DNA from: Acididesulfobacillus acetoxydans
GTDB taxonomy: Bacteria; Bacillota; Desulfitobacteriia; Desulfitobacteriales; Desulfitobacteriaceae
Length of the DNA: 64,000 nt
Direction: 5' to 3'
Assembly (NCBI RefSeq): GCF_902729405.1
Contig: NZ_LR746496.1
Coordinates: 2,356,001-2,420,000, forward strand
Under the pieces are notes generated by a model. The model did not search any database, was not told the DNA's origin, and saw only the letters and a list, made by a program, of their open reading frames with translations. Both the position numbers and the translations under genes were made by a program. Positions 1 through 64,000 of this stretch are shown one piece after another (positions within the stretch are counted from its first letter, which is position 1; every line of letters starts with the position of its first letter).

Positions 1-139
1 TCGAGTGGCAGACCGGAGCCAAAATCTGTATTTCCGGAGTCTGGCACGGTTGACGGGTGAAGTCTTGGCGCGGGACGGAGGGGAACTTCCCCGAAAGTCT
101 TAGGACAAGGCAGTGCGGCGCTCCTTTTGAGCAAGTTTG

Positions 140-163
140 AGCCCCGGGGATATCCCCGGGGCT
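140..163. terminator. GC-rich hairpin, probable terminator
   Basis: A perfect inverted repeat (AGCCCCGGGG / CCCCGGGGCT around a 4-base loop) is followed by a weak T/C tract. It probably ends a gene lying left of the window. Bases 1-139 could hold the last codons of that gene, but more than one frame is open and I cannot choose. Confidence 0.55.
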
Positions 164-289
164 TCTGTCGCCGAGTCTTTTCACCCTCCGTTGGCGGTGA
201 CTGGGGGGCATTGAGGTCCAACCGGCGGACTCTCCGGAAGGGAAGGAAGATTCCTGCGCAGCCCGGCAGAAGCTAAAAGGGTCCATGCC

Positions 290-679
290 TTGTGGACATG
301 CCTTGTGGCTTCTGCCCTGAACGAGGAAGGTATGTTTGATATTCTTCGGGAATTTCTCTATAATACAATTGGCGAGTTCGTAGTGAATAAGGTGGTAAAC
401 CAAAGTTTTATTTGGATAAACTGTCGCTTGAACCGACTATTTGATCACCAGACGCAGCTGAAAATCCATTTAGAATCACAGGCGAAGCTCTTTATCCGAC
501 AGGGACTCTTAAGTGGGGCTTTTCAGCCACTATGGTCTTATATATTGGAGTTTGAAGTTGTCAGAAGCGAAGGAATGAAGGAGCCTTTCGGCTATACGAA
601 ATGGCAGGAGAATCTTTTTAAGGATATGGGCGTTCGGAAGTTAAGCGAAAAGGCCATGGACAGCATCATGACAGGGTGA
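290..679 (+). pseudogene. Decayed PIN-domain (VapC-like) gene
   Basis: The middle of this 129-codon frame (about residues 41-68) looks like the start of a PIN-domain nuclease of the type that begins 'YxDxCxLNRPFDDQ', continuing with the ExxA...S..L.E pattern. Here the metal-binding Asp is replaced (WINCRLNRLFDH). After about residue 72 the frame no longer resembles the family, and no C-terminal Asp motif follows. The 40 residues before the match are not PIN-like and may be remains of an antitoxin. I read it as a degenerate toxin gene. A divergent functional protein is possible but less likely. Confidence 0.4.
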
Positions 680-698
680 AGAAATAGGAGGATAAACG

Positions 699-854
699 AT
701 GGACGACCAAACCCGGGAAGCGATGCTCAAAATCATTGAGGACAAAAAACGCAAGAGCGCGAGTCAGAAAGGATGGCAGCGTGGTCAGGGACGCCTGGGG
801 AACCCTCAAACCGGGGTCAAGAAATACAAAAAAGGCGGCTTATTCGACAAATAG
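699..854 (+). CDS. Small basic conserved-type protein (51 aa), function unknown
   Basis: This short open frame starts at an ATG seven bases after a good ribosome site (AGGAGG) and stops 27 bases before topB, so it is probably cotranscribed with it. The product is strongly basic and low in hydrophobics, with a Gly/Lys-rich C-terminal half (KKYKKGGLFDK). It has no signal peptide or membrane segment. I do not recognise a named family. The composition fits a nucleic-acid-associated small protein, which is inference only. Confidence 0.6.
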   Translation: MDDQTREAMLKIIEDKKRKSASQKGWQRGQGRLGNPQTGVKKYKKGGLFDK

Positions 855-881
855 AAACCGCGATGAGGTAGGGAGTTCATC

Positions 882-2954
882 ATGAAACAACTGGTATTAA
901 CAGAAAAACCCAGCGTGGCCCGGGAGATCGCCCGGGTTCTTAACTGTCAGGCCAAGAACAAAGGGTACCTGGAAGGGCCGAACTATGTCGTGACCTGGGC
1001 ATTGGGGCATTTGGTCACTCTGGCCGAGCCTGAGGACTATGATCAGAAATACAAACAATGGCGTTTAGAAGATTTACCCATGTTGCCGGAAAATATGAAG
1101 CTGAAGGTTATCCGCCAGACGTCACAACAGTATCAGGTCGTCTCTCACCTAATGAAACGTCAGGATATCAGCCAGCTGGTGATTGCCACGGATGCCGGGC
1201 GGGAAGGGGAGCTGGTGGCCCGCTGGATTATGAAACTGAGCAACTGGAAAAAACCCTTTAAAAGGCTCTGGATTTCTTCCCAAACGGACGCGGCCATCCG
1301 GGAAGGTTTTGCCAGCTTAAAACCGGGTGCCGAGTATAATAACCTCTATGATGCGGCGGTGTGCCGGGCGGAGGCGGATTGGCTGATCGGGCTCAATGTG
1401 ACCAGAGCCTTGACTTGTAAATTCAATGCGCAGCTCAACGCGGGCCGGGTGCAAACCCCAACCCTAGCCATGATGGTGCAGAGAGAGGAAGAAATCAAGA
1501 AGTTCGTTCCTGTGGACTATTGGACCATCCGGGCGGATTTTGGTGATTATTTCGGCGATTGGCGCGGCCAAGACGGCAACCGCTTGTTTGACTATGCCCA
1601 AGTGGAGGAACTCCTGGCTAAACTCCAGGGGCAGGCCGGCCAAATCGTGGAACTGCGCCGGGAAAATAAAAGTGAACCCGCTCCTCTGGCTTACGATTTG
1701 ACGGAACTTCAGAGGGACGCCAACCGGCGGTACGCTTTCTCCGCACAAAGAACCCTCAATGTTCTTCAGAATTTGTATGAGCGGCATAAGATCGTCACTT
1801 ATCCCCGTACGGATTCCCGTTATATTACCAGAGATATCGTACCCACGCTGCCTGCCAGGCTCAGAGGGATGGCTGTCGGGCCTTATGCGGATTTGGTGAA
1901 ACAGATCTTGCAAAAACCTTTGACTCCCTCGAAACGCTTTGTCGACGACAGCAAAGTGTCGGACCACCATGCTCTCATCCCCACGGAGCAGCCCCTGCGC
2001 CTGACAGATCTGACGGGAGATGAAAGAAACCTCTACGATCTGATTGCCCGCCGTTTTCTGGCCGTGCTGTCTCCACCCTACCGCTTTGAACAACTCACCT
2101 TGGTCACCCGGATCAAAGAGGAAAGTTTTTATGCCCGGGGTAAGCTGGTCAAGGATTTAGGCTGGCGGGCAGTGGCTTTTCAACTCGCGGACCGGGAAGA
2201 GGGCAAAGAAGAGAGTTTGCCTGAGCAGACGCTGGCCAATCTAAGCCGGGGTGAAGCGAGAACGGTCAAAAGCCTGAAAGCCCAGAAGGGGAAAACCAAA
2301 CCCCCAGCCCGCTACACCGAAGCAACCCTGCTCTCAGCCATGGAAAGTCCGGGCAAATTTATTGAAGACGAGGAACTGCGGGAAAGCATTAAGGGTGGGG
2401 GCTTGGGGACCCCGGCGACCCGGGCTGAGATCATCGAAAAACTCATCTCCACTTTCTATGTTGAGCGCAATGGCAAGGAGTTGGTCCCCACGGCAAAGGG
2501 CATTCAACTCATCGGTCTGGTCGCTTCCGAACTCAGAAGCCCGGAACTCACGGCCCAATGGGAGCAGAGCTTAACTGATATTGCCCGGGGAAAGGGCAGC
2601 AGGCAGGCCTTCATCAGGGGTATCCGTGAGAATACCGCAGCTCTGGTACGCAGTGTCGCCGCGGACAACAGCGTCTACAAGGCGGATAATATTTCCAAGA
2701 CGAAGTGTCCCGTCTGTGGCAAATATATGCTTCTGGTCCAAGGCAAACGGGGTAAAATGTTTGTCTGCCAAGACCGGAGTTGCGGGCATCGGCAGCCGGA
2801 AAAGGAAAGCCTCGGGTTTACCAGCTCCAAGCGGGCGAGCCAGATGAACCAGAAGCTCATATCTCAATACAGTGACAGTGGTTCGATCGGCAATAACCTG
2901 GGCGATCTGCTTCGGGAAGCTTTGGCCAAGCCGGGTCGGGAAAAACGAAAATAA
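882..2954 (+). CDS. topB: DNA topoisomerase III (type IA)
   Basis: Type IA topoisomerase that relaxes negative supercoils and decatenates DNA through a single-strand break. The N-terminal TOPRIM fold is clear, with the metal-binding DxxxREGE segment at residues 104-110. The catalytic tyrosine is Y307 in the motif VTYPRTDSRYIT. The toprim and gate domains run to about residue 590. A four-Cys zinc ribbon (CPVC...CQDRSC) lies near residues 630-660, followed by a basic tail. The length of 690 aa is typical for Firmicute TopB. The start ATG follows GAGGTAGGGAG. It lies immediately downstream of the small basic gene and is probably in the same transcript. Identification is secure. Confidence 0.96.
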   Translation: MKQLVLTEKPSVAREIARVLNCQAKNKGYLEGPNYVVTWALGHLVTLAEPEDYDQKYKQWRLEDLPMLPENMKLKVIRQTSQQYQVVSHLMKRQDISQLVIATDAGREGELVARWIMKLSNWKKPFKRLWISSQTDAAIREGFASLKPGAEYNNLYDAAVCRAEADWLIGLNVTRALTCKFNAQLNAGRVQTPTLAMMVQREEEIKKFVPVDYWTIRADFGDYFGDWRGQDGNRLFDYAQVEELLAKLQGQAGQIVELRRENKSEPAPLAYDLTELQRDANRRYAFSAQRTLNVLQNLYERHKIVTYPRTDSRYITRDIVPTLPARLRGMAVGPYADLVKQILQKPLTPSKRFVDDSKVSDHHALIPTEQPLRLTDLTGDERNLYDLIARRFLAVLSPPYRFEQLTLVTRIKEESFYARGKLVKDLGWRAVAFQLADREEGKEESLPEQTLANLSRGEARTVKSLKAQKGKTKPPARYTEATLLSAMESPGKFIEDEELRESIKGGGLGTPATRAEIIEKLISTFYVERNGKELVPTAKGIQLIGLVASELRSPELTAQWEQSLTDIARGKGSRQAFIRGIRENTAALVRSVAADNSVYKADNISKTKCPVCGKYMLLVQGKRGKMFVCQDRSCGHRQPEKESLGFTSSKRASQMNQKLISQYSDSGSIGNNLGDLLREALAKPGREKRK

Positions 2955-3316
2955 GCGCTCGAAGCACTGATGTTTGCGGTTGCATTCGCAACTCTCATAG
3001 TGACTTTGATGAAGCATAAGAGCAAGCAGCCTACCTTGACAAGAGCTTTTGCTCTTCCCTCGAAGGCCGCGGACTGTGCGGCTGGTTGTATAACCGGGAT
3101 GTTCGCGTATCCCCGGTTTATATTGCGCCGGCTGCATTTTTAGGCTATGATTTAGCTGGATTGAGGATTTGGGCATTTCCATTAGGGCAGATATTTGGAA
3201 AGAAAGAGACTAAGAAAACCGCCTTCATCCTATGATTAAATCCATGGGCTTTCGGTTGCGTTGCCGTAAGAAAACTGAAATTGAGAGAAAGAGCGAGAGG
3301 ACTTTAAGAAAGGTGG
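2955..3316. other. Intergenic region without a recognised gene
   Basis: Between topB and the aminotransferase I find no convincing gene. Short inverted repeats are present (AAGAGC-TTTT-GCTCTT near 3040, and AACCGGG...CCCGGTT near 3090-3119), of which the second may help end topB transcription. Frames here overlap topB or lack ribosome sites. Confidence 0.4.
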
Positions 3317-4507
3317 ATGGCCGTGATATCACGTGAGATGCGAGAACAGGTGGAAAACAGTTCCCTCATTCGGGCCATGTTTGAGGAAGGCAGACGACTG
3401 GCGGAAATCCACGGAGCGGAAAATGTCTTTGACTTTAGCCTGGGTAACCCGAATGTTGAACCGCCGGTCGAAGTGAAACAAGCGATTCTGGAGATATTGC
3501 ATGTCGAGAACTCCAGCGCTATCCATGGATATATGAACAACTCGGGTTATGAAGAGGTGAGGTCGGCCATCGCCGAGTCAATCAACGGCAGATTTGGTAC
3601 GGCGTTTACCCAAAATAATATTGTGATGACCGTGGGCGCGGCGGGTGGATTGAACGTCCTTTTTAAAACTTTGCTGAACCCAAAGGACGAGGTCATCGTC
3701 TTTGCCCCGTTTTTTGGAGAATACAGAAGCTATGTCAGGAATTATGCGGGCGAATTGGTAGTGGTCTCTCCCAACACCGTAGATTTCCAGCCCAACCTGG
3801 AAGAATGCCAAGAGAAAATTACGCCCCGAACGAAAGCAGTGCTTATCAATTCACCTAATAATCCAACCGGTGTCGTCTATTCGGAAGAGACCATCCTGAG
3901 ACTGGCAAAAATACTGAATGCGAAGCAAAAAGAGTTTGGGAGCGATATTTACCTCATTTCCGATGAACCGTACCGGGAACTTGCTTATGATCAGGTCGAG
4001 GTGCCGTATCTGACGAAGTATTATGCTAACACCATCGTCGGATACTCTTTCAGTAAATCTCTGTCTCTGCCGGGTGAAAGAATCGGTTACTTGGTGATAC
4101 CGGACGAAGTCGAGGATTATGAAAATATTATTTCCGCCGCGAACATTGCCACGCGCATTTTAGGTTTTGTCAACGCTCCTTCGCTGTTCCAACGCGTTGT
4201 GGCCAAATGCTTGGATGCTAAGGTTGATCTTCAGGCCTACAACAAAAATCGCGAGCTCCTTTATGGCGGGCTCTTATCCTACGGCTATCAATGCATTAAA
4301 CCGCAGGGCGCATTTTATCTCTTTGTTAAGAGCCCAATAGATGATGACGTGAAATTCTGTAGCCTGGCCAAGCAAAAAAATATTCTCATTGTACCGGGTA
4401 AGTCCTTCGGCTGTCCGGGTTATGTCCGCATCGCCTATTGTGTGGCTTATCAAACGATCGAGAGGGCCTTACCGGGCTTTAAAGCGTTAATGGAAGACGC
4501 TGATTGA
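3317..4507 (+). CDS. PLP-dependent class I/II aminotransferase
   Basis: Fold-type I aminotransferase that moves an amino group between an amino acid and a 2-oxo acid. The PLP-binding residues are visible: NNPTG at 181-185, the pyridine-binding Asp in SDEPYRE (D216) and the Schiff-base Lys in SFSKSLSLPGERIGY (K247). The 396-aa length is normal. The family covers aspartate, alanine and aromatic aminotransferases, and the exact substrate cannot be read from sequence. The ATG follows AGAAAGGTGG. It stands alone, with no biosynthetic partner beside it and the alpha-glucoside regulator about 200 bases downstream. Confidence 0.88.
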   Translation: MAVISREMREQVENSSLIRAMFEEGRRLAEIHGAENVFDFSLGNPNVEPPVEVKQAILEILHVENSSAIHGYMNNSGYEEVRSAIAESINGRFGTAFTQNNIVMTVGAAGGLNVLFKTLLNPKDEVIVFAPFFGEYRSYVRNYAGELVVVSPNTVDFQPNLEECQEKITPRTKAVLINSPNNPTGVVYSEETILRLAKILNAKQKEFGSDIYLISDEPYRELAYDQVEVPYLTKYYANTIVGYSFSKSLSLPGERIGYLVIPDEVEDYENIISAANIATRILGFVNAPSLFQRVVAKCLDAKVDLQAYNKNRELLYGGLLSYGYQCIKPQGAFYLFVKSPIDDDVKFCSLAKQKNILIVPGKSFGCPGYVRIAYCVAYQTIERALPGFKALMEDAD

Positions 4508-4712
4508 ATATGGAGGGGGTAAAGTGAAGCTGTATTTCTGCGCTCACAGATCGTGCACTTTTTTGAGAGACCAAAAAATGCGGCTGAGGTCGCGAACGCT
4601 CAAGTGAGCGATCGATTCAATCGGGCTGACCAAGGCAAGTTGCCTTATCCACGGGTGAGTGCTGACAAAAAGGAGTCGGGGTGCGGGTGAAAAGAGGTGG
4701 AGGAGGTCGAAG

Positions 4713-5744
4713 GTGAAGCATACGGTTACCATCCGGGATGTTGCCAAGAAGGTCGGTGTCTCGGCTTCGACCGTCTCCCGGGTCATTGCCAACAGTCCCC
4801 TGATCAGCGAAGAGACACGGGAAGTGGTACGCAAGGCAATGGAGGAGATGGGCTACTTCCCAAATGCCGTGGCACGCAGCCTGGCGAATGCCCAGACCCG
4901 CACCATCGCCGTTGTTATGCCCAGCTCGGCGGAATTGGCTTTCCAAAATCCCTTTTTTCCGGAGGCGATTCGCGGAATCGGGGGCGTGACCAGCGAACAA
5001 CGCTATGACCTGCTCCTGCTCACTCCGGTTACGGCCGAGGACGAGTATCGGGAGACCCTGCGGGTTGTCAAAGAGCGTCGGGTGGACGGTATAATTTTTC
5101 TCTATTCCCGTTCCGACCAGAAAGTCCTGGCAGAACTGGCCGAGATGGGATTTCCCCAGGTTTTGATCGGGCGTCCGCTTGAGGATTTGCCGTTGACCTG
5201 GGTGGATAATGACAACATCGAGGCCAGCCGGTCGGTGACCGCGGAGTTGATCCGGTTGGGTCACCGAATTATCGGTTTCATGTCAGGTCCACCCAATTTT
5301 GTCGTATCCCAAGACCGACTGGAAGGATACAAGCGGGCTTTGGCCGACGGCGGCATAACATGGGACCCGGAGTGTGTTTGTAGCGCGGACTTTTTGGAGG
5401 AAGAAGGGTACCGGGCGGCGGGAAAGCTGTTGGATGGGCGTCCAAACTTGACCGCTGTGGTAACTATGGATGACATTATGGCTTTCGGGGTGATGCGGGC
5501 CGCCCGTGAACGCGGCTTGGACCTGCCGCGGGAGCTATCTCTGGTAAGTTTTAACAACTCACCCCTGGCCCAACATATGACCCCACCGCTTTCCTCGGTT
5601 GAGATTCAGGCGCATGAATTGGGAGCCACGGCGGCGCGTTTGCTGCTCAGTCAGTTAGAACTGCAGCAGGCAACTTCCGAGCACTGTTTTGTTCAAGTTT
5701 CACTGGTGCGGCGGAATTCAATGGCTCCGGTTAAATTTTTGTGA
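4713..5744 (+). CDS. LacI-family repressor of the alpha-glucoside operon
   Basis: Transcription factor with an N-terminal LacI helix-turn-helix (VTIRDVAKKVGVSASTVSRVI) and hinge helix, followed by a periplasmic-binding-protein-like sugar domain. I start it at the GTG at 4713, directly behind GGAGGAGG. This puts the helix-turn-helix at residue 4, as usual; the ATG upstream at 4659 would add 18 atypical residues. Two copies of a CG-centred palindrome typical of LacI operators lie just downstream, in front of the sugar ABC importer. It therefore most likely represses malE-type genes 5954-11848 in the absence of a maltose-like sugar. The ligand is inferred from context. Confidence 0.9.
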   Translation: MKHTVTIRDVAKKVGVSASTVSRVIANSPLISEETREVVRKAMEEMGYFPNAVARSLANAQTRTIAVVMPSSAELAFQNPFFPEAIRGIGGVTSEQRYDLLLLTPVTAEDEYRETLRVVKERRVDGIIFLYSRSDQKVLAELAEMGFPQVLIGRPLEDLPLTWVDNDNIEASRSVTAELIRLGHRIIGFMSGPPNFVVSQDRLEGYKRALADGGITWDPECVCSADFLEEEGYRAAGKLLDGRPNLTAVVTMDDIMAFGVMRAARERGLDLPRELSLVSFNNSPLAQHMTPPLSSVEIQAHELGATAARLLLSQLELQQATSEHCFVQVSLVRRNSMAPVKFL

Positions 5745-5769
5745 GTCAAGTGAATTTTCCGGAAGGGAA

Positions 5770-5793
5770 TTGCAGAAAAAGAGCGAATATATA
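5770..5793 (+). promoter_or_regulatory. Possible promoter of the alpha-glucoside operon
   Basis: A -35-like TTGCAG at 5770-5775 is followed by an AT-rich TATATA at 5788-5793, just upstream of the first LacI-type operator. Spacing is short (12 bases), so the exact hexamers are uncertain. Confidence 0.3.
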
Positions 5794-5799
5794 CCTAAG

Positions 5800-5813
5800 T
5801 GCAACCGGTTGCA
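5800..5813. promoter_or_regulatory. LacI-type operator, copy 1
   Basis: Perfect 14-base palindrome TGCAACCGGTTGCA with the central CG expected for LacI/GalR operators. It is placed where a bound repressor would block transcription of the sugar importer. Confidence 0.8.
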
Positions 5814-5828
5814 CCGTCACGCCCTAAA

Positions 5829-5842
5829 TGCAACCGGTTGCA
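5829..5842. promoter_or_regulatory. LacI-type operator, copy 2
   Basis: Second identical TGCAACCGGTTGCA palindrome, centred 29 bases from the first, about three helical turns. This suggests cooperative binding by the neighbouring LacI regulator. Confidence 0.8.
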
Positions 5843-5953
5843 GGAGCGCCCCTCAATGAGTTAAGATTTGGATGGCTCAAGGTAGGGATTGCGAAGGAGG
5901 TGAAGGAGAGGCCAGAACTGTCTATTCCTATCAAAAAAAGGGGAGGAACCAGA

Positions 5954-7228
5954 ATGTCAAAAAGTAAGACTAAAGCCTTAGCGGGAATTGTTGCTTTGAT
6001 TTTAGCCCTCACGACTTTGCTCAGCGGTTGTGGATCAGGTAAGGCGCCCACGCCCACCTCAGCGGCAAGCGGATCCCAGGTTACTCTTAATCTGTGGGAA
6101 CAGATGGAACAGCCCGTTGGCAAGGCATTCGATGCACAAATGAAGATCTTCGAACAAGAGAACCCGGGGATAAAGGTCAACCGGGTGCATTATCAGACAG
6201 AGGATTTGAGAAGTCAGTTCCAGACGGCTGTACTCTCAGGAAAGGGCCCCGAGCTGATCTATGGGCCCAATGATAATATGGGGCCCCTTTCGCTGGGTAA
6301 ACTCATCATCCCGCTCAATCAGTTTATGGGGCAGGACTTTTGGAAGAAATTTGATCCCGGTATCCTGGATACGGTCAAGATTGGTAACGACATATGGGCA
6401 GTGCCGATAGTCAATGGCAACAATCTAAGTTTACTGTATAATAAGAAGTTGGTTTCCAAAGCTCCGCAGAGTTTTAATGATATTATCGCTTTGGCCAAAA
6501 AGTATAATGACGGAAAAACTTACGCGATGGTGACCAACGAAAATGAACCCTACTGGTTTGTGCCTTTCTTAGGCGCTTTCGGTGGCAAGGTGTTTGATAG
6601 CAGCGGCAAGATAACCGTTGACACTCCGGCGATGGTAAGCGCGTTTAAGTACTTGCATGATTTGAAGTATGTTTACAAGGTGATGCCTAAACAAGAGAGT
6701 CAACAGGTGGCGGAAGGCTTGTTTAAAGAGGGAAAGGCCGCGACACTAATCGATGGAGCCTGGTGTTTCAGTGACATGCACAAGACCTTGGGCGAGAACT
6801 TGGGCATAACGTTATTCCCCAAGGTTGATGATACAGGAAACTATGGGTCGCCGTATTATGGCTCTACAGGTTTCTCCGTATCGGCCAACGTGAAGGATCC
6901 CAAAGTGAAAGACGCCATAAAAAAGTTCTTCGAGTTTGTGACCTCCAAGGGCTTCCAAGTAAACTTTGCGCAGCAAATGGGGCAAATGCCCTCCACGACA
7001 GAGGCACTTAAGGATTCTTCCATAACCAGTGATCCGTTTATCAAAATGTCGATTGAACAAATGAAACATGGCACACCCATGCCGATTCGGGCGGAGATGC
7101 GGGCGGTTTGGGATGCCATGAGGCCGGAACTTGAAGCCGTTATGGCTAATCAAAAGACACCGGGACAGGCGGCCAAAGACATGCAGACCAAAGCGGAACA
7201 GCTCGCCAAGGATTTGACGAAAAAGTAA
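5954..7228 (+). CDS. Maltose-type ABC importer substrate-binding lipoprotein
   Basis: Extracellular sugar-binding protein (family 1, MalE-like) that delivers a maltodextrin or other alpha-glucoside to the MalF/MalG permease. It has a lipoprotein signal with lipobox LLSGC (acylated Cys26), then a mature domain of about 400 aa. The start is the ATG at 5954 behind GGGGAGG; an earlier in-frame ATG lies inside the second operator and is not credible. Expression should be controlled by the two LacI operators upstream. No ATPase gene is present in the operon, so a shared MsmX-type ATPase encoded elsewhere is expected. Confidence 0.92.
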   Translation: MSKSKTKALAGIVALILALTTLLSGCGSGKAPTPTSAASGSQVTLNLWEQMEQPVGKAFDAQMKIFEQENPGIKVNRVHYQTEDLRSQFQTAVLSGKGPELIYGPNDNMGPLSLGKLIIPLNQFMGQDFWKKFDPGILDTVKIGNDIWAVPIVNGNNLSLLYNKKLVSKAPQSFNDIIALAKKYNDGKTYAMVTNENEPYWFVPFLGAFGGKVFDSSGKITVDTPAMVSAFKYLHDLKYVYKVMPKQESQQVAEGLFKEGKAATLIDGAWCFSDMHKTLGENLGITLFPKVDDTGNYGSPYYGSTGFSVSANVKDPKVKDAIKKFFEFVTSKGFQVNFAQQMGQMPSTTEALKDSSITSDPFIKMSIEQMKHGTPMPIRAEMRAVWDAMRPELEAVMANQKTPGQAAKDMQTKAEQLAKDLTKK

Positions 7229-7530
7229 CTCGAAATATGTTATGAACTCGTGCGCCATAGTCCAGTCATGACGGCCGAGGGCGGAGTTGTCGCCATCGAA
7301 GAAGCAAGGTATAGGGGGTATCACGCCCATTTATGGAGCTTGTAGAAAGGATGACACTTTCCTAGATTCAGGTCCCGACGGGGTAAGACTCCCACGTATG
7401 AAGCTTGTAGAAGCCGGTGAAAGTGGGAGTCCTACGATTGGATAAACAGCAGGGAAGTAGTGGATGGGCGGCCACCTATCCATTGCTTCTTCACGCTGGG
7501 ATCGGTTGGCCTAAAAAGGAGGAGCGCGGA
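7229..7530 (+). other. Intercistronic region with a long hairpin between malE- and malF-type genes
   Basis: No gene is supported here. GACTCCCAC at 7387-7395 pairs exactly with GTGGGAGTC at 7423-7431, which would form a hairpin on the transcript. Placed directly after the binding-protein gene, it could favour higher expression of the lipoprotein than of the permeases, by 3'-end protection or partial termination. A short direct repeat (AGCTTGTAGAA) also occurs twice. Confidence 0.45.
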
Positions 7531-8523
7531 ATGGAAGGAAGAGCCGGAAAGAAACCTAGCGTTGTTCGCAAAAGCGCCAGAGGAAGAAGAAAAAGATCCC
7601 TGCAGCAGAAGTGGTGGACCCCCTATCTTTTCGTGAGCCCGTCCTTTCTGATAGTGCTTTTTATTATTCTCCTTCCTTTGCTCTTTGAATTCTTGATGTC
7701 AACCTATGACATCAGGTTGCAGAACATGATGAGTCTAAAAGAAGTGGGGATTAACCTTTTCAATTTCCCCAGGATTTTCAAGAACCAATTTATCGGTCTG
7801 GGGAACTACAAGGAGATTATTACCAGCAAAGTCTTTGTCAGTGTGTTTCTTAGGACGGTTGTCTGGACCGCCAGCAATGTCTTTTTTCATGTGGTGATTG
7901 GAGTCTGGCTGGCTGTCCTTCTAAATCGCAAGTTGCCGGGAAAGTCTGTTTTTAGAGTTCTTCTAGTTCTCCCTTGGGCTATCCCGGAATACGTGGCGGC
8001 CGTAACCTGGAAAGGGATGCTTAACTATCAATTTGGGGCGATCAATGTTCTGCTGGGCAAATTAGGCATCCCGGCCATCAACTGGCTGGGAAACCCGACA
8101 AATACACTGATCGGGGCGACACTAACCAACATCTGGCTCGGCGTGCCCTTCATGATGCTGATTGCCTTGGGGGGGCTCCAGGGCATTCCACATGACTTGT
8201 ACGAAGCAGCGGATATCGACGGTGCCACGGGGTGGCAAAAATTCCGGCATATCACCGCGCCTTTGCTAAAACCAGTGATGGTTCCCGCTATTATATTGGG
8301 TGTAGTTTGGACCTTCAACAAATTGAGTATCCTCTATATTCTAAAAGACGGGCAGCCGAGTGACGCGGTGAACATTCTCGTACTCAAGATGTACCGGGAC
8401 GGATTTGATCTCTATCGCTATGGCTATGCAGCGGCTTTGTCTGTGGTAATATTCGTCATTCTTATTGTCTTCAGCCTCGTCTACCTCAGGGTGAATAGAA
8501 CTTCGGAGGAGGGAGAACTATGA
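7531..8523 (+). CDS. MalF-type sugar ABC permease
   Basis: Inner-membrane permease of a carbohydrate ABC importer. A basic N-terminus (RKSARGRRKRS) precedes the first membrane helix (about residue 32). The binding-protein-dependent transport signature EAADIDGATGWQKFRHITAPLL, which docks the ATPase, lies near residue 230. The start is the ATG at 7531 behind AAAAAGGAGG; a longer frame from 7417 would run through the hairpin region. Its stop overlaps the start of the next permease by four bases (ATGA), showing translational coupling. Confidence 0.92.
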   Translation: MEGRAGKKPSVVRKSARGRRKRSLQQKWWTPYLFVSPSFLIVLFIILLPLLFEFLMSTYDIRLQNMMSLKEVGINLFNFPRIFKNQFIGLGNYKEIITSKVFVSVFLRTVVWTASNVFFHVVIGVWLAVLLNRKLPGKSVFRVLLVLPWAIPEYVAAVTWKGMLNYQFGAINVLLGKLGIPAINWLGNPTNTLIGATLTNIWLGVPFMMLIALGGLQGIPHDLYEAADIDGATGWQKFRHITAPLLKPVMVPAIILGVVWTFNKLSILYILKDGQPSDAVNILVLKMYRDGFDLYRYGYAAALSVVIFVILIVFSLVYLRVNRTSEEGEL

Positions 8524-9383
8524 AGGGGTTCTTACGGGACAATTATTTCGAAAGAAATGACTCAACGCCCAAAATAATATTGATCTATTTGGCTTTAATC
8601 GTTATGACATTAATTGCGGTCTATCCGATATTGAATATCCTGGCCGCGGCCCTGAGACCTGACAATCAGATGTTTTCGACTTCTTTGGCGATAATACCTA
8701 AAGACGCGTCTTGGGCCAATTTCAAAGCGGCTTTCACGCAAATTCAGCTTACGCGTTGGATATACAACAGTGCCTTCATCTCTCTCCTAACCACCGTGGT
8801 CACTTTATTTTTTTCTACCACAGCGGGGTATGCATTTTCCCGATATCGTTTTTTGGGACGGAGCGGCGGTATGATTGTCCTGCTCGTAACCCAGATGTTT
8901 CCGGCCACGATGATTCTTCTTCCGCTCAACATTTTGCTTACAAACCTGGATCTAAGCGATAAACTGTGGACGCTGGTCATTCCCTACGTCTCGACGGTGG
9001 TCCCCTTCAGCATCTGGCTGCTCAAGGGCTATTTTGATACCATTCCGGTGTCAATCGAAGAGAGTGCCTATGTGGACGGGTGCAGCACGTTCAGGACTTT
9101 TTACACGATCGTAGTGCCTTTGTCAAAACCTGCCTTGGCCGTGGCTTCCATCTTTGCTTTCATGGGGGCGTGGTCAGAATATATCGTCGCTCGGGTTTTA
9201 ATCCATAACGAAAGCCTTTACACATTGCCGCTTGGCCTTGTGACGCTCCAGGGGCAGTACAACACACAATGGGGAGTCTATTCGGCGGCGGCACTCATTA
9301 CAGTTATTCCGGTTATGATCATATTTGTCGTCCTCTCTAAATACCTTGTAAGTGGTTTGACCTTGGGTAGCGTTAAGGGATAG
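8520..9383 (+). CDS. MalG-type sugar ABC permease
   Basis: Second permease subunit of the alpha-glucoside importer. Membrane segments run through the protein. The conserved EAA loop is seen as EESAYVDGCSTFRTFYTIVVPL near residues 180-200. The length of 287 aa is typical for MalG-type subunits. It overlaps the malF-type gene by four bases and precedes the GH31 gene after a gap of about 130 bases, so the three are very probably one transcript. Confidence 0.92.
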   Translation: MKGFLRDNYFERNDSTPKIILIYLALIVMTLIAVYPILNILAAALRPDNQMFSTSLAIIPKDASWANFKAAFTQIQLTRWIYNSAFISLLTTVVTLFFSTTAGYAFSRYRFLGRSGGMIVLLVTQMFPATMILLPLNILLTNLDLSDKLWTLVIPYVSTVVPFSIWLLKGYFDTIPVSIEESAYVDGCSTFRTFYTIVVPLSKPALAVASIFAFMGAWSEYIVARVLIHNESLYTLPLGLVTLQGQYNTQWGVYSAAALITVIPVMIIFVVLSKYLVSGLTLGSVKG

Positions 9384-9511
9384 GAAGCAGCTTGTAGAAT
9401 CTTATAGACAAAATCTTATAGCCTGGGAGAGCTCGGTGGATGAAATCGCAGAAAGCACGGGCCGACTGAAAAAGATATGAAAAAAGAAAAATGATCTGTA
9501 GGTGGAAATAG

Positions 9512-11848
9512 ATGAAACAGTGTCAATTTGGTTGCATCGAATCGAAAACAGACAGGAATCGAGTCCTGGAGTTACACTCTGGAACCCAGGTTTTGCAGGT
9601 ATCCCTCTGTGGGGAATCTGTCATCCGGCTGCGCTACCACGGACTGGGGCGGTTTGACTCCCCGGCCGCGGCGGCTACGGGTTTGCCGCCGCTTCTGGTC
9701 AAAGAGGCAGTTCCTTTACCCGTACAATGGTTGGAAACTCCGACGGGATGGAAATTGCAAGGGAACGGGCTGAAGGTCAATATTACAATCGAGAGAGATC
9801 CGTTCGCTTTGACCGTTGCGGATAGTGAAGGAAAGGTCTTATTATGTCAAGCCGGAGCGGGGGCCTATCGTCAACAAGGATCCCGTGGGTCCGCAACCTG
9901 GCGCTGGGATGGAGGACCGATTGTCGGCTTGGGGGAAAAAATAGGCTCCTTGGATAAGCGCGGTAAGCGCCTGGTTTTATGGAACACGGATGAGGTGCCG
10001 CATTTACCGAATACAGACCCGCTCTACCAGTCCATTCCCTGGTTACTCAGCCGTCACTGGGGTCTCTTTGTTCACAACAGCCACCGGACAAAATGGGATC
10101 TGGGGCAGACGCAGCCGGAGGAACTCGTGATTGAGGCTGACGGCGGCCCCCTCGATCAGTGGATTTTCCTGGGCGAAGGTCCGCAGGATGTACTGACTCA
10201 GTGGTTGGAGTGGGTGGGCAAGATGTTCCTCCCTCCCCTGTGGGCTCTTGGGCACCACCAAAGCCGTTATTCTTACCACCCCCAGAGCCGGGTCATAGAA
10301 GTTGCCCAGACCCTGCGGGAGAAGCACATTCCTTGCGACGTGATTCATCTTGACATTGATCACATGGATGGGCATCGCGACTTTACCTGGGATTCGCGGG
10401 AATTCCCTGACCCAGACGGCATGAACAAGGAGTTGCACGATTTGGGTTATCATGTGGTGGGCATTGTGGATCCCGGGGTCAAGCAAGATGAGACCTATGC
10501 CGTTTGCGCCGACGGTTTGGCAGAGGGTGTCTTTTGCAGCAAAGAGACCGGGGAGGTTTTTGTCGGAGATGTCTGGCCGGGTCCGGCTCTTTTTCCTGAT
10601 TTTGCCTGTCTCCGGGTGCGTGAGTGGTGGGGAGAACAGCAGGCCAAACACCTTGCTCACGGTCTGGATGGGATCTGGAACGACATGAACGAGCCCTCGG
10701 TCTTTAATGTTCCGGGCAAGACCTTTCCGCCGGATGTACGTCACGGAGAAGAAGCAGAACTGACGCACGCGGAAATTCATAACCGCTACGGGAGCCTCAT
10801 GTCTCAGGCGGCCTGCGAGGGACTGCAAAAGTTTGCCCCGGAAAAACGGCCCTTCGTTCTGACCCGCGCCGGTTTCGCCGGAGTGCAGCGCCACGCGGCC
10901 GTCTGGTTGGGAGACAATTCGAGCTGGTGGTGTCATCTCGCCGAAGCGGTATCTATGTGCCTTAATATGGGGCTTTCCGGGGTGCCCTTTGTGGGTACGG
11001 ATATAGGCGGTTTCCTGGAAGACAGCGAAAAACAGCTGCTGGTGCGCTGGATCCAATTAGGAATTTTTACTCCTTTCTGCCGCAATCATTCGAATATCAA
11101 TACCCGGGCCCAGGAACCTTGGGCCTTTGATAAAGAGACGGAGAATATCTACCGGCAGGCGCTGGAGTGGCGCTACCGCTTGTTGCCCACGTTCTACACG
11201 CTGTTTGAAGAAGCTTCCCGAACCGGGAACCCTATCATGCGGGCTTTGCTGCTGGAATTTCCGGACGATGAGGTGGCTTGGCGGATTAACGACGAGTTTC
11301 TGCTGGGAAAAGATTGTCTGGTCGCTCCGGTCCTGCAGAAGGGAGCCCGTGAGCGCTTGGTTTACCTTCCCGCAGGGACCTGGCAGGAGCGGACAACCGG
11401 GAAGATTTTTACCGGACCGGCTCATGTGGTGGTGGGCGCAGACTTAGCACAGATTCCGATGCTTCTGCGGGAAGGAGCCATCCTGGCCTTGGGCTGCGGC
11501 GGTGAATTCACCCGGCCTGAGCTATTGTCAGTAGAGACCCTGGAGGTCTACGCCCAGGCACCCTTTGAGCAGGAGACAAGTTTTTACGCCGACGCCGGAG
11601 AGGGCTATGCTTACCAAGCAGGGGAATACCGGCGCTTAATTGTCAGGGGAAGTTTCGACGGACAGACCTTGACGCTCAAAGCTGAGCAGAAGGGCAACTG
11701 GGCACCTCAGGAGCGGCTTCAGGTCGAAATCCATTGGCGCGGAACTGTGAGCCGGCAGGAGTGGGTCTTAGCCGAGGAATTTACTGATCTTGCGCCGAAG
11801 GTACTTTTGAGTTATGATGAAGAAAATGCCGGCCCAAGTTTTACGTAG
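9512..11848 (+). CDS. GH31 alpha-glucosidase
   Basis: Cytoplasmic retaining alpha-glucosidase that releases glucose from imported alpha-glucosides. It shows an N-terminal beta-sandwich domain (1-230), the (beta/alpha)8 barrel, and C-terminal beta domains. The family nucleophile is D391 in WNDMNEPS, and the probable acid/base is D468 in WLGDNSSWW. There is no signal peptide, consistent with hydrolysis after uptake. The length of 778 aa is normal. It ends the operon begun at 5954. Whether it prefers maltose, isomaltose or nigerose-type linkages cannot be read from the sequence. Confidence 0.93.
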   Translation: MKQCQFGCIESKTDRNRVLELHSGTQVLQVSLCGESVIRLRYHGLGRFDSPAAAATGLPPLLVKEAVPLPVQWLETPTGWKLQGNGLKVNITIERDPFALTVADSEGKVLLCQAGAGAYRQQGSRGSATWRWDGGPIVGLGEKIGSLDKRGKRLVLWNTDEVPHLPNTDPLYQSIPWLLSRHWGLFVHNSHRTKWDLGQTQPEELVIEADGGPLDQWIFLGEGPQDVLTQWLEWVGKMFLPPLWALGHHQSRYSYHPQSRVIEVAQTLREKHIPCDVIHLDIDHMDGHRDFTWDSREFPDPDGMNKELHDLGYHVVGIVDPGVKQDETYAVCADGLAEGVFCSKETGEVFVGDVWPGPALFPDFACLRVREWWGEQQAKHLAHGLDGIWNDMNEPSVFNVPGKTFPPDVRHGEEAELTHAEIHNRYGSLMSQAACEGLQKFAPEKRPFVLTRAGFAGVQRHAAVWLGDNSSWWCHLAEAVSMCLNMGLSGVPFVGTDIGGFLEDSEKQLLVRWIQLGIFTPFCRNHSNINTRAQEPWAFDKETENIYRQALEWRYRLLPTFYTLFEEASRTGNPIMRALLLEFPDDEVAWRINDEFLLGKDCLVAPVLQKGARERLVYLPAGTWQERTTGKIFTGPAHVVVGADLAQIPMLLREGAILALGCGGEFTRPELLSVETLEVYAQAPFEQETSFYADAGEGYAYQAGEYRRLIVRGSFDGQTLTLKAEQKGNWAPQERLQVEIHWRGTVSRQEWVLAEEFTDLAPKVLLSYDEENAGPSFT

Positions 11849-12144
11849 TCGGTATGGGTACGGCGGCACTTGAAGACGTTTTACAGGCACGGGATGTACT
11901 CACGCGCACCGGCGATATCCCTAAAAGAGTCGCACGGTTTGTGGGGAAAGCTCTTCCGGAGGACTCAGTCAGCGGCGAAAGGATCCATTAGAGTCATTGT
12001 GTTATTATGTTATGGGTGGAAGCATGGAAGCGTAATGGCTGGGACCGTCACTTAGGGCGAAGCGGATACGGCGGAAGAGGTCCGTGCAGTGGCAGAAATT
12101 AATGAGACCGCGAAAATCAGTATCCTGCAAGTGGGCACCATAAG

Positions 12145-12224
12145 AGTACTCGGGGATGAGAGTACACGGGGATGAGAGTACTCGGGGAAAAGAGTACTCG
12201 GGGAAAAGAGTGCTCCGGGCGAAA
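12145..12224. repeat. 16-bp tandem repeat, about five units
   Basis: Units starting at 12145, 12161, 12177, 12193 and 12209 follow the pattern AGTACTCGGGGATGAG, with variants ending AAAAG; the last unit is diverged. Units three and four are identical. The 16-base period is not a multiple of three, so it is not a protein repeat. Confidence 0.85.
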
Positions 12225-12302
12225 GGACGGAGGACTGCTCGTAAGTCATGTTAAAGGAAATTGACCGCTTGGATCAGTTGGACCGAGACGGTGTGCAGGA
12301 GA

Positions 12303-12342
12303 GGCCCGGGTACCTCACGCCAAGCGGAGGTGCCCGGGCCTT
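12303..12342 (+). terminator. Hairpin terminator before panD
   Basis: GGCCCGGGTACCTC pairs with GAGGTGCCCGGGCC around a short loop and is followed by TTAATTGT. It probably ends transcripts arriving from the alpha-glucoside operon. Confidence 0.6.
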
Positions 12343-12442
12343 AATTGTATTGCGCGAACCATTATGGGGTTTATTTCCATTTCAGTTGTATGTTTAAAAG
12401 CAGGCTCTTTGCTTGAGAATAATCCTGTGGAGGTTGAGGCCC

Positions 12443-12823
12443 GTGTTCAGAACGATGATGAAGTCCAAGATTCACCGTGCGGTGGTCACAGAAGCGAATC
12501 TCAAATATGTAGGCAGTATTACCATAGACGCGGCTCTAATGCGGGCGGCCGATATATTGCCCAACGAAAAAGTGCAGGTGGTCAATAACAACAATGGAGC
12601 CAGGTTGGAGACTTATGTCATTCCCGGGGAGGAGAACTCAGGCATCATTTGCCTGAACGGAGCCGCGGCACGCTTGGTGCAGGTCGGCGATGAGGTGATC
12701 ATCATTTCTTATGGCATTTTCACAGACGAAGCAGCCAGTCAGTACCGGCCCAAGGTCGTTTTTGTTGATCCCGAAAACCGGGCGGTAAAAATTGCTCCCG
12801 CGGAGGAGCACGGAGAATCGTAA
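12443..12823 (+). CDS. panD: Aspartate 1-decarboxylase (pyruvoyl enzyme)
   Basis: Makes beta-alanine from L-aspartate for pantothenate and coenzyme A. The self-cleaving Gly24-Ser25 pair lies in YVGSITID; Ser25 becomes the pyruvoyl cofactor. I choose the GTG at 12443, nine bases after GGAGG, because it gives the family's usual start [12 protein letters not shown] and 126 aa; an ATG at 12455 would remove four of those residues. panB and panC are not beside it, so the rest of the pathway must lie elsewhere. Confidence 0.94.
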
Positions 12824-12936
12824 TTCCTGGGTGACAAACGAAGTGAGAGGCGGCGGTCGGGTTCGCTGCACTCAAGCTGATTTTTAGTCCGGAAAGTTCC
12901 GGATTCCGGCAGCGGCGCCGAGTGGCATATCCGTCC

Positions 12937-13623
12937 TCAGAGAGAGCAGACGTAAATGGCCGCCCGCTTGCCGACATCATGTCTCTGTACAGCCGAGAAG
13001 ATACCGCGCATTTCTTCTTCCCCTGTGTGAATGAAGTTGAAATAATCGCCGCCTTCCGCCCACTCGGCCAGATTCGTGAACAGCCCCCGCCGTGAATTGT
13101 AGTCATAAAACAGGACTCGCTGTCTGGCCAGACGCCGCGCTTCCAGCATAACGCTGCGCCGCAGTCGGGCGGTCAAGCCGTGCAGAACATAGGCGGACAC
13201 GACGAGGTCAAAGCTCTTATCCCGAAAAGGCAGCCCGGTCGTGGCATCGCCTTGTACCAGCTTAACCCGGTTGCCGTTTGATTTTGCGGCGGCGGCCAAC
13301 ATCTTTTGTGAGAAATCAACGCCGGTCGCATCATATCCCAATTTGGCAAAGCAGGCGGCCAAGGCTCCCGTGCCGCAGCCGATGTCCAGCACCGTAGGCG
13401 CGGAGCCCGCGGGCAGGTCCTGTGGCGGCAAAGTGTCCCGGAGGTCTGAGGATGCCGGCGGTTCCAGGAATTCACGCCGCTCTGCCAGAACCTGACAGTA
13501 ATTTGTGAGCTGCCCCTGAAAGAATAAGTTATAAACAGGGGCGATGAGGTTAAATATGTGAAGGTGGTTTTTCAGCTCGAGTTCCTGTTTGGCCGGTTCA
13601 AATGTCCTCTTCACTACCGACAC
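12937..13623 (-). CDS. Class I SAM-dependent methyltransferase
   Basis: Rossmann-fold methyltransferase. Motif I is VLDIGCGTGALAACFA (about residues 78-93), with the following acidic strand end GVDFS and the motif DLVVSAYVLHGL. The C-terminal half contains FYDYN and AEWAEGGDYF. The substrate is unknown; the layout resembles UbiE/small-molecule methyltransferases. The start is a GTG at 13623 or a second GTG at 13614 behind AAGAAGGTG; the choice is uncertain. A truncated paralogue of its C-terminal third is found at 25938-26251. Confidence 0.8.
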   Translation of the reverse strand: MSVVKRTFEPAKQELELKNHLHIFNLIAPVYNLFFQGQLTNYCQVLAERREFLEPPASSDLRDTLPPQDLPAGSAPTVLDIGCGTGALAACFAKLGYDATGVDFSQKMLAAAAKSNGNRVKLVQGDATTGLPFRDKSFDLVVSAYVLHGLTARLRRSVMLEARRLARQRVLFYDYNSRRGLFTNLAEWAEGGDYFNFIHTGEEEMRGIFSAVQRHDVGKRAAIYVCSL

Positions 13624-13683
13624 CTTCTTTCCCGAATCTTCCCAGGGCTAAAACCGTCTGAGGCAGGGGCCTATCTTCTCCCC

Positions 13684-14184
13684 ATGGCCAAAGCCAGGGA
13701 CATGCGGCTAAGCCTCTTGGTCACTAATCGTGCTCATTATAACACACTCGGTTCCGGCTCGGAAATCGGCAGATACAGGTGTCCTATAGGCGAACTCAAT
13801 GCCAGTACGATCAGCGAAGAGGTTCTGAAGACGATTATAAAAGCGGGAGCCGATCCGGCCAGGCTTCAGGCTTGCCATAATTACTACCCGCGGCACGAAA
13901 CCGGTCTTTCGTACGAGTTCTTCGCCGGGCGTTCGCGGCCGTTTCGCGCTTACGGAATTCGTGTTTCTGCCTTTATCCCGTCTCGCGCAAACCCGCGCGG
14001 TCCGATTTATGCGGGGCTGCCGACCCTGGAGGAGCACCGGCATTGGGAGCCGCTCCAGGCGGCCAAACAATTGGCGGCCTGCGGGTTGGCGGACGGGATT
14101 CTCTTCGGGGATCGGCTGGCGACGGCCGAGGAATTGACCGATGTCGGTCGGGTGGACTCTTCTCTCATAGTAATGGCTTGCTGA
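13684..14184 (+). pseudogene. Fragment of a MupG/DUF871-type protein
   Basis: The segment ELNAST...ACHNYYPRHETGLSYEFF...RGPIYAGLPTLEEHR...AAKQL matches the middle of the DUF871 family (MupG, 6-phospho-N-acetylmuramidase, about 360 aa; cell-wall sugar recycling). The N-terminal half of the barrel is missing and similarity stops after the GDRLATAEEL segment, so both ends are lost. It has no convincing ribosome site and runs across the start of the divergent methyltransferase. I call it a remnant. Confidence 0.65.
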
Positions 14185-14243
14185 CGAAAACGCGGTCAGG
14201 CTCTTCGCGTACACCTCAGATTCAAGTTTTTTCGACGGGCTGC

Positions 14244-17200
14244 TCAGGCGGCGTATTTGGAATAGACAAAAGCATTGCGACCGTTGTAGAGGATCTTGTA
14301 CCAACCGCTCTCAATACCCACGACTTGAACCGTCGTTCCATAAGGAAGGGCCCCGACGATGCCGGCAGATAAACTGGCTCCGTTTCTGACGTTTAGCCCT
14401 ATCCGTGCGATGACCTTCACGGTTTTGGTCACACGGCCGTTCACCGGCTGGACATACTTGGCGTAGACATAATATTCTTTGCCTTGGCAGCTGATCTGAT
14501 CCCACTCACCCAGCGCTCTGAGCAAGGTCACGACACTGCCCCGGGGCAGGGAACCGGCGACAGCGTAGTTTAACCCGGCCCCGGTCCGCAGGTTGAGGGC
14601 GGAGACTGTGACTTGAACACTTGAACCGGTCGCCGACCCTTCCCCGGAACCGGAATTTTGAGCGGGATTTGTGGCGGCGACGGGGATAGTGGAAATGACC
14701 CAGTCGTGATCTACTGTGGGCGTGATTGTCTTATGATCCTGAATGTATTTGATCATTAAGTTGCGTACTTGTCCGTCATCACCGTATTGCTTCGCGGAGT
14801 CAAACGTTACTTGGGGATTCGTGATACCTGCCGCTTTCATGAAACCCCCGCCACCGTTGAACCGGTAGTTGTTGATAGCCACCGTGAGCACGTCCGTATC
14901 CTTTACGGGTTTCCCGTTGACTTCGAGGTTCTTAATCCGGTGGCCGGCCGGTTGGGTTAAGTCAACAGTATACGTGGCTCCATACAGCTGGTCGAGGTTG
15001 TAATCCGGAACATTCAAAGTCTTGTCTTTCGTGATCGGTGCCTTCGCGGAGGAAACCTGCCGATAGTAGCGGGCTGACCATTCCATCCAATCTTTCAGCT
15101 GTTTGCCCGTCATCTTAATGCCGTAGAGGTAGTTTTCGAACACGTAGACGCCCATCAAGTCCTGAATCGTCACCGCCCCTTTGGCAATTTTGGCGGTGTT
15201 GCTGAGCGGAGCGGCTATTGACAGGTCTGTTTTCGCATAATGTTTTTGAACCTTATTAATCAGATCCATCAAAGCTGTTTCTTGGGTCAGCTGCTTGTCG
15301 CCCAGAAAATCGCCCGTGGAAGTTCCGATCTTAGTGGCAACGTAGGCCAAAGTGGCATCCTGATAGGGCTGCGCCAGCTTAAGGATTGCCGGGTCGGCGG
15401 GGACGCTGTCATTCATAGGCACAACCTCGCTGGCCGCCCTGACGAGAACCGGTTGGCCTTTTGCGTCCCGGGAAACGGTGAGATCAATCTGAGACACATC
15501 CTGGGCCCACTTGCCGGGTTCCGTAACAATGACCTTTTTGCCCGCGGGGTCGGTATAGGTATGCTGTCCGAATAAAGCGTGCGTGTGACCGGCCACGATC
15601 GCGTCAATCCCGTTTACACCGGTGGCGACTGCCTTAACTTCGTTTTCCGGAATCGTGTCCGAAGGGGATTCTTCGCCGGAATGCATAGCTACGACGACGA
15701 TATCAGCCCCGGCGGCTCTCATTTTTGGCACCCATTTATTTGCCTCATCAACCAGGTCTTTGAAGGTTAGTCCCGCATAATGGGCCTTATCTTCCCAGTC
15801 TGGGATGCATTTGGTCGTCAGGCCTAAAATCCCCACTTTGACATCCCCCTGGGATGTGGAAAGTGTTTTCAGGTAATAGGGATCGACAAAGTTTGATCCG
15901 TCTTCTTTGTAAGTATTGGCTGACAGTACATGAATGGACTCTTTTCTCATGTCACTGATGACACGGTTTAGCACATCCAGACCGTAATTGTATTCGTGAT
16001 TCCCCAGAGTCCAGGTATCATAGTGCATTGCGCCCATGACCTTAGCAAAAGGATATTCTGACTTCGTATCGATTTTGTCATAATAATAAGAAAGCGGGGT
16101 GCCCTGAATGCTGTCTCCGTTGTCAACCAAAATGACATTGGGATTACTCGCCCTGACTTCATTGACATAGGTAGATACCTTGGCAAGGCCTTGATTGGCA
16201 GGTTTGGCGGCACTGTAACTCCAGGGAAAGATGTGGCCGTGCACATCGGAAGTCGCCAGTACGGTGATTACTGCCGCATCAGGTTGGATCCGGTGATCGA
16301 CCGCAGAGGTAATTGTCTTCTGCTGTTTTATGGTGTTGACAAATGCGTCTCTGACTAACTGAAACGTGTCGTTCGCCTTGATGGACGGATCGACAAACCC
16401 TTTAAAGCCGTCGCCGCCCGTTCCCATGAAATCGTTGGTTGCCACGGAATACGTTTTGCTCGGATCAATCGGCGTTCCGTCAGACTTATTCATGGCAGTG
16501 ACCCGCTGCATGGTGGGTTTACCCGGATCATATTTGAATGTGAGCCCAGCCACTTGAATCCCTTTGCCGCCGTCTTGGACGCCCTGCTCCAGCACCGTCT
16601 TAATCTGGGCTCCGGTCATGTTCATCGTATAAATGGTGTCATCAAACGGCCAAAGCTGGTAGATTTCTCCCAGGGTGATATTTCCTTTGGGAATATTGCA
16701 GCGCAGCCCGCCGTTATTGGTAAAACCAAAGTCGGCTTTAACTGTGTCTTTCGTCACTTCAGCCGCCCAATTGCCCAGGCTCGAGTCGCCGTATGGAGCG
16801 GCGCTCTGTGCTCGCGTCAAGTCCACAGCCGCAGTGCCGATAACTTGGTTGAATTTCGTTCCGATCGCTTTTTCCGCTTTGTCGACTATGGCCTGGACCG
16901 CCGGATCAACCTTCGGATTTTTGGCATTGTATAATGGTTGGTCGTTTTTATAGACCATGTCGCCGCAGCTGACCGTACCATCCGGATTCAGAGTGACCTT
17001 TAAGTCAATATAACCCTGACCGGCGTGGTTGGCTACTCCAACCGGAATTCCGTTCACCTTCGCCGTAACGATCGTGTGCGTGTGTCCGCCAAAGACAGCG
17101 TTGACCCCAGAAACTTGTTGGGCGAAATCGATCAGGTTGCCTGTAGTCACACCGCTCTTATCGGTGATCGCTCCCATGTGGGCTACCACGACCACGATTT

Positions 17201-17897
17201 GGGCACCTTGGCTTCTCAACTGTTTGGCCAAGTCGTTTACGATGGGAACCGGGTTTTTAAAATCAATGTTGGCAATATATTTGGGGGTGATCGATGTCTC
17301 AAATTCTTTGTTGTCAACGACACCGATGACCCCTATCTTAACGCCGTCTTTGTTCAACATGACGTCAGGCTTGGTGTAGTTGACCGGCCTGCCGGTAGCC
17401 TTATCGTAAACATTGCAGGCGAGAACCGGAATCGACGAATTCTTTAAGGCCGCATTTTGTGTGTCGATAACGGAATCAATTCCCCAGTCATACTCATGAT
17501 TGCCCAAAGTCATGGCATCAAAACCCATGCTGTTCATCATGTCGATGACGGGCTGGCCTTTCAGTACATTGGAGACAGGCGTGCCCTGGAACATGTCCCC
17601 CCCTGACAAAACAACCGTGTCAGGATTACTCGCCTTGATATCTTTGATTTGTTGAGCCAGGACCCCGGCGATCGGCTGAGTGATCGGTGTTCCGTCGCTC
17701 AGTTTGCCGCTGCCCTGAAGTGCCCCGTGAAAGTCGGTTACCTCGACAAAGTCAAAGGTTTTGCCTGTTCCGTTTGTGGCGGCTGAAGCCGGTTGGGGGA
17801 CACCCGCAACCAGGCTCAGGATCATAGAAAAGACCACAAATAGACTGAATGTTTTTTGGCTCTTGAGCCAAGAGAATAAGCTCTTTTTTCCCCGCAT
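14244..17897 (-). CDS. Secreted double 5'-nucleotidase / 2',3'-cyclic phosphodiesterase with two SH3b domains
   Basis: A 1217-aa exported enzyme. A signal peptide ends near VPQPASAA (about residue 38). Two complete calcineurin-like phosphoesterase plus 5'-nucleotidase C-terminal modules follow: the first from FVEVTDFHGALQ to about 540, with GGDMFQGTP and GNHEYDWG; the second from VLATSDVHGH (about 550) to about 1080, with NGDSIQGTP and GNHEYNYG. Two SH3b repeats close the protein (NLRTGAGLNYAVAGSL and NVRNGASLSAGIVGAL) and probably bind the cell wall. It should free phosphate and nucleosides outside the cell, which fits the nucleoside import cluster next door. The ATG follows AGGAGGAAAC. Confidence 0.93.
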   Translation of the reverse strand: MRGKKSLFSWLKSQKTFSLFVVFSMILSLVAGVPQPASAATNGTGKTFDFVEVTDFHGALQGSGKLSDGTPITQPIAGVLAQQIKDIKASNPDTVVLSGGDMFQGTPVSNVLKGQPVIDMMNSMGFDAMTLGNHEYDWGIDSVIDTQNAALKNSSIPVLACNVYDKATGRPVNYTKPDVMLNKDGVKIGVIGVVDNKEFETSITPKYIANIDFKNPVPIVNDLAKQLRSQGAQIVVVVAHMGAITDKSGVTTGNLIDFAQQVSGVNAVFGGHTHTIVTAKVNGIPVGVANHAGQGYIDLKVTLNPDGTVSCGDMVYKNDQPLYNAKNPKVDPAVQAIVDKAEKAIGTKFNQVIGTAAVDLTRAQSAAPYGDSSLGNWAAEVTKDTVKADFGFTNNGGLRCNIPKGNITLGEIYQLWPFDDTIYTMNMTGAQIKTVLEQGVQDGGKGIQVAGLTFKYDPGKPTMQRVTAMNKSDGTPIDPSKTYSVATNDFMGTGGDGFKGFVDPSIKANDTFQLVRDAFVNTIKQQKTITSAVDHRIQPDAAVITVLATSDVHGHIFPWSYSAAKPANQGLAKVSTYVNEVRASNPNVILVDNGDSIQGTPLSYYYDKIDTKSEYPFAKVMGAMHYDTWTLGNHEYNYGLDVLNRVISDMRKESIHVLSANTYKEDGSNFVDPYYLKTLSTSQGDVKVGILGLTTKCIPDWEDKAHYAGLTFKDLVDEANKWVPKMRAAGADIVVVAMHSGEESPSDTIPENEVKAVATGVNGIDAIVAGHTHALFGQHTYTDPAGKKVIVTEPGKWAQDVSQIDLTVSRDAKGQPVLVRAASEVVPMNDSVPADPAILKLAQPYQDATLAYVATKIGTSTGDFLGDKQLTQETALMDLINKVQKHYAKTDLSIAAPLSNTAKIAKGAVTIQDLMGVYVFENYLYGIKMTGKQLKDWMEWSARYYRQVSSAKAPITKDKTLNVPDYNLDQLYGATYTVDLTQPAGHRIKNLEVNGKPVKDTDVLTVAINNYRFNGGGGFMKAAGITNPQVTFDSAKQYGDDGQVRNLMIKYIQDHKTITPTVDHDWVISTIPVAATNPAQNSGSGEGSATGSSVQVTVSALNLRTGAGLNYAVAGSLPRGSVVTLLRALGEWDQISCQGKEYYVYAKYVQPVNGRVTKTVKVIARIGLNVRNGASLSAGIVGALPYGTTVQVVGIESGWYKILYNGRNAFVYSKYAA

Positions 17898-18285
17898 AAC
17901 TTGTTTCCTCCTCTTCGTAATATGAAGATTCTAACTCTTGCAATACATCTGCCCACAGCCGTTTCTCTGTTTGAGCAACCCGGCTTATACTTCTGTCATG
18001 GTCAGGTCACCCCCTTTCCCGCAGACGCGAAGGCCCCCCTACAGAATGGTGCAGCACGATGGCAGGTTTGGCCAATTTTATTTATGTAGGTACTGTAGCA
18101 GATGCTAAAAGGCTTTATCATGGAAAAGCATACCATTAACCCGGGAAGAAGTAAATAGAAACTTGGTAAATTATTCAAAGTTCGTGCTAAGGTGGATTAC
18201 GGAGAGGAGGTCTTTGGCAAGATATTCCTCTGCGGTCGGGCCGAAGGATACGGACGTGATTGTTGCAACTATTGCGAGTACTTTC
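17898..18285. other. Divergent intergenic region
   Basis: Separates the leftward nucleotidase from the rightward nucleoside cluster. Apart from the ribosome site of the nucleotidase gene I see no gene or clear structured element; the promoter of the rightward cluster is listed separately. Confidence 0.4.
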
Positions 18286-18314
18286 TTGACTTTCTGACGG
18301 CTGAATGGTATTAT
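18286..18314 (+). promoter_or_regulatory. Sigma-A-type promoter of the nucleoside cluster
   Basis: TTGACT (18286-18291) and TATTAT (18309-18314) with an exact 17-base spacer, 72 bases before the LacI-family gene. Confidence 0.7.
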
Positions 18315-18323
18315 CTGTCCGAT

Positions 18324-18333
18324 AAAACGTTTA
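18324..18333. promoter_or_regulatory. Possible LacI-type operator
   Basis: A palindromic core AAACGTTT with the central CG typical of LacI/GalR sites lies just after the predicted transcription start, where binding would block the promoter. It suggests autoregulation by the next gene. Confidence 0.45.
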
Positions 18334-18385
18334 ACCCAATCAGCCCCCTGAATCGTGAGAACCTAAATCTTTCAGAGAGGTCCAT

Positions 18386-19435
18386 ATGACGGTGACGATA
18401 AAAGACATAGCGGCCAGGACAGGGCTGTCTATTACCACGGTTTCCCTTGTTTTGAATAACAAGGAATCACGGATTTCCTCAAAGACCAGGCAGCTTATTC
18501 TGGACACGGCAGAGGAACTGAACTACATTCCCAATCAAATGGCGGTTAGTTTGGTGACGAAAGAGACGAAAACACTCGGACTGATTATCATGGATATCGC
18601 TAATCCTTTTTTTGCGGAACTGTCGAAGGGAATAAGCGCCGAGGCTTCCGAACACGGTTTTGACATCATCCTTTGCGACACAGGGGACAGCTACGAGATG
18701 ACCATGCGATCCCTGAAGGTTTTGGCCAGCAAGAATGTGGACGGCATTGTCATAACCTTGTCCGATGAAATCCGGGAGGAGAAGATGGAACTTCTCGCCG
18801 ACTTTTTGCAAAATCATACTCTCCCGGTGGTTCTCATTGAAAGGGCGGACCGGCTGGTCATGTCCGACTGTTTGAATGTCAATCACGAAAAGGGCAGCCG
18901 CCTGGCGGCCGAGCACCTCTTGAGGCTGGGGCACCGCAAGGTGGGGTGCATTACGGGACCTGCCCACCTGGAGGCTACGGGCCGCCGGCTTAAGGGGGTT
19001 ATGGACGTATTTGCGGAACGTGGGGTAAAATTCCGGCCGGAGCTTGTGGTCGAAGGGGATTATCATATTGAGTCCGGGTATGCGGGCACAGAGAAAATTC
19101 TGGCGGCGGACTCATCGGTCACAGCCATCTATGCTTTTAATGATTTGATGGCTTATGGGATTTATCAATGTCTGAAAGATAGGGGGATCAGGATTCCCGA
19201 CCGGATGTCGGTGGTGGGTTTTGATGATATTTTCTTTTCCAAGATGCTGTATGTGCCCTTGACTTCCGTGGCGCTTCCCATCCGCCAAATGGGTGAAAGA
19301 GCGGTTCAACTGCTGATTGAGAGAGTGGCGAACAGGGAGTTACCGCGTAGGTGTGACGTGCTTGAGCCCAGGCTGATTATACGGGAGAGTACGGTACCGC
19401 CGTGCCCGGCCGACCCACCTGACCGAAAAGCTTAG
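18386..19435 (+). CDS. LacI-family regulator of nucleoside salvage
   Basis: N-terminal LacI helix-turn-helix (VTIKDIAARTGLSITTVSLVL) followed by a PurR/RbsR-like ligand domain; 349 aa, full length. The ATG lies a few bases after AGAGAGGTCC. It is first in a rightward cluster with deoD and a nucleoside ABC importer, so it most likely responds to a nucleoside, a ribose derivative or a purine. The ligand is inferred from the neighbours. A possible operator overlaps its own promoter region. Confidence 0.88.
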   Translation: MTVTIKDIAARTGLSITTVSLVLNNKESRISSKTRQLILDTAEELNYIPNQMAVSLVTKETKTLGLIIMDIANPFFAELSKGISAEASEHGFDIILCDTGDSYEMTMRSLKVLASKNVDGIVITLSDEIREEKMELLADFLQNHTLPVVLIERADRLVMSDCLNVNHEKGSRLAAEHLLRLGHRKVGCITGPAHLEATGRRLKGVMDVFAERGVKFRPELVVEGDYHIESGYAGTEKILAADSSVTAIYAFNDLMAYGIYQCLKDRGIRIPDRMSVVGFDDIFFSKMLYVPLTSVALPIRQMGERAVQLLIERVANRELPRRCDVLEPRLIIRESTVPPCPADPPDRKA

Positions 19436-19534
19436 CTGCCGCATGCCCGGATCAAACCATAGGGATTTAAATGGATTAACTAACGAACCCCAAGAGATGA
19501 CCATGGGGATTTTGACGGATAGGGAGATTTTGCC

Positions 19535-20239
19535 ATGAGCATACCGACACCACACATCGGCGCCCAAGAGGGGGATTTTGCCGGGACGGTTTTAATGCCC
19601 GGAGACCCGCTCAGGGCGCAATTTGTGGCTGAGACATATTTCGAAAATGCTGTTTTGATCAACAACGTCAGGGGGATCAAGGGCTACACTGGATCTTACC
19701 GCGGGAAGAGAGTCTCGGTTATGGCCAGCGGTATGGGTATGCCGTCTATGGGTATCTATTCTTACGAACTTTTTAATTTCTATGGGGTTGACAGCATTAT
19801 CCGGATCGGCTCGGCCGGGGCCATCGATTCCGAGCTGGATCTGAAAGACATCGTAATTGCTATGGGTGCCTGCACAAATTCGAACTACGGTGCCCAGTTC
19901 GGACTTCCGGGGACTTATGCCCCGATCGCCGGCTATGCGCTCCTGAACAAAGCGGTCAGCCGGGCGGAGGAGATGAAGCTGAAGTACAAGGTCGGCAACG
20001 TCTTCTCTTCGGATACGTTCTATGACGATGGCGCGAGTCTTCACCAGTGGCGGAAGATGGGGGTTCTGGCGGTGGAAATGGAGGCGGCGGCCCTGTACAT
20101 GAATGCGGCCAGGAGCGGAAAGAATGCTCTCTGCATCTGTACCATTTCCGACTGTCCGTTCACAGGTGAGAAATGCAGTGCGCAAGAGCGGCAGACTTCG
20201 TTTCGGCAAATGATGGAACTGGCGCTGGCGATGGTGTGA
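19535..20239 (+). CDS. deoD: Purine nucleoside phosphorylase
   Basis: Trimer-of-dimers type phosphorylase that splits purine (deoxy)nucleosides with phosphate into base and (deoxy)ribose 1-phosphate. Family features are visible: MPGDPLRAQF near the N-terminus (phosphate site), GSAGAI around residues 92-97, the nucleoside-binding VEMEAAALY around 178-186, and SDCPFTGE near the C-terminus. The length of 234 aa is typical. The ATG follows AGGGAGA. It sits between the LacI regulator and the nucleoside importer and would process the imported nucleosides. Confidence 0.95.
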   Translation: MSIPTPHIGAQEGDFAGTVLMPGDPLRAQFVAETYFENAVLINNVRGIKGYTGSYRGKRVSVMASGMGMPSMGIYSYELFNFYGVDSIIRIGSAGAIDSELDLKDIVIAMGACTNSNYGAQFGLPGTYAPIAGYALLNKAVSRAEEMKLKYKVGNVFSSDTFYDDGASLHQWRKMGVLAVEMEAAALYMNAARSGKNALCICTISDCPFTGEKCSAQERQTSFRQMMELALAMV

Positions 20240-20446
20240 CAAGCGGAGCGGACAGGAAATATTGTGCAATAAAGCGGCTTTCGGGACACAGGTCCTTTTG
20301 GTAGGGACCGGAAATTGATTGCATATACCGGAGGGCTATGTCCGTGCCGCGGCTGAGTTTGACCCGTGGTTTGTATCCGGTCTCCGGGCGTTTCCTCGGG
20401 TAAATCCCCGTCATAACGGGGTACTCTCCACATTATTCGTTGAATC

Positions 20447-20494
20447 GGCCTTTAACCGTGATAAGGCCAGTCGGTTAAAGGCCGGTAAATAAAA
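20447..20494 (+). terminator. Hairpin in front of the BMP gene, possible attenuator
   Basis: GGCCTTTAACC (20447-20457) pairs exactly with GGTTAAAGGCC (20473-20483). It lies in a 270-base leader between deoD and the lipoprotein gene that contains further small inverted repeats (GGTCC...GGGACC near 20300). No run of T follows on this strand, so it may be an attenuator, a processing site or a terminator. I do not recognise a known purine riboswitch core. Confidence 0.4.
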
Positions 20495-20509
20495 AAAAGG
20501 GGGATTAAC

Positions 20510-21577
20510 ATGAAAGGGAAAAAAGCGCTCAGTTTGATCACTTCTCTGGCCATTGTTGGGGTTTTGCTCTCGGGATGTGGTTCGGGTTCAACGCCCGGGG
20601 CGCCTTCCGGGGCGGCAAAAGCGACCTTCAAGGATGGCATGGTGACGGATGTCGGGGGGATCAATGACCAATCCTTCAACGAGGGCGCCTGGAATGGCCT
20701 GCAGAAGTTCGGTCAAAAAAATCCCGGCGTTCAAGTCAAGTACCTGGAATCAAGCCAAAGCTCCGATTATTCACCCAACCTGAATCAGTTTGCGAGCAAC
20801 AACTACAATCTCGTGTGGGCTATCGGTTATCTGATGGCAGACGCCGTTAAAGCTTCTGCCAAAGCGTATCCTAAAGTTAATTTTGCCATTGTTGACGACT
20901 CGATCACTCCCACGCCGAGCAATCTCACCTGTGTTCTCTTCCGGGCTCAGGAATCTTCGTTTCTGGTCGGTTACATTGCCGCACTGAAGACAAAGACTGA
21001 CAAAGTCGGGTTTATCGGCGGCGTTCCGGGTACGGTAATTGACGAATTTGAGTACGGTTTCAGAGCGGGTGTCGCCTATGGAGCCAAAGAGCTCGGCAAG
21101 AACATCTCTGTGAATGTCCAGTACGCCAACTCCTTCAGTGATGCCTCTTTGGGCAAGGCCATTGCCCAGCACATGTATGCGCAGGGCGCGGACATCATTT
21201 TTGCGGCTGCGGGCAATGTCGGGCAGGGCATGATTGCGGAAGCGAAGGCTGAAAACAAGCTCTGCGAAGGTGTGGATATGGACCAAGCCAAGCTCGCTCC
21301 CAACAATGTTCTGACCTCTGCCTTGAAAAACGTCAATGACGCGGTCGAGCTTATTTCCCAAGATGTCAAGGAAGGCAAAAAAGTCGGCGGGCAGACGATC
21401 AGCTATGGTCTGAAAGACGGCGGCGTAGGAATTCCGTACACCGCCCAGGCCATCAAGATGTGCGGTCAGGATGTCATCGATAAAGCGAAAAAAGTGCAGC
21501 AGGACATTATTGACGGAAAAATAGTGCCTCCCTACAATAAGGCGACTTACAACAAATACCTGACCACCCTAAAATAA
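20510..21577 (+). CDS. BMP-family nucleoside-binding lipoprotein
   Basis: Substrate-binding component of a nucleoside ABC importer (Bmp/Med/PnrA family). It has a lipoprotein signal with lipobox LLSGC (Cys23), then the BMP domain with TDVGGINDQSFNEGAWNG at its start and the GVDMDQ segment (around residues 256-261) that is characteristic of the family's ligand site. The length of 355 aa is normal. The ATG lies behind AAAAAGGGGG. It is followed by the ATPase and two permeases. Purine nucleosides are the usual ligands, in line with deoD upstream. Confidence 0.93.
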   Translation: MKGKKALSLITSLAIVGVLLSGCGSGSTPGAPSGAAKATFKDGMVTDVGGINDQSFNEGAWNGLQKFGQKNPGVQVKYLESSQSSDYSPNLNQFASNNYNLVWAIGYLMADAVKASAKAYPKVNFAIVDDSITPTPSNLTCVLFRAQESSFLVGYIAALKTKTDKVGFIGGVPGTVIDEFEYGFRAGVAYGAKELGKNISVNVQYANSFSDASLGKAIAQHMYAQGADIIFAAAGNVGQGMIAEAKAENKLCEGVDMDQAKLAPNNVLTSALKNVNDAVELISQDVKEGKKVGGQTISYGLKDGGVGIPYTAQAIKMCGQDVIDKAKKVQQDIIDGKIVPPYNKATYNKYLTTLK

Positions 21578-21656
21578 CCGGGTACCTGAGTGGAAATAAT
21601 CCGGAGTTTACGGGGAAATAATCCGGCGCTAATGCGGAAATAACCCGGCGTCTGCG
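21570..21656. repeat. 22-bp tandem repeat at the 3' end of the BMP gene
   Basis: Three 22-base units (21591, 21613, 21635) share GGAAATAATCCGGCG-type sequence, and a partial fourth unit overlaps the stop codon of the BMP gene (21570-21590). They are non-coding. Confidence 0.75.
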
Positions 21657-21732
21657 CGGTGCAAGACAACTGAAATTTTCCGAGCACAGAAGTCTTCCGC
21701 TCACACTTGTTCTGCATTCCCTGCTTAAATAT

Positions 21733-21769
21733 CCCCTGTAAGGTGAGACTTCTTCTCACCTTGCAGGGG
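21733..21769 (+). terminator. Intercistronic hairpin between BMP and ATPase genes
   Basis: CCCCTGTAAGGTGAG pairs with CTCACCTTGCAGGGG around a 7-base loop, without a T tract. In this position it probably protects the lipoprotein mRNA or limits expression of the downstream transporter genes. Confidence 0.55.
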
Positions 21770-21831
21770 GTTCGGCAGGGTGTTCACTCCGGTTCCGCAC
21801 ACTGCTGTTCAGAGAAGGAGGGGGGCAAACT

Positions 21832-23370
21832 TTGAAAAATCAACAAGCCGACGCGGTGGAAATGCAGTCCATCTACAAATATTTTGACAATTTTTGTGCG
21901 TTGAACGCGGTGAACCTTAAGGTCAGGCGAGGGAGCATTCATGCGCTTTTGGGCGAAAACGGAGCCGGAAAAACGACGCTGATGAATATCCTTTACGGGC
22001 TTTACAGACCGGATGGCGGTAAGATTTTGATTAACGGCGAGCCGGTGGAGATGAAGAACCCGAACGTAGCCATTGAGCACAAGATCGGGATGGTGCATCA
22101 GCATTTCAAACTGGTTGAGAATTTTACGGTCGTGCAAAATATCATACTGGGCCAAGAGGTCGTAAAGGCCGGCTGCGTCTTAGACCTAGCCAGGGCTAGA
22201 AAGCAAGTCATGGATCTGTCCAAAACTTACGGACTTGCCGTCGATCCCGATGCCAAAATAGAGGATATCTCCGTCGGAATGCAGCAAAGAGTTGAGATTT
22301 TAAAAGCCCTTTATCGGGGCGTGGAAATTCTCATTCTTGACGAACCCACGGCCGTTTTAACCCCCCAGGAAATTAATGAACTCGTAAATATCATGCATAA
22401 TCTTACGGAAGACGGCAAGACGATTATTATCATTACCCACAAGCTGAAAGAGATTAAGAAATCCTCAGAGTACTGTACGATTATTCGCCGGGGTAAATAC
22501 ATCGACACCGTTGTTGTAAAGAGTGTCAGCGAGCAGCAACTGGCTTCTATGATGGTCGGGCGGGAAGTCAGTCTGGTTGTGGCCAAGGCCAAAGCCGACC
22601 CGGGGGATATCATCTTTCGCATAGATAATTTGACAGTCGAAGACAACCGGAAAATAGAAAGAGTGAAGGAGTTGTCCTTATACGTAAAGAGAGGGGAAAT
22701 CGTTGGCATTGCGGGCATTGACGGGAATGGTCAAAAAGAACTTGTTGAAGCGATAACTTGTCTGACCAAAGTGAAGGCAGGGAAGATTTCAATCAACGGC
22801 GCAGAATTGCAAAATACCTCGCCGCATTATGTCGTCGAAAACGGCATTGCCACGATTCATGAAGACAGACAAAAGAGGGGACTTGTGCTTGATTTTCCGG
22901 TGAAATATAATCTGATCCTTGAAAATTACAATAAGCCTCAATTTGCCGGGCGTTCTATCCTGAAAGAACCCGCGATCCATCAATTCGCCGAAGATTCCAT
23001 CAGGCGGTATGACATTCGTCCGGAAGACTGTGCGTCCGAACCGGCCAGGGCCTTATCCGGGGGCAATCAACAGAAAGTCATTATTGCGAGGGAGCTTTCC
23101 GAGAACCCGGAACTCCTGCTCGCCTTTCAGCCGACCCGCGGGCTTGACGTGGGAGCCATTGAATTCATACACAGTGCGCTGATCAAGCACCGTGACAGCG
23201 GGCATTCAATCTTGCTGATTTCATTTGAACTGGACGAGATTATGAATGTTTCCGACCGGATCTGCGTTCTCTACGATGGCCGGATCGTCGCGGAGTTTCT
23301 CCAGGGTGAGGTGGACGAAAACGAGATCGGGTTACTGATGGCGGGAGGAGAGAGGAAGAATGGGATCTAA
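21832..23370 (+). CDS. Nucleoside ABC importer ATPase (two ABC domains)
   Basis: Double ATPase of the simple-sugar/nucleoside type. First domain: Walker A GENGAGKTT (41-49), Walker B LILDEPTAVL. The second domain has the usual degenerate Walker A (GIDGNGQ), the signature LSGGNQQK and the QPTRGLDVGA variant of Walker B. The length of 512 aa is typical. The start is a TTG behind AAGGAGGGGG. It overlaps the first permease by 11 bases. It works with the BMP lipoprotein and the two permeases. Confidence 0.94.
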   Translation: MKNQQADAVEMQSIYKYFDNFCALNAVNLKVRRGSIHALLGENGAGKTTLMNILYGLYRPDGGKILINGEPVEMKNPNVAIEHKIGMVHQHFKLVENFTVVQNIILGQEVVKAGCVLDLARARKQVMDLSKTYGLAVDPDAKIEDISVGMQQRVEILKALYRGVEILILDEPTAVLTPQEINELVNIMHNLTEDGKTIIIITHKLKEIKKSSEYCTIIRRGKYIDTVVVKSVSEQQLASMMVGREVSLVVAKAKADPGDIIFRIDNLTVEDNRKIERVKELSLYVKRGEIVGIAGIDGNGQKELVEAITCLTKVKAGKISINGAELQNTSPHYVVENGIATIHEDRQKRGLVLDFPVKYNLILENYNKPQFAGRSILKEPAIHQFAEDSIRRYDIRPEDCASEPARALSGGNQQKVIIARELSENPELLLAFQPTRGLDVGAIEFIHSALIKHRDSGHSILLISFELDEIMNVSDRICVLYDGRIVAEFLQGEVDENEIGLLMAGGERKNGI

Positions 23371-24490
23371 AATCGCCGAACTGCTGAACAAGACGGCCAC
23401 AAAAATCATCCTGGCTATTGTGCTCGGTTTCATGGCGGGAGCTCTGGCCCTGGCCGTGGCCGGCTATGATCCGGGTACCTCTTATTCCATGATGTTTACC
23501 AGTATTTTCTCAAGTCCGCAGAACATGATTCAGGTTCTTATCCTGACCATGCCCAATATCCTCACCGGGCTCAGCGTCGCTTTCGCTTTCAAGACGGGAC
23601 TTTTTAACATCGGCGGCGAGGGTCAGTATATCGTGGGAGCCATTGCGGCGGTCATGGTCGGTGGGGTGTTCAACCTGCCGCCGGTGATCAATGTCATTGT
23701 CATTATGCTGGCTGCTTTCCTCGCGGCGGGACTGTACGGCGCTTTGGCCGGCTTTCTCAAAGCCAAGTTCGGTATTCATGAAGTCATTACCACCATCATG
23801 TTGAACTGGATTGCGCTGTATCTCAATAACTATCTCATATCCCTGCCGGGCATCGGGGTAAAGAACACGGAATATTCCTTTGCTATTAAACAGAACGCCT
23901 GGACAAATGTGCTCAACGGTTGGAAAACCTCTCCTCAAGGGCAGGCTTATCTGGCTGCCCATCCGGCCTTGTCGCCCATTCTTCTGGGTACGGACATCAA
24001 CTACGGAATCATCATTGCTATTGTCGTGGCGGTTGCGGTTTCTTTTTTACTGTACAGAACCACCTTCGGCTATCAGGTCAGAGCGGTAGGCCTGAATAAG
24101 GACGCGGCCGAAGCGGCCGGAATCAGAGTTAAAAAGAGCATCGTCATGACCATGTTTATAGCGGGGGGGCTCGCCGGTCTGGCTGGCGCCCTGCAAATGA
24201 CCGGCACACTGCCCCATGCTTTGGTGACCCTGGCCAGTCAGCCGGGATACGGATTCAATGGAATAACTGTGGCCTTGATGGCTAACAGTTCGCCGATCGG
24301 CTGCATCTTTACGGCTCTTTTGCTGTCCGCGCTCCAGTTCGGCGGCAGTACGATTCAAATGAACCTCGGTGCGCCGTCCGAAGTCGTCAATATTATGATC
24401 GGAGTGATTGTCTTCTTCGTGGCGGTAGCCTCCATGTTCACCATGATCTCCGAAAGGATCAAGAGGAGGAGGGTTAAGATTGCTGATTAG
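23360..24490 (+). CDS. Nucleoside ABC importer permease, subunit 1
   Basis: BPD_transp_2-family permease (RbsC/NupP type) with many hydrophobic helices and the family segments FNIGGEGQ (early) and GLNKDAAEAAGIRVKKS (ATPase contact). The length of 376 aa is typical for the first permease of BMP-type systems. It overlaps the ATPase gene at its start and the second permease at its end, so all are translated together. Confidence 0.93.
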   Translation: MGSKIAELLNKTATKIILAIVLGFMAGALALAVAGYDPGTSYSMMFTSIFSSPQNMIQVLILTMPNILTGLSVAFAFKTGLFNIGGEGQYIVGAIAAVMVGGVFNLPPVINVIVIMLAAFLAAGLYGALAGFLKAKFGIHEVITTIMLNWIALYLNNYLISLPGIGVKNTEYSFAIKQNAWTNVLNGWKTSPQGQAYLAAHPALSPILLGTDINYGIIIAIVVAVAVSFLLYRTTFGYQVRAVGLNKDAAEAAGIRVKKSIVMTMFIAGGLAGLAGALQMTGTLPHALVTLASQPGYGFNGITVALMANSSPIGCIFTALLLSALQFGGSTIQMNLGAPSEVVNIMIGVIVFFVAVASMFTMISERIKRRRVKIAD

Positions 24491-25412
24491 CATATTGCTC
24501 GCCGTAAGCATCACCTTAATGTATGCCGCTCCTTTGATGTTTGCCGGTTTGGGTGGAGTTATCTCGGAAAATGCCGGGGTAGTAAACATCGGGATTGAAG
24601 GTATGATGACCATAGGAGCGTTTTGCGGGGCGGCCGTGGGTTATTTCTCAGGCAATCCGTGGTGGGGGTTTGCGGCGGGAGGTCTTTCGGGAGGGTTGCT
24701 GGCCCTGGTGCATGCCGTTGCCAGCATCTCTTTCCGAGCGGACCAAACCATATCGGGTGTCGCGATTAACTTTATCGGGCCGGGTTTGGCACTTTTCCTC
24801 TCACGAAAATTGTTCGCCGGGAGTGCCATGACGAAACCGGTTGAGCATCCAATTCCTACGATATTTGGCAGTTATGCGGCTAAGTCGTCCAACTTGCTGA
24901 TTAAAGCCGCGAATATCGAGATGACCGTGCCGATTGTATTCATTTGCGCCTTGGTCCTCTGGTTTGTCCTGTATAAGACGAGCTGGGGCTTGAGAATTCG
25001 CTCGGTCGGCGAGAATCCTGCCGCCGCCGATACGCTGGGCATTAACGTCTACAAGATCAAGTATGTGGCGGTTTTTGTTTCCGGCGTGCTTTCCGGATTC
25101 GGCGGAGCAACCATGACTTTGGCGGTAATGAACTACTTTACCCAGTCAACCATCTCGGGTCAGGGCTTCATCGCGCTTGCCGCGGTTATTTTCGGGAAAT
25201 GGAAGCCTCACGGCACAATGGCTGCCTGCCTCCTCTTCGGGTTCGCCCAGGCCCTGGTCGTACTGCTCGGGGGGAGCAATTCCAAAATTCAGATCCCATC
25301 GTCGCTTCTTTCCATGCTGCCTTATGTTTTGACCTTAGTCAGCCTGGTCTTGTTCGTCAGGCATTCCACGGCGCCCAAGGCCGACGGGATACCTTATGTG
25401 AAAGGTCATTAA
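24480..25412 (+). CDS. Nucleoside ABC importer permease, subunit 2
   Basis: Second BPD_transp_2 permease. It shows the family pattern NIGIEGMM near the N-terminus and SVGENPAAADTLGINVYKIKY as ATPase contact. 310 aa, with a TTG start overlapping the previous gene by 11 bases behind AGGAGGAGGG. It is the last gene of the nucleoside cluster; the next 40 bases end where a duplicated accessory segment begins. Confidence 0.93.
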   Translation: MLISILLAVSITLMYAAPLMFAGLGGVISENAGVVNIGIEGMMTIGAFCGAAVGYFSGNPWWGFAAGGLSGGLLALVHAVASISFRADQTISGVAINFIGPGLALFLSRKLFAGSAMTKPVEHPIPTIFGSYAAKSSNLLIKAANIEMTVPIVFICALVLWFVLYKTSWGLRIRSVGENPAAADTLGINVYKIKYVAVFVSGVLSGFGGATMTLAVMNYFTQSTISGQGFIALAAVIFGKWKPHGTMAACLLFGFAQALVVLLGGSNSKIQIPSSLLSMLPYVLTLVSLVLFVRHSTAPKADGIPYVKGH

Positions 25413-25452
25413 CAACCGGAGATTGTCAAGAAACAGACAGAAACGGAGATCG

Positions 25453-25935
25453 TACAGGTTCAAGAATCGCCCCAGACTCATTAAAACCTTGCACTTAAGG
25501 CCACCTCATTTGACAGAGGTGGCTTCAAGTTTTTCTTGAGCTGTCTCAAGCGAACGTGTGCAGTTGTGGGCCTGAATCAGAAGATGACAAGTCCAGTCTG
25601 TGCGAAACTTTATCGGAGTGATGCAGTGGTGGGGGCAAGGATGGTTCGGATACTCTTGCATTTACCGGGACTGGATATATAATAATATCGTAATGGACTA
25701 ATAGCTGAAGATATTCATGGGTGCACATTATTTCCAAATCCCCAGGGTAGAATATCTTCGAATTATGAATTCAGGCTATTGTTCCAAAGAGCGCGCCGGT
25801 AGCGGGAATTCAGGGGGGAAGAGTGCAGTCAGACGTCAGACCGGGAAGGGTTTAAGAGGGGCGGCAGTCGGAGCAGCGGCCGAACAAGAAGAAACAGAAA
25901 AGAAGAGTGCGGGTCAAGTGGGACAAGTAGAATTC
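25453..25935 (+). repeat. Duplicated segment, copy 1: DUF169 3' end, terminator and FmdE leader
   Basis: This stretch is nearly identical to 29337-29453 joined to 31392-31752. It begins with the last codons of the DUF169 gene (QVQESPQTH stop), includes its terminator (25500-25523), the single target sequence GTGGGCC (25566-25572) and most of the FmdE leader with its promoter (TTGCAT 25656, TATAAT 25678). It lacks the FmdE gene, and at 25936 it is joined to a methyltransferase fragment. It preserves the state before the IS inserted in copy 2. Confidence 0.9.
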
Positions 25936-25937
25936 CC

Positions 25938-26251
25938 GATTTTACGATTACAACCAGACACGGGGACGGCTGACTGACCCGGTCGAATGGGCTGAAGGTG
26001 GCGACTATTTCGACTTCATCCGGCACGGAGAAGAAGAGATGCGCAGGAGTTTTCCCGCGGTTCTGCGCATCGACGTTGGTCAGCGGGCGGGCCTATATCT
26101 TTGTTCCCCCTATCGCGAACCCTTTTCCCAGATAAGCTTTGCATTGCCCCGGCGCCTCCAGCAGGCCAGACAAAGAGCCTCTGTGCCCCGGATGACGTTT
26201 GGCGTTAGTGACAAATCATTTGTACCAGCAGATAGAGGGCGGTGCCGCTAA
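25938..26251 (+). pseudogene. 3' fragment of a methyltransferase gene
   Basis: In frame, this reads FYDYNQTRGRLTDPVEWAEG and on through GEEEMR, VGQRAGLYLC: the C-terminal third of a paralogue of the methyltransferase at 12937-13623, without its SAM-binding half. About 45 extra codons follow the point where the intact protein ends, and the tail overlaps the 3' end of the opposite-strand ChrA gene. It starts abruptly at the border of the duplicated segment, so it is a recombination remnant. Confidence 0.8.
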
Positions 26252-27407
26252 GAACCACCCATAATACGTCCAGTTTGGCAAAACGTAAAGCAGCCAAAGC
26301 GGCCAGAGCTAGGACAATCGTTATCGGGTCAGTCAGGCTGTGCCAGGCCATTCCCCACAGGACAAGGGTCATTAAACCGACAAAAGAGGCCAGGATACCT
26401 TTGAAAACGGCTTTGACCCAACGGTTTTCCTTGACCTTACCGTACACAGGCATTACCAGCAGCACCAAGAGAAAACAAGGGGCAAAAATACCTATTGTTG
26501 CCGCCGCCGCTCCCAACAACCCCGCAACTTTATAACCGACGAACGTAGCGGTAATGACGATAGGTCCTGGGGTAACCTGCCCCAGTGCAATACCTACCGC
26601 AAATTGACTTAGACTCAACCAATGGTAAACATTGACTACCTGCTGCTGAATAAGGGGAATCATGGTAAATCCGTTGCCAAAGACGAAGAGACCGATACCG
26701 AAAAAGACACTCTCGAGGCGTAATAATAGAGGATTCAAGCCGGATAACAGGGCTATGATTGCGATGGCGCCCAGTACTATGATGATTTCACGAGTACTGA
26801 ATGAAAGAGCGGGTTTGGTATCAGCCGGAGAGCCGTTACGCACAGTGGTCCAGGGTCTGTAAAGTATAATACTTAAGCAGCCCGCCAGTAAGAGAATAAG
26901 GAAAATGCTGATATTCAACCAGGCTACCCCCAGGGCGACTATGGCGATCGCAATGGCTTTCCAGTCTTTCAGCACCGATTTTCCGATATCCAAGACCGCA
27001 TTGGCAATCAGAGCCACGACCACGGCTTCCAGGCCCGCGAAAGCGCTATGGACCAAAGAGATGCCGCTGTAACGGAAGTACAGGTAAGAAAGAAAGGCCA
27101 TTAATGCCGTCGGAGGCAAGATAAAACCGGTAAAGCTAGCGAAGGCACCCGCCAAACGCCTGATACGGTAGCCCATGAAAACAGTTAAGGTGACAAAGGT
27201 GGCGCCGGGCAGGAACTGCGCTAAGGCCAGACCGTTCAAGAATTCCTGCTCATCCAGCCATTTCTTCCGTTTCACGATATTTTTTTTAGCTTCGGCCATC
27301 ATGGCTGGGCCAAAAGCAGTCAGGCCCATTTTGAAAAAGGTGAAAAAAATCTCTCTCAGGCTTATTTCCTTTGGGCCCGGTGTGCTCGTCGCTAAGGCTT
27401 GATCCAT
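26205..27407 (-). CDS. chrA: Chromate transporter ChrA (CHR family, long form)
   Basis: Inner-membrane protein of the CHR superfamily that exports chromate in characterised members. The 400-aa long form has two homologous halves, each beginning with a GxxxFGxA/PGP-type signature: FKMGLTAFGPAM near residue 25, FLPGATFV near 66, and GFTMIPLIQQQV with GQVTPGPIVITATFVGY in the second half. The start ATG at 27407 has a weak ribosome site, so a slightly different start is possible. It is flanked by recombination debris. A partial copy of this gene lies at 50871-51012. Confidence 0.88.
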   Translation of the reverse strand: MDQALATSTPGPKEISLREIFFTFFKMGLTAFGPAMMAEAKKNIVKRKKWLDEQEFLNGLALAQFLPGATFVTLTVFMGYRIRRLAGAFASFTGFILPPTALMAFLSYLYFRYSGISLVHSAFAGLEAVVVALIANAVLDIGKSVLKDWKAIAIAIVALGVAWLNISIFLILLLAGCLSIILYRPWTTVRNGSPADTKPALSFSTREIIIVLGAIAIIALLSGLNPLLLRLESVFFGIGLFVFGNGFTMIPLIQQQVVNVYHWLSLSQFAVGIALGQVTPGPIVITATFVGYKVAGLLGAAAATIGIFAPCFLLVLLVMPVYGKVKENRWVKAVFKGILASFVGLMTLVLWGMAWHSLTDPITIVLALAALAALRFAKLDVLWVVLSGTALYLLVQMICH

Positions 27408-27595
27408 TTCAGTTATGGGCTCCCTTCGAATAGTAATTTGCTATTGGAAATCCGGATACAGGAAATCGGATACTAGAGGTATGCAGGAGTTGAGCTGCGA
27501 TTAACGCAGCTCCCTGTTCCGGAATTTGTACACTTGGAAAAACGAATTCGTTTGTTCAATTTAAATTTGAAGTGAACATGAGACAGTTGAAAGTC

Positions 27596-27742
27596 CTACT
27601 GAAGGCTCCAAGTCAAACCACAGGACGTGAAGGCTTCTTTCGCGTCCCCGCTTTGCAAGAAACGCCAGAAGTGCTCGCCGCCTTCTCGGTTAGCTCCCGG
27701 ACTGAGCAGGGCGATATCAAAATAGACTTCCTGATAGCTGCG
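27596..27742 (-). pseudogene. C-terminal fragment of a ModA-like binding protein
   Basis: On the minus strand the frame reads YFDIALLSPGANREGGEHFW and RFLQSGDAKEAFTSCGL before a stop. This is the usual C-terminal pattern of molybdate-type substrate-binding proteins (ModA: ...A.FL.S.EA...F..YGF). No start, signal peptide or N-terminal domain is present, and it is fused directly to a promoter-operator segment at 27745. Confidence 0.6.
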
Positions 27743-27744
27743 CT

Positions 27745-27812
27745 TAACGTCATCTATATGACGTTATCACATATATCATCTAGATTTTAACGTCTCCTAA
27801 CCTCGTTGTCAA
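27745..27812 (-). promoter_or_regulatory. Orphan promoter-operator, copy of the one at 51430-51487
   Basis: Reading leftward: TTGACA, a 17-base spacer, TAAAAT, then an imperfect palindrome TATATGAC...TCACATATA. The layout and sequence match the promoter and operator of the His-rich gene at 51117-51398, but here they drive only the ModA-like fragment. Confidence 0.55.
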
Positions 27813-27933
27813 TAAGTGAACCTGACCCAAAATAGAATAACTTTCGCAGATTTTCCCTGTGCGGCAGATTGACAGGATATGTGTATAGATCCTGCGTCTT
27901 GCCGATCCGGGGGAAGTTTGTCGGGTTGAGACC

Positions 27934-27962
27934 TTGACGGATGTGTCTTCTCGATGTACAAT
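27934..27962 (+). promoter_or_regulatory. Promoter of arsR-type gene
   Basis: TTGACG (27934-27939) and TACAAT (27957-27962) with a 17-base spacer. An inverted repeat (ATCCG-TATATG-CGGAT, 27975-27990) just downstream is a likely operator for the regulator itself. Confidence 0.65.
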
Positions 27963-28014
27963 GGACTACACATGCATCCGTATATGCGGATATGTACATA
28001 AACGGAGATGTGAA

Positions 28015-28419
28015 ATGACGGATTTCTTGCGAAAGGCTAGGTTAGCTATGGATGATTTAGTGCAATTTTTCAACATCCTGTCAGATGAGACTCGGTTGCG
28101 CATTCTGACCCTGTTAGCGGGGCAAGAACTTTGTGTCTGTGAATTGGCCGAAATCCTGAACGTGCCCCAGCCGAAAGTGTCAAGACATTTGGGGAAGTTG
28201 CGCGATGTGGGTTTAGTCAAGGATATGAGGAGGGGGCAGTGGGTCTTTTACGGCCTGACCGCTAATGAACCGCTGGAGCAGGATATTCTAGCGATGATAG
28301 TCCAACAACGTGAGAAATATCCCGTCCTTCTAGCCGATGCCAAGGGTCTGGAGTTAAGAAGGCGAGAAGGGAAAATGTGCAGCAGGACCGGCTCACGAGA
28401 GGAGCAGAAACTTGTTTGA
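28015..28419 (+). CDS. ArsR-family metal/metalloid-responsive repressor
   Basis: Winged-helix ArsR/SmtB regulator. The sequence FFNILSDETRLRILTLLAGQELCVCELAEILNVPQPKVSRHLGKLR covers the DNA-binding core. The ELCVCEL motif in the alpha-3 helix is the type I As(III)/Sb(III) site, so an arsenite-like signal is likely. The start at ATG 28015 follows CGGAGATG; a longer upstream frame would run through the promoter. Its C-terminal tail after residue 100 is longer than usual and basic. It precedes the DUF169 gene. Confidence 0.88.
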   Translation: MTDFLRKARLAMDDLVQFFNILSDETRLRILTLLAGQELCVCELAEILNVPQPKVSRHLGKLRDVGLVKDMRRGQWVFYGLTANEPLEQDILAMIVQQREKYPVLLADAKGLELRRREGKMCSRTGSREEQKLV

Positions 28420-28483
28420 ACTAGAGGGGGAGGAGCAGCAGCAGCGGCAGAAGAAGAATGTTTCATTGAAGGAGGAAGAGAAT

Positions 28484-28588
28484 ATGACCGAACACGATGA
28501 TGATGTTATCTGTGACAACTTTGTAGCATGGTTGTCCGGCAAGAAGGCAAGAAATGTGTGGCAGGGCAACCGGAACAATTTTCAATGA
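28484..28588 (+). CDS. Short protein (34 aa), unknown
   Basis: A 34-codon frame with a strong ribosome site (GAAGGAGGAAGAG) begins MTEHDDDVICDNFVAWL and ends 20 bases before the DUF169 gene. It is acidic at the start and basic at the end. I do not recognise it; it may be a small protein of the DUF169 operon or the truncated start of a lost gene. Confidence 0.4.
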   Translation: MTEHDDDVICDNFVAWLSGKKARNVWQGNRNNFQ

Positions 28589-28607
28589 CGTGAAAGAGGT
28601 GTTTAAG

Positions 28608-29366
28608 ATGACTCAACGATCCGAACAAGCCGCGGCCCTGAAAAGTATTCTACAACTAAACCGGGAACCGGTCGGCGTTAAGTTTTTAACCACAGAGGAC
28701 TATGGCAAGCTTCATGATTCGTATGACGATACGACCAAAACCAGATACTGCCAGGCGCTTATGCGCGCCGGCCAGGGCGCCAAGATTGTTATCACGGACG
28801 GAAACATCAGTTGTCCCGCCTCTGCGGCGGCGTTTGGGCTCAAGCCCCTGCCGGAAGTGTTGCGCTCGGGACAAATGCTTCTGAACATGGGGTTATTTGC
28901 CAGTTTGGACGCGGGCAAAAAAGCCATGGAGGGTATGACCAGACTTGAGCAGGGAGCTTATCAGGCGGTTCTTCTCAGTCCGTTGAAGGATATAGAAGTT
29001 GAACCCGATGTCGTGGTGTTGGAATCTAAACCAGAACATCTTATGTGGACATCCCTCGCGTCTATATATACAACCGGCGAGAGGCTACATTACTCTACGG
29101 CGGTTTTCCAGGCGACCTGTGTCGATGCGACTGTGATTCCGTTTGTGAAGGGTATTGTGAATTCTACGCTCGGCTGTTATGGTTGCCGTGATGCCACCAA
29201 TATCAACGACACGGAAGGTCTGACTGGGTTTCCGTATCGTTTTTTGGAGGATATACTCAACAACTTGGTCAGCCTGTCACAAAAGGCGATGCCGGTCGCC
29301 CGGTCGAAGAAGGCCTACCAAGTCTTTCATCCCGAACAGGTTCAAGAATCGCCCCAGACTCATTAA
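28608..29366 (+). CDS. DUF169-family protein
   Basis: 252-aa soluble protein of the DUF169 family (early segment REPVGVKF; later KTRYCQALMRAGQG and ISCPASAAAFGL with Cys in conserved places; GCYGCRDAT near the C-terminus). The biochemical role of the family is not established; members often occur near metal or tetrapyrrole genes in anaerobes. The start at ATG 28608 follows AAAGAGGTG. It is followed by a terminator. Its last nine codons and terminator are duplicated at 25453-25523. Confidence 0.8.
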   Translation: MTQRSEQAAALKSILQLNREPVGVKFLTTEDYGKLHDSYDDTTKTRYCQALMRAGQGAKIVITDGNISCPASAAAFGLKPLPEVLRSGQMLLNMGLFASLDAGKKAMEGMTRLEQGAYQAVLLSPLKDIEVEPDVVVLESKPEHLMWTSLASIYTTGERLHYSTAVFQATCVDATVIPFVKGIVNSTLGCYGCRDATNINDTEGLTGFPYRFLEDILNNLVSLSQKAMPVARSKKAYQVFHPEQVQESPQTH

Positions 29367-29380
29367 AACTTGTATTTAAG

Positions 29381-29416
29381 GCCACCTCATTTGACAGAGG
29401 TGGCTTTAAGTTTTTC
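29381..29416 (+). terminator. Rho-independent terminator of the DUF169 gene
   Basis: GCCACCTC pairs with GAGGTGGC around an 8-base loop, followed by TTTAAGTTTTTCTT. The same structure is present in copy 1 at 25500-25523. Confidence 0.8.
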
Positions 29417-29453
29417 TTGAGCCGTCCCAAGCGAACTTGTGCAGTTGTGGGCC

Positions 29454-31384
29454 TCGGCTTCGACAGTTTTTCGTGGATTTAGGCATCCGTTAAAAAATGG
29501 ATGCCTTTATTCATGCGGGTTTCAGGGTTTATCCACACGCAAAAACAGCGAAAATGTGTAGGCACACGATTCCGTGGATAAGTTGCGGATAGCCCCTATT
29601 AATACTTGAGGGTATGTCTGACTTGTGGTAAAATGTAGGCATGTATATACGTGTGACGTCTCGTAAGAACAAAGATAATAGTGTGGTTAAGTACGTTCAG
29701 TTAGCTCATAACGTTCGTAATCCGAAAACCGGCTCTCCGCAGGCGAATGTCCTTTTTAATTTCGGACGTTTGGATCGGTTGGATATGGAGTCCCTTCGCC
29801 GGCTGGAACGCAGTATCCGGCGTTTCCTCGGGGAACCGCTCGATCCGGTGGAGGCCCCGAAACCGGAGCTCCTCTCCTGTCGCCCGCTGGGCGGTGCCTG
29901 GTTTCTGGATCAGCTCTGGCGGAAACTCGGAATCGATAGCATTTTGAAGCGCCGCTTGAAAGAGCGCGAGTATCGCACGGAGGTGGAACGCGCTCTGTTC
30001 GCGATGGTGGCTAACCGGGCTTTGGCACCTTTGAGCAAGCTGCAATTGGAGAAATGGGTGCCCGAAAAGGTAGTCATTCCCGGCCTTGCGAACGTGGAGG
30101 TTCAGCACTGCTATCGCGCGATGGATTTCCTCTTGGAATCCCAGGAAGACGTTGAGCGAGAGGTGTTTTATGCCGTAGCGGACTTGTTCTATCTTGAAGT
30201 CGATCTCCTGTTCTTCGATACCACCTCGACTTACTTTGAAATGGACGCGTGGGACGATGAGGAACAGGACTTAAAGGCGCTGGGTCACTCAAAGGACAGC
30301 CGGCCCGATTTGCCCCAAATTGTGATCGGCCTGGCGGTCACACGGGACGGGATCCCGATTCGCTCTTGGGTCTGGCCCGGCAATACCTCCGATATGTCGG
30401 TTATCCCGGAAGTCAAGCGGGATCTGGCGGGTTGGAAGTTGGGGCGGGTCGTGAGTGTGATGGATAGGGGTTTTTCCTCCGAGGAAAACTTGCGGATTCT
30501 GCAAAGGACCGGGGGCCACTACATCGCTGGAGAACGTCTTAGAGCCGGTAAGCCCGAAGTCGAGGAGGCCCTCTCCCATCCCGGAAGGTTTCGCACGCTT
30601 CAAGAGAATCTGGAGGCGAAAGAAGTCGTTGTCGGCCACGGTGAGGCCCGCATCCGCTACGTTCTGGTCCGTAACCCTGCGGAAGCCAAGCGTGATGCCC
30701 ATACCCGCACCAAGCACCTGGAGAAGCTGAAGCAGAAGCTCGCGAAGCTGAAGGAGCTGGACGGAGAAGCGCACACCAAAGCCCACTGTGCTCTCTACAG
30801 CCATATCGTCTACAAGCGATATTTGCAAATCGATGCTAAAGGCAACCTTAGGATTAACCAGAAAGCGGTCAAAGCCGCGGAAAGGCTGGACGGGAAATAC
30901 CTTATCCGCACCTCGGATGACACCCTCTCCATAGAGGATATCACCTTGGGCTTCAAACAGCTTTGGGAAGTGGAGCGGGCTTTTCGCACGCTCAAAACGA
31001 CTCTGGAGCTACGGCCTGTTTACCACCGAAAAGACGATCGGATCTGTGCCCATGTCCTGCTGTGTTGGCTGGCTTTGCTCCTGGTACGCCTGGCAGAAGT
31101 AGAGACTCAACAAACCTGGGCCAACCTTCGTTTCGAACTGGAGAAAATTTATCTCGTCGAGTGGGAATCGACGGACGGGAAAGTCTTTCAAAGGACAGAA
31201 TTAACCCAAGAGCAAACGGGTATTTTTTCAGCACTCAAATTGCCGGAACCCCCGAGAATATGGGATATTTCGCTTCCCAAGGGACAAAAAGTGTAGGTAC
31301 ACGGTACGTTATCCACAAGTGCCTGAAGCCCAGATGCCATAAGGGTTTGAGGCACTTCCCGTGTCTACGGACTGTCGAAAGCGA
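29454..31384 (+). mobile_element. Insertion sequence, IS1634-like (IS4 group)
   Basis: A 1931-bp element with imperfect terminal inverted repeats (left TCGGCTTCGACAGT, right TCGCTTTCGACAGT read inward). It is flanked by a 7-base direct repeat GTGGGCC at 29447-29453 and 31385-31391. The uninterrupted site exists in copy 1 (25566-25572), which fixes both ends exactly. A hairpin GGCATCC...GGATGCC with T-rich tail near the left end (about 29482-29510) may block read-through from the host gene. Confidence 0.92.
29641..31296 (+). CDS. Transposase, IS1634 family
   Basis: DDE transposase of 551 aa, the size expected for IS1634-type elements. The first Asp is in LLFFDTTSTYFE, the second in VSVMDRGFSSEENL, and the Glu in LWEVERAFRTLKTTLELRPVYH with the following Y/R/K pattern. 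The frame is uninterrupted, so the element may be active. It fills most of the IS and starts at an ATG 187 bases from the left end. Confidence 0.93.
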   Translation: MYIRVTSRKNKDNSVVKYVQLAHNVRNPKTGSPQANVLFNFGRLDRLDMESLRRLERSIRRFLGEPLDPVEAPKPELLSCRPLGGAWFLDQLWRKLGIDSILKRRLKEREYRTEVERALFAMVANRALAPLSKLQLEKWVPEKVVIPGLANVEVQHCYRAMDFLLESQEDVEREVFYAVADLFYLEVDLLFFDTTSTYFEMDAWDDEEQDLKALGHSKDSRPDLPQIVIGLAVTRDGIPIRSWVWPGNTSDMSVIPEVKRDLAGWKLGRVVSVMDRGFSSEENLRILQRTGGHYIAGERLRAGKPEVEEALSHPGRFRTLQENLEAKEVVVGHGEARIRYVLVRNPAEAKRDAHTRTKHLEKLKQKLAKLKELDGEAHTKAHCALYSHIVYKRYLQIDAKGNLRINQKAVKAAERLDGKYLIRTSDDTLSIEDITLGFKQLWEVERAFRTLKTTLELRPVYHRKDDRICAHVLLCWLALLLVRLAEVETQQTWANLRFELEKIYLVEWESTDGKVFQRTELTQEQTGIFSALKLPEPPRIWDISLPKGQKV

Positions 31385-31752
31385 GTGGGCCTGAATCAGA
31401 AGATGACAAGTCCAGTCTGTGCGAAACTTTATCGGAGTGATGCAGTTGTGGGGGCAAGGATGGTTCGGATACTCTTGCATTTACCGGGACTGGATATATA
31501 ATAATATCGTAATGGACTAATAGCTGAAGATATTCATGGGTGCACATTATTTCCAAATCCCCAGGGTAGAATATCTTCGAATTATGAATTCAGGCTATTG
31601 TTCCAAAGAGCGCGCCGGTAGCGGGAATTCAGGGGGGAAGAGTGCAGTCAGACCGGGAAGGGTTTAAGAGGGGCGGCAGTCGGAGCAGCGGCCGAACAAG
31701 AAGAAATAGAAAAGAAGAGTGCGGGTCAAGTGGGACAAGTAGAATTCCCGAG
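31385..31752 (+). repeat. Duplicated segment, copy 2 (FmdE leader side)
   Basis: Continuation of the segment described at 25453 after the IS insertion. It carries the promoter and leader of the FmdE gene at 31871. It differs from copy 1 by a few bases, including the absence of seven bases in GTCAGACGTCAGACC. Confidence 0.88.
31475..31502 (+). promoter_or_regulatory. Promoter of FmdE gene 1
   Basis: TTGCAT (31475-31480), a 16-base spacer, TATAAT (31497-31502). It overlaps the recurrent motif AATATCGTAAT (31503-31513), a probable regulator site shared with other promoters in the window. Confidence 0.65.
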
Positions 31753-31870
31753 CGCCGAGCGAAAGGATTAGAAAAGGAGGTTTTGATTCGCGACTGTTTC
31801 ACAAGAGTTCCTAATCACACGAAGGTGAGAACGAGCATAAGTAACGATGCGAGAAAAGGAGATGTGGTCG
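31515..31870 (+). ncRNA. Long structured leader of FmdE gene 1
   Basis: About 360 bases separate the predicted transcript start from the FmdE start codon. A perfect 10-base inverted repeat (GAAGATATTC 31526-31535 / GAATATCTTC 31569-31578) encloses a smaller helix. Further blocks (GACCGGGAAGGGTTTA, GCCGAACAAGA, AGTGCGGGTCAAG) are conserved in the leader of FmdE gene 2 although the sequences between differ. This pattern suggests a structured, possibly ligand-sensing RNA. A short TTG-started frame at 31784 behind AAAGGAGG could be a leader peptide. Confidence 0.5.
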
Positions 31871-32530
31871 ATGACAGTTGATGCCAAGGATTCCCCGGTT
31901 TCGGGTCCGGCGAAACACGAATTGCCGGATTGGGCTTTCGAATTTCACGGACACAAGTGCCCGTTTATGCCGTTGGGCTATCGGATGGGCCGATACGCCA
32001 TGGAATTGTTAGGTGTGGAAAAAGAAAAGGATCACGGCATGTTTGTCTTTTCCGAGATGGGGGAAGGGCATCCGCAAACTTGCATGATGGACGGTCTGCA
32101 AATCGCAACCGGCTGTACCTATGGCAAGAACCTTCTGACCCGGCTGAACTATGGCAAGGTCGCGGCGGTTTTCTATCATCCGGACAAGGGAGCGCTGCGG
32201 ATCAGTGTTCCAACCAAGTTTCAAACGGAGATCGGCAAGTTTGAGTTTTTTGTCTATCGCAAGAAAGGTGTAGAGCCGTCTGCCATACCCGATGAAGTTG
32301 TCGATGAAGTCGTACAATACGTGATGACCCAACCCATTGAAACCATGGCCCAGGTGCGTCAATTGCCCGGCTTCAAATATGCCCCCACTCCGGGTTCTTT
32401 CAATAAGGTCGTTTGCAGCGAATGTGGAGAAACTGTCTTCGAACGCTATGCCAGGACAGTCGGTGGCAAGGTGCAATGCATTCCTTGCTCGGGTTATGAA
32501 CGGACCCTGGCCCGCAAACCCATTCTCTAG
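31871..32530 (+). CDS. FmdE-family protein with C-terminal zinc ribbon (gene 1)
   Basis: 219-aa protein. The FmdE domain occupies about residues 15-150 and starts with FHGHKCPFMPLGYRMG; Cys, His and a later GEGHPQTCMMDGLQ and ATGCTYGKNL form the conserved metal/redox positions. A C-terminal zinc ribbon has CSECG...CIPC. FmdE was named from formylmethanofuran dehydrogenase operons, but stand-alone copies occur widely in anaerobes and their role is not established. ATG 31871 follows AAAGGAGA. It is expressed from a long leader and followed, after a terminator, by a TSUP permease, the same order as at 52377. Confidence 0.85.
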   Translation: MTVDAKDSPVSGPAKHELPDWAFEFHGHKCPFMPLGYRMGRYAMELLGVEKEKDHGMFVFSEMGEGHPQTCMMDGLQIATGCTYGKNLLTRLNYGKVAAVFYHPDKGALRISVPTKFQTEIGKFEFFVYRKKGVEPSAIPDEVVDEVVQYVMTQPIETMAQVRQLPGFKYAPTPGSFNKVVCSECGETVFERYARTVGGKVQCIPCSGYERTLARKPIL

Positions 32531-32589
32531 CAGGGTTGCAAATCCGTACAACGCGACAAAAGAAAAAGCGGGTGAAGCCCCGGGTGTGT

Positions 32590-32736
32590 GTGGTCAAAGC
32601 CGGGGAAACCTTCGAGGCTCAACAATGTCACCAGCGCAAAGAGGTGGTGGTGACAAATTACGCGCAAAAGCTCGGTGACGACGGGTACTGCCAAACCTGC
32701 TTTGATGCTTTGATTCATCGCAAGCAACAAGACTAG
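32590..32736 (+). pseudogene. Fragment of a second FmdE zinc ribbon
   Basis: VVKAGETFEAQQCHQRKEVV and the following YCQTCFDALIHRKQQD closely match the C-terminus of FmdE gene 2 (52377-53024), but one Cys is changed (CHECK to CHQRK) and no FmdE domain precedes it. It marks an unequal recombination between the two FmdE loci. Confidence 0.85.
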
Positions 32737-32817
32737 CCGACAGGGGCTGCCTGTGTGGCCTAAGACCAAGAAAGCGCTCCCACAGGGGCTAAACAAGTTT
32801 CACTGTGGGAACCGTTG

Positions 32818-32856
32818 GAGCCTGCTTATAGGACGTATAAGCAGGCTCACTTTTAC
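32818..32856 (+). terminator. Terminator after FmdE locus 1
   Basis: GAGCCTGCTTATA pairs with TATAAGCAGGCTC around five bases, followed by ACTTTT. A diverged copy stands in the same place after FmdE gene 2 (53106). Confidence 0.75.
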
Positions 32857-32929
32857 GCCTTGTAGATGTACGAAAAGTCCGTTAGCCTCAGCTCAAAACG
32901 ATTAAGGTCAAATTATCCGGAATCACGGC

Positions 32930-32958
32930 TTGAATGATACCGTGGGAGGGTATATAAT
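32930..32958 (+). promoter_or_regulatory. Promoter of TSUP permease 1
   Basis: TTGAAT (32930-32935), 17-base spacer, TATAAT (32953-32958). Two variants of the recurrent motif follow (AATATTGCAAT at 32974 region and AATATCGCAAT at 33028 region) in an otherwise gene-free 408-base gap. Confidence 0.6.
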
Positions 32959-33144
32959 ATATGAGTAAACAATAATATTGCAATGAGGAGATGAATAAGT
33001 TGTTCCGGCTCAGAGTGGGGGAAAAATAATATCGCAATTACATTTACTGTAAGAGAGGAAGCAATGTGAGAAAACGCTGAGGGGTAAAGAAAAAAGAGAT
33101 TGTTTAGTAAGCACAGAATTTAGGATTGACAGGGGGAGAGTCAG

Positions 33145-33981
33145 TTGTTGATTGGATCAAGTCTCATCATCTTTGCTTTTTCTATTCTTGCAGGGTTTAT
33201 CGGGTCGTTGTTGGGTCTGGGAGGCGGGATTATCATCATTCCTGCCTTAACATTGCTTTTGAATGTTCCTATTCATGAGGCGATTGGCGCGAGTATCGTC
33301 TCGGTCATCGCCACGTCCAGTGGGGCCGCGATCGCCTATGTCCGGGACAAGATAACCAATATCCGTATCGGGATGTTTTTGGAGACCGCGACCACCTTGG
33401 GAGCGATTACCGGGGCTTTCATTGCCGGCCTGATTGAGCCCAAAGTGTTGTACATCGTTTTTGCGGTGCTGATGATCTATTCCGCCGGGGCCATGTTTCA
33501 CAAAAGGCACTCTGAATTGCCAATGGATGTCGTGGAACACCCCGTCGCCACACGTTTAAAATTGAGCAGCGCCTATTATGATAAAGCCCTCGACGAAACC
33601 GTGGCTTATAAAGTCACCGGGGTTTATCCCGGTTATGCGGTGATGTACGGAGCGGGCGTCATTTCAGGTTTGTTGGGAATCGGGAGCGGGGTTTTTAAAG
33701 TCCTCGGCATGGATGTCTTTATGAAGCTGCCGATGAAAGTGTCCACAGCGACCAGCAATTTTATGATCGGGGTGACAGCCGCCGCCAGCGCGGGGGTTTA
33801 CTTTTCGCGCGGGGACATCAATCCCTTGGTGGCCGGCCCTGTGGCTCTGGGAGTGCTCCTGGGGGCGCAGGCGGGAACCAAAGCCATGGAACGCTTAAAT
33901 AACAAGACTTTGCGTCTCATCTTCATTCCCATCTTGCTCTATGTCGCTCTGCAAATGCTCTGGAAAGGTTGGTGGATGTAA
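33145..33981 (+). CDS. TSUP-family permease (TauE/SafE type), gene 1
   Basis: 278-aa membrane protein of the TSUP family, whose members export or import sulfite, sulfoacetate, thiosulfate and similar anions. Both halves contain the family repeat: GSLLGLGGGIIIIPAL near residue 20 and GLLGIGSGVFKV near 178. The TTG start follows AGGGGGAGAG. It is translationally coupled (TAATG) to the DUF1634 gene, a common pairing. Its position after an FmdE gene, repeated at 53306, suggests a shared pathway for a sulfur or selenium oxyanion, which is inference. Confidence 0.88.
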   Translation: MLIGSSLIIFAFSILAGFIGSLLGLGGGIIIIPALTLLLNVPIHEAIGASIVSVIATSSGAAIAYVRDKITNIRIGMFLETATTLGAITGAFIAGLIEPKVLYIVFAVLMIYSAGAMFHKRHSELPMDVVEHPVATRLKLSSAYYDKALDETVAYKVTGVYPGYAVMYGAGVISGLLGIGSGVFKVLGMDVFMKLPMKVSTATSNFMIGVTAAASAGVYFSRGDINPLVAGPVALGVLLGAQAGTKAMERLNNKTLRLIFIPILLYVALQMLWKGWWM

Positions 33982-34355
33982 TGGGCAAGGAACCCGCCGG
34001 TCAGACCCATTTATTTGATGCGGAATTGTTTATCAGTTCCAGCTTGCGTTTTGGCGTTTATTTGTCAGCCATTGTCATGGCCTTAGGCATAGTGCTTTTA
34101 TTTGCCAGGGGGGTTTCGGGCTATCCAATCGATGTCTTTCCCACTTCAATTCCTCTCCTTTGGTCGGGAATTGTCCTGTTCAAACCCGCTGCAGTCATCA
34201 CTTTGGGACTGGTCCTTTTGATCGCCACGCCGGTTTTCCGGGTGGCGGCTTCCGTCCTGCTGTTTCTTGTTGAAAAAGACCATCTATACACGTTTATTAC
34301 CTTGTTTGTTCTGGCTGTTTTGGTCACGAGTTTTTTGATTGGGAAAGCTCTTTAG
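33981..34355 (+). CDS. DUF1634 membrane protein
   Basis: 124-aa protein with three predicted membrane segments (LSAIVMALGIVLLFA, VITLGLVLLIATPVFRV, FITLFVLAVLVTSFLIG). DUF1634 proteins commonly sit beside TSUP permeases and are probably accessory subunits. I start it at the ATG that overlaps the TSUP stop (TAATG); a GTG at 33969 would add four residues. A terminator follows at 34444. Confidence 0.82.
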   Translation: MGKEPAGQTHLFDAELFISSSLRFGVYLSAIVMALGIVLLFARGVSGYPIDVFPTSIPLLWSGIVLFKPAAVITLGLVLLIATPVFRVAASVLLFLVEKDHLYTFITLFVLAVLVTSFLIGKAL

Positions 34356-34363
34356 CCGGCTTT

Positions 34364-34396
34364 AGCCAGGGGGCATGCGGCTAAGCCTCTTGGTCA
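34364..34396. repeat. Short dispersed repeat, second copy at 13692-13723
   Basis: The sequence from AGCCAGGG through GCGGCTAAGCCTCTTGGTCA is shared with 13692-13723 apart from a single-base change and one inserted G. It is too short to name; it may be a footprint of recombination. Confidence 0.6.
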
Positions 34397-34443
34397 TTCT
34401 GTTTGTAATGAGTGCCATGGAAAAGGCGGACACTGTCTATGAG

Positions 34444-34479
34444 AAGCACAGAGGGCCCCATGTGGGGCCTTCTGTGCTT
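34444..34479. terminator. Strong hairpin terminator
   Basis: AAGCACAGAGGGCCCC pairs with GGGGCCTTCTGTGCTT around a 4-base loop. It lies between the rightward DUF1634 gene and the leftward toxin gene and may serve both. Confidence 0.75.
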
Positions 34480-34525
34480 AGTTGAGTTGAGGTGAAGGTC
34501 ATCTGCGAGCACATACCTTCTTGCG

Positions 34526-34915
34526 TCAGCTGTACTCTATAACCGCCAGTTCCGGCATCGGGAAGTGGCGAACGTTTTTCGTCAGAAAAGTGAGGGAGTT
34601 TTCCACCGCCACGGCGGCTATCAAGGTATCCGAGATGGAGAGTGTGATACCTTTTCTTTGATAGTCCCGCCGGTATAAGCCGGCCCGGCGGGCCGTCCGG
34701 TAATCAATCGGATGATAAACCAAGGCGTCAAACAATTCTTCAATCCGGTGCAGCTCGTCCGGCCCGGCCCCGGAAAACAGCTCGGCCACCGTTACCGGAC
34801 AGCAAGCCAGCGGCCCCTCCTCGACCAACCCGTTCAGCATAGCCACTGCTTCTTCTCGTCCACGAAGAAAATCGATCAAAAGAGTGGTGTCCAGAAGAAA
34901 ACCGTTACTGCGCAA
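34526..34915 (-). CDS. VapC-type PIN-domain toxin
   Basis: 129-aa PIN nuclease. Acidic active-site residues are visible: D9 in LLDTTLLIDFLRG, E45 in VTVAELFSG, D95 region in LSISDTLIAAVA, and TKNVRHF near the end. Such toxins cut RNA when free of antitoxin. The start overlaps the end of the antitoxin gene by 11 bases, the usual VapBC arrangement. Confidence 0.87.
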   Translation of the reverse strand: MRSNGFLLDTTLLIDFLRGREEAVAMLNGLVEEGPLACCPVTVAELFSGAGPDELHRIEELFDALVYHPIDYRTARRAGLYRRDYQRKGITLSISDTLIAAVAVENSLTFLTKNVRHFPMPELAVIEYS

Positions 34916-35180
34916 ACATTTCCCTCCTCCGAGCTTCCGTTTCTTCCCTCAGCTGGCGCACCCAATCGTAACTGTCTTCACGGGTGGCAAAACCGGGATA
35001 GTCTTTTTCCTTAAAGATGCCGGCTGTTGACTGCAAAGCCTTCTTTTGTTTCAGCCGGAGTAGTTCTTTCTCTGTCGCCTCAATCACAAATTTGCTGCGT
35101 TTTCCCGGTCCAACCAATTTATCCAGTTCTGATAACAGTTCTACTGGCATCCGGATGGGTGTCATTTTCGTGTTTTCCAT
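34905..35180 (-). CDS. Ribbon-helix-helix antitoxin of the PIN toxin
   Basis: 91-aa protein. The first 45 residues (TPIRMPVELLSELDKLVGPGKRSKFVIEATEKEL) fit a ribbon-helix-helix DNA-binding domain; the Arg/Glu-rich C-terminal tail should wrap the toxin. The ATG follows AGGAGG. Upstream, ATATACTATTGAT... and GTATATAC-like inverted repeats (about 35198-35232) are probable autoregulatory operator sites. Confidence 0.85.
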   Translation of the reverse strand: MENTKMTPIRMPVELLSELDKLVGPGKRSKFVIEATEKELLRLKQKKALQSTAGIFKEKDYPGFATREDSYDWVRQLREETEARRREMFAQ

Positions 35181-35337
35181 GCGGCAACCTCCTTTGTATA
35201 TACTTTTAGCGTAATTATATCGTATATACTATTGATTGAGAACGGGGTTCTGAGTGCAAAAACTATGCCTCACACATGTCCACAGCGGAAGGTCAGAGCC
35301 AGATGATAGGCGGTTGGGGGTCAATCCCGCCGGGGCA

Positions 35338-36279
35338 TCAGCGGCGGTTACTCAGCCCGCCCTTAAATTTCCGTTTGATTATTTTAACCATGGTGGGTGA
35401 CGAAATCATCTGCACAACGGCGTAAAAGGCAGAAGGGATGACCAGAACGGTATTTAGTTTCATCGTTTCCACTGCCGCGGAAGCGATGCCAAATTCCTTA
35501 CTGCTAACCAGGAACAGGAGGGGAAGAAACGTGTCTTTCTGTTTAAAGATAAGTCTGGACAAGTAGGCCAGCGTAAAGCCGAAGAGATTCAGGGCGATTT
35601 CTGCCAACACGATGAATAGGGCAAACGTTTTTAAGGCTATGATTGCTTTGGCATTGGATGAAACCACAACAAACAGAAGGACAATGTAACACAGGGAGGC
35701 GATACCCGACCAAAGTTGTTCTTTCTCACGGACCTGGGCTGAGCGGTAGTTTAAGAGGATGCCGATGATGACCGGTATGACAATGATCCCGGTCAATTCC
35801 CCAACCAAATAGGATACGGGCACTTGGAACGTAATCCCGCCGAACCAAGCAAGCACATTGGGCAAAACAAACGGAGTGAGAGCCATGGACATGACCAGCA
35901 TTGCCGTTGCCAGGGCCGTGCTGCCTCCGGCCAGATAAACCATCAGAGGGGCTGAAACATCTGCAGGGAGGCTACCCAGAAGTAATTGCCCGGTACGAAT
36001 ACCGGTCCACGGTGCAAACAATTTGCCCAGCATTAAAGCGAAGAGGGACATGGGGATAAATTGCAGAAACACGCTCCATAAAATCATCAAGGGATGGCCC
36101 TTGACCTGTTTCAAATCTTCCGCTTTCAGGGTCAGGCTTACGTTGAGAACCATGATGGCCAGGACGGGTGTCACGATCCAACTCAAGGAGGAGCCGGGTC
36201 CGGGAAAAAGGAGCGAAAAAGTGCCTACTACGAGGACGCAAAACAATAAGTGGTCGGAAATCCAGGTAAATAGTTTCAT
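35338..36279 (-). CDS. Bile-acid:sodium symporter (BASS) family transporter
   Basis: 313-aa membrane protein with about ten hydrophobic segments and the family pattern GSLPADVSAPLMVYLAGGSTALA (about residues 95-120), LVSSKEFGIASA near 260. BASS proteins move organic anions or small carboxylates with Na+; the arsenite exporter Acr3 is a distant relative but its conserved Cys is not evident here. The start at ATG 36279 follows AAGGAGAG; a longer frame to 36351 would run through a hairpin. Confidence 0.82.
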   Translation of the reverse strand: MKLFTWISDHLLFCVLVVGTFSLLFPGPGSSLSWIVTPVLAIMVLNVSLTLKAEDLKQVKGHPLMILWSVFLQFIPMSLFALMLGKLFAPWTGIRTGQLLLGSLPADVSAPLMVYLAGGSTALATAMLVMSMALTPFVLPNVLAWFGGITFQVPVSYLVGELTGIIVIPVIIGILLNYRSAQVREKEQLWSGIASLCYIVLLFVVVSSNAKAIIALKTFALFIVLAEIALNLFGFTLAYLSRLIFKQKDTFLPLLFLVSSKEFGIASAAVETMKLNTVLVIPSAFYAVVQMISSPTMVKIIKRKFKGGLSNRR

Positions 36280-36319
36280 GCTAAACACTCTCCTTGAGTT
36301 TTTACTCACCAAGACAAAA

Positions 36320-36345
36320 AGCCTACAACCAAATCCGGTTGTAGG
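36320..36345 (-). terminator. Leader terminator before the BASS gene
   Basis: GCCTACAACC pairs with GGTTGTAGGC around a 6-base loop; on the minus strand it is followed by TTTTTGTC. It lies 40 bases before the BASS start and either ends the MFS transcript or acts as an attenuator. A second hairpin (AGCCATTTTC / GAAAATGGCT, 36431-36461) lies between them. Confidence 0.6.
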
Positions 36346-36489
36346 CGCCATTGCCTCATCTTACGCCACTTTAGTATACATCACAGAGGGGCAGTCGTAT
36401 AGGCCCTCTTCCCGCAAGGTGGAAGAGCAGCCAGCCATTTTCTTCATCAGGTGGAAAATGGCTATGGTTATTTGAAAAGCAATCCACTG

Positions 36490-37923
36490 TTAAGCTTTCT
36501 TGCCGTTGACAATCGGCAGAGGCTTGCTGTGACCGCGGTTGAGTGAAAAGAATGCTCCGACGATGCTCAAGCCTGCGGCCAAGTAGTAGACGGTGGCGGC
36601 GCTGGGGGCGAAGGCATCGGAATAGGCGAGTCCGGTCCGCGCGCGCATGCCATATTGGAAGACAGCCACGGATAACGTGATCCCCAAGACCATGCCCAGA
36701 TTCTTGACCAATTGACTGATGCCGGTGGCGATGCCCAGTTTGTTCTTGGGAACGTTACCCATGATGCAGGAGTTATTCGGAGCTTGGAAAAGACCGAGAG
36801 AAGCACCCATTCCGAACACCGCCAGGAGCACTTGAACGAGAGGGGTGCGCAGGCCGACATGGGCCAGGAGGATCAAGGCGAGGGCATTGAGAACCATTCC
36901 CCCGGTGGTCAGCAGAGCATACCCTATCTTGTCGGAAAGCCGTCCCGCAAAAACGGCCATCACGGCCATGCCTAAGGGAAAGGCCATCATGAACAGGCCT
37001 GCGGCCTGCGGCGAGTAGCCCAGGACCTTTTGGTAATAGAAAGGGATGAGAATGGTGCTGGAGTACATGGTGATGAAGGAAATGAGGGCCGCGATGATGG
37101 AGGTCCAGAAAATACGTACTTTGAATAATTCAAAATCGAGAACGGGGTTCTCCGCCCGGCGTTCCTGAATGGCAACGGCCAAGACGCTGAGAAGGAAGAG
37201 AGCAAGGGAGATGAGAATTATCGGAGAACTCCAACCGAAGTCGTTCAAATTGGAGATGGCATAGATAAAGCTGACCATCCCGACAATCACATAAAGGGAA
37301 CCCCAGGCATCAAACTTCTTCGCTTTCCCTTTTCCTTTCCCTCGGTCGGCGGGAATGATCAAATGGGAAACCGTAAAGCCTAAGGCAGCGACCAGACAGT
37401 TCAGAATGAAAATCCAGCGCCAACCCCAGAGCCCGATCACGATCCCGCCGAGGGAAGGACCGGCCAAACTGCCGATGGCGGCAACAGAGGCTAAGGTGCC
37501 GATATTCTTGCCGCGCTGTTCAGGAGGATAATTCTCCGTCGCAATGGCGAGACCGTTGGCCATGATCATGGCTCCGCCGACGCCTTGGAGCATGCGGGTC
37601 AAAATAAGTAAAGAAATATTGTTGGTCAGGGCGCAAAGGATGGAAAAAACCGCAACCACGGCATAGCCGCCATTGTAGATATGCTTGCGCCCATACATAT
37701 CGGCCAGGGTGCCAAAGATGATCAGGAGAGCGGACATGGTGAGGAGATAGACCGAGGGTACCCACTGGATCATGGAAATGCTTACCCTGAACTCAGCCGC
37801 CATCTTGGGCAGGCCGACATTGACCACGCCACCGTCAAAGGTCGAAAGAAAAGCTCCGACAGCGACACTGGCTAAAATATACTTTTTCCTTGGGGGAGTC
37901 TGTTGCAGAACGTGACTGGACAT
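36490..37923 (-). CDS. MFS drug exporter, DHA2 (EmrB/QacA) family
   Basis: 477-aa proton-coupled exporter with about 14 membrane helices. Motifs: ASVAVGAFLSTFDGGVVNVGLP in helix 1, the loop motif GTLADMYGRKHIY near 75-87, and motif C-like region MANGLAIA...GKNIGTLASVAAIGSLAGPSLGG. The start follows AAGGAGGTC. Substrate unknown; no regulator gene is next to it. Confidence 0.9.
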   Translation of the reverse strand: MSSHVLQQTPPRKKYILASVAVGAFLSTFDGGVVNVGLPKMAAEFRVSISMIQWVPSVYLLTMSALLIIFGTLADMYGRKHIYNGGYAVVAVFSILCALTNNISLLILTRMLQGVGGAMIMANGLAIATENYPPEQRGKNIGTLASVAAIGSLAGPSLGGIVIGLWGWRWIFILNCLVAALGFTVSHLIIPADRGKGKGKAKKFDAWGSLYVIVGMVSFIYAISNLNDFGWSSPIILISLALFLLSVLAVAIQERRAENPVLDFELFKVRIFWTSIIAALISFITMYSSTILIPFYYQKVLGYSPQAAGLFMMAFPLGMAVMAVFAGRLSDKIGYALLTTGGMVLNALALILLAHVGLRTPLVQVLLAVFGMGASLGLFQAPNNSCIMGNVPKNKLGIATGISQLVKNLGMVLGITLSVAVFQYGMRARTGLAYSDAFAPSAATVYYLAAGLSIVGAFFSLNRGHSKPLPIVNGKKA

Positions 37924-37983
37924 GAATTGACGACCTCCTTACGTTTGTTGAAAGTGTTTGGACATCCATTAGGTTTCAGACGA

Positions 37984-38019
37984 TGCTTCTTGATCTTGAA
38001 TGAGCTTGGCCGGTGGCAC
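37984..38019 (-). pseudogene. 5' end fragment of a carboxymuconolactone-decarboxylase-like gene
   Basis: On the minus strand, GTG then PPAKLIQDQEA matches the first residues of the CMD protein at 45261-45638 (MPTVKLIQDQEA). The similarity extends into the upstream region (GGGAGAGG...TTAGAATAT). Nothing of the rest of the gene follows; the remaining 37.9-38.3 kb gap holds no gene. Confidence 0.65.
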
Positions 38020-38286
38020 GCTAAACACCCCCTTGCTGTGGATGGGACACGCTCAAAATAGGGAGAGGTAGATACAGAAATTAGAATATAATAATGTACT
38101 TGAGAGTATTGTATACGGAACCCTCGATTTTGGCAAGGGCCAAAATCAACAAAATCCGATCAGAGCCGAGAAATACCCCATGGGAGCCTTAAAACGGCGG
38201 GACGGGTCTATTGACCGGGCAGGGCGGGAACTGGGCGGGAACTGGGCGAGGATGACGCGGAAGCAGGAAATATTTAAGGCTGCCTA

Positions 38287-38315
38287 TTGACTGGGTGAAT
38301 ATATTAGCATATGAT
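38287..38315 (+). promoter_or_regulatory. Promoter of DGC gene 1
   Basis: TTGACT (38287-38292), 17-base spacer, TATGAT (38310-38315), with overlapping ATAT repeats that could bind an ArsR-type regulator. Confidence 0.65.
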
Positions 38316-38364
38316 GAATATGTAATAGATGCGAGTTAAGTCGCTGGAAGAGGGGAGTTTATTT

Positions 38365-38811
38365 ATGGAGAAGATGCCCGTCGATGCTATTAAAATGGAA
38401 ACAGCCCGAAAGACAATTGTGGCTCAGCATGACAAGTATGGTAAAACAATGGGCGTGAACGGTTGTTTTGGAAGTTCAAATGTCGGACAGATGAGCGGTT
38501 TCATGCCGCGTGAGATCGTGCGGACAATTCCCAATGCGTTTATGCGCTGCCCGCTGGCCCTGTATCCGGAAATCGAAGGTCCGAGTCAGGTCTTGCTCTA
38601 TGATGATTATCAAGTGGTGATCGATGGCTGTGAAGCGCGCTGTTTAGCCAAAGCATTGGCTAAGGCGGGGGTAAAAATTGATCTCAGTTATGCCCTGGAT
38701 GAGGATTTTCATCTGGAGAAAACACCGGGACCGGATTTTGACGAGGACAAGATGAAAGAGATCACGCAGAAGATCATGGCGGATATTCGGAAGTTAAGTG
38801 TCGAACAGTGA
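38365..38811 (+). CDS. DGC-domain putative metal-binding protein, 1 of 5
   Basis: 148-aa soluble protein of the DGC family, annotated elsewhere as putative zinc-binding. It has an N-terminal Cys in VNGCFGSSNVGQ, a second conserved Cys in AFMRCPLAL and the signature VIDGCEARCLAKALAKAG. Metal binding is inferred from the family. The start at ATG 38365 follows GAGGGGAG; a longer frame starts at 38329 inside the transcript leader. It stands alone, just upstream of the arsenic genes, and has its own promoter and terminator. Confidence 0.78.
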   Translation: MEKMPVDAIKMETARKTIVAQHDKYGKTMGVNGCFGSSNVGQMSGFMPREIVRTIPNAFMRCPLALYPEIEGPSQVLLYDDYQVVIDGCEARCLAKALAKAGVKIDLSYALDEDFHLEKTPGPDFDEDKMKEITQKIMADIRKLSVEQ

Positions 38812-38883
38812 CGGAAACAACTTAAGGTAGGGGCTAACCTGGTAAAAGCCTGATGAGGGGGCAGCCTTGACTGTCGAGCGAAT

Positions 38884-38926
38884 GGGACACTTTCGGTGCG
38901 CTTCGATGCCGTCAGTGTCCCTATTT
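38884..38926 (+). terminator. Terminator after DGC gene 1
   Basis: GGGACACT (38884) pairs with AGTGTCCC around a GC-rich inner helix, followed by TATTTT. The frame drawn through this region (38867-39151) is not credible. Confidence 0.6.
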
Positions 38927-39056
38927 TGGGATCTTGGGTTTAAGAAGTCAGGGACAAGGACCGAAAGGAAAACGAGACGAAGTCCTGGCGAGCGGGCGGC
39001 CTGGCAGCAGTATCAATGGGCGAGGAGGGGCATGATAAATATTTCGGAACAACATA

Positions 39057-39084
39057 TTGACATATATAAGTATGTGATTATAAT
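39057..39084 (+). promoter_or_regulatory. Promoter of the arsR-arsP operon
   Basis: TTGACA (39057-39062), 16-base spacer, TATAAT (39079-39084), with dyad ACATAT...ATATAAGTATGT across the spacer that may be an ArsR operator. Confidence 0.7.
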
Positions 39085-39200
39085 AAGATTCAAGCCCTAC
39101 TTTCGATGGGCAGATTTGAAAGATACTCGAAAGGAAAGTGGAAAGAACTGACTTAACTTAAACGGAGTAATCCTAAACAGTCGGAGAAAGGGGAACGTTT

Positions 39201-39512
39201 ATGAGAAAGGAGAGGAGTAGAGTGACGGCAGAACTACCCATGGTTGGAGGCTTGCCCGAATTTAACGAAGTTGAAATCCGGCAGGAAGTCAAACGCTACA
39301 AAGCTTTGGGCGATGAGACCCGTCTCAAAATGTTTCGGGTTTTAGAAACCAGCGAGCATTGCGTGTGTGAGTTGATGGACATTTTTCAGTTGAATCAATC
39401 GCTCGTTTCCCATCATGTCAAAGTCTTGGAAAATGCCGGCTTGGTGCTGGGGCAGAGAGTGGGGAAATTTGTCTACTATCGCGTCAACCACCCCATGCCT
39501 AAAGACGTCTGA
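39201..39512 (+). CDS. arsR: ArsR-family repressor
   Basis: 103-aa winged-helix regulator. YKALGDETRLKMFRVLETSEHCVCELMDIFQLNQSLVSHHVKVLENAGL is a classic ArsR core with the As(III)-binding CVCEL motif. ATG 39201 lies after GAGAAAGGGG; a GTG at 39222 is an alternative. It precedes the ArsP-type permease by about 120 bases and very probably controls it. Confidence 0.9.
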   Translation: MRKERSRVTAELPMVGGLPEFNEVEIRQEVKRYKALGDETRLKMFRVLETSEHCVCELMDIFQLNQSLVSHHVKVLENAGLVLGQRVGKFVYYRVNHPMPKDV

Positions 39513-39629
39513 AGCCAGGGGCTTCCGCGCGAAGCATTCGGTGACGGATCAGGGCGAACATAGCACTCGCGGGGGCTCAGTCACGGGGATGGCTTAAACT
39601 TATTCTCAGTCGGGAGAGGAGAAATTTAT

Positions 39630-40580
39630 ATGTTGCAGGCTTTTGCGGATTTTGTCACCTTCAAGCTGTTTAAGCTGCTGCCCAGCAGCCGCTTGGGGAC
39701 GGCTCTGGACTTTTTCATCAATGATACTCTTAAGATATTCATCATGCTGGCGGTGATCATTTTCCTTGTCTCTTTAATCCGGAGTTTTTTCTCGCCGGAA
39801 AGGACCCGGAAAATTCTCAGCCAGAAGAAGGAGTTTGTCGGCAATGTCCTCGCGGCTCTTTTGGGGATCGTGACCCCGTTTTGTTCTTGCTCGGCGGTGC
39901 CGGTATTTATCGGTTTTGTGGAAGCGGGAGTGCCCCTTGGTGTAACCTTTTCTTTCTTGATTTCCTCCCCGATGGTCAATGAAGTGGCGTTGGTCATGCT
40001 CTGGGGCATGTTCGGGTGGAGAATCGCGGCCATTTATATTGCCACCGGTGTCATTGTGGCCATCGTCGGGGGGGTGATCATCGGCCGGCTGAAATTGGAG
40101 CACTTGGTCGAGGAGTATGTGTACGATATTAAGATGGGTGAGTCCGAGCTAGCGGCTATGACTTGGCGGGAACGTGTGGATTATGCTTGGAGCTATGTCG
40201 TTGATATTCTAAAAAGGGTTTGGTTGTACGTTATCATCGGGATTGCCATCGGAGGTTTTATGCATGGCTACGCACCCGCGAACTTCCTGGTCAAATATGC
40301 CGGACCCGGCAGCTGGTATGCGGTCCCATTGGTTGTGGCCATTGGGGTGCCTCTTTATTCCAATGCCGCCGGAATCATTCCGATTGTCAATGTCCTGTTT
40401 GAGAAAGGGATGGCTCTGGGAACCGTGTTGGCCTTTATGATGTCTGTGACCGCTTTGAGTCTGCCGGAGATGATCATCTTGCGCAAGGTTCTCAAACCCA
40501 AACTCATTGGTATTTTTGTCGGGATCTTGACGGTTACCATTCTTTTCGTGGGGTATCTGTTCAATTGGATCATGCACTAG
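39630..40580 (+). CDS. ArsP-type permease (organoarsenical exporter family)
   Basis: 316-aa membrane protein of the UPF0718/ArsP permease family. The hallmark TPFCSCSAVPVFIGFVEAGVPLG (about residues 80-102) carries the paired Cys implicated in trivalent organoarsenical binding in characterised ArsP; PMVNEVALVML and a matching PLYSNAAGIIP segment in the second half are also present. It follows an arsR gene and precedes a small thioredoxin-like gene, a standard order. Export of methylarsenite-like compounds would fit the ArsM methyltransferase 1 kb further on. Confidence 0.85.
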   Translation: MLQAFADFVTFKLFKLLPSSRLGTALDFFINDTLKIFIMLAVIIFLVSLIRSFFSPERTRKILSQKKEFVGNVLAALLGIVTPFCSCSAVPVFIGFVEAGVPLGVTFSFLISSPMVNEVALVMLWGMFGWRIAAIYIATGVIVAIVGGVIIGRLKLEHLVEEYVYDIKMGESELAAMTWRERVDYAWSYVVDILKRVWLYVIIGIAIGGFMHGYAPANFLVKYAGPGSWYAVPLVVAIGVPLYSNAAGIIPIVNVLFEKGMALGTVLAFMMSVTALSLPEMIILRKVLKPKLIGIFVGILTVTILFVGYLFNWIMH

Positions 40581-40685
40581 ACGGGTACACCCCGGGGTTT
40601 AAGGTATTCGGATAGGTCTTAACAGAAGAGGGACGAATGTGGTACGATAATATTAGACTTAACGAAATTAGAGGAGCGATGCGAT

Positions 40686-40931
40686 ATGAAGGTCAAAATC
40701 TTGGGATCCGGTTGTTCCAACTGTGCCAAACTGGAAAAAGTAGTGCGTCAGGCCATTGATGATTTGGGGATCGTGGCGGACGTTGAGAAGGTCCAGGATG
40801 TGGCCGGAATCATTTCCTACGGGGTCATGAGCACACCGGCCCTGGTTATCGACGAACAGGTCAAATTGGTGGGCAAGGTGCCAAACCGGGTCCGTATGGT
40901 GGAAATATTGAAAGAAGCTCTACCCCAGTGA
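40686..40931 (+). CDS. Small thioredoxin-fold protein with CxxC (TM0996/MTH895 type)
   Basis: 81-aa thioredoxin-like protein; the redox motif is GCSNCAKLE and the cis-Pro is in MSTPALVIDE. This family is commonly linked to ArsP-type permeases and may keep thiols or arsenicals reduced. ATG follows GAGGAGCG. A variant of the recurrent promoter motif (ACGATAATATTAG) lies 30 bases upstream, so it may have its own promoter. Confidence 0.85.
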   Translation: MKVKILGSGCSNCAKLEKVVRQAIDDLGIVADVEKVQDVAGIISYGVMSTPALVIDEQVKLVGKVPNRVRMVEILKEALPQ

Positions 40932-41009
40932 ATGGAAACGGGCAACGTGGGGACTCCCCTGCCGTACCCGCAATATCCGGAAAGGCATAAAACTTCTGCT
41001 GTAAAGGGC

Positions 41010-41072
41010 GCAGTTCCTGAAGATGGGAAACGCCTGATGCAAGTGAAAGGATGTCGCACCCACCAACCCTAA
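41010..41072 (+). pseudogene. 3' fragment of an arsR gene
   Basis: AVPEDGKRLMQVKGCR followed by a stop matches the C-terminus of the ArsR at 60100-60447 (AVPEDERRLMQTKGCR). No DNA-binding domain precedes it. Confidence 0.75.
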
Positions 41073-41112
41073 GCTTGGGAATAGACCTCAGCTATCTCAG
41101 CTATTTGGTTGC

Positions 41113-41140
41113 TTGATTTATCAACATTTCTTGATATAAT
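41113..41140 (+). promoter_or_regulatory. Promoter and operator of arsR (second)
   Basis: TTGATT (41113-41118), 16-base spacer, TATAAT (41135-41140). Between them lies the inverted repeat ATCAA-N6-TTGAT (41120-41135). The same half-sites with the same spacing recur at 41477-41500, so both are likely bound by the ArsR encoded here. Confidence 0.75.
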
Positions 41141-41149
41141 GGAGATACT

Positions 41150-41455
41150 ATGATTGATGTCGCGAAAATTTCCAAAGCTTTGAGTGACCCCATTCGCTAC
41201 AAAATACTGTTGATGCTTGTAGATCATCAGAGCAACGAACTGTTATGCTGCTCACCCGCCCTTGAGGGTGCCTGCAATTGTGAGATTATGGCGGAGTTTG
41301 AGATGATTCAGTCCAGGGTTTCGTACCATATGAAGGAGCTTGCCGGAGCAGGGCTCGTAACCGAAGAGCCTAGAGGTAAATGGAAATTCTATTCTTTAAA
41401 CATGGATACCCTGAAACAATATACCCGGCAAATTGGGGCGGATTTTAAATTCTAA
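41150..41455 (+). CDS. arsR: ArsR-family repressor with extra cysteines
   Basis: 101-aa regulator; ISKALSDPIRYKILLMLVDH and EFEMIQSRVSYHMKELAGAGLVTEEPRGKW define the winged helix. Instead of CVCEL it has an insertion LLCCSPALEGACNCEI, with four Cys that probably form the metalloid site. It is autoregulated through ATCAA-N6-TTGAT and sits directly before arsM and acr3. The ribosome site is weak (GGAGATACTATG). Confidence 0.88.
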   Translation: MIDVAKISKALSDPIRYKILLMLVDHQSNELLCCSPALEGACNCEIMAEFEMIQSRVSYHMKELAGAGLVTEEPRGKWKFYSLNMDTLKQYTRQIGADFKF

Positions 41456-41476
41456 GGCCCCGCTTTTTTTGGGGGG

Positions 41477-41500
41477 TTACATCAAAAAAAATTGATGTAA
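41477..41500. promoter_or_regulatory. ArsR-type operator before arsM
   Basis: Perfect dyad TTACATCAA-N6-TTGATGTAA. Its core equals the operator in the upstream arsR promoter, linking arsM and acr3 to the same regulator. Confidence 0.8.
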
Positions 41501-41583
41501 TGAGGGCTGAAAATGGATGAAGGTAGGAGAATGGGCAACTCATAGTGGCAGGTAGGGCTCAAATTCGGGGAGGTAACAAAATA

Positions 41584-42390
41584 ATGTCAAATGTCGAAAA
41601 TGACCACATTCGTCAATCGGTGCGCAAAAACTATGCTTCCATCGCGCTTCAGGGAAAGGGCAGTTGTTGTTCACCGGGTGCCAACTGCTGTGGTAATGAA
41701 GACTCCGGTCTCATGACGCAAATTTCTCAACAGCTGGGTTATTCCTCCTCAGAACTTGGGGAAGTGCCGGAGGGAGCCAATATGGGTTTAGGGTGTGGTA
41801 ATCCTCAGGCGATAGCACACCTGAAGTTGGGTGAAGCTGTTCTCGATTTGGGCAGCGGAGGCGGGTTCGACTGTTTTCTGGCCGCTAAACAAGTGGGAGC
41901 GGCGGGGCGCGTGATTGGGGTGGATATGACTCCGGAGATGGTGAGTAAGGCCAGAAAAAATGCCGCTGCCACCGATTATCATAATGTTGATTTTCGTTTG
42001 GGCGAAATTGAGAACTTACCGGTGGCGGATAATTCAGTTGATGTGATCATTTCTAACTGTGTGATCAACTTGTCTCCGGATAAACAAAGGGTATTTGATG
42101 AGGCCTATCGTGTGCTCAAGCCAGGCGGGCGCTTGGCCATTTCTGATGTGGTAGCTTCAGCCCCCCTGCCGGCGGAAATACGGAAAGACCTGGAGCTCTA
42201 TGCCGGCTGCATGGCGGGCGCCAGCCTTGTGGATGACTTAGAGGGGATGCTGCAAAAATCAGGGTTTAGGAATATCCGCATTCGGCCGAAAAGTGAATCG
42301 CGGGAGTTTATCCGGGAGTGGGCCCCGGATAGGCAGATTGAGGATTTTGTTGTATCCGCGACGATTGAAGCCTCTAAGCCCGCCGGCTAA
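41584..42390 (+). CDS. arsM: Arsenite methyltransferase
   Basis: 268-aa SAM-dependent enzyme that methylates arsenite. The N-terminal Cys-rich segment GKGSCCSPGANCCGN is typical. Motif I is VLDLGSGGGFDCFLAAKQVG. The conserved catalytic Cys lie in IISNCVINLSPDK and LYAGCMAGA, as in ArsM/AS3MT. ATG 41584 follows GGGAGGTAAC. It lies under the ATCAA/TTGAT operator, upstream of a small protein and Acr3. Confidence 0.94.
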   Translation: MSNVENDHIRQSVRKNYASIALQGKGSCCSPGANCCGNEDSGLMTQISQQLGYSSSELGEVPEGANMGLGCGNPQAIAHLKLGEAVLDLGSGGGFDCFLAAKQVGAAGRVIGVDMTPEMVSKARKNAAATDYHNVDFRLGEIENLPVADNSVDVIISNCVINLSPDKQRVFDEAYRVLKPGGRLAISDVVASAPLPAEIRKDLELYAGCMAGASLVDDLEGMLQKSGFRNIRIRPKSESREFIREWAPDRQIEDFVVSATIEASKPAG

Positions 42391-42557
42391 TGAAAGAGCG
42401 TTTTCCCCAAGCCTTCTTGTTGCAGGTACCATTGGCGGCAAAGGATGTTCAGGGGCTGCATTCTTTATGGAAACTGGCCCGGCAAGTTTTGGGGTGAGCG
42501 GTTCGCCGGGGTGGTTATGTTTGTGCCCGCGGGAGAGGCGGAGGAGGTAAGAACCGG

Positions 42558-42848
42558 ATGAACATCCATATCACCCCGCAGGCGGCGGCTGTGATTCGTC
42601 GCCGGGGAGGGCAGGTGATCCTATTCGAGGGCCGGCTCACCGGGTGTGTTGCCGGGAATATCCCGGCCCCAATGATGGAAGTGGGCAGGCCGAGGCGGCC
42701 ACCGGATCATTATATCGTGGTGGAAGAAGAGGGTGTAGCGGTTTATCTGGACAAGGTCCTGCGCTCATATCCCGGGACGGCTGAGATCAGTGTGGTGCCG
42801 CATCGCTGGAACAAGGAGAGTCTGTCGTTTAATTATCGGGAAAACTGA
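42558..42848 (+). CDS. Small protein between arsM and acr3, possibly CC/Se-motif-like
   Basis: 96-aa soluble protein. Its layout (an N-terminal IHITPQAAAVIRRRGGQVILF, a central segment with one Cys, GRLTGCVAGNIPAPMMEVGRP, then VAVYLDKVL and ISVVPHR) resembles small HesB-like proteins, including those I recall as 'CC/Se motif' (seleno)proteins found near arsenic and selenium genes. Here only one Cys is present at that place. ATG follows GGAGGAGGTAAG. The family match is from memory and tentative; its location suggests an arsenic-related role. Confidence 0.55.
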   Translation: MNIHITPQAAAVIRRRGGQVILFEGRLTGCVAGNIPAPMMEVGRPRRPPDHYIVVEEEGVAVYLDKVLRSYPGTAEISVVPHRWNKESLSFNYREN

Positions 42849-42884
42849 AGTCTAGACGTGTTCACTTTTAAGGAGGAGAGCGAA

Positions 42885-43967
42885 ATGAATGAATTGCCGG
42901 TAAGCCGCAAATTGTCAATGTTGGACCGCTTCCTGACCTTGTGGATTTTCTTGGCCATGGCGGTCGGGATCGGAGCCGGATACCTGATTCCGGGCATGGC
43001 CGCTTGGCTCAATAGTTTTCAAAGCGGCACGACCAATATTCCTTTGGCCATCGGACTGATCATCATGATGTATCCGCCCCTGGCTAAAGTAAAATATGAG
43101 GAAATAGGCAAGGTCTTTAGAAATGGGAGAGTCATGACCATATCCCTGATTCAAAACTGGATCATCGGTCCGCTGCTCATGTTTGTATTAGCGGTGATAT
43201 TTCTGCATGGTTATCCCGAGTACATGGCCGGTTTGATCATGATCGGTTTGGCCCGCTGCATCGCCATGGTCATCGTTTGGAACAGTCTGGCGAAAGGGGA
43301 TCCCGAGTACGCGGCCGCTTTGGTCGCGCTCAATTCCATCTTCCAGGTGATCTTCTACTCGTTTTATGCTTATGTCTTCATCTCTGTTTTGCCGCATTGG
43401 CTGGGATTGACGGCGGACACGGTCAAAATCAATCTCAGTATTTGGGAGATGGCTCAGAGTGTGCTGCTTTATTTAGGTATTCCTTTTGTGGGGGGCCTGC
43501 TCACCAGGCTCATCTTCATACCGGTCAAAGGAAAGGAATGGTATGAAACAAAATTCGTTCCGAAAATCAGTCCTTTGGCTTTAATCGCCCTGCTCTTCAC
43601 CATCATTCTTATGTTTTCCCTTAAAGGTAAGTATATCGTATCCCTGCCCATGGATGTCGTACGCATCGCCATTCCCCTGGTGATCTATTTTGCCGTGATG
43701 TTTACGGTCTCCTTCTTCATGGGTTGGCGGCAGGGTGTTCCTTACTCTCAGACGGTGACGCTCGCCTTCACGGCGGCCAGCAACAACTTTGAGCTGGCCA
43801 TTGCCGTCGCGGTGGCTGTGTTTGGGATCAACTCCGGCGAGGCCTTTGCGGCGGTCATCGGCCCCTTGATTGAAGTGCCAGTGATGATCGGACTGGTGAA
43901 CTTTGCCTTGTCTTGGGGACGGAAGTATTTTAACCCGGATGGAAGTTCCACGCGGGCGAGGACCTGA
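42885..43967 (+). CDS. acr3: Arsenite efflux transporter Acr3
   Basis: 360-aa member of the ACR3 branch of the bile/arsenite/riboflavin transporter superfamily; expels As(III). Family segments: [22 protein letters not shown] at the start, [20 protein letters not shown] with the essential Cys in helix 4, and [21 protein letters not shown] near the end. ATG 42885 follows AAGGAGGAG. It ends the arsR-arsM operon and is closed by a terminator. Confidence 0.95.
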
Positions 43968-43975
43968 GTTCGGAG

Positions 43976-44014
43976 AACGGCTCCTTACTGTTGCAGTGGG
44001 GAGCCGTTCTTTGC
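43976..44014 (+). terminator. Terminator after acr3
   Basis: AGAACGGCTCC pairs with GGGAGCCGTTCT around a 12-base loop, followed by TTGCGG. A second hairpin (AAGAAGTAGCC / GGCTACTTCTT, 44036-44076) follows and could serve the opposite strand. The rest of 43968-44257 has no gene. Confidence 0.75.
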
Positions 44015-44257
44015 GGGTATGGGCAATATGACAAAAAAGAAGTAGCCCACCCCTGAGACGGAGGCTACTTCTTCGTAAACCCCTACGGCCGCTCACTGCG
44101 GCCCGGTTGTGCAGGCTGGGATGCTCGTAACATCCCGGCCTTCAGTATGTATGTGATACCGTGCGGAGGCAGTCAATACAAGGAAAACGAGAAAGGAACG
44201 GGCCTTGAGTGCCCGGCGAATTCCGCTGCCCTGTCCCCGATAGGGACGAAGAAACAA

Positions 44258-44614
44258 TTAAAAAGGGCCGGATCCGCCTGACAATCTATCGATTACTTCT
44301 TGTACCAATTGTATCTCTTCATCAATATTCAATAAGACTGCATATTTCTCGTTATTTTTGGGATCAAAATCCTTGGTAATGACTATTTCTGCATCCGGGC
44401 TAATTTTGGCAAGCTCAAATTCCTTTGAAGCACATTTAGCCGGACAGCCATTTAAGGCAATATACTTTTCGTTAACACCACTTTCGTTGTTAAGAGGTAA
44501 ACTTAAATTGGGAAGTACGCGAACTATTTGGTCGTCAAGGAGAAATTCAGCCACTGTTTTTGTCATCATACTCACATTACAACGGCCTTGACAAGGGAAA
44601 ATTCCAATAGTCAT
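44258..44614 (-). CDS. DGC-domain putative metal-binding protein, 2 of 5
   Basis: 118-aa protein starting MTIGIFPCQGRCNVSMMTKT, with the signature present as ALNGCPAKCASKEFELA (Asn instead of Asp). The Cys pattern (two near the N-terminus, two in the signature) agrees with the other DGC proteins here. The base composition is more AT-rich than its neighbours, suggesting a separate origin. I choose ATG 44614 behind GGAGTG; a GTG at 44626 would add four residues. Confidence 0.78.
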   Translation of the reverse strand: MTIGIFPCQGRCNVSMMTKTVAEFLLDDQIVRVLPNLSLPLNNESGVNEKYIALNGCPAKCASKEFELAKISPDAEIVITKDFDPKNNEKYAVLLNIDEEIQLVQEVIDRLSGGSGPF

Positions 44615-44776
44615 TATTTCTTTCACTCCTACTCTACCTTGAATTTGTTCACTGCTACCTCAAACTCTCTGTCATTGGACGGCAGTGCGTTGAATAAAGC
44701 TGAACTCTTTGCGCACAGGCCTACACCTATGGCAGAGAGTCCTCTAGAATTTCGCAAGGTCAGGCGGACGCAGAAC

Positions 44777-45130
44777 TCAGATTTGGCCTAAGGGTCCGGG
44801 GTTCCGATTCTGAAAGGGACACGCCGCCCCTGCCTGACGGGCAAAGAGACGCTTGTGTGAGAGAAACTGGGCGACGGTTTCATTGTTGCCCAAGCTGATT
44901 CCTCCGAGCCTCCACTCCCGGAAAGTGTGCCAAAATTCTTGTTCCGCTACAGTGTGCGAATAGTGCTCCGCTTCGGCATCGTAGGCCCAAAAAACGTCGA
45001 CCCATAACATACCTTTACGGCTGAGGACCAAAAGAAAATGATTGAGCTCTGGGTCGGGAGAATCAAGGACTTTTAGAAGCAAATGTGAACGACCGCTTGG
45101 ATAATCAGTGCGGATATAGACGGGTTTCAT
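44777..45130 (-). CDS. Hypothetical protein (117 aa)
   Basis: A soluble protein with no membrane segment, starting MKPVYIRTDYPSGRSHLLLKV after AAGGAGTATTC. It is rich in aromatic and charged residues (WVDVFWAYDAEAEHYSHT) and has a single Cys near the end. I do not recognise a family. It lies downstream of the CMD gene on the same strand and may share its transcript. Confidence 0.6.
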   Translation of the reverse strand: MKPVYIRTDYPSGRSHLLLKVLDSPDPELNHFLLVLSRKGMLWVDVFWAYDAEAEHYSHTVAEQEFWHTFREWRLGGISLGNNETVAQFLSHKRLFARQAGAACPFQNRNPGPLGQI

Positions 45131-45260
45131 CAGAATACTCCTTCCCCTGCACAAAAGAACCGCTAACATGAGGGAGGGAAGGCAACCCGGAGGAGTTCCC
45201 TTCCCTTCCCCTGTCTGGTATGCTCTTGCAAAACACTAAACACTCCGCCGGGGAGAAATA

Positions 45261-45638
45261 CTAGGCCTGCGGAAAGATGCGCAGTCCCGTGTTGACCCGG
45301 TTCATGCCAGTCGAAGCATCGATGACGGCAATCATTTCGAGAAGCTCTTCTTCGCTGACTCCCATCTTTTTCAGCTGCTGGGTGTGTGAGGTGATGCACA
45401 TGTCGGAGCCGTTATTGATGGAGGTGGTGAGGGCAATGAAGAATTTGGTCTTAGCGTCCAGTTTGCCGGGAGCCATTGCTACCTGCATTTTCTCCAGGGT
45501 GGCTTTCATATAAGCGGGGAAATTGGCCAGAGCGCGGAAAGTCGGTGGGACCATTCCTTTGTCCTCTTCGAGGTGCTTGAACATCCCTTGAACTTCGGGT
45601 GAGGCTTCCTGATCTTGAATGAGTTTAACCGTTGGCAT
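45261..45638 (-). CDS. Carboxymuconolactone-decarboxylase (AhpD-like) family protein
   Basis: 125-aa all-helical protein of the CMD/AhpD family. The active-site region reads NNGSDMCITSHTQQLKKMGVSEEEL. In AhpD-type peroxidase partners this is CxxCxxxH; here the first Cys is Ser, leaving one Cys and the His, so disulfide chemistry of the usual kind is unlikely. ATG follows AAGGAGGATT. Two partial copies (5' end at 37984, 3' end at 59935) occur in the window. Confidence 0.85.
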   Translation of the reverse strand: MPTVKLIQDQEASPEVQGMFKHLEEDKGMVPPTFRALANFPAYMKATLEKMQVAMAPGKLDAKTKFFIALTTSINNGSDMCITSHTQQLKKMGVSEEELLEMIAVIDASTGMNRVNTGLRIFPQA

Positions 45639-45770
45639 GTTAAAAATCCTCCTTTTTTTCGATGCTTCGCTCTCAAAGTCGGGAGAGGGCTCATCTCCAG
45701 ATTAGGATATGATTATATGGACATTAAACATTGTACACTTACACGGAGGTTTTGACAAGGGCAAACAGGA

Positions 45771-45905
45771 AAGATTCAAGCGTCTGATGCAAGCGAAAGG
45801 ATGTCGTGCGACTGCTGACCATGAGCCGGCGCAGTTCCCGGTTGACTTCATCCTGGGATCAGAAAAAGTGCCGAATTCCCTGTACCATTCAAAAGAAGAA
45901 ACGAC
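45771..45905. pseudogene. Fused fragments of an arsR gene and a glutamate dehydrogenase gene
   Basis: Bases 45771-45812 (plus strand) read FKRLMQAKGCR, the end of an ArsR as at 60400. Bases 45819-45905 match the opposite-strand gdh at about 54482-54575, reading VVVSSFEWY before going out of frame. Neither has a start or stop in context. The remaining 45.64-46.08 kb contains AT-rich promoter-like sequence (ATAATGATATGATTATATAG near 45950) but no further gene. Confidence 0.75.
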
Positions 45906-46078
45906 CACAGCTCAAGAAAAATCTGTGGTAAACCGGGCAAAATAATGATATGATTATATAGGAAATGACTGAAGGCCTTATTCTAAACACTATGATCATT
46001 TTAGCTTGGTCAGGCATGCAATGTCACTTTGCCGGTTCGATGCCGGCTGCAGAGAGAATAAGGTGGAGGAGAAGGTTC

Positions 46079-46345
46079 ATGCTTTATGGTAAACTCAAGG
46101 ATTATCGGGCTTTGCTAACGTTTCCTTCTTTAACGGAGGCCTTGGGGGCTGAGAGGATTCTTGACCGGTCCGGTTGTCCTTTTGCGTCTATTCCGACACC
46201 CCGCAGTCTGCGTTCCGGCTGCAACACCTCTCTGTGTCTGCCGCTGGAGCGTAAGGAAATTATCGATGATCTAATCGATGACGGGGTGGTGTTTACCGGT
46301 GTCTACGAGGCCCGGGAGGATGGATTCGCACCGTTGACGTGGTGA
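46079..46345 (+). CDS. Se/S-carrier-like protein (DUF3343 family)
   Basis: 88-aa protein with the pattern MLYGKLKDYRALLTFPSLTEALGAERIL...GCPFASIPTPRSLRSGCNTSLCLPLE, the DUF3343 family described as putative Se/S carrier-like. Cys in RSGC and SLCL are the likely reactive positions. ATG 46079 follows GGTGGAGGAGAAGG. It is followed after 90 bases by a cysteine desulfurase and then a selenoprotein gene, supporting a role in moving sulfur or selenium. The exact reaction is not established. Confidence 0.8.
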   Translation: MLYGKLKDYRALLTFPSLTEALGAERILDRSGCPFASIPTPRSLRSGCNTSLCLPLERKEIIDDLIDDGVVFTGVYEAREDGFAPLTW

Positions 46346-46435
46346 GGTTAGGCGCCTTGAAGAAGCCAGTAAGGTCCTTGGAAAGTTCAACAACCACGTT
46401 TAGGCGTAAAGTCAGGTGGTGAAAGGAGTGTGGCT

Positions 46436-47581
46436 ATGATTTATTTGGACAATGCGGCGACAACTTGGCCGAAACCTGAGGACGTGGGCCTGGCAGTGCA
46501 AGAGGCTCTCATGCGTAAAGGAGGAAATGCCGGCCGGGGTGGGCATGGTGCGGCCATGCAAATGGCCAGGCTCATCCATCAAACGCGGGTGGATTTATGC
46601 ACGTTGTTTGGAACGAACGATCCGACTCGGGTCATCTTTACTCAGAATGCGACACATGCCTTGAATTTGGCGCTCTTTGGACTCATGCGTCCCGGAGACC
46701 ATGTGATCACCTCTTCATTGGAACATAACGCGGTGGCCAGGCCACTATATGCTTTGGGACAGCGGGGAGTGGAAGTCAGTGAAGTGCCTGGAGTTCCGGG
46801 AGCTGAGTTTGATTTAGCGGCTTATCGCAAGGCCTTTCGATCCAATACTAAGTTGGTGGTTACCCTGCACGCTTCCAATGTCACCGGAACCATGCTGCCC
46901 ATCCGGGAAATAGGGCAGATAGCCCATGAGCGGGGGGTCTATTATCTTCTGGATGCGGCGCAGACGGCCGGGGTTTTTCCCATCGATATGAAACGCCTGC
47001 CACTGGATCTGCTGGCGTTTCCCGGGCATAAGGCACTTCTGGGCCCACAGGGAACAGGAGGACTCCTCATAAACGCCGATCTGCAATTGGAACCCCTAAT
47101 TTACGGAGGTACGGGCAGCCTTTCTGAAGAGGTGCGTCAGCCCGACTTTTTGCCGGACGCCTTGGAAAGCGGGACACTCAACGGAATCGGCCTTGCCGGC
47201 TTGGGAGCAGGAGTCCGTTACATTCTGACGGAAGGGATGGATAAGATTAGGGTCAGAGAACAGGAGCTTTGCCGCAAGCTATGGGAGGGGTTAAAGAAAA
47301 TTCCGGGTGTGAAACTGTATGGAAATGAACAGGTGGAACGGCGCGCTCCGATCATTGCCTTTAACCTGGGTGAGATGGACTCTGTCGAGCTGAGCTATAT
47401 CTTAGAAGAAAGGGCAGGGATCGTGGCCCGGGCAGGTCTGCACTGTGCGTCTCAGGCTCACCGGATGATCGGGACACTGGATCAGGGCGTCGTGCGCTTC
47501 AGCCCTTCACATTTTACGACCGCAGAGGAAATTGATGCGGCTTTGCAGACAGTCAGGGACCTCGCGCAAGGGCTGAATTAA
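46436..47581 (+). CDS. Cysteine desulfurase / selenocysteine lyase family protein
   Basis: 381-aa fold-type I PLP enzyme that removes S (or Se) from cysteine (selenocysteine). PLP Lys is K199 in AFPGHKALLGPQG; the persulfide-forming Cys is C337 in ARAGLHCASQAHR. The start MIYLDNAATTWPKPE is typical for this branch. I prefer ATG 46436 behind AAAGGAG over the GTG at 46430. It lies between the Se/S-carrier gene and the HesB-like selenoprotein. A C-terminal fragment of a paralogue is found before the second selenoprotein (60605). Confidence 0.92.
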   Translation: MIYLDNAATTWPKPEDVGLAVQEALMRKGGNAGRGGHGAAMQMARLIHQTRVDLCTLFGTNDPTRVIFTQNATHALNLALFGLMRPGDHVITSSLEHNAVARPLYALGQRGVEVSEVPGVPGAEFDLAAYRKAFRSNTKLVVTLHASNVTGTMLPIREIGQIAHERGVYYLLDAAQTAGVFPIDMKRLPLDLLAFPGHKALLGPQGTGGLLINADLQLEPLIYGGTGSLSEEVRQPDFLPDALESGTLNGIGLAGLGAGVRYILTEGMDKIRVREQELCRKLWEGLKKIPGVKLYGNEQVERRAPIIAFNLGEMDSVELSYILEERAGIVARAGLHCASQAHRMIGTLDQGVVRFSPSHFTTAEEIDAALQTVRDLAQGLN

Positions 47582-47678
47582 AAGATGAGAGGGAGCAGCG
47601 TGATATGGGTTGGCAGTCAAGGGTCGTGCATCTTGGCAATAGGGCCAAGATTTTGCCGGTGAAGTTTAATCAACTTTA

Positions 47679-47707
47679 TTGACATGGGCATATAACGATA
47701 TTATAAT
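47679..47707 (+). promoter_or_regulatory. Promoter of HesB-like selenoprotein 1
   Basis: TTGACA (47679-47684), 17-base spacer, TATAAT (47702-47707). The spacer and -10 contain the recurrent motif in reverse (AACGATATTATAATTG). The preceding hairpin CTTGGC-AATAGG-GCCAAG (47630-47650 region) may end the desulfurase transcript. Confidence 0.75.
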
Positions 47708-47852
47708 TGAATCATGACAAGGCTGTTCAGGAGAGTTCCAGCGGATATTCGACTTATGGTTTGGATATTCTAGCCTTACAGGATGGGAGTGGTCAATCGA
47801 CTCACGGTGGAGGTGAGTGTCGCGAGTCGGTCATTTAAACCCGTGTGTACCC

Positions 47853-47875
47853 GTGTGAAGGTTCGTACTTTCACC
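47853..47875 (+). promoter_or_regulatory. Conserved hairpin in the selenoprotein 5' UTR, copy 1
   Basis: A 23-base segment (GTGTGAAGGTTC... TACTTTCACC) is repeated with one change at 60998-61020 before the second selenoprotein gene. It can fold GTGAAxGT/ACTTTCAC. Its conservation in an otherwise different leader suggests a function. Confidence 0.5.
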
Positions 47876-47919
47876 AGAACATTCAGACAGACGGACCCTG
47901 AAAAGAGGAGGCACTAAAA

Positions 47920-48240
47920 ATGGTCAGCATTACGGCAGAAGCGGCGGTGAAAGTACAGGAGGTACTGCACCAACAAAATCTTGAATCAGGATATCTGAGA
48001 GTCTATATCGCGGGCTTTGGCTGAGGGGGGCCGAATTTCGGCTTGACTCTGGATGAGTCTGCAAAAGAAAACGATACGGTCGATGAGGAAAACGGAGTAA
48101 GAATCTTATCCGAAGATAAGCTGGCTTCTTATCTGGAAGGAGCCGTGATCGACTTTGTAGAGTCTCCTGCCGGCGGCGGTTTCCAGATTAAGACAGCGGC
48201 CAGTGGACAAGAGTGCGGCAGTTGCGACAGCTGCGGCTAA
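47920..48240 (+). CDS. HesB-like selenoprotein 1 (in-frame UGA = Sec)
   Basis: 106-aa IscA/HesB-fold protein with an in-frame TGA at codon 35 (48022-48024), exactly where the family's conserved Cys stands (GFG-U-GGPNFGLTLDE). The reading frame is open on both sides and homologous throughout. A stem-loop GACTC-TGGAT-GAGTC (48045-48059), with G in the loop about 30 bases after the UGA, fits the bacterial SECIS model. The C-terminus ends CGSCDSCG. ATG follows AGAGGAGGC. It probably binds iron-sulfur, arsenic or selenium species through Sec and the tail Cys. A second copy lies at 61068. Confidence 0.9.
48045..48059 (+). promoter_or_regulatory. Candidate SECIS stem-loop 1
   Basis: GACTC/GAGTC stem with TGGAT loop, 20 bases after the UGA; a second small helix (GCCGA/TCGGC) lies between. 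The sequence is identical in copy 2 (61193-61207). Confidence 0.7.
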
Positions 48241-48458
48241 GTCCCGAGTGTAACGCAGTTCTGGGATGAGTTGTGGGATGATTGCCAAGGCAAGTACAAG
48301 GATGAGTGCTGGGACAAGTTCCGGGTGTAGGTGTCATTGAAGCGGGCTCCAAAGGGTGGGAATGAGGACCCCGCAGACCCCGGATACCGCGGCATGTGTG
48401 GTAGAAAGTATCGGATATAGGTTAGATGAGGATCATTTTCTAGGAGGAGGAGAAGACG

Positions 48459-48833
48459 ATGGCGGAAAAACCCGGGTTTATCATGTGTGTCTGTACCGGG
48501 AAATGTCCGGGCTTTGCACAGATGGATATTTGGGATTTTATTAATCAGGTGCGGGTGGAATTGCCTGTGGAATATGGCTTTATTCACCCACAGCTCTGTG
48601 AGGAAGACGGAGACCGTTTCCTGTCCGATTACCTGAAAGCCGGACGGCCGGTGGTTATCGGGGCCTGTTCGCCCAATATGCAGGTAAAGATGTTCAAGCA
48701 GGCTTTTGCCGACGCCGGTCTTGATGTCAAGAAAGACCTTGTAGCCATTGACATCCGGGACATGACCACGGAGAAGGCCGTCGAGACGGTGAGTGCGGCC
48801 CTGGATGGCATGGAGGGAAAGAAGGATGAGTGA
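48459..48833 (+). CDS. Stand-alone HdrA N-terminal-like Fe-S protein
   Basis: 124-aa protein resembling only the N-terminal domain of HdrA (heterodisulfide reductase subunit A): IMCVCTGKCPGF near residue 10 in place of the HdrA CxCG pattern, LCEEDGDRFL in the middle, and RPVVIGACSPNMQVKMFKQAFADAGL matching HdrA's VVAACSPRMHEPTF...AG. The flavin domain of HdrA is absent. The Cys set suggests a small Fe-S or thiol-binding unit. ATG follows AGGAGGAGGAG. It is first gene of a five-gene operon whose members overlap (48459-50872). Confidence 0.75.
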   Translation: MAEKPGFIMCVCTGKCPGFAQMDIWDFINQVRVELPVEYGFIHPQLCEEDGDRFLSDYLKAGRPVVIGACSPNMQVKMFKQAFADAGLDVKKDLVAIDIRDMTTEKAVETVSAALDGMEGKKDE

Positions 48834-49110
48834 AACCACATTCATGGGGGTGACTCGGGCAAAAATCCCCTGGGCTCCCGTGATCGATTATGAAAAGTGT
48901 ACCTTTTGCCTGGAGTGTGACAAATTTTGCCCGCACAAGGTCTATGAAGTGAACCGGGAAGAACGGCGGCTCGTGGTCGCCCATCCCGAACATTGTGTGG
49001 TCTTCTGCCGGGCCTGCTCCAAAACCTGTGGTCCGGATGCTTTGAGTTTCCCAAACAAGACGGAAGTCACGGACTTAATCAAGCGCCTGCGCAAGGAGGA
49101 GGGAGCATGA
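48826..49110 (+). CDS. Ferredoxin-like 4Fe-4S protein
   Basis: 94-aa protein with two Cys clusters: CTFCLECDKFCP (canonical CxxCxxCxxxCP) and CVVFCRACSKTCGP (CxxxCxxCxxxC). It probably carries electrons for the products of this operon. It overlaps the HdrA-like gene by eight bases and the DGC-GcvH gene by four (ATGA). Confidence 0.85.
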   Translation: MSETTFMGVTRAKIPWAPVIDYEKCTFCLECDKFCPHKVYEVNREERRLVVAHPEHCVVFCRACSKTCGPDALSFPNKTEVTDLIKRLRKEEGA

Positions 49111-50006
49111 TGAAACGTTGGGGCATACTACCCTGCAATGGTTTGGACAAGCCTGCGGGGCAACTGGCACGGGAGATAGCGCTGTATCTGGCACAAGATC
49201 AAGCCAAAACTCTGGCCTGTCCGGTTTTTCTCCACAGTGCGCCCTCCGTCTATGCCAAGGTCAAGGAGGAGACACAGTGGCTTGTGTTGGACGGCTGCAA
49301 CACCCGCTGTGCCAGTAAACTGGCGGCTGAGGCGGGCTTTGCCGTCGGAAAAAAGATCAATGTCAGCGAGTTGACGGAGAAAGAAAATCTCAAGCTGGGT
49401 CGTTCCTTGCGTTTGGAGCCGGAAGCATTGGCCCTGGCGAAGCGAAGTGCCCTGGATTTAGCGGCGGCCTTATTCACGGCCCGGACAGACCGGGAAGAGA
49501 AAACGGCTGCCATCCCGGACGGGAAGGGGCAGACGGATTCAGGCGTGGATTTTCCCGCTTCGATCACTTACACGGAGTTCCGCCAGGATAAATTCCGTTT
49601 CCGGGTTCCTCAAGGTGAATTCTTTTTTAACGAAAACGATTGTTGGGTTTGGGTGCAAGGCCAACGGGCCCGGGTCGGGGTGAGTGATTATGTGCAGCAG
49701 AGTCTCTCGGACATCATATTCTTCTCGGCACCGGAACTCGGAGCCGAGGTGGAACAATTCGGGGTGTTAGGCTCTCTGGAATCTTCTAAAGCAGTGTTTG
49801 AAGTCATCGCTCCCGTAGCCGGGAAAGTTGTCGCTGTCAATGAAGAGTTGGAAGGATCGCCCGAAAGGGTGAACGAAAATCCTTATGAACAAGGTTGGAT
49901 AGCCGAAGTGGAGCTTACGGACTGGGAAACGGACCGGGAATTGCTGCTCGACGCCGGACAGTATCTCGAATATCTTAAAAATAAGGTGGCGGATTTCCAT
50001 GTCTAA
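49107..50006 (+). CDS. DGC domain fused to a GcvH-like lipoyl domain (DGC 3 of 5)
   Basis: 299-aa fusion. Residues 1-125 are a DGC domain (WGILPCNGL near the start, VLDGCNTRCASKLAAEAG at 60-77). Residues 126-150 are a linker. Residues about 155-299 match glycine-cleavage H protein along its length: CWVWVQGQRARVGVSDYVQQ, LSDIIFFSAPELGAEVE, SLESSKAVFEVIAPVAGKVV and VNENPYEQGWIAEVEL. The lipoylated Lys of GcvH (ESVKA) corresponds to K228 in ESSKA. No gcvT or gcvP is near, so this lipoyl arm probably serves another reaction. ATG overlaps the ferredoxin stop and follows AAGGAGGAGGG. I know of no characterised protein with this architecture. Confidence 0.88.
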   Translation: MMKRWGILPCNGLDKPAGQLAREIALYLAQDQAKTLACPVFLHSAPSVYAKVKEETQWLVLDGCNTRCASKLAAEAGFAVGKKINVSELTEKENLKLGRSLRLEPEALALAKRSALDLAAALFTARTDREEKTAAIPDGKGQTDSGVDFPASITYTEFRQDKFRFRVPQGEFFFNENDCWVWVQGQRARVGVSDYVQQSLSDIIFFSAPELGAEVEQFGVLGSLESSKAVFEVIAPVAGKVVAVNEELEGSPERVNENPYEQGWIAEVELTDWETDRELLLDAGQYLEYLKNKVADFHV

Positions 50007-50415
50007 AGAAAGTGTCATGCTGATTCCCTGCAGTGGGATCGGGAAGGTTCATGGCTTGATCGGCCGGGAGGCGGTGTTTAAAGTGAAGGGCGAGTTGCGC
50101 CCGCAAGACACCGACTTGGCTTGTCTGGCGGAAATCGTAACCCAAGACGCGGAAGTTCAGGAGCGGATGAACGGCCGCCTGACCATCACCGTCGATGGCT
50201 GTCCCAAAATGTGCGCCGAGAAAAATGTCCGCCTGGTCGGCGGCGAAATCTTTGCTTCTCTGCGTGTGGTCGATGCTTTCCGCACGCATCGGGGGGCGCA
50301 GGCCGGGAGTGCGACGGAGCTCACTTCAGATGGCTGGCAGATCAGCGACGAGCTGGCGGACCAGATTGCGCTGAAAGTGGATGAAGCCCGGCAAGGAGGG
50401 AAAGGCAATGGTTGA
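49999..50415 (+). CDS. DGC-domain protein, 4 of 5
   Basis: 138-aa protein with VMLIPCSGIGKVHG at the start and TVDGCPKMCAEKNVRLVGG near residue 65, then a helical tail. It overlaps the end of the DGC-GcvH gene by eight bases and the start of the next DGC gene by eight, so the three are translationally coupled. Likely a partner of the lipoyl fusion; function unknown. Confidence 0.8.
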   Translation: MSKESVMLIPCSGIGKVHGLIGREAVFKVKGELRPQDTDLACLAEIVTQDAEVQERMNGRLTITVDGCPKMCAEKNVRLVGGEIFASLRVVDAFRTHRGAQAGSATELTSDGWQISDELADQIALKVDEARQGGKGNG

Positions 50416-50872
50416 GGTCAAAAAAGTAGGCATTATTTCTTGCAGCGGCGAAGAGTGTGCCGGCGGCGGCATTTCCCGCCTGGCCGCCCGTCACGTTTTG
50501 GAAAGCGCCCGGCCGGGTCGTACGGTGACAATTTGCTTGCCCCTATTCTTGGCCGGGGGTGAAGAAGAGCGCTATTTTGCCCGGACTTTTCCCACGATTA
50601 CCATTGATGGTTGTGACAAGCGCTGTGCTATGCGGGCGACGGAGAAATTGAGCGGGCAAGTGACGCAAGCCTTGACGGTTTCCGAACTTCTGGACAGTGA
50701 GAGTGCTCTGGCGGCACCGTTTTCCCAACGTCAGCTCAATGGGGAACGGGAAAAACAGATCGCGAAGGTGAGCGCGGCTCTTACGGAAGCGGTGGATGAG
50801 ATCATCGGCAAGCCGGCCGCAAAGGATCTTCTAACGCCGACGACGCCTCCGGCGGGAATACGGCTGCTTTAG
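50408..50872 (+). CDS. DGC-domain protein, 5 of 5
   Basis: 154-aa protein with VGIISCSGEECAGGGISRLAAR at the N-terminus and ITIDGCDKRCAMRATEKL near residue 75. It differs from the other DGC proteins by an extra Cys in the first motif (CSGEEC) and a longer C-terminal helix. The start at ATG 50408 follows GGAGGGAAAG. It is last gene of the HdrA-like/ferredoxin/DGC operon; its stop is joined directly to a chrA fragment. Confidence 0.8.
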   Translation: MVEVKKVGIISCSGEECAGGGISRLAARHVLESARPGRTVTICLPLFLAGGEEERYFARTFPTITIDGCDKRCAMRATEKLSGQVTQALTVSELLDSESALAAPFSQRQLNGEREKQIAKVSAALTEAVDEIIGKPAAKDLLTPTTPPAGIRLL

Positions 50873-51012
50873 GGTCATTAAACCGACAAAAGAGGCCAGG
50901 ATACCTTTGAAAACGGCTTTAACCTAACGGCTTTCCTTGACCTTGCCGTAAAGGCATTACCAGCAGCACCAAGAGAAAACAAGGGGCAAAAATGCCGGGG
51001 GTTGCCGCTCCC
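50871..51012 (-). pseudogene. Internal fragment of chrA
   Basis: About 140 bases nearly identical to 26365-26518 inside the intact chrA gene, with small deletions that break the frame. The fragment abuts the stop codon of the last DGC gene, showing that the operon end is a recombination joint. Confidence 0.88.
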
Positions 51013-51116
51013 GACATTGAAAGCCTCGCCTTTGCAATTGAGGAGGACCTGAGAGAGCCCGGCACAGCGGAGCTCTCTCAGAGTCAGACGGGTCAGAAGA
51101 GGGCAGGAAGGAAACC

Positions 51117-51398
51117 TTAGCTTTCTTGAGCGCTTAGGGCAGCGTCATCGGCTTTAGCGGTGGGCTGCAAAAGGGCGAGCGTTTTTTGGATCTCCGCCAG
51201 TTGCGCCTCCAGGCTTTCTTTCGCCTGTACGAGACGCTCCACGCGCTCCTCATGGGTCAGATAAGCCCAGCCATGTCCGCCGAAGTGGGGGCCATGTTCG
51301 TGGCCGTTTGATCCGCCATGGTGTTCCCCATGGCAACCGCAGCCATGATGACCATATCCCCAGCCTTTTCCCTTAAAGTCACCGTGATGTCCACACAT
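51117..51398 (-). CDS. His/Gly-rich putative metal-binding protein
   Basis: 93-aa protein. Residues 1-45 are very rich in His, Gly and Cys (MCGHHGDFKGKGWGYGHHGC), the remainder forms a coiled-coil-like helix (ERVERLVQAKESLEAQLAEIQKTL). The His/Cys segment probably binds metal; function unknown. I choose the ATG at 51398 behind GAGGAGGT; a frame to 51428 lacks a ribosome site. A perfect palindrome in its promoter region suggests control by a dedicated regulator. Confidence 0.7.
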   Translation of the reverse strand: MCGHHGDFKGKGWGYGHHGCGCHGEHHGGSNGHEHGPHFGGHGWAYLTHEERVERLVQAKESLEAQLAEIQKTLALLQPTAKADDAALSAQES

Positions 51399-51429
51399 TT
51401 CCAAGACCTCCTCATTATTTAGCATCACC

Positions 51430-51487
51430 TATATGACAGCGTCATATAGAGTATCTAGATTCTAACCCCTTCTTTTCCTTTTGTCAA
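51430..51487 (-). promoter_or_regulatory. Promoter and palindromic operator of the His-rich gene
   Basis: Leftward promoter: TTGACA (51482-51487), 17-base spacer, TAGAAT (51459-51464). Just after it lies the perfect dyad TATATGAC-AGC-GTCATATA (51430-51448). A diverged copy of the whole arrangement is at 27745-27812. Confidence 0.75.
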
Positions 51488-51611
51488 TAACCTGGCCCAA
51501 GGCACAGTGCTGACGCGCTAACTAATTTTCGAAGTCGTCTGATGTCATTCCAAGATGCTAATAGCGTAAACAGGATTTTTGACGAGAAAAAAGTGTCCGG
51601 AAAGGCAGCCT

Positions 51612-51890
51612 TATAACAATTTTTTTGCTCAGGCGGCTGAACTGAAACAAAAGCCCGCGGCCGTCGAGGCGAGGCACGCGGGAGGCCAAAAGGGTTGTGG
51701 TGCAAAAGGTTTACGTCCCGGTTCTGTGAGATCAGACTTCTCCGGAAGGGGCCGATTCCGATCATTGCTTCCGGGCAAAACATAGATCATATTCTTGAGT
51801 TAAGCCGTAAAGGGGCGCTCTTTGTGGGAGCGGGGTTCAGTTGGCGGCTGGTTTTCGTGGGTATCTTTTCCTGCAACAAAAGGTTGTACC
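51612..51890. repeat. Unexplained conserved element R, copy A
   Basis: About 240 bases (51612-51850) align with 57416-57657, and a further 45 bases (51845-51890) align with 58309-58344. The best-conserved core (GGCGAGGCACGCGGGAGGCC, then AGGTTTACGTCCCGGTTC) is GC-rich and can fold. There is no shared ribosome site; a minus-strand frame is partly conserved (NRDVNLLHHNPFGLPRASPR) but lacks start context. It could be a structured RNA, an old mobile element or gene debris. Confidence 0.6.
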
Positions 51891-51914
51891 GGTGGCTTGG
51901 TGGAAAAATAACTC

Positions 51915-51942
51915 TTGCATTTATCATTGACGGGTATATAAT
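51915..51942 (+). promoter_or_regulatory. Promoter of FmdE gene 2
   Basis: TTGCAT (51915-51920), 16-base spacer, TATAAT (51937-51942), overlapping AATATCGTAATTG. The arrangement equals that of FmdE gene 1. Confidence 0.65.
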
Positions 51943-51954
51943 AATATCGTAATT

Positions 51955-52376
51955 GACTAATAGATAAAGATATTCATGGACGTAACATAATTTTTACGTG
52001 CCCGGATAGAATATCTTCGAACCCATGAATTCTGGCTGCGGTTCCGAAAAAGCGGCCCTGCGGCAGGGGTTCAGAGGAAGAGTGCCTGTCAGACCGGGAA
52101 GGGTTTAAAGAGGACGCAGGCGGAGCAACCGCCGAACAAGAGAAGAACAAGAAGCAGAAGAGTGCGGGTCAAGCGGGAAAAAGAAAGTCCCGGAGCGTAG
52201 AGAGCCGGGATTAGAAAGGGAGGTTAAAGGGGGGGCTTTGATCCGAGGCAATTTACGGTTTTTGAATATGTTATACAAGGCTTGGCAGATTCAGAGTACA
52301 GGGAATTACTCTCACTTGTGGAAGTGGGAGTCTCACCAGTGAATGAATGATCAATATTGAAGGGGATGCTTTTCAA
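51955..52376 (+). ncRNA. Long structured leader of FmdE gene 2
   Basis: The inverted repeat AAGATATTC (51967-51975) / GAATATCTT (52009-52017) is conserved from leader 1. The enclosed helix differs in sequence but is kept as a helix (CGTAA/TTACG here). Conserved blocks then follow in the same order as in leader 1. Compensating change in the inner helix supports a structured RNA. Confidence 0.5.
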
Positions 52377-53024
52377 ATGATAGAAATTAAAAATGAAACT
52401 CCGATTACGGACGAAGAGTTGAAAGGAGCGCAGTTTTTTCATGGCCACATCTGCCCCGCCATGCCCCAGGGACTGCGCGCCGGCCATCTAGCTATGGACA
52501 TTTTGGGTGTCAAGCGTGCCCGCACCGGGGGCGAACTCATGATGATCGTGGAAATCGGCGATAATCATTTTTCGGGTTGCCTGGCTGACGGGTTACAATA
52601 TTCCACAGGCTGTACTTTTGGCAAGAGCAATATTGTGAAGAAACCCCTGGGGAAGTTTGCTTTTACTCTGATTGACCCGAAGACCAAGCGGGCGGTCCGT
52701 GTTTCCGCGAAACATGACCGCATGAAAACCTGTCTGACGATGCCCTTTTTTGAAGAACGCAAGAAGGGGATCCCTCCCTATGACTTGGATCCCAATGTGG
52801 TCCTGCCGCTGATCGAAGACACCCGGACGCGCGATTGGCATGAGATGTTCGATGTGACCCTTTTTGAGAATTACCCTGTGGTCAAAGCCGGGGAAACGTT
52901 CGAGGCCGAGCAGTGTCACGAGTGCAAAGAAATGGTAGTGACAAATTACGCGCAGAAGCTGGGCGAAGACTGGTACTGCCAGACTTGCTTTGATGCCTTG
53001 ACTCATCGCAAGCAAGAGGATTAA
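52377..53024 (+). CDS. FmdE-family protein with C-terminal zinc ribbon (gene 2)
   Basis: 215-aa protein. FmdE domain from FFHGHICPAMPQGLRAG (about residue 20) through FSGCLADGLQYSTGCTFGKSN; zinc ribbon at the C-terminus CHECKEMVV...YCQTCF. It is clearly diverged from gene 1 in the FmdE domain, while the fragment after gene 1 is closest to this ribbon. ATG 52377 follows AAGGGGA; an upstream ATG at 52347 lacks a ribosome site. A terminator and a TSUP permease follow. Function not established. Confidence 0.87.
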   Translation: MIEIKNETPITDEELKGAQFFHGHICPAMPQGLRAGHLAMDILGVKRARTGGELMMIVEIGDNHFSGCLADGLQYSTGCTFGKSNIVKKPLGKFAFTLIDPKTKRAVRVSAKHDRMKTCLTMPFFEERKKGIPPYDLDPNVVLPLIEDTRTRDWHEMFDVTLFENYPVVKAGETFEAEQCHECKEMVVTNYAQKLGEDWYCQTCFDALTHRKQED

Positions 53025-53105
53025 CGGGCCACGGGCGGGCGGTTGGACTGACGGCTAAGAACCAGCTTCCCCGCGGGCTGAACAAAGTCACCTTGAAAAT
53101 CCCTC

Positions 53106-53143
53106 GAGCCTGCCTATAGGAGCTATGAGCAGGCTCACTTTTT
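53106..53143 (+). terminator. Terminator after FmdE gene 2
   Basis: GAGCCTGCCTATA and TATGAGCAGGCTC pair imperfectly around a short loop, followed by ACTTTTTG. Homologous to the terminator at 32818. Confidence 0.75.
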
Positions 53144-53305
53144 GCAGTCCATGGAGTGAAAGAATTCGTTTGTTGGTGGCAAAGCAAGCAGATTCGTTCT
53201 TCTCAGTGAAGACTGCTTTTGCTCAAGAGCACTGCCTGCGTGATACCTGGTCAACAGTCCCCGGCCTCTCAATTCGGAGAAAGTTGGGAAAGATGGTGGT
53301 TTAGA

Positions 53306-54073
53306 ATGTATCTGTACATCTTGGGATTTGTGGCAACCTTAATCTTAAATTCTTTTATGTCTATGGGTGGGGTAGGGGGAGCGTTTATCCTTGTTCCAAT
53401 CTTTTATTGGTTGGGAGTCCCGCTCCCTCAGGCCGCGGCGGTTGGTTTGATGCTGGGGATCCTGAACACCGGAGTCGCCTCACTTAATTTTACCAAGGAT
53501 AAACTGGTTAATTTCAAAGTCGCTATACCTCTGATCATCTCCATCTTTGTTTTTTCGCCTTTGGGAGTCTACACATCCAATGTCGTTGACAAAAACATCT
53601 TACTGGTAATTTTCGCTGCCTTTTTACTGGTTGCCGGCACCATGATGCTGTTCTATCATCCAAATAAGGGTGGGGCCGAGAAAGAGGTAAAAACCAGGCC
53701 ACTGGCCAGCATTCTCATTGGCAGTTTCGTTGGCTTTCTTAGCGGCATGCTGGGTGTCGGAGGGGGAGCCTTTCTGGGGCCGTTCCTGGTCTGGATAGGC
53801 ATGGATGGCAAAAATGTGGCCGGAACGAGCGCTTTTGTGGTCATGTTCTCCTCACTCGTTGGTTTCCTGGGTCACATCGGACTTCAGTACTCACACCTAA
53901 ATTACTGGTTTATGCTGGTTACCGGTGTTGCCTCCGTCATGGCTGGCTTCATCGGTTCGTGGCTGACCCGTTTCAAGTTGACCAGCAAGCAGGTTAAACA
54001 GGTTATCGGTGTGTTCCAATACTTGATAGCCATCAAGATTATTTTCGATTTGGCGAAGGTTTGGCTGAAATAG
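53306..54073 (+). CDS. TSUP-family permease (TauE/SafE type), gene 2
   Basis: 255-aa membrane protein. The two family repeats are NSFMSMGGVGGAFILVPIFYWLG near the N-terminus and GFLSGMLGVGGGAFLGPFLVWIG in the second half. It lacks a DUF1634 partner, unlike gene 1. I start it at ATG 53306; the longer frame from 53219 adds residues unlike a membrane protein start. The ribosome site is weak. Likely exports a sulfur-containing anion; substrate unknown. Confidence 0.85.
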   Translation: MYLYILGFVATLILNSFMSMGGVGGAFILVPIFYWLGVPLPQAAAVGLMLGILNTGVASLNFTKDKLVNFKVAIPLIISIFVFSPLGVYTSNVVDKNILLVIFAAFLLVAGTMMLFYHPNKGGAEKEVKTRPLASILIGSFVGFLSGMLGVGGGAFLGPFLVWIGMDGKNVAGTSAFVVMFSSLVGFLGHIGLQYSHLNYWFMLVTGVASVMAGFIGSWLTRFKLTSKQVKQVIGVFQYLIAIKIIFDLAKVWLK

Positions 54074-54095
54074 TCATAATTAAGGGTGAACTACC

Positions 54096-54131
54096 CCCGC
54101 TTACGCTTTGCTAAGAAGCGGTTTTTTTTTA
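54096..54131 (+). terminator. Terminator after TSUP permease 2
   Basis: CCGCTT pairs with AAGCGG around an inner loop, followed by nine T. A second inverted repeat (AAGGAGTTG...CAACTCCTT, 54290-54332) lies before the end of the opposite-strand gdh and probably terminates that gene. No other gene is seen in 54074-54365. Confidence 0.75.
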
Positions 54132-54365
54132 CCGGGTCAAAACGGCCATATTTTCGGATTTCGGCATAGGCCTCGATTCTTATGCACAGGCCTTCCCGTG
54201 GGGAAACCTTGCTTACACAGGTTGAACCCAGGAGTTTTCTGACGGGGGAACCCAATGAAGCCGATTCCCCAATGCTTCGGATGGATAAGCAAGGAGTTGG
54301 GGATGCCATTTCAAGCATTTCTCAACTCCTTGGCTTTGGACCGTCCCTGGCATTTTTTCACGGTT

Positions 54366-55634
54366 TCAGACGAAAATCCCACGCAAGGACACAGCTTTTT
54401 CCACTCTTGACAAAGCGATCATATAGGCTGCCGTGCGCAGGGATACCTGTTCGCGCCGGGCCAGTTCGTAAACATCCCGGAAGCTGCTGACCATACGTTG
54501 GCGCAATTCCCGGTTGACTTCATCCTGGGACCAGAAAAAGTGCTGAATTCCTTGTACCCATTCAAAATAGGAAACGACCACACCGCCGGCGTTGGCCAGG
54601 ATATCGGGAATAACCAGGATTCCTTTTTGGTAGAGGACTTCGTCAGCTTCGACACTGACGGGGCCGTTGGCCGCTTCCGCCACGATTTTGGCTTTGACCC
54701 CTGATGCGTTGGTGACGGTGATTTGGTTTTCCAATGCGGCCGGAACGAGGATATCGCACTCTAAAGTGAGCAACTCCTCTTGAGTTAAAGGTGTGGCATC
54801 AGGATAACCGGCGACCGTTCCCGTTCGGGTCTTAAATTCTTTCACGGAGGCTATATTAAGTCCGTCAGTATTAAAAATGCCCCCCTGTGTATCGCTGACG
54901 GCTACTACACGGCAGCCTAAGTCCCCCAGATAGGTGGCGGCTACAGATCCGGCGTTGCCGAAGCCCTGAATCGCCACGCTGGCTCCCTTAAGTTCAAGAC
55001 CCGTGTGCGAGGCCGCTTCCTCTATGGTATAGACGCAGCCTGTGCCGGTGGCCTCGTTGCGGCCCAAAGATCCCCCCAGTTCGATGGGTTTGCCGGTTAC
55101 CACCGCGGGAACCGAGTAACCCAACTGCATACTGTAAGTATCCATGATCCAGGCCATGACTTGAGGGTTCGTGTTGACATCCGGTGCCGGGATATCTTTC
55201 TCCGGTCCGATGATGAGACTGATCTCCATAGTATAGCGTCTGGTCAAGCGTTCGAGTTCCGCAAGCGACAATTCTTTGGGATTACAAACGATGGCCCCTT
55301 TGGCTCCGCCGTAGGGGATGTTGACGACGGCACATTTCCAGGTCATCAGGGCGGCCAGAGCAATCACCTCTTCCAAAGTTGCGTCTTGATGGAAGCGGAT
55401 ACCGCCTTTGGCCGGACCCCTGGCCAGATTATGCTGGACGCGGTAGCCCTGGAAGATCTCCAATGAACCGTCGTCCCTACGAATGGGAATTGACACCGTC
55501 AAACAACGCTTGGGCTCTTGCAGAAGTTTGAGAATTCCGGCATCCAAGCTTAGGTGAGCGGCCGCGCGCTCGACTTGCAAGAGAGTTGACCTCAACAACT
55601 CATTGCTTTTCTGAGACCCCTTTTTCTCCTCCAT
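54366..55634 (-). CDS. Glutamate dehydrogenase (Glu/Leu/Phe/Val family)
   Basis: 422-aa enzyme interconverting glutamate and 2-oxoglutarate plus ammonia. Substrate-binding and catalytic segments are present: GPAKGGIRFHQD, MTWKCAVVNIPYGGAKGAI (catalytic Lys in PYGGAKG), and the dinucleotide fold ASVAIQGFGNAGSVAA. The length agrees with hexameric Firmicute enzymes. ATG follows GAGGAGTC. Coenzyme preference is not read here. A piece of a paralogue lies at 45819. Confidence 0.93.
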   Translation of the reverse strand: MEEKKGSQKSNELLRSTLLQVERAAAHLSLDAGILKLLQEPKRCLTVSIPIRRDDGSLEIFQGYRVQHNLARGPAKGGIRFHQDATLEEVIALAALMTWKCAVVNIPYGGAKGAIVCNPKELSLAELERLTRRYTMEISLIIGPEKDIPAPDVNTNPQVMAWIMDTYSMQLGYSVPAVVTGKPIELGGSLGRNEATGTGCVYTIEEAASHTGLELKGASVAIQGFGNAGSVAATYLGDLGCRVVAVSDTQGGIFNTDGLNIASVKEFKTRTGTVAGYPDATPLTQEELLTLECDILVPAALENQITVTNASGVKAKIVAEAANGPVSVEADEVLYQKGILVIPDILANAGGVVVSYFEWVQGIQHFFWSQDEVNRELRQRMVSSFRDVYELARREQVSLRTAAYMIALSRVEKAVSLRGIFV

Positions 55635-55885
55635 GAAACAAGACTCCTCATCTTTCTAAAATGCAAAGACAGGGACCTATCTTTTGTATACATTATACAT
55701 TAGAAGAGGAACGGGTTCCAGTGCATTCGCATTATTTCTAATATTTAGAGGGAGAGGACGGTTGGTGCTTAAAGCCGTTTCCTGGCCGACCAGCAGGCTG
55801 GAGGTTACATCTTGCGACAGTTAAAGGAGTGGGGGATTTAAGTCTTGTGGTCAACCTGAATTTGGGGTGACATTGGCTTTGAGTT

Positions 55886-56974
55886 TTAGGACTGTTGAGG
55901 GGCCTGGGGTTGCGGTTCCAACAGTTTGCCGCTCATGGCGCCGCCCAAGGAACGGATGAAGGTGACGAGCCAGAGAAAGGTCAGTAGCAGAGTCAGAAAA
56001 ACGGTGTACACCAGGATGAGGCTAGATGAAAAGTAGGAAGCTATTTTTTGACTGGCCATAGTGTAGGCGACTAAGGGAAAGATGAAAGCCCACCAGGAGA
56101 GAGAGAACGGAATGCCTCCCCGCTTAAGGTAATACCAGGAGAGAGTGAGAGCGATGCCCAAACCCCAGAAACCGAAGCCCCAGAAGATGGCGGCCAGAAG
56201 ATAAACCGCATCGACCGAACCGAGGAAGCCGAGCAGTTTGGCCATGTCGGCCAGTCCCAACAAACTGACGGTTCCCACTCCGATCGGTCCCAACGTGATC
56301 CAGAAGGTAGGGGCCATGGCCGCCGGCGGCAGGGGATGCCGGACAAGGCGGCTAAGCACCATGGCGCCGATAAAGAGAAAGAGGAAGAAGCCTACGCCGT
56401 AAAATGCTAAATTAAACAGCAGTACGGTATTGGCAGCAGCGGACCCGCTTTGTTTGAGCATCCCGACCAGCGGATTGCCGATTAAAGGAACACCGATGTT
56501 GGCCACCGGGGTAATGAGCCAGGCAAAGTTCAGAGCCTGAGGCGGGGTTTGCTCATTGGTCAAGGCGTGGTGGGCGACATAGACGGAGAGAAGGAAAGCC
56601 CCGACGACACCGGTGAGCCAGGCAATCCAGGCTGCTATGAGCACAAACTGCGGACCGAGGAAGTTCCGTCCCATCAAGGCGGCATTGGTTGCTACGATCA
56701 CGATGCCAATAGGCATGGTCACAAAGAAGTTGCCCATAACGGGATGATCGAGATCATGCCGAAGCTGGTCGAAATGCGCAAACCAACGTGTCAGCCAGGG
56801 AATCAGGAAGATGACACAGAGGAGAGCGTTAAGCCAGGCCAAAGATATGCCGAGGTACTTGCTTGCCGGCCATAAGTTACCCCAGCTGTAAAGAATGTTG
56901 GCGAAGCCGCCGGTTCCCATGATGGCGGCAAACCAGGCCGGAGAAAAATGACGGGCCAGACCCTGTTTTGGCAT
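55886..56974 (-). CDS. TDT-family transporter (TehA/Ssu1-like)
   Basis: 362-aa membrane protein with about ten helices, starting MPKQGLARHFSPAWFAAIMGTGGFANILY, typical of the tellurite-resistance/dicarboxylate transporter family, which includes fungal sulfite exporter Ssu1 and bacterial TehA. I begin it at ATG 56974 behind AAGGTGG; the longer frame to 57196 crosses its promoter. The operator at 57021 implies ligand-controlled expression. With two TSUP permeases nearby, sulfite or a related oxyanion is a reasonable but unproved substrate. Confidence 0.85.
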   Translation of the reverse strand: MPKQGLARHFSPAWFAAIMGTGGFANILYSWGNLWPASKYLGISLAWLNALLCVIFLIPWLTRWFAHFDQLRHDLDHPVMGNFFVTMPIGIVIVATNAALMGRNFLGPQFVLIAAWIAWLTGVVGAFLLSVYVAHHALTNEQTPPQALNFAWLITPVANIGVPLIGNPLVGMLKQSGSAAANTVLLFNLAFYGVGFFLFLFIGAMVLSRLVRHPLPPAAMAPTFWITLGPIGVGTVSLLGLADMAKLLGFLGSVDAVYLLAAIFWGFGFWGLGIALTLSWYYLKRGGIPFSLSWWAFIFPLVAYTMASQKIASYFSSSLILVYTVFLTLLLTFLWLVTFIRSLGGAMSGKLLEPQPQAPQQS

Positions 56975-57020
56975 TGTGATACACCACCTTATCAATATAT
57001 AATACTTTACGCATTTATTG

Positions 57021-57039
57021 TATACCCTATACTGGTATA
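57021..57039. promoter_or_regulatory. Operator inside the TDT gene promoter
   Basis: Inverted repeat TATACC-N7-GGTATA lies in the spacer of a leftward promoter (TTGTAA, 17 bases, TACAAT). A bound repressor would block the polymerase directly. Confidence 0.55.
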
Positions 57040-57140
57040 TTACAAGAGACAGAGACGGAAAATTTGCCGCATTCCTCTGAACTAATCCAGGGGTTAGGCA
57101 TGCCACCGCAGACAGGCCCAGAAACAGAGGTAATGACACG

Positions 57141-57363
57141 ATGCGCCAAAGACATGGATTCACAAAAACCTCGGGACAATACCCGCTGCTTTTCATCCCC
57201 CGGATCGTCGGCTGTATGTTTGTCTTTATCTTCGACTATGCTGACTATGCTATGGTGGCCATCCATCTGGTACCGGTTCCTTATATTATGGCTCCCTGGA
57301 CGATGCCCGGGCCGATTGCCGCTTTTTCGGGCACCGGAGGCAGTTTGTGGATGAATGGAAATA
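57141..57363 (+). pseudogene. Possible fragment of a PTS EIIC (lactose/cellobiose type) gene
   Basis: The frame reads LLFIPRIVGCMFVFIFDYAD and then VPYIMAPWTMPGPIAAFSGTGG, which resembles the VPWTTPxPIxAFLATGG segment near the C-terminus of cellobiose-type EIIC permeases. No start, ribosome site or remaining domain is present. Confidence 0.35.
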
Positions 57364-57369
57364 GGCTCC

Positions 57370-57403
57370 AAGGAAATAGCCGGCAAAAGCCGGCTATTTC
57401 CTT
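57370..57403. terminator. Strong symmetrical hairpin
   Basis: AAGGAAATAGCCGGC pairs with GCCGGCTATTTCCTT around four bases. It could terminate transcription in either direction. Confidence 0.7.
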
Positions 57404-57415
57404 CATGGTACATCG

Positions 57416-57657
57416 TATAACAATTTTTTGTCCAGACGGCTGACACAGGAAAAAAGCCCGCCGCCGCCGAGGCGAGGCACGCGGGAGGCCAAAAGGGTTA
57501 TGGTGCAACAGGTTTACGTCCCGGTTCAGTGAGATCTGCCTTCTCCGGAAGGAGCCGATTCCGATCCATACATTGCTTCCAAGCAAAACATAAAGCATAT
57601 TCTTAAGTTAAGCCGTACATGGGTGCTTTTTTGTCGGGGCGGGGTTCACTGGGCAGC
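57416..57657. repeat. Unexplained conserved element R, copy B
   Basis: Aligns with 51612-51850 over its length with substitutions and small indels. Its right-hand part continues at 58309-58344, so about 650 bases including the secreted-protein gene lie between two parts of one element. Confidence 0.6.
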
Positions 57658-58185
57658 TAAGCCATTCTGGCTCGGGACGGGATTTCCTGGCGCGGAAGTA
57701 CCTGCCCAGGGTCTCGCACCTCCCCAGGGTCCTGCCCCACCCCAGGGTCCTGCACCTCCCTGGGGTCCAGTGCTGCCCCAAAGACTTCGGCAAGAGCCGG
57801 GAGCAAAAGTGCCGTCCTGAATCGCTTTGAGACGGGCCTGCATCCTGTCAGTGATGGCCTGTTTTTGCGCCGTTGTCAGGGGTTGACCGCTGTTGAACCG
57901 GGGACCTAAGCCCATTCCGGGCACGGGTGCCTGGCCGTCGGCCAGGGCTTGTTCACGCAACTGTTCCCGCTGGCTAAGAAAGTCCTTGGCATCCTGACCC
58001 TGCTCATGAGTCAGCAGCCCGGCGCCGACCTCCTTGTCGACGATCTGCTGCTGAAGGCCGAACATTTGCTGCGTCAGGCCTTTGATTTGGGCTAGGCCGG
58101 ATGTGTCTGTCGCTCCGAGAGCCGCTCCGGCGCCACCCACGAGGAGGACCCCGCTGAGTAGCGCAACAACCCATTTCTTCTGCAT
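57646..58185 (-). CDS. Secreted protein of the DUF2680 type with Pro/Trp/Gly-rich tail
   Basis: 179 aa from ATG 58185 (or two more residues from a TTG closer to GGAGGT). The signal peptide ends near GGAGAALGA. The middle part (MFGLQQQIVDKEVGAGLLTHEQGQDAK) fits DUF2680-like small exported proteins, followed by a low-complexity tail with repeated GPWGGA. The function is unknown. It lies between the two parts of element R copy B, so it may have been inserted there, or element R may once have been part of its region. Confidence 0.65.
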   Translation of the reverse strand: MQKKWVVALLSGVLLVGGAGAALGATDTSGLAQIKGLTQQMFGLQQQIVDKEVGAGLLTHEQGQDAKDFLSQREQLREQALADGQAPVPGMGLGPRFNSGQPLTTAQKQAITDRMQARLKAIQDGTFAPGSCRSLWGSTGPQGGAGPWGGAGPWGGARPWAGTSAPGNPVPSQNGLAAQ

Positions 58186-58445
58186 TGTCAATGTACACCT
58201 CCGTAATTGCCTCAGTAAAACCTAGAAATTTCTAACCGGGACATTGCTAATATAACCGGAAATAATGGCAAAACTGTGGCAAAGCAGGGGTTTCGCCAAA
58301 TTTTTTTTGGCTGGTATCTCTTCCTGCCACAAAAGGTTGCACCCGTCAACATCGCGGGTTGTACGATACCCGAATTGGATTTGTCCATTCTGCCTATCGC
58401 CTTTAAGGTTAAAAAGCGTGGAGTGTGGGTCGCGGTTCAAGGTTG

Positions 58446-59621
58446 TTATTGATACATGTAATCTCGGGTCCAGGACAACTGGTTGTTGGGGCCTTTACTG
58501 AATAGGAGCTGGTGCAGATCGATATTCCCGCTGTGAAACGAAGCGGCGGCAGAGTTAAGATAGAGGCGCCACATCCGGATGAAGGTCTCATCTTTGCCTT
58601 CCCTGATCTGCGGCAAGGCCTGTTCAAAATTGTCAGCCCAATGTTCCAGCGTGCGGGTATAATGATTTCTCAGGCTCTCGGCATCGTAAAAATAAAGCCC
58701 GCAAGCTTCCATGTGCCTGATCAGTTCGGAAACTGTCGGAATATAGCCGCCGGGGAAAATGTACTTATTGATCCAGGAATTTGTGCCTCGTTCATCCCTG
58801 CCGGTAATCGTGTGCAGCAGGGAAATCCCGTTGCTTCCGAGCATGCGCTCAACGGTGGCAAAATATTCTCCCAGATGTTCTTTACCTACATGCTCAAGCA
58901 TCCCGACACTGACCACCCGGTCAAATGTCTGCTCTTTAAGTTCACGGTAATCCAGCAAGTGGACGTCGACCAAATCCTTCAGGTTCTCCTGATCGATCCG
59001 GTTTTGGACTTTGTCATACTGTTCCTCACTGAGGGTGATTCCCGTCGCCTTAACCCGGTATTTTTGGGCTGCCGTCAGAATCAGTTCACCCCAGCCGCAG
59101 CCGATATCCAGCAAGCGCTGCCCTTCCTGTAAATTGAGTTTACGCAGGATAAGTTCGATTTTGTTTTTCTGTGCCTGAATTAAAGAATCTTCCGGGGACT
59201 TAAAATAGGCGCAAGAATAGGTCATGGTTTCATCAAGCCATAAACGGTAAAAATCATTGCCGATGTCATAGTGATATTGGACATTTTCCCTGCTCTTCTT
59301 AACCCCATTGGTCATAAATTTGGCCAGCCTTAGATAGGGCGGATTCTGATGCAAGAAGCTGTCATGGTTGTTATACAGGGATTCGATTACATCCCGGACA
59401 CTTCCTTCAATCTCAATCCTGCCATCCATGTACGCTTCCCCAAAAGCCAGAGAAGCATCGCGGATGATCTCTGACTTGGGGATGGGCTCATGCAAGATAA
59501 TGTTAAACTTCGCCTCACCTTTCCCATACAGTTCCGCGTCCCCATCCCAGAACTCCACTAGGCAAGGATCCATAAAGAGGTTTTTGAACAGATTCTTATA
59601 AAATGCCTTGTCGATATCCAT
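58446..59621 (-). CDS. cfa: Cyclopropane-fatty-acyl-phospholipid synthase
   Basis: 391-aa SAM-dependent enzyme that adds a methylene bridge to unsaturated fatty acids in membrane lipids. N-terminal lipid-binding domain to about residue 110; SAM motif LLDIGCGWGELILTAAQKY; then the family segments RVVSVGMLEHVGKEHL and FPGGYIPTVSEL. ATG 59621 follows GGCGGAAAGG; the longer frame starts from a TTG inside the ribosome region. Membrane adaptation to acid or solvent stress is its usual role. Confidence 0.93.
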   Translation of the reverse strand: MDIDKAFYKNLFKNLFMDPCLVEFWDGDAELYGKGEAKFNIILHEPIPKSEIIRDASLAFGEAYMDGRIEIEGSVRDVIESLYNNHDSFLHQNPPYLRLAKFMTNGVKKSRENVQYHYDIGNDFYRLWLDETMTYSCAYFKSPEDSLIQAQKNKIELILRKLNLQEGQRLLDIGCGWGELILTAAQKYRVKATGITLSEEQYDKVQNRIDQENLKDLVDVHLLDYRELKEQTFDRVVSVGMLEHVGKEHLGEYFATVERMLGSNGISLLHTITGRDERGTNSWINKYIFPGGYIPTVSELIRHMEACGLYFYDAESLRNHYTRTLEHWADNFEQALPQIREGKDETFIRMWRLYLNSAAASFHSGNIDLHQLLFSKGPNNQLSWTRDYMYQ

Positions 59622-60099
59622 GGTACCTTTCCGCCTTTCCAATGACTCGGGTGGGAGTTTCTAGGCTAACTCCCTTGCGCACAGCCGTCGCTTTGCTGCT
59701 AAAGAAAAAAGATGTTTAATAATTGAAGCCGGGGGCAAGAGATTTCCGACTGTCTCCAATTACTGGATTATACCATCATAGCATGCTGGAGTAACATTCT
59801 CAACATGGTTCACTGACTACACCCGGAACACGGATTTTAACATTACTGAGCCCGGAGGAGTTGCCTCACCTGCCCGGAACTACCGTGAAAACACGAAACA
59901 CTCTGCTTCTGCTTGGCAGAAACACTATGCCTGGGGGCAGATCCGCAGTTCCGTGTTGACCCGGAAGCTTGCATTTTACGGCTCTGCATAATAATATAAT
60001 TATAGAACTGCTATCGACACTGCTGTAGACAGTGCGGCTTACCATAGGGACCGTAGAGCGGAGCGGTTTGGGGAAATCCCGAAAAGAAGGTGAGTGTGC
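59622..60099. other. Gap with a 3' CMD gene fragment and an arsR promoter
   Basis: Bases 59935-59964 (minus strand) read RVNTELRICPQA then stop, the last codons of a relative of the CMD gene at 45261. The upstream edge carries a diverged copy of the region beyond that gene. TTGCAT (59969-59974) followed about 17 bases later by ATAATA/TATAAT-like sequence is a likely promoter for the arsR gene. No intact gene is present. Confidence 0.65.
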
Positions 60100-60447
60100 G
60101 TGCTGCAAAAATCGAGTCTGGAGGGCTTGAGTGAAGACTTCAAGGTGCTTTCAGACAAGACTCGTTTGCGAATCATCGGCCTGCTCCGGCAAAGGGAACT
60201 GTGCGTGTGTGACTTGACAGAGGTGCTGGGGATCAGTCAGCCGGGAGTCTCCCAACACATGAGAAGGTTAAAGCAGGTTGGGTTTGTCCGAGAACGCAAA
60301 GGGGGGCAATGGGTGTACTACTCTCTGAATGAAGAACACCCCTTGCTCATGCTAATTTTGTCGCAATGGCCTGCCGTTCCTGAAGATGAGAGACGTCTGA
60401 TGCAAACGAAAGGATGTCGTGCGCCTCGAACGCAGGGTTCAGAATAG
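60100..60447 (+). CDS. ArsR-family repressor
   Basis: 115-aa winged-helix regulator with FKVLSDKTRLRIIGLLRQRELCVCDLTEVLGISQPGVSQHMRRL; the As(III)-type motif is CVCDL. The GTG at 60100 follows AAGGTGAG; another GTG at 60094 is possible. The C-terminal tail AVPEDERRLMQTKGCRAPR occurs as fragments at 41010 and 45771, so relatives of this gene were copied repeatedly. It stands before a desulfurase fragment and the second HesB-like selenoprotein. Confidence 0.87.
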   Translation: MLQKSSLEGLSEDFKVLSDKTRLRIIGLLRQRELCVCDLTEVLGISQPGVSQHMRRLKQVGFVRERKGGQWVYYSLNEEHPLLMLILSQWPAVPEDERRLMQTKGCRAPRTQGSE

Positions 60448-60604
60448 CCTTGAGGGAAACGCACTCATCCCCGGAATCAAATTCCGGGGTTTTCCCGCGC
60501 ACGTTCTGCAAAGAGGGGGTGGGGGCCTTCTTGTGGGGGTTTCCCAATTCCTTGGTCAACCGCCGGTGGCTGGTGTTTCATAGTTCAGACAAAATCCCAG
60601 CTGC

Positions 60605-60799
60605 ATTCTGGAAGAGAGGGCGGGGATCATGGCCGGGGCAGGCTTGCATTGTACGGCTCAGGCCCACAGAATGCCCGGAACCCTGGATCAGGGAGTCGTA
60701 CGTTTCAGCCCATCGCATTATACGAACGCGGCAGGGATCGAGACGGCACTTCAGACTGTGAAGGAAGTGGCGGCAGAGTGGGGTTGTAGACAGAAATGA
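60605..60799 (+). pseudogene. C-terminal fragment of a cysteine desulfurase
   Basis: ILEERAGIMAGAGLHCTAQA and onward to the stop matches the last 65 residues of the desulfurase at 46436-47581, including the catalytic-Cys segment. The PLP domain is absent. Its position before the second selenoprotein mirrors the intact order at 46.4-48.2 kb. Confidence 0.9.
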
Positions 60800-60879
60800 A
60801 GTCCCCGAAAGCAACCGAGAATCCTCTGACCTCAGTCAGGGATGGATCAAGTTCCTGACAGCTTTCCGGGAAAAAGAGG

Positions 60880-60908
60880 TTTACATCGGTGAATAAGTAT
60901 ATTACAAT
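60880..60908 (+). promoter_or_regulatory. Promoter of HesB-like selenoprotein 2
   Basis: TTTACA (60880-60885), 17-base spacer, TACAAT (60903-60908). The conserved leader hairpin (60998-61020) follows. Confidence 0.55.
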
Positions 60909-61067
60909 AAGGACATGATTGGATTTCCCGGCGTACTCAGAAGTGTGAGAGAGGATGCATTCGGGTATGCTAAAAACGGTCCACGCTGGGAGATAGTGTG
61001 TGAAGGTTCATACTTTCACCGGGAGATTTTTTTTCACAACTCGGCACAGCAAAGAGGGGGCACTGAA

Positions 61068-61391
61068 ATGGTAAACATCACGGAGACGGCCGCTGTGAAA
61101 GTGAAAGAGGTTTTGCACCAGCAAAATCTTGATTCAGGCTATCTGAGGGTCTATATCGCAGGCTTTGGCTGAGGGGGGCCGAATTTCGGCTTGACTCTGG
61201 ATGAGTCTGCAAAAGAAAATGATACGGTTGATGAAGAAAACGGGGTGAAAATTCTGTCCGCCGATAACCTGGCGCCTTATTTGGAAGGAGCGGTGATTGA
61301 CTTCATAGAATCCGGCAGCGGCGGCGGTTTTCAGATCAGGACGGCGTCAACGGGTGACGGTTGCGGCGACGGCTGCGGCGGCTGCGGCTAA
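61068..61391 (+). CDS. HesB-like selenoprotein 2 (in-frame UGA = Sec)
   Basis: 107-aa paralogue of the protein at 47920, with the TGA again at codon 35 (61170-61172). From about 15 bases before the TGA to about 50 after it the DNA is almost identical to copy 1, including wobble positions, while flanking codons differ; this points to selection on the SECIS (stem-loop at 61193-61207). The C-terminus is GCGDGCGGCG. ATG follows AAAGAGGGGG. The adjoining gene is a lipoate-protein-ligase homologue. Confidence 0.9.
61193..61207 (+). promoter_or_regulatory. Candidate SECIS stem-loop 2
   Basis: GACTC-TGGAT-GAGTC, identical in sequence and distance from the UGA to copy 1. Confidence 0.7.
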
Positions 61392-61407
61392 ATGGGTTCA
61401 AAAAAGA

Positions 61408-61492
61408 TGTCCGAAGCCTGTGGAAGGTCAGACGACATTTCGTGGCTGCCTGCTTCGGACATCGAGCCCGGGGCCTCGGGTCCCGGGCACTG
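61408..61492 (+). terminator. Two hairpins after selenoprotein 2
   Basis: GATGTCCGAAGC (61408) pairs with GCTTCGGACATC (about 61457-61468), and GAGCCCGGG...CCCGGGC follows directly. They probably end the selenoprotein transcript. The T tract is absent. Confidence 0.5.
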
Positions 61493-61591
61493 ACCTGGGG
61501 CGGTGAGTCTCATCTGCCGCTTCCGTCAGGGCGGTCCTGAGATGCGATTCGGTACAAACGGGATGGACGCGACGAGGTGTGATAAAAGAGG

Positions 61592-62356
61592 ATGGACGCG
61601 ACGAGGGAAAGAGCCATTTGGTTGCCCCGGCAGAGAGTAGACCTTTCTTTGGCAGCGGAGTCGGCTTGGATGGAGAAGGTTCGGGAGAGCGGTCAAGCGA
61701 GGCTCTTGCTCTGGCAAGCAGGCTTTCCCGCAGTTGTTCTCGGCCGTTCCCAAGTCATGGAGAAGGAGGTCTATGAGGAGGAATGCCGCGTTCGCGGCGT
61801 TCCTGTTTTAAGGCGGGCGAGCGGGGGTGGGGCAGTTTTTCAGATGCCCGGGGTGTTTAATTATTCCTTGATCCTGCCGGAAAAGAGCAGACTGAGTATC
61901 CGGGGCGGATTCCGTCTGGGAACAGGGCTTATCCAAGATGTGCTAAGACGTTTGGGGCTGGAGAGTGCGCTGCAGGGAGTGTCCGATGTCACGGTCGGGG
62001 GGCGCAAGATTTCAGGCAATGCTGTGGCCCAGGTCAACCGAGTTCTCCTCGTGCATGGCACTTTGCTGGCCGAAATGGATATGTCTCTGCTGGAGGCCTG
62101 TCTGCGCCGCCCCAGCCGTGAACCCGATTACAGGAAAGGCCGCAGTCATCGCGAGTTTTTAACGACTTTGACCGCTCTGCGCGGATGGGGTGGAGACTTA
62201 CGGAAGTCTGCCGCTCCGGATTCATGGAAGCGTGCCATCCCGTATGAGGTGCCTACCGGCGCTTTTACGGTTGCAGGCAGCCACCTTCTTTCGCAGTTGG
62301 GGCAGCATTGTTCTGCATCAGCCGTGTCTGCGTTCAAGGATGTGTCGGTGGTCTAA
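61592..62356 (+). CDS. Lipoate-protein ligase A-like protein
   Basis: 254-aa member of the lipoyl/biotinyl ligase and transferase fold. The signature RRASGGGAVFQMPGVFNYSLI (residues 74-94) and the lysine motif VGGRKISGNAVAQ (K139) are present; the usual His after GGGAV is Gln. The C-terminal accessory domain of classical LplA is missing. It probably attaches or transfers lipoate (or octanoate) to a protein such as the GcvH-like domain at 49107. The start is uncertain: the ribosome site is close, and the sequence GGATGGACGCGACGAGG is duplicated just upstream (61558 and 61589). Confidence 0.82.
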   Translation: MDATRERAIWLPRQRVDLSLAAESAWMEKVRESGQARLLLWQAGFPAVVLGRSQVMEKEVYEEECRVRGVPVLRRASGGGAVFQMPGVFNYSLILPEKSRLSIRGGFRLGTGLIQDVLRRLGLESALQGVSDVTVGGRKISGNAVAQVNRVLLVHGTLLAEMDMSLLEACLRRPSREPDYRKGRSHREFLTTLTALRGWGGDLRKSAAPDSWKRAIPYEVPTGAFTVAGSHLLSQLGQHCSASAVSAFKDVSVV

Positions 62357-62469
62357 AAGTTCGGCTAATGATGACCAAGAGGCGGCTTTTCTCGCTTTTC
62401 CCCCTAGGCATGGACTATGATTTATGTTATATTTTAACTAGACAATTAAATATGTGGAATGAGTGATTC

Positions 62470-62645
62470 TTCCCTGAGGGGAAGAGTTGAAAAGGGAAGC
62501 CAGTACAAGCTGGCGCGGTGCCCGCCACTGTGGAAGGGAGTCAACTCACAGAGTGTCACTGGGTGTTATGCCTGGGAAGACGTGCGTTGATGATGAACTT
62601 GAGTCAGGAGACCTGCTTATTCCAAAATGCCGAGAAACCTACGGG
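62470..62645 (+). promoter_or_regulatory. Cobalamin riboswitch
   Basis: Leader with the conserved cobalamin-aptamer segments: GGGAAGCCAGT... GGTGCCCGCCACTGT near 62497-62532 and the B12 box GAGTCAGGAGACCTGCTT at 62601-62618. It stands before the cobalt transport genes and a terminator, so B12 should switch off cbiMNQ. Confidence 0.92.
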
Positions 62646-62708
62646 ATGTTAGGGAGGGGAGGCCTGTGTTTATGGTACTGATACCGAATACCGGTTAGAA
62701 CTTTACTT

Positions 62709-62735
62709 ACCCTTCTGTTGGAGAAGGGTTTTTTT
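62709..62735 (+). terminator. Riboswitch-controlled terminator
   Basis: ACCCTTCT-GTTGG-AGAAGGGT followed by seven T, between the aptamer and cbiM. Confidence 0.88.
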
Positions 62736-62767
62736 GTTGTCAAAGTTTTTTTGGAGGAGGCGTTTCA

Positions 62768-63463
62768 ATGCACATAGAAGATGGTATTCTTTCCCCCCAA
62801 GCCTGGGGCGCCTGGTATGGAGTGACAACTCTGTTTATCATACCGGGCATCCGTGAGATCAAAAATAGAGTGAAGGAAAATCTGGCTTACAAGCCGTTCT
62901 TGGCGATGACCGGCGTAGCCGTCTTTGTCATTTCCGCCATGCACTTACCTGTGCCGGTGACCGGTTCCTGTTCCCATCCTTGCGGCACACCCTTGGCGGC
63001 GATTATTGTGGGGCCTTTTGCGACAGCGGTGATTTCTGCTATTGTGCTCTTTTTTCAGGCGATCTTCTTGGGGCACGGAGGCATTACGACGATCGGGGCT
63101 AATGATTTTTCCATGGGGATCGTAGGCGGGATTTCTGGGTACCTAAGCTGGAAGATTTTGCGGGGCCTGCGCAGTCCCATCTGGCTGGCGGCCGGGGTTG
63201 CCGGTTTTGTCGGGGATTTGATGACTTACTTAACAAGTTCCTTTGAACTGGCGCTGAGCCTGCACGGCCATGTTCCCCTGCTCAAGCAATGGATGATCTT
63301 CTTTATGGGCTACGGCCCGACCCAGTTCCCCCTGGCCATTGCCGAGGCGGTTTTTACCGCAGCGGTATTACAGGTTATGGTCAATCGCCGGCCCGACTTA
63401 TTGCCGGGCGTTTTAAGAAAAGAAAGCCGCAAGGAGGAAAAAAGCGATGCCGTCCGCGTCTAA
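62768..63463 (+). CDS. cbiM: Cobalt ECF transporter S component CbiM
   Basis: 231-aa membrane protein; the N-terminal MHIEDGILSP is the Co(II)-binding start (Met1-His2) of CbiM, and later SHPCGTPLAAIIVGP and GANDFSMGIVGG are family segments. ATG follows GGAGGAGGC. Controlled by the upstream cobalamin riboswitch; works with the next genes to bring in cobalt for B12 synthesis, which corrinoid enzymes of anaerobes need. Confidence 0.95.
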   Translation: MHIEDGILSPQAWGAWYGVTTLFIIPGIREIKNRVKENLAYKPFLAMTGVAVFVISAMHLPVPVTGSCSHPCGTPLAAIIVGPFATAVISAIVLFFQAIFLGHGGITTIGANDFSMGIVGGISGYLSWKILRGLRSPIWLAAGVAGFVGDLMTYLTSSFELALSLHGHVPLLKQWMIFFMGYGPTQFPLAIAEAVFTAAVLQVMVNRRPDLLPGVLRKESRKEEKSDAVRV

Positions 63464-63857
63464 CCCGCCTAATTCCGAGATGACCCCGACAGGGGTTCAC
63501 CGTCCGGGTTCCCAGACCAATTCGGGTTCTGAGATCAATCCGGGCTCCGAGATCAAATGGTTCGATTCTTTTACCAAGGCCATGCTCGCCGTCATGTTTG
63601 TGCTCTTGCTTTTCATTTTTGGAGCGGGCAAGTATATGGACAGCCATAAAATGTCCGGGGGCGGAACCGACGATGTGGTCAACAATTTGGCGTCCGCCGT
63701 CTCACATACTGAGCATCATCCCTTTGTCGACCTGCCCGGGGACGCTCAGGTCGGGGCTTTTTCCGTGGCCAACTTTTTTGCCGGACTGATCGTCGGTCAC
63801 CACTGGGAGAAGTTGTTCGGGAAACCCAAGCGTGATCAAGAAGAGCCCGAGGTGTAA
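63447..63857 (+). CDS. CbiN-like cobalt transporter component
   Basis: 136-aa protein, overlapping cbiM by 17 bases behind AAGGAGG. After a polar Ser/Pro/Gly-rich N-terminus of about 40 residues come two membrane helices (AMLAVMFVLLLFIFGAGKYM and GAFSVANFFAGLIVGHHW) with a loop between. The position equals that of cbiN, but the sequence is not a plain CbiN and looks closer to the PDGLE-type alternative. Accessory role in cobalt uptake is inferred from location. Confidence 0.7.
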   Translation: MPSASNPPNSEMTPTGVHRPGSQTNSGSEINPGSEIKWFDSFTKAMLAVMFVLLLFIFGAGKYMDSHKMSGGGTDDVVNNLASAVSHTEHHPFVDLPGDAQVGAFSVANFFAGLIVGHHWEKLFGKPKRDQEEPEV

Positions 63858-63862
63858 GAAGT

Positions 63863-64000
63863 ATGGAATTAGCGGTTCTGGATAAAATCGCTGCCGCCGA
63901 CAGTCCCATGCACCGTTGGGACGGCAGAGTGAAGACGGTCTTGTACCTCCTGGCCATCATCGTGGCGACGGTTCTCACGCGTTGGTATCTGGTGGCGGGT
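63863..64000 (+). CDS. cbiQ: CbiQ, energy-coupling T component (partial)
   Basis: The first 46 codons of a gene cut by the window end: MELAVLDKIAAADSPMHRWD followed by GRVKTVLYLLAIIVATVLT, the typical start of CbiQ (helical transmembrane T component). It begins six bases after the CbiN-like gene and is surely part of the cobalt operon. Confidence 0.85.
   Translation, partial: MELAVLDKIAAADSPMHRWDGRVKTVLYLLAIIVATVLTRWYLVAG

Follow-up and report, generated by a model that had tools for sequence, protein, structure and literature searches.

Introduction

The published core of CsoR operators is TAC-X9-GTA (PMC3902906), and in S. aureus the CsoR-family member CstR is a sensor of per- and polysulfides that has tauE under its control (PMC5480029). 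The cis-regulatory leaders collected in Rfam, Moco among them, are the second group of described systems with which we compared the locus presented here.

The window, i.e., the whole stretch of 64,000 nucleotides that was analysed, is derived from Acididesulfobacillus acetoxydans, an acid-loving sulfate reducer. A. acetoxydans INE has one chromosome of 4.52 Mbp (PMC8982180). In an initial annotation, a long leader in front of a gene for an FmdE protein was proposed to be an undescribed structured RNA that controls FmdE genes.

A non-coding leader in three copies

The annotated long untranslated leader could be confirmed: about 360 bases (31515-31870) upstream of the ATG of fmdE1 at 31871 are non-coding. 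The leader is present in three copies within the window and in no further copy elsewhere on the chromosome of 4,520,225 bases. Copy 1 was absent from the initial annotation.

31871-32530, plus strand: fmdE1 (Pfam FmdE, E = 1.3e-27), likely start at 31871
25566-25939, plus strand: leader copy 1, about 99% identical to copy 2, no fmdE behind it
31385-31751: leader copy 2 (fmdE1 leader), the copy flagged in the initial annotation (31515-31870)
51911-52225, plus strand: leader copy 3 (fmdE2 leader), 78% identical to copy 2; fmdE2 is at 52347-53024

Ordered blocks common to the leaders of fmdE1 and fmdE2 were also found as described, the fmdE2 leader being located at 51911-52225. The nearest relative among the genomes compared is Peptococcaceae bacterium CEB3 (the sister species), which was placed in the genus Acididesulfobacillus (PMC8982180), and its fmdE1 shows 92% nucleotide identity to the fmdE1 gene studied here. 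This identity is unevenly distributed, with 100% over at least 120 nt (32017-32136) and 78-90% elsewhere in the gene, a patchwork that hints at recombination. Copy 1 belongs to a duplicate of about 490 bp (25451-25939) that consists of the DUF169 3′ end, the intergenic region and the leader, without fmdE behind it. The first 120 bp of this duplicate are 92% identical to the other copy and the remainder about 99%, a difference that points to gene conversion or to two events.

An ORF of 86 codons traverses copy 1. Together with the presence of three copies, this ORF would fit an origin of the leader from a mobile repeat or a gene remnant. In both the fmdE2 leader and CEB3, a stop terminates this frame within a few codons, which speaks against a gene remnant and also led us to reject an upstream ORF as a feature of the leader. 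A leader peptide behind AAGGAGG was likewise rejected, since neither spacing nor frame is conserved. As for a mobile repeat, all copies lie within 27 kb and inside larger duplicated units, none is found elsewhere in the genome, and BLAST of the whole leader over a plasmid collection revealed no homologue. An origin from a mobile repeat or a gene remnant is therefore highly improbable.

In agreement with the view of an undescribed element, no known Rfam family, including Moco, matches the leader. At all three leaders no family of Rfam 15 came near the gathering threshold, and relaxed searches returned low-scoring chance matches only. At another site of the window (62444-62634) a cobalamin riboswitch (Rfam RF00174, 111 bits) is located upstream of a CbiM-like gene at 62768.

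Operon duplication as source of leader similarity

CEB3 harbors a single, shorter leader copy upstream of a tandem fmdE1-fmdE2, followed by a gene for a TSUP transporter, as one operon. In the present genome a separate leader copy precedes fmdE2 alone, and further traces of rearrangement are visible around fmdE1.

32589-32735, plus strand: fmdE2 3′ remnant behind fmdE1, 147 bp, 85% identical to the fmdE2 tail (52877-53023) and 88% to the sister species
31713-31782, plus strand: 3′ conserved leader element ending in AAGGAGGTT, 79-81% identity among three versions, ungapped
29447-31392: insertion element with a DDE transposase at 29641-31296 (Pfam DDE_Tnp_1)

Based on the gene order in CEB3 and the 147-bp fmdE2 remnant behind fmdE1, the simplest history would be that the fmdE1-fmdE2-TSUP operon was duplicated in the present lineage, and that each copy then lost one fmdE. 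The second duplicated unit is split by the insertion element. GTGGGCCT flanks the inserted stretch on either side and is found a single time in the copy without the insertion; imperfect terminal inverted repeats (CGACAG) can also be recognized.

The initial annotation had stressed that the leaders are conserved although the FmdE proteins are strongly diverged. This contrast is misleading, since the tandem paralogues fmdE1 and fmdE2 are old, and the copying of their leaders, as part of the operon, came later. As a consequence of the duplication, the fmdE2 tail is the proper yardstick for leader conservation. Identity among the three versions of this tail is 85, 88, and 92%, compared to 80, 81, and 83% for the 5′ leader element, and it goes down to 40-71% in the rest of the leader and in the region behind fmdE2. 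The divergence of the leader thus resembles that of the duplicated coding tail, and the sister species could dispense with a block exceeding 100 nt. Both observations would be in agreement with a leader transcript that has no regulatory role, a duplicated spacer too young to diverge with selection on the promoter only. On the other hand, the 5′ and 3′ elements show 79-83% identity versus 40-62% for adjoining sequence, and the 3′ element is retained in CEB3 although the block before it is gone, so that we consider such a spacer rather improbable. The leader elements are under some, moderate selection, yet not conserved beyond the history of the operon itself. Operon duplication together with moderate selection explains the conservation of the leader, and this removes the main argument for an ancient conserved RNA. 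A duplicated operon whose copies have reciprocally lost genes can mimic such an RNA.

Promoter of the leader and a CsoR-type dyad

Judged from the alignments, the best-conserved part of the fmdE leader region is promoter DNA. The best-conserved stretch (ACTCTTGCATTTA to TATATAATAATATCGTAATNGACTAATAG) comprises a weak −35, a perfect −10, and the element AATATYGYAAT.

31475-31502, plus strand: fmdE1-leader promoter, −35 TTGCAT at 31475-31480, 16-nt spacer, −10 TATAAT at 31497-31502
31503-31513, plus strand: AATATYGYAAT element, immediately 3′ of the −10
31482-31496, plus strand: CsoR-type dyad, TAC-N9-ATA at this site with one mismatch to TAC-N9-GTA; it overlaps the spacer and reaches the −10
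32938-32958, plus strand: TSUP1 promoter, perfect TAC-N9-GTA dyad against TATAAT
57017-57037, minus strand: promoter of the SLAC1/TDT transporter gene, perfect TAC-N9-GTA dyad against TACAAT

The fmdE1-leader promoter is shared by all copies and by the sister species; it is missing from the automatic scan because its −35 matches at only three of six positions. Among 46 genomes of the family, TATAATAATATYGYAAT is confined to these promoters, including one upstream of a TSUP gene in a third genome, from another genus, where the leader has no hairpin-1 arms (see below). Two further elements, ATAATATYGYAAT, were seen before TSUP1 (32972-32984 and 33026-33038).

Both fmdE leader types of this genome deviate from the dyad at a single base, and the fmdE1 promoter of the sister species carries it in perfect form. 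The pattern WTAYC-N7-GGTATAYAATA has three matches genome-wide, all of them in this cluster (reversed control: 0), and the strict form of dyad plus −10 occurs twice in the window versus 0.01 times expected from trinucleotide-Markov sequence; these counts overstate the surprise, because the pattern was formulated after the sites had been seen. CsoR-family genes number four in this genome and six in the sister species, with none in the fmdE cluster, and in both species a TAC-N9-GTA dyad is found upstream of a csoR-trx (thioredoxin) gene pair.

The region 38329-50869 of the window has the gene content of a dense sulfur/arsenic-type cluster: apart from several ArsR-family regulators and an ArsP-like permease, it encodes a cysteine desulfurase-like class-V aminotransferase and five DGC-domain proteins, one of which carries a fused glycine cleavage H-like domain.

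Distribution

A class of leaders reaching beyond the genus did not emerge. A covariance model of the 5′ part, applied to the family and the class (81 other genomes), gave no convincing member outside the genus. The top hit there (G036, E 0.007) was taken as a chance match, because its short hairpin is a different one and a match to the −10 is lacking. When 13 FmdE1 loci of other phyla were searched with the same model, a single weak match (E 4.1) was obtained, which is located behind the gene rather than before it. BLAST of the middle and 3′ parts of the leader over the class resulted in short chance matches only outside the genus. The leader element therefore appears to be restricted to one genus. 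A literature search for FmdE together with riboswitch, TSUP or TauE retrieved no paper.

In another genus, a fragment of fmdE1 (L041, 3150-3290, minus strand; 68% identity over 47 residues) lies between a TSUP gene and an fmdE2-like gene, and may represent decay of fmdE1 in that genus.

Hairpins in the transcribed leader

Two hairpins were found in the 5′ part of the leader.

31526-31578, plus strand: hairpin 1, arms 31526-31535 and 31569-31578, a perfect 10-bp inverted repeat (GAAGATATTC/GAATATCTTC)
31585-31631, plus strand: hairpin 2, arms 31585-31591 and 31594-31600 with 31616-31622 and 31625-31631

Hairpin 1 corresponds to the outer helix that had been described as a perfect 10-base helix of both leaders. 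This applies to the fmdE1 leader; in the fmdE2 leader 9 of 10 positions pair, with an A-C mismatch. Depending on the composition model, a leader of this length would contain a perfect repeat of at least 10 bp (loop 3-60) by chance with a probability of 0.7% to 7%. Across three sequences eight of the ten pairs are invariant, one is a wobble, and one is broken in one sequence; compensatory changes amount to zero. An inner helix that changes sequence and yet stays paired, as claimed before, was not recovered within hairpin 1, since ACGUAA/UUACGU of the fmdE2 leader is unpaired in register in the fmdE1 leader.

Hairpin 2 gave a more favorable picture, as all 14 pairs are kept between the fmdE1 and fmdE2 leaders, with two two-sided and four one-sided changes. 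Covariation thus amounts to two compensatory changes from two sequences only, and when the 17 gap-free pairs that the full predicted hairpin has in these two sequences were tested against random substitutions, p was 0.03. The hairpin-2 block is missing in the leader of CEB3, which joins at CGAA, the tetranucleotide flanking the block in the other copies.

For a test of shared structure, independently predicted folds were compared to mutated controls in four segments, with nominal p values per segment. The hairpin-1 segment (p = 0.017) and the hairpin-2 segment (p = 0.032) share more structure than the controls, while values of 0.54 and 0.51 were obtained for the two segments after hairpin 2, and 0.11 for the whole leader. 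Compared to shuffled sequences, the fmdE2 leader folds into a more stable structure (z = −3.8), and the fmdE1 leader as a whole is no more stable (z = −0.3). In the 3′ element a 5-bp helix stays paired through three one-sided changes. Alternative hairpins around GGATTAGA and AAGGAGG in this element were dismissed, with zero two-sided changes. No terminator-like site was found on the plus strand.

Hairpins 1 and 2 and the 3′ element with AAGGAGG could be the sensing and switching unit of a genus-specific structured RNA, similar to a riboswitch or an attenuator. The intact pairing of hairpin 2, the shared structure of both hairpin segments, the stable fold of the fmdE2 leader and the helix of the 3′ element argue for such an RNA. 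The rigid sequence of hairpin 1, the unremarkable fold of the fmdE1 leader, the later segments and the whole leader in the structure test, the lack of the hairpin-2 block in CEB3 and of homologues outside the genus, and the result of the terminator search argue against it, and we regard it as unlikely. What stands of the structured RNA originally proposed for FmdE genes is a conserved non-coding leader without Rfam match and with two nominally supported hairpins. Its confinement to one genus, the absence of the hairpin-2 block in CEB3 and of further shared structure beyond the control, the strongest conservation lying in promoter DNA, and the CsoR-type dyad also at neighbouring non-FmdE promoters weaken that proposal. 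Both levels of control might also be combined: a promoter with a CsoR/CstR-type operator would sense reactive sulfur or a metal, with a second, RNA-level switch on FmdE synthesis provided by the hairpins and the AAGGAGG 3′ element of a young, genus-restricted RNA leader. This combination is doubtful as well, and should be given a low probability.

Discussion

Our data favor the view that the leader is the promoter-operator and 5′ UTR of a duplicated sulfur-related operon (fmdE1-fmdE2-TSUP), which is probably controlled at the DNA level by a member of the CsoR/CstR family. The three copies, the duplicated operon with its scars, the promoter motifs in common and the confinement to one genus are evident from the sequence. 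We infer that such a repressor, encoded elsewhere in the genome, would bind to the TAC-N9-GTA dyad abutting the −10 and would be released on sensing reactive sulfur or a metal. AATATYGYAAT behind the −10 may serve as a second regulatory or start-site element. The UTR of about 360 nt may contain one or two lineage-specific hairpins, for which tuning of mRNA stability or translation would be more likely than ligand sensing. The nominal support for hairpins 1 and 2 weakens this explanation to some extent. It is also weakened by the conserved elements that reach far into the transcribed region, where a promoter alone would not need them. If control by a CsoR-type operator is true, FmdE proteins are tied to sulfur or metal stress through an operator that is common to TSUP and TDT transporters, and the function of FmdE outside methanogens becomes testable through this link.

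To our knowledge, FmdE is not among the described targets of CsoR or CstR. With Rfam cis-regulatory leaders such as Moco, the locus shares that a long, hairpin-bearing 5′ UTR precedes a gene with molybdenum in its family name; it differs from them in that no Rfam 15 family is near threshold at the three leaders. The locus differs from known CsoR/CstR operators as well: the fmdE leaders have short G-tracts or none within the dyad, both of their types in this genome deviate from the dyad at one base, and no csoR gene lies within the fmdE cluster; the latter two differences weaken the reading of CsoR control. Like the operators of S. lividans csoR and copZA and of S. aureus cst-tauE, the locus has a TAC-N9-GTA inverted repeat at the promoter (PMC3902906), which is perfect at TSUP1 and TDT and only near-perfect at the two fmdE leader types. 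It also resembles the S. aureus cst-tauE regulon in having TauE/TSUP exporters among the putative targets (PMC5480029).
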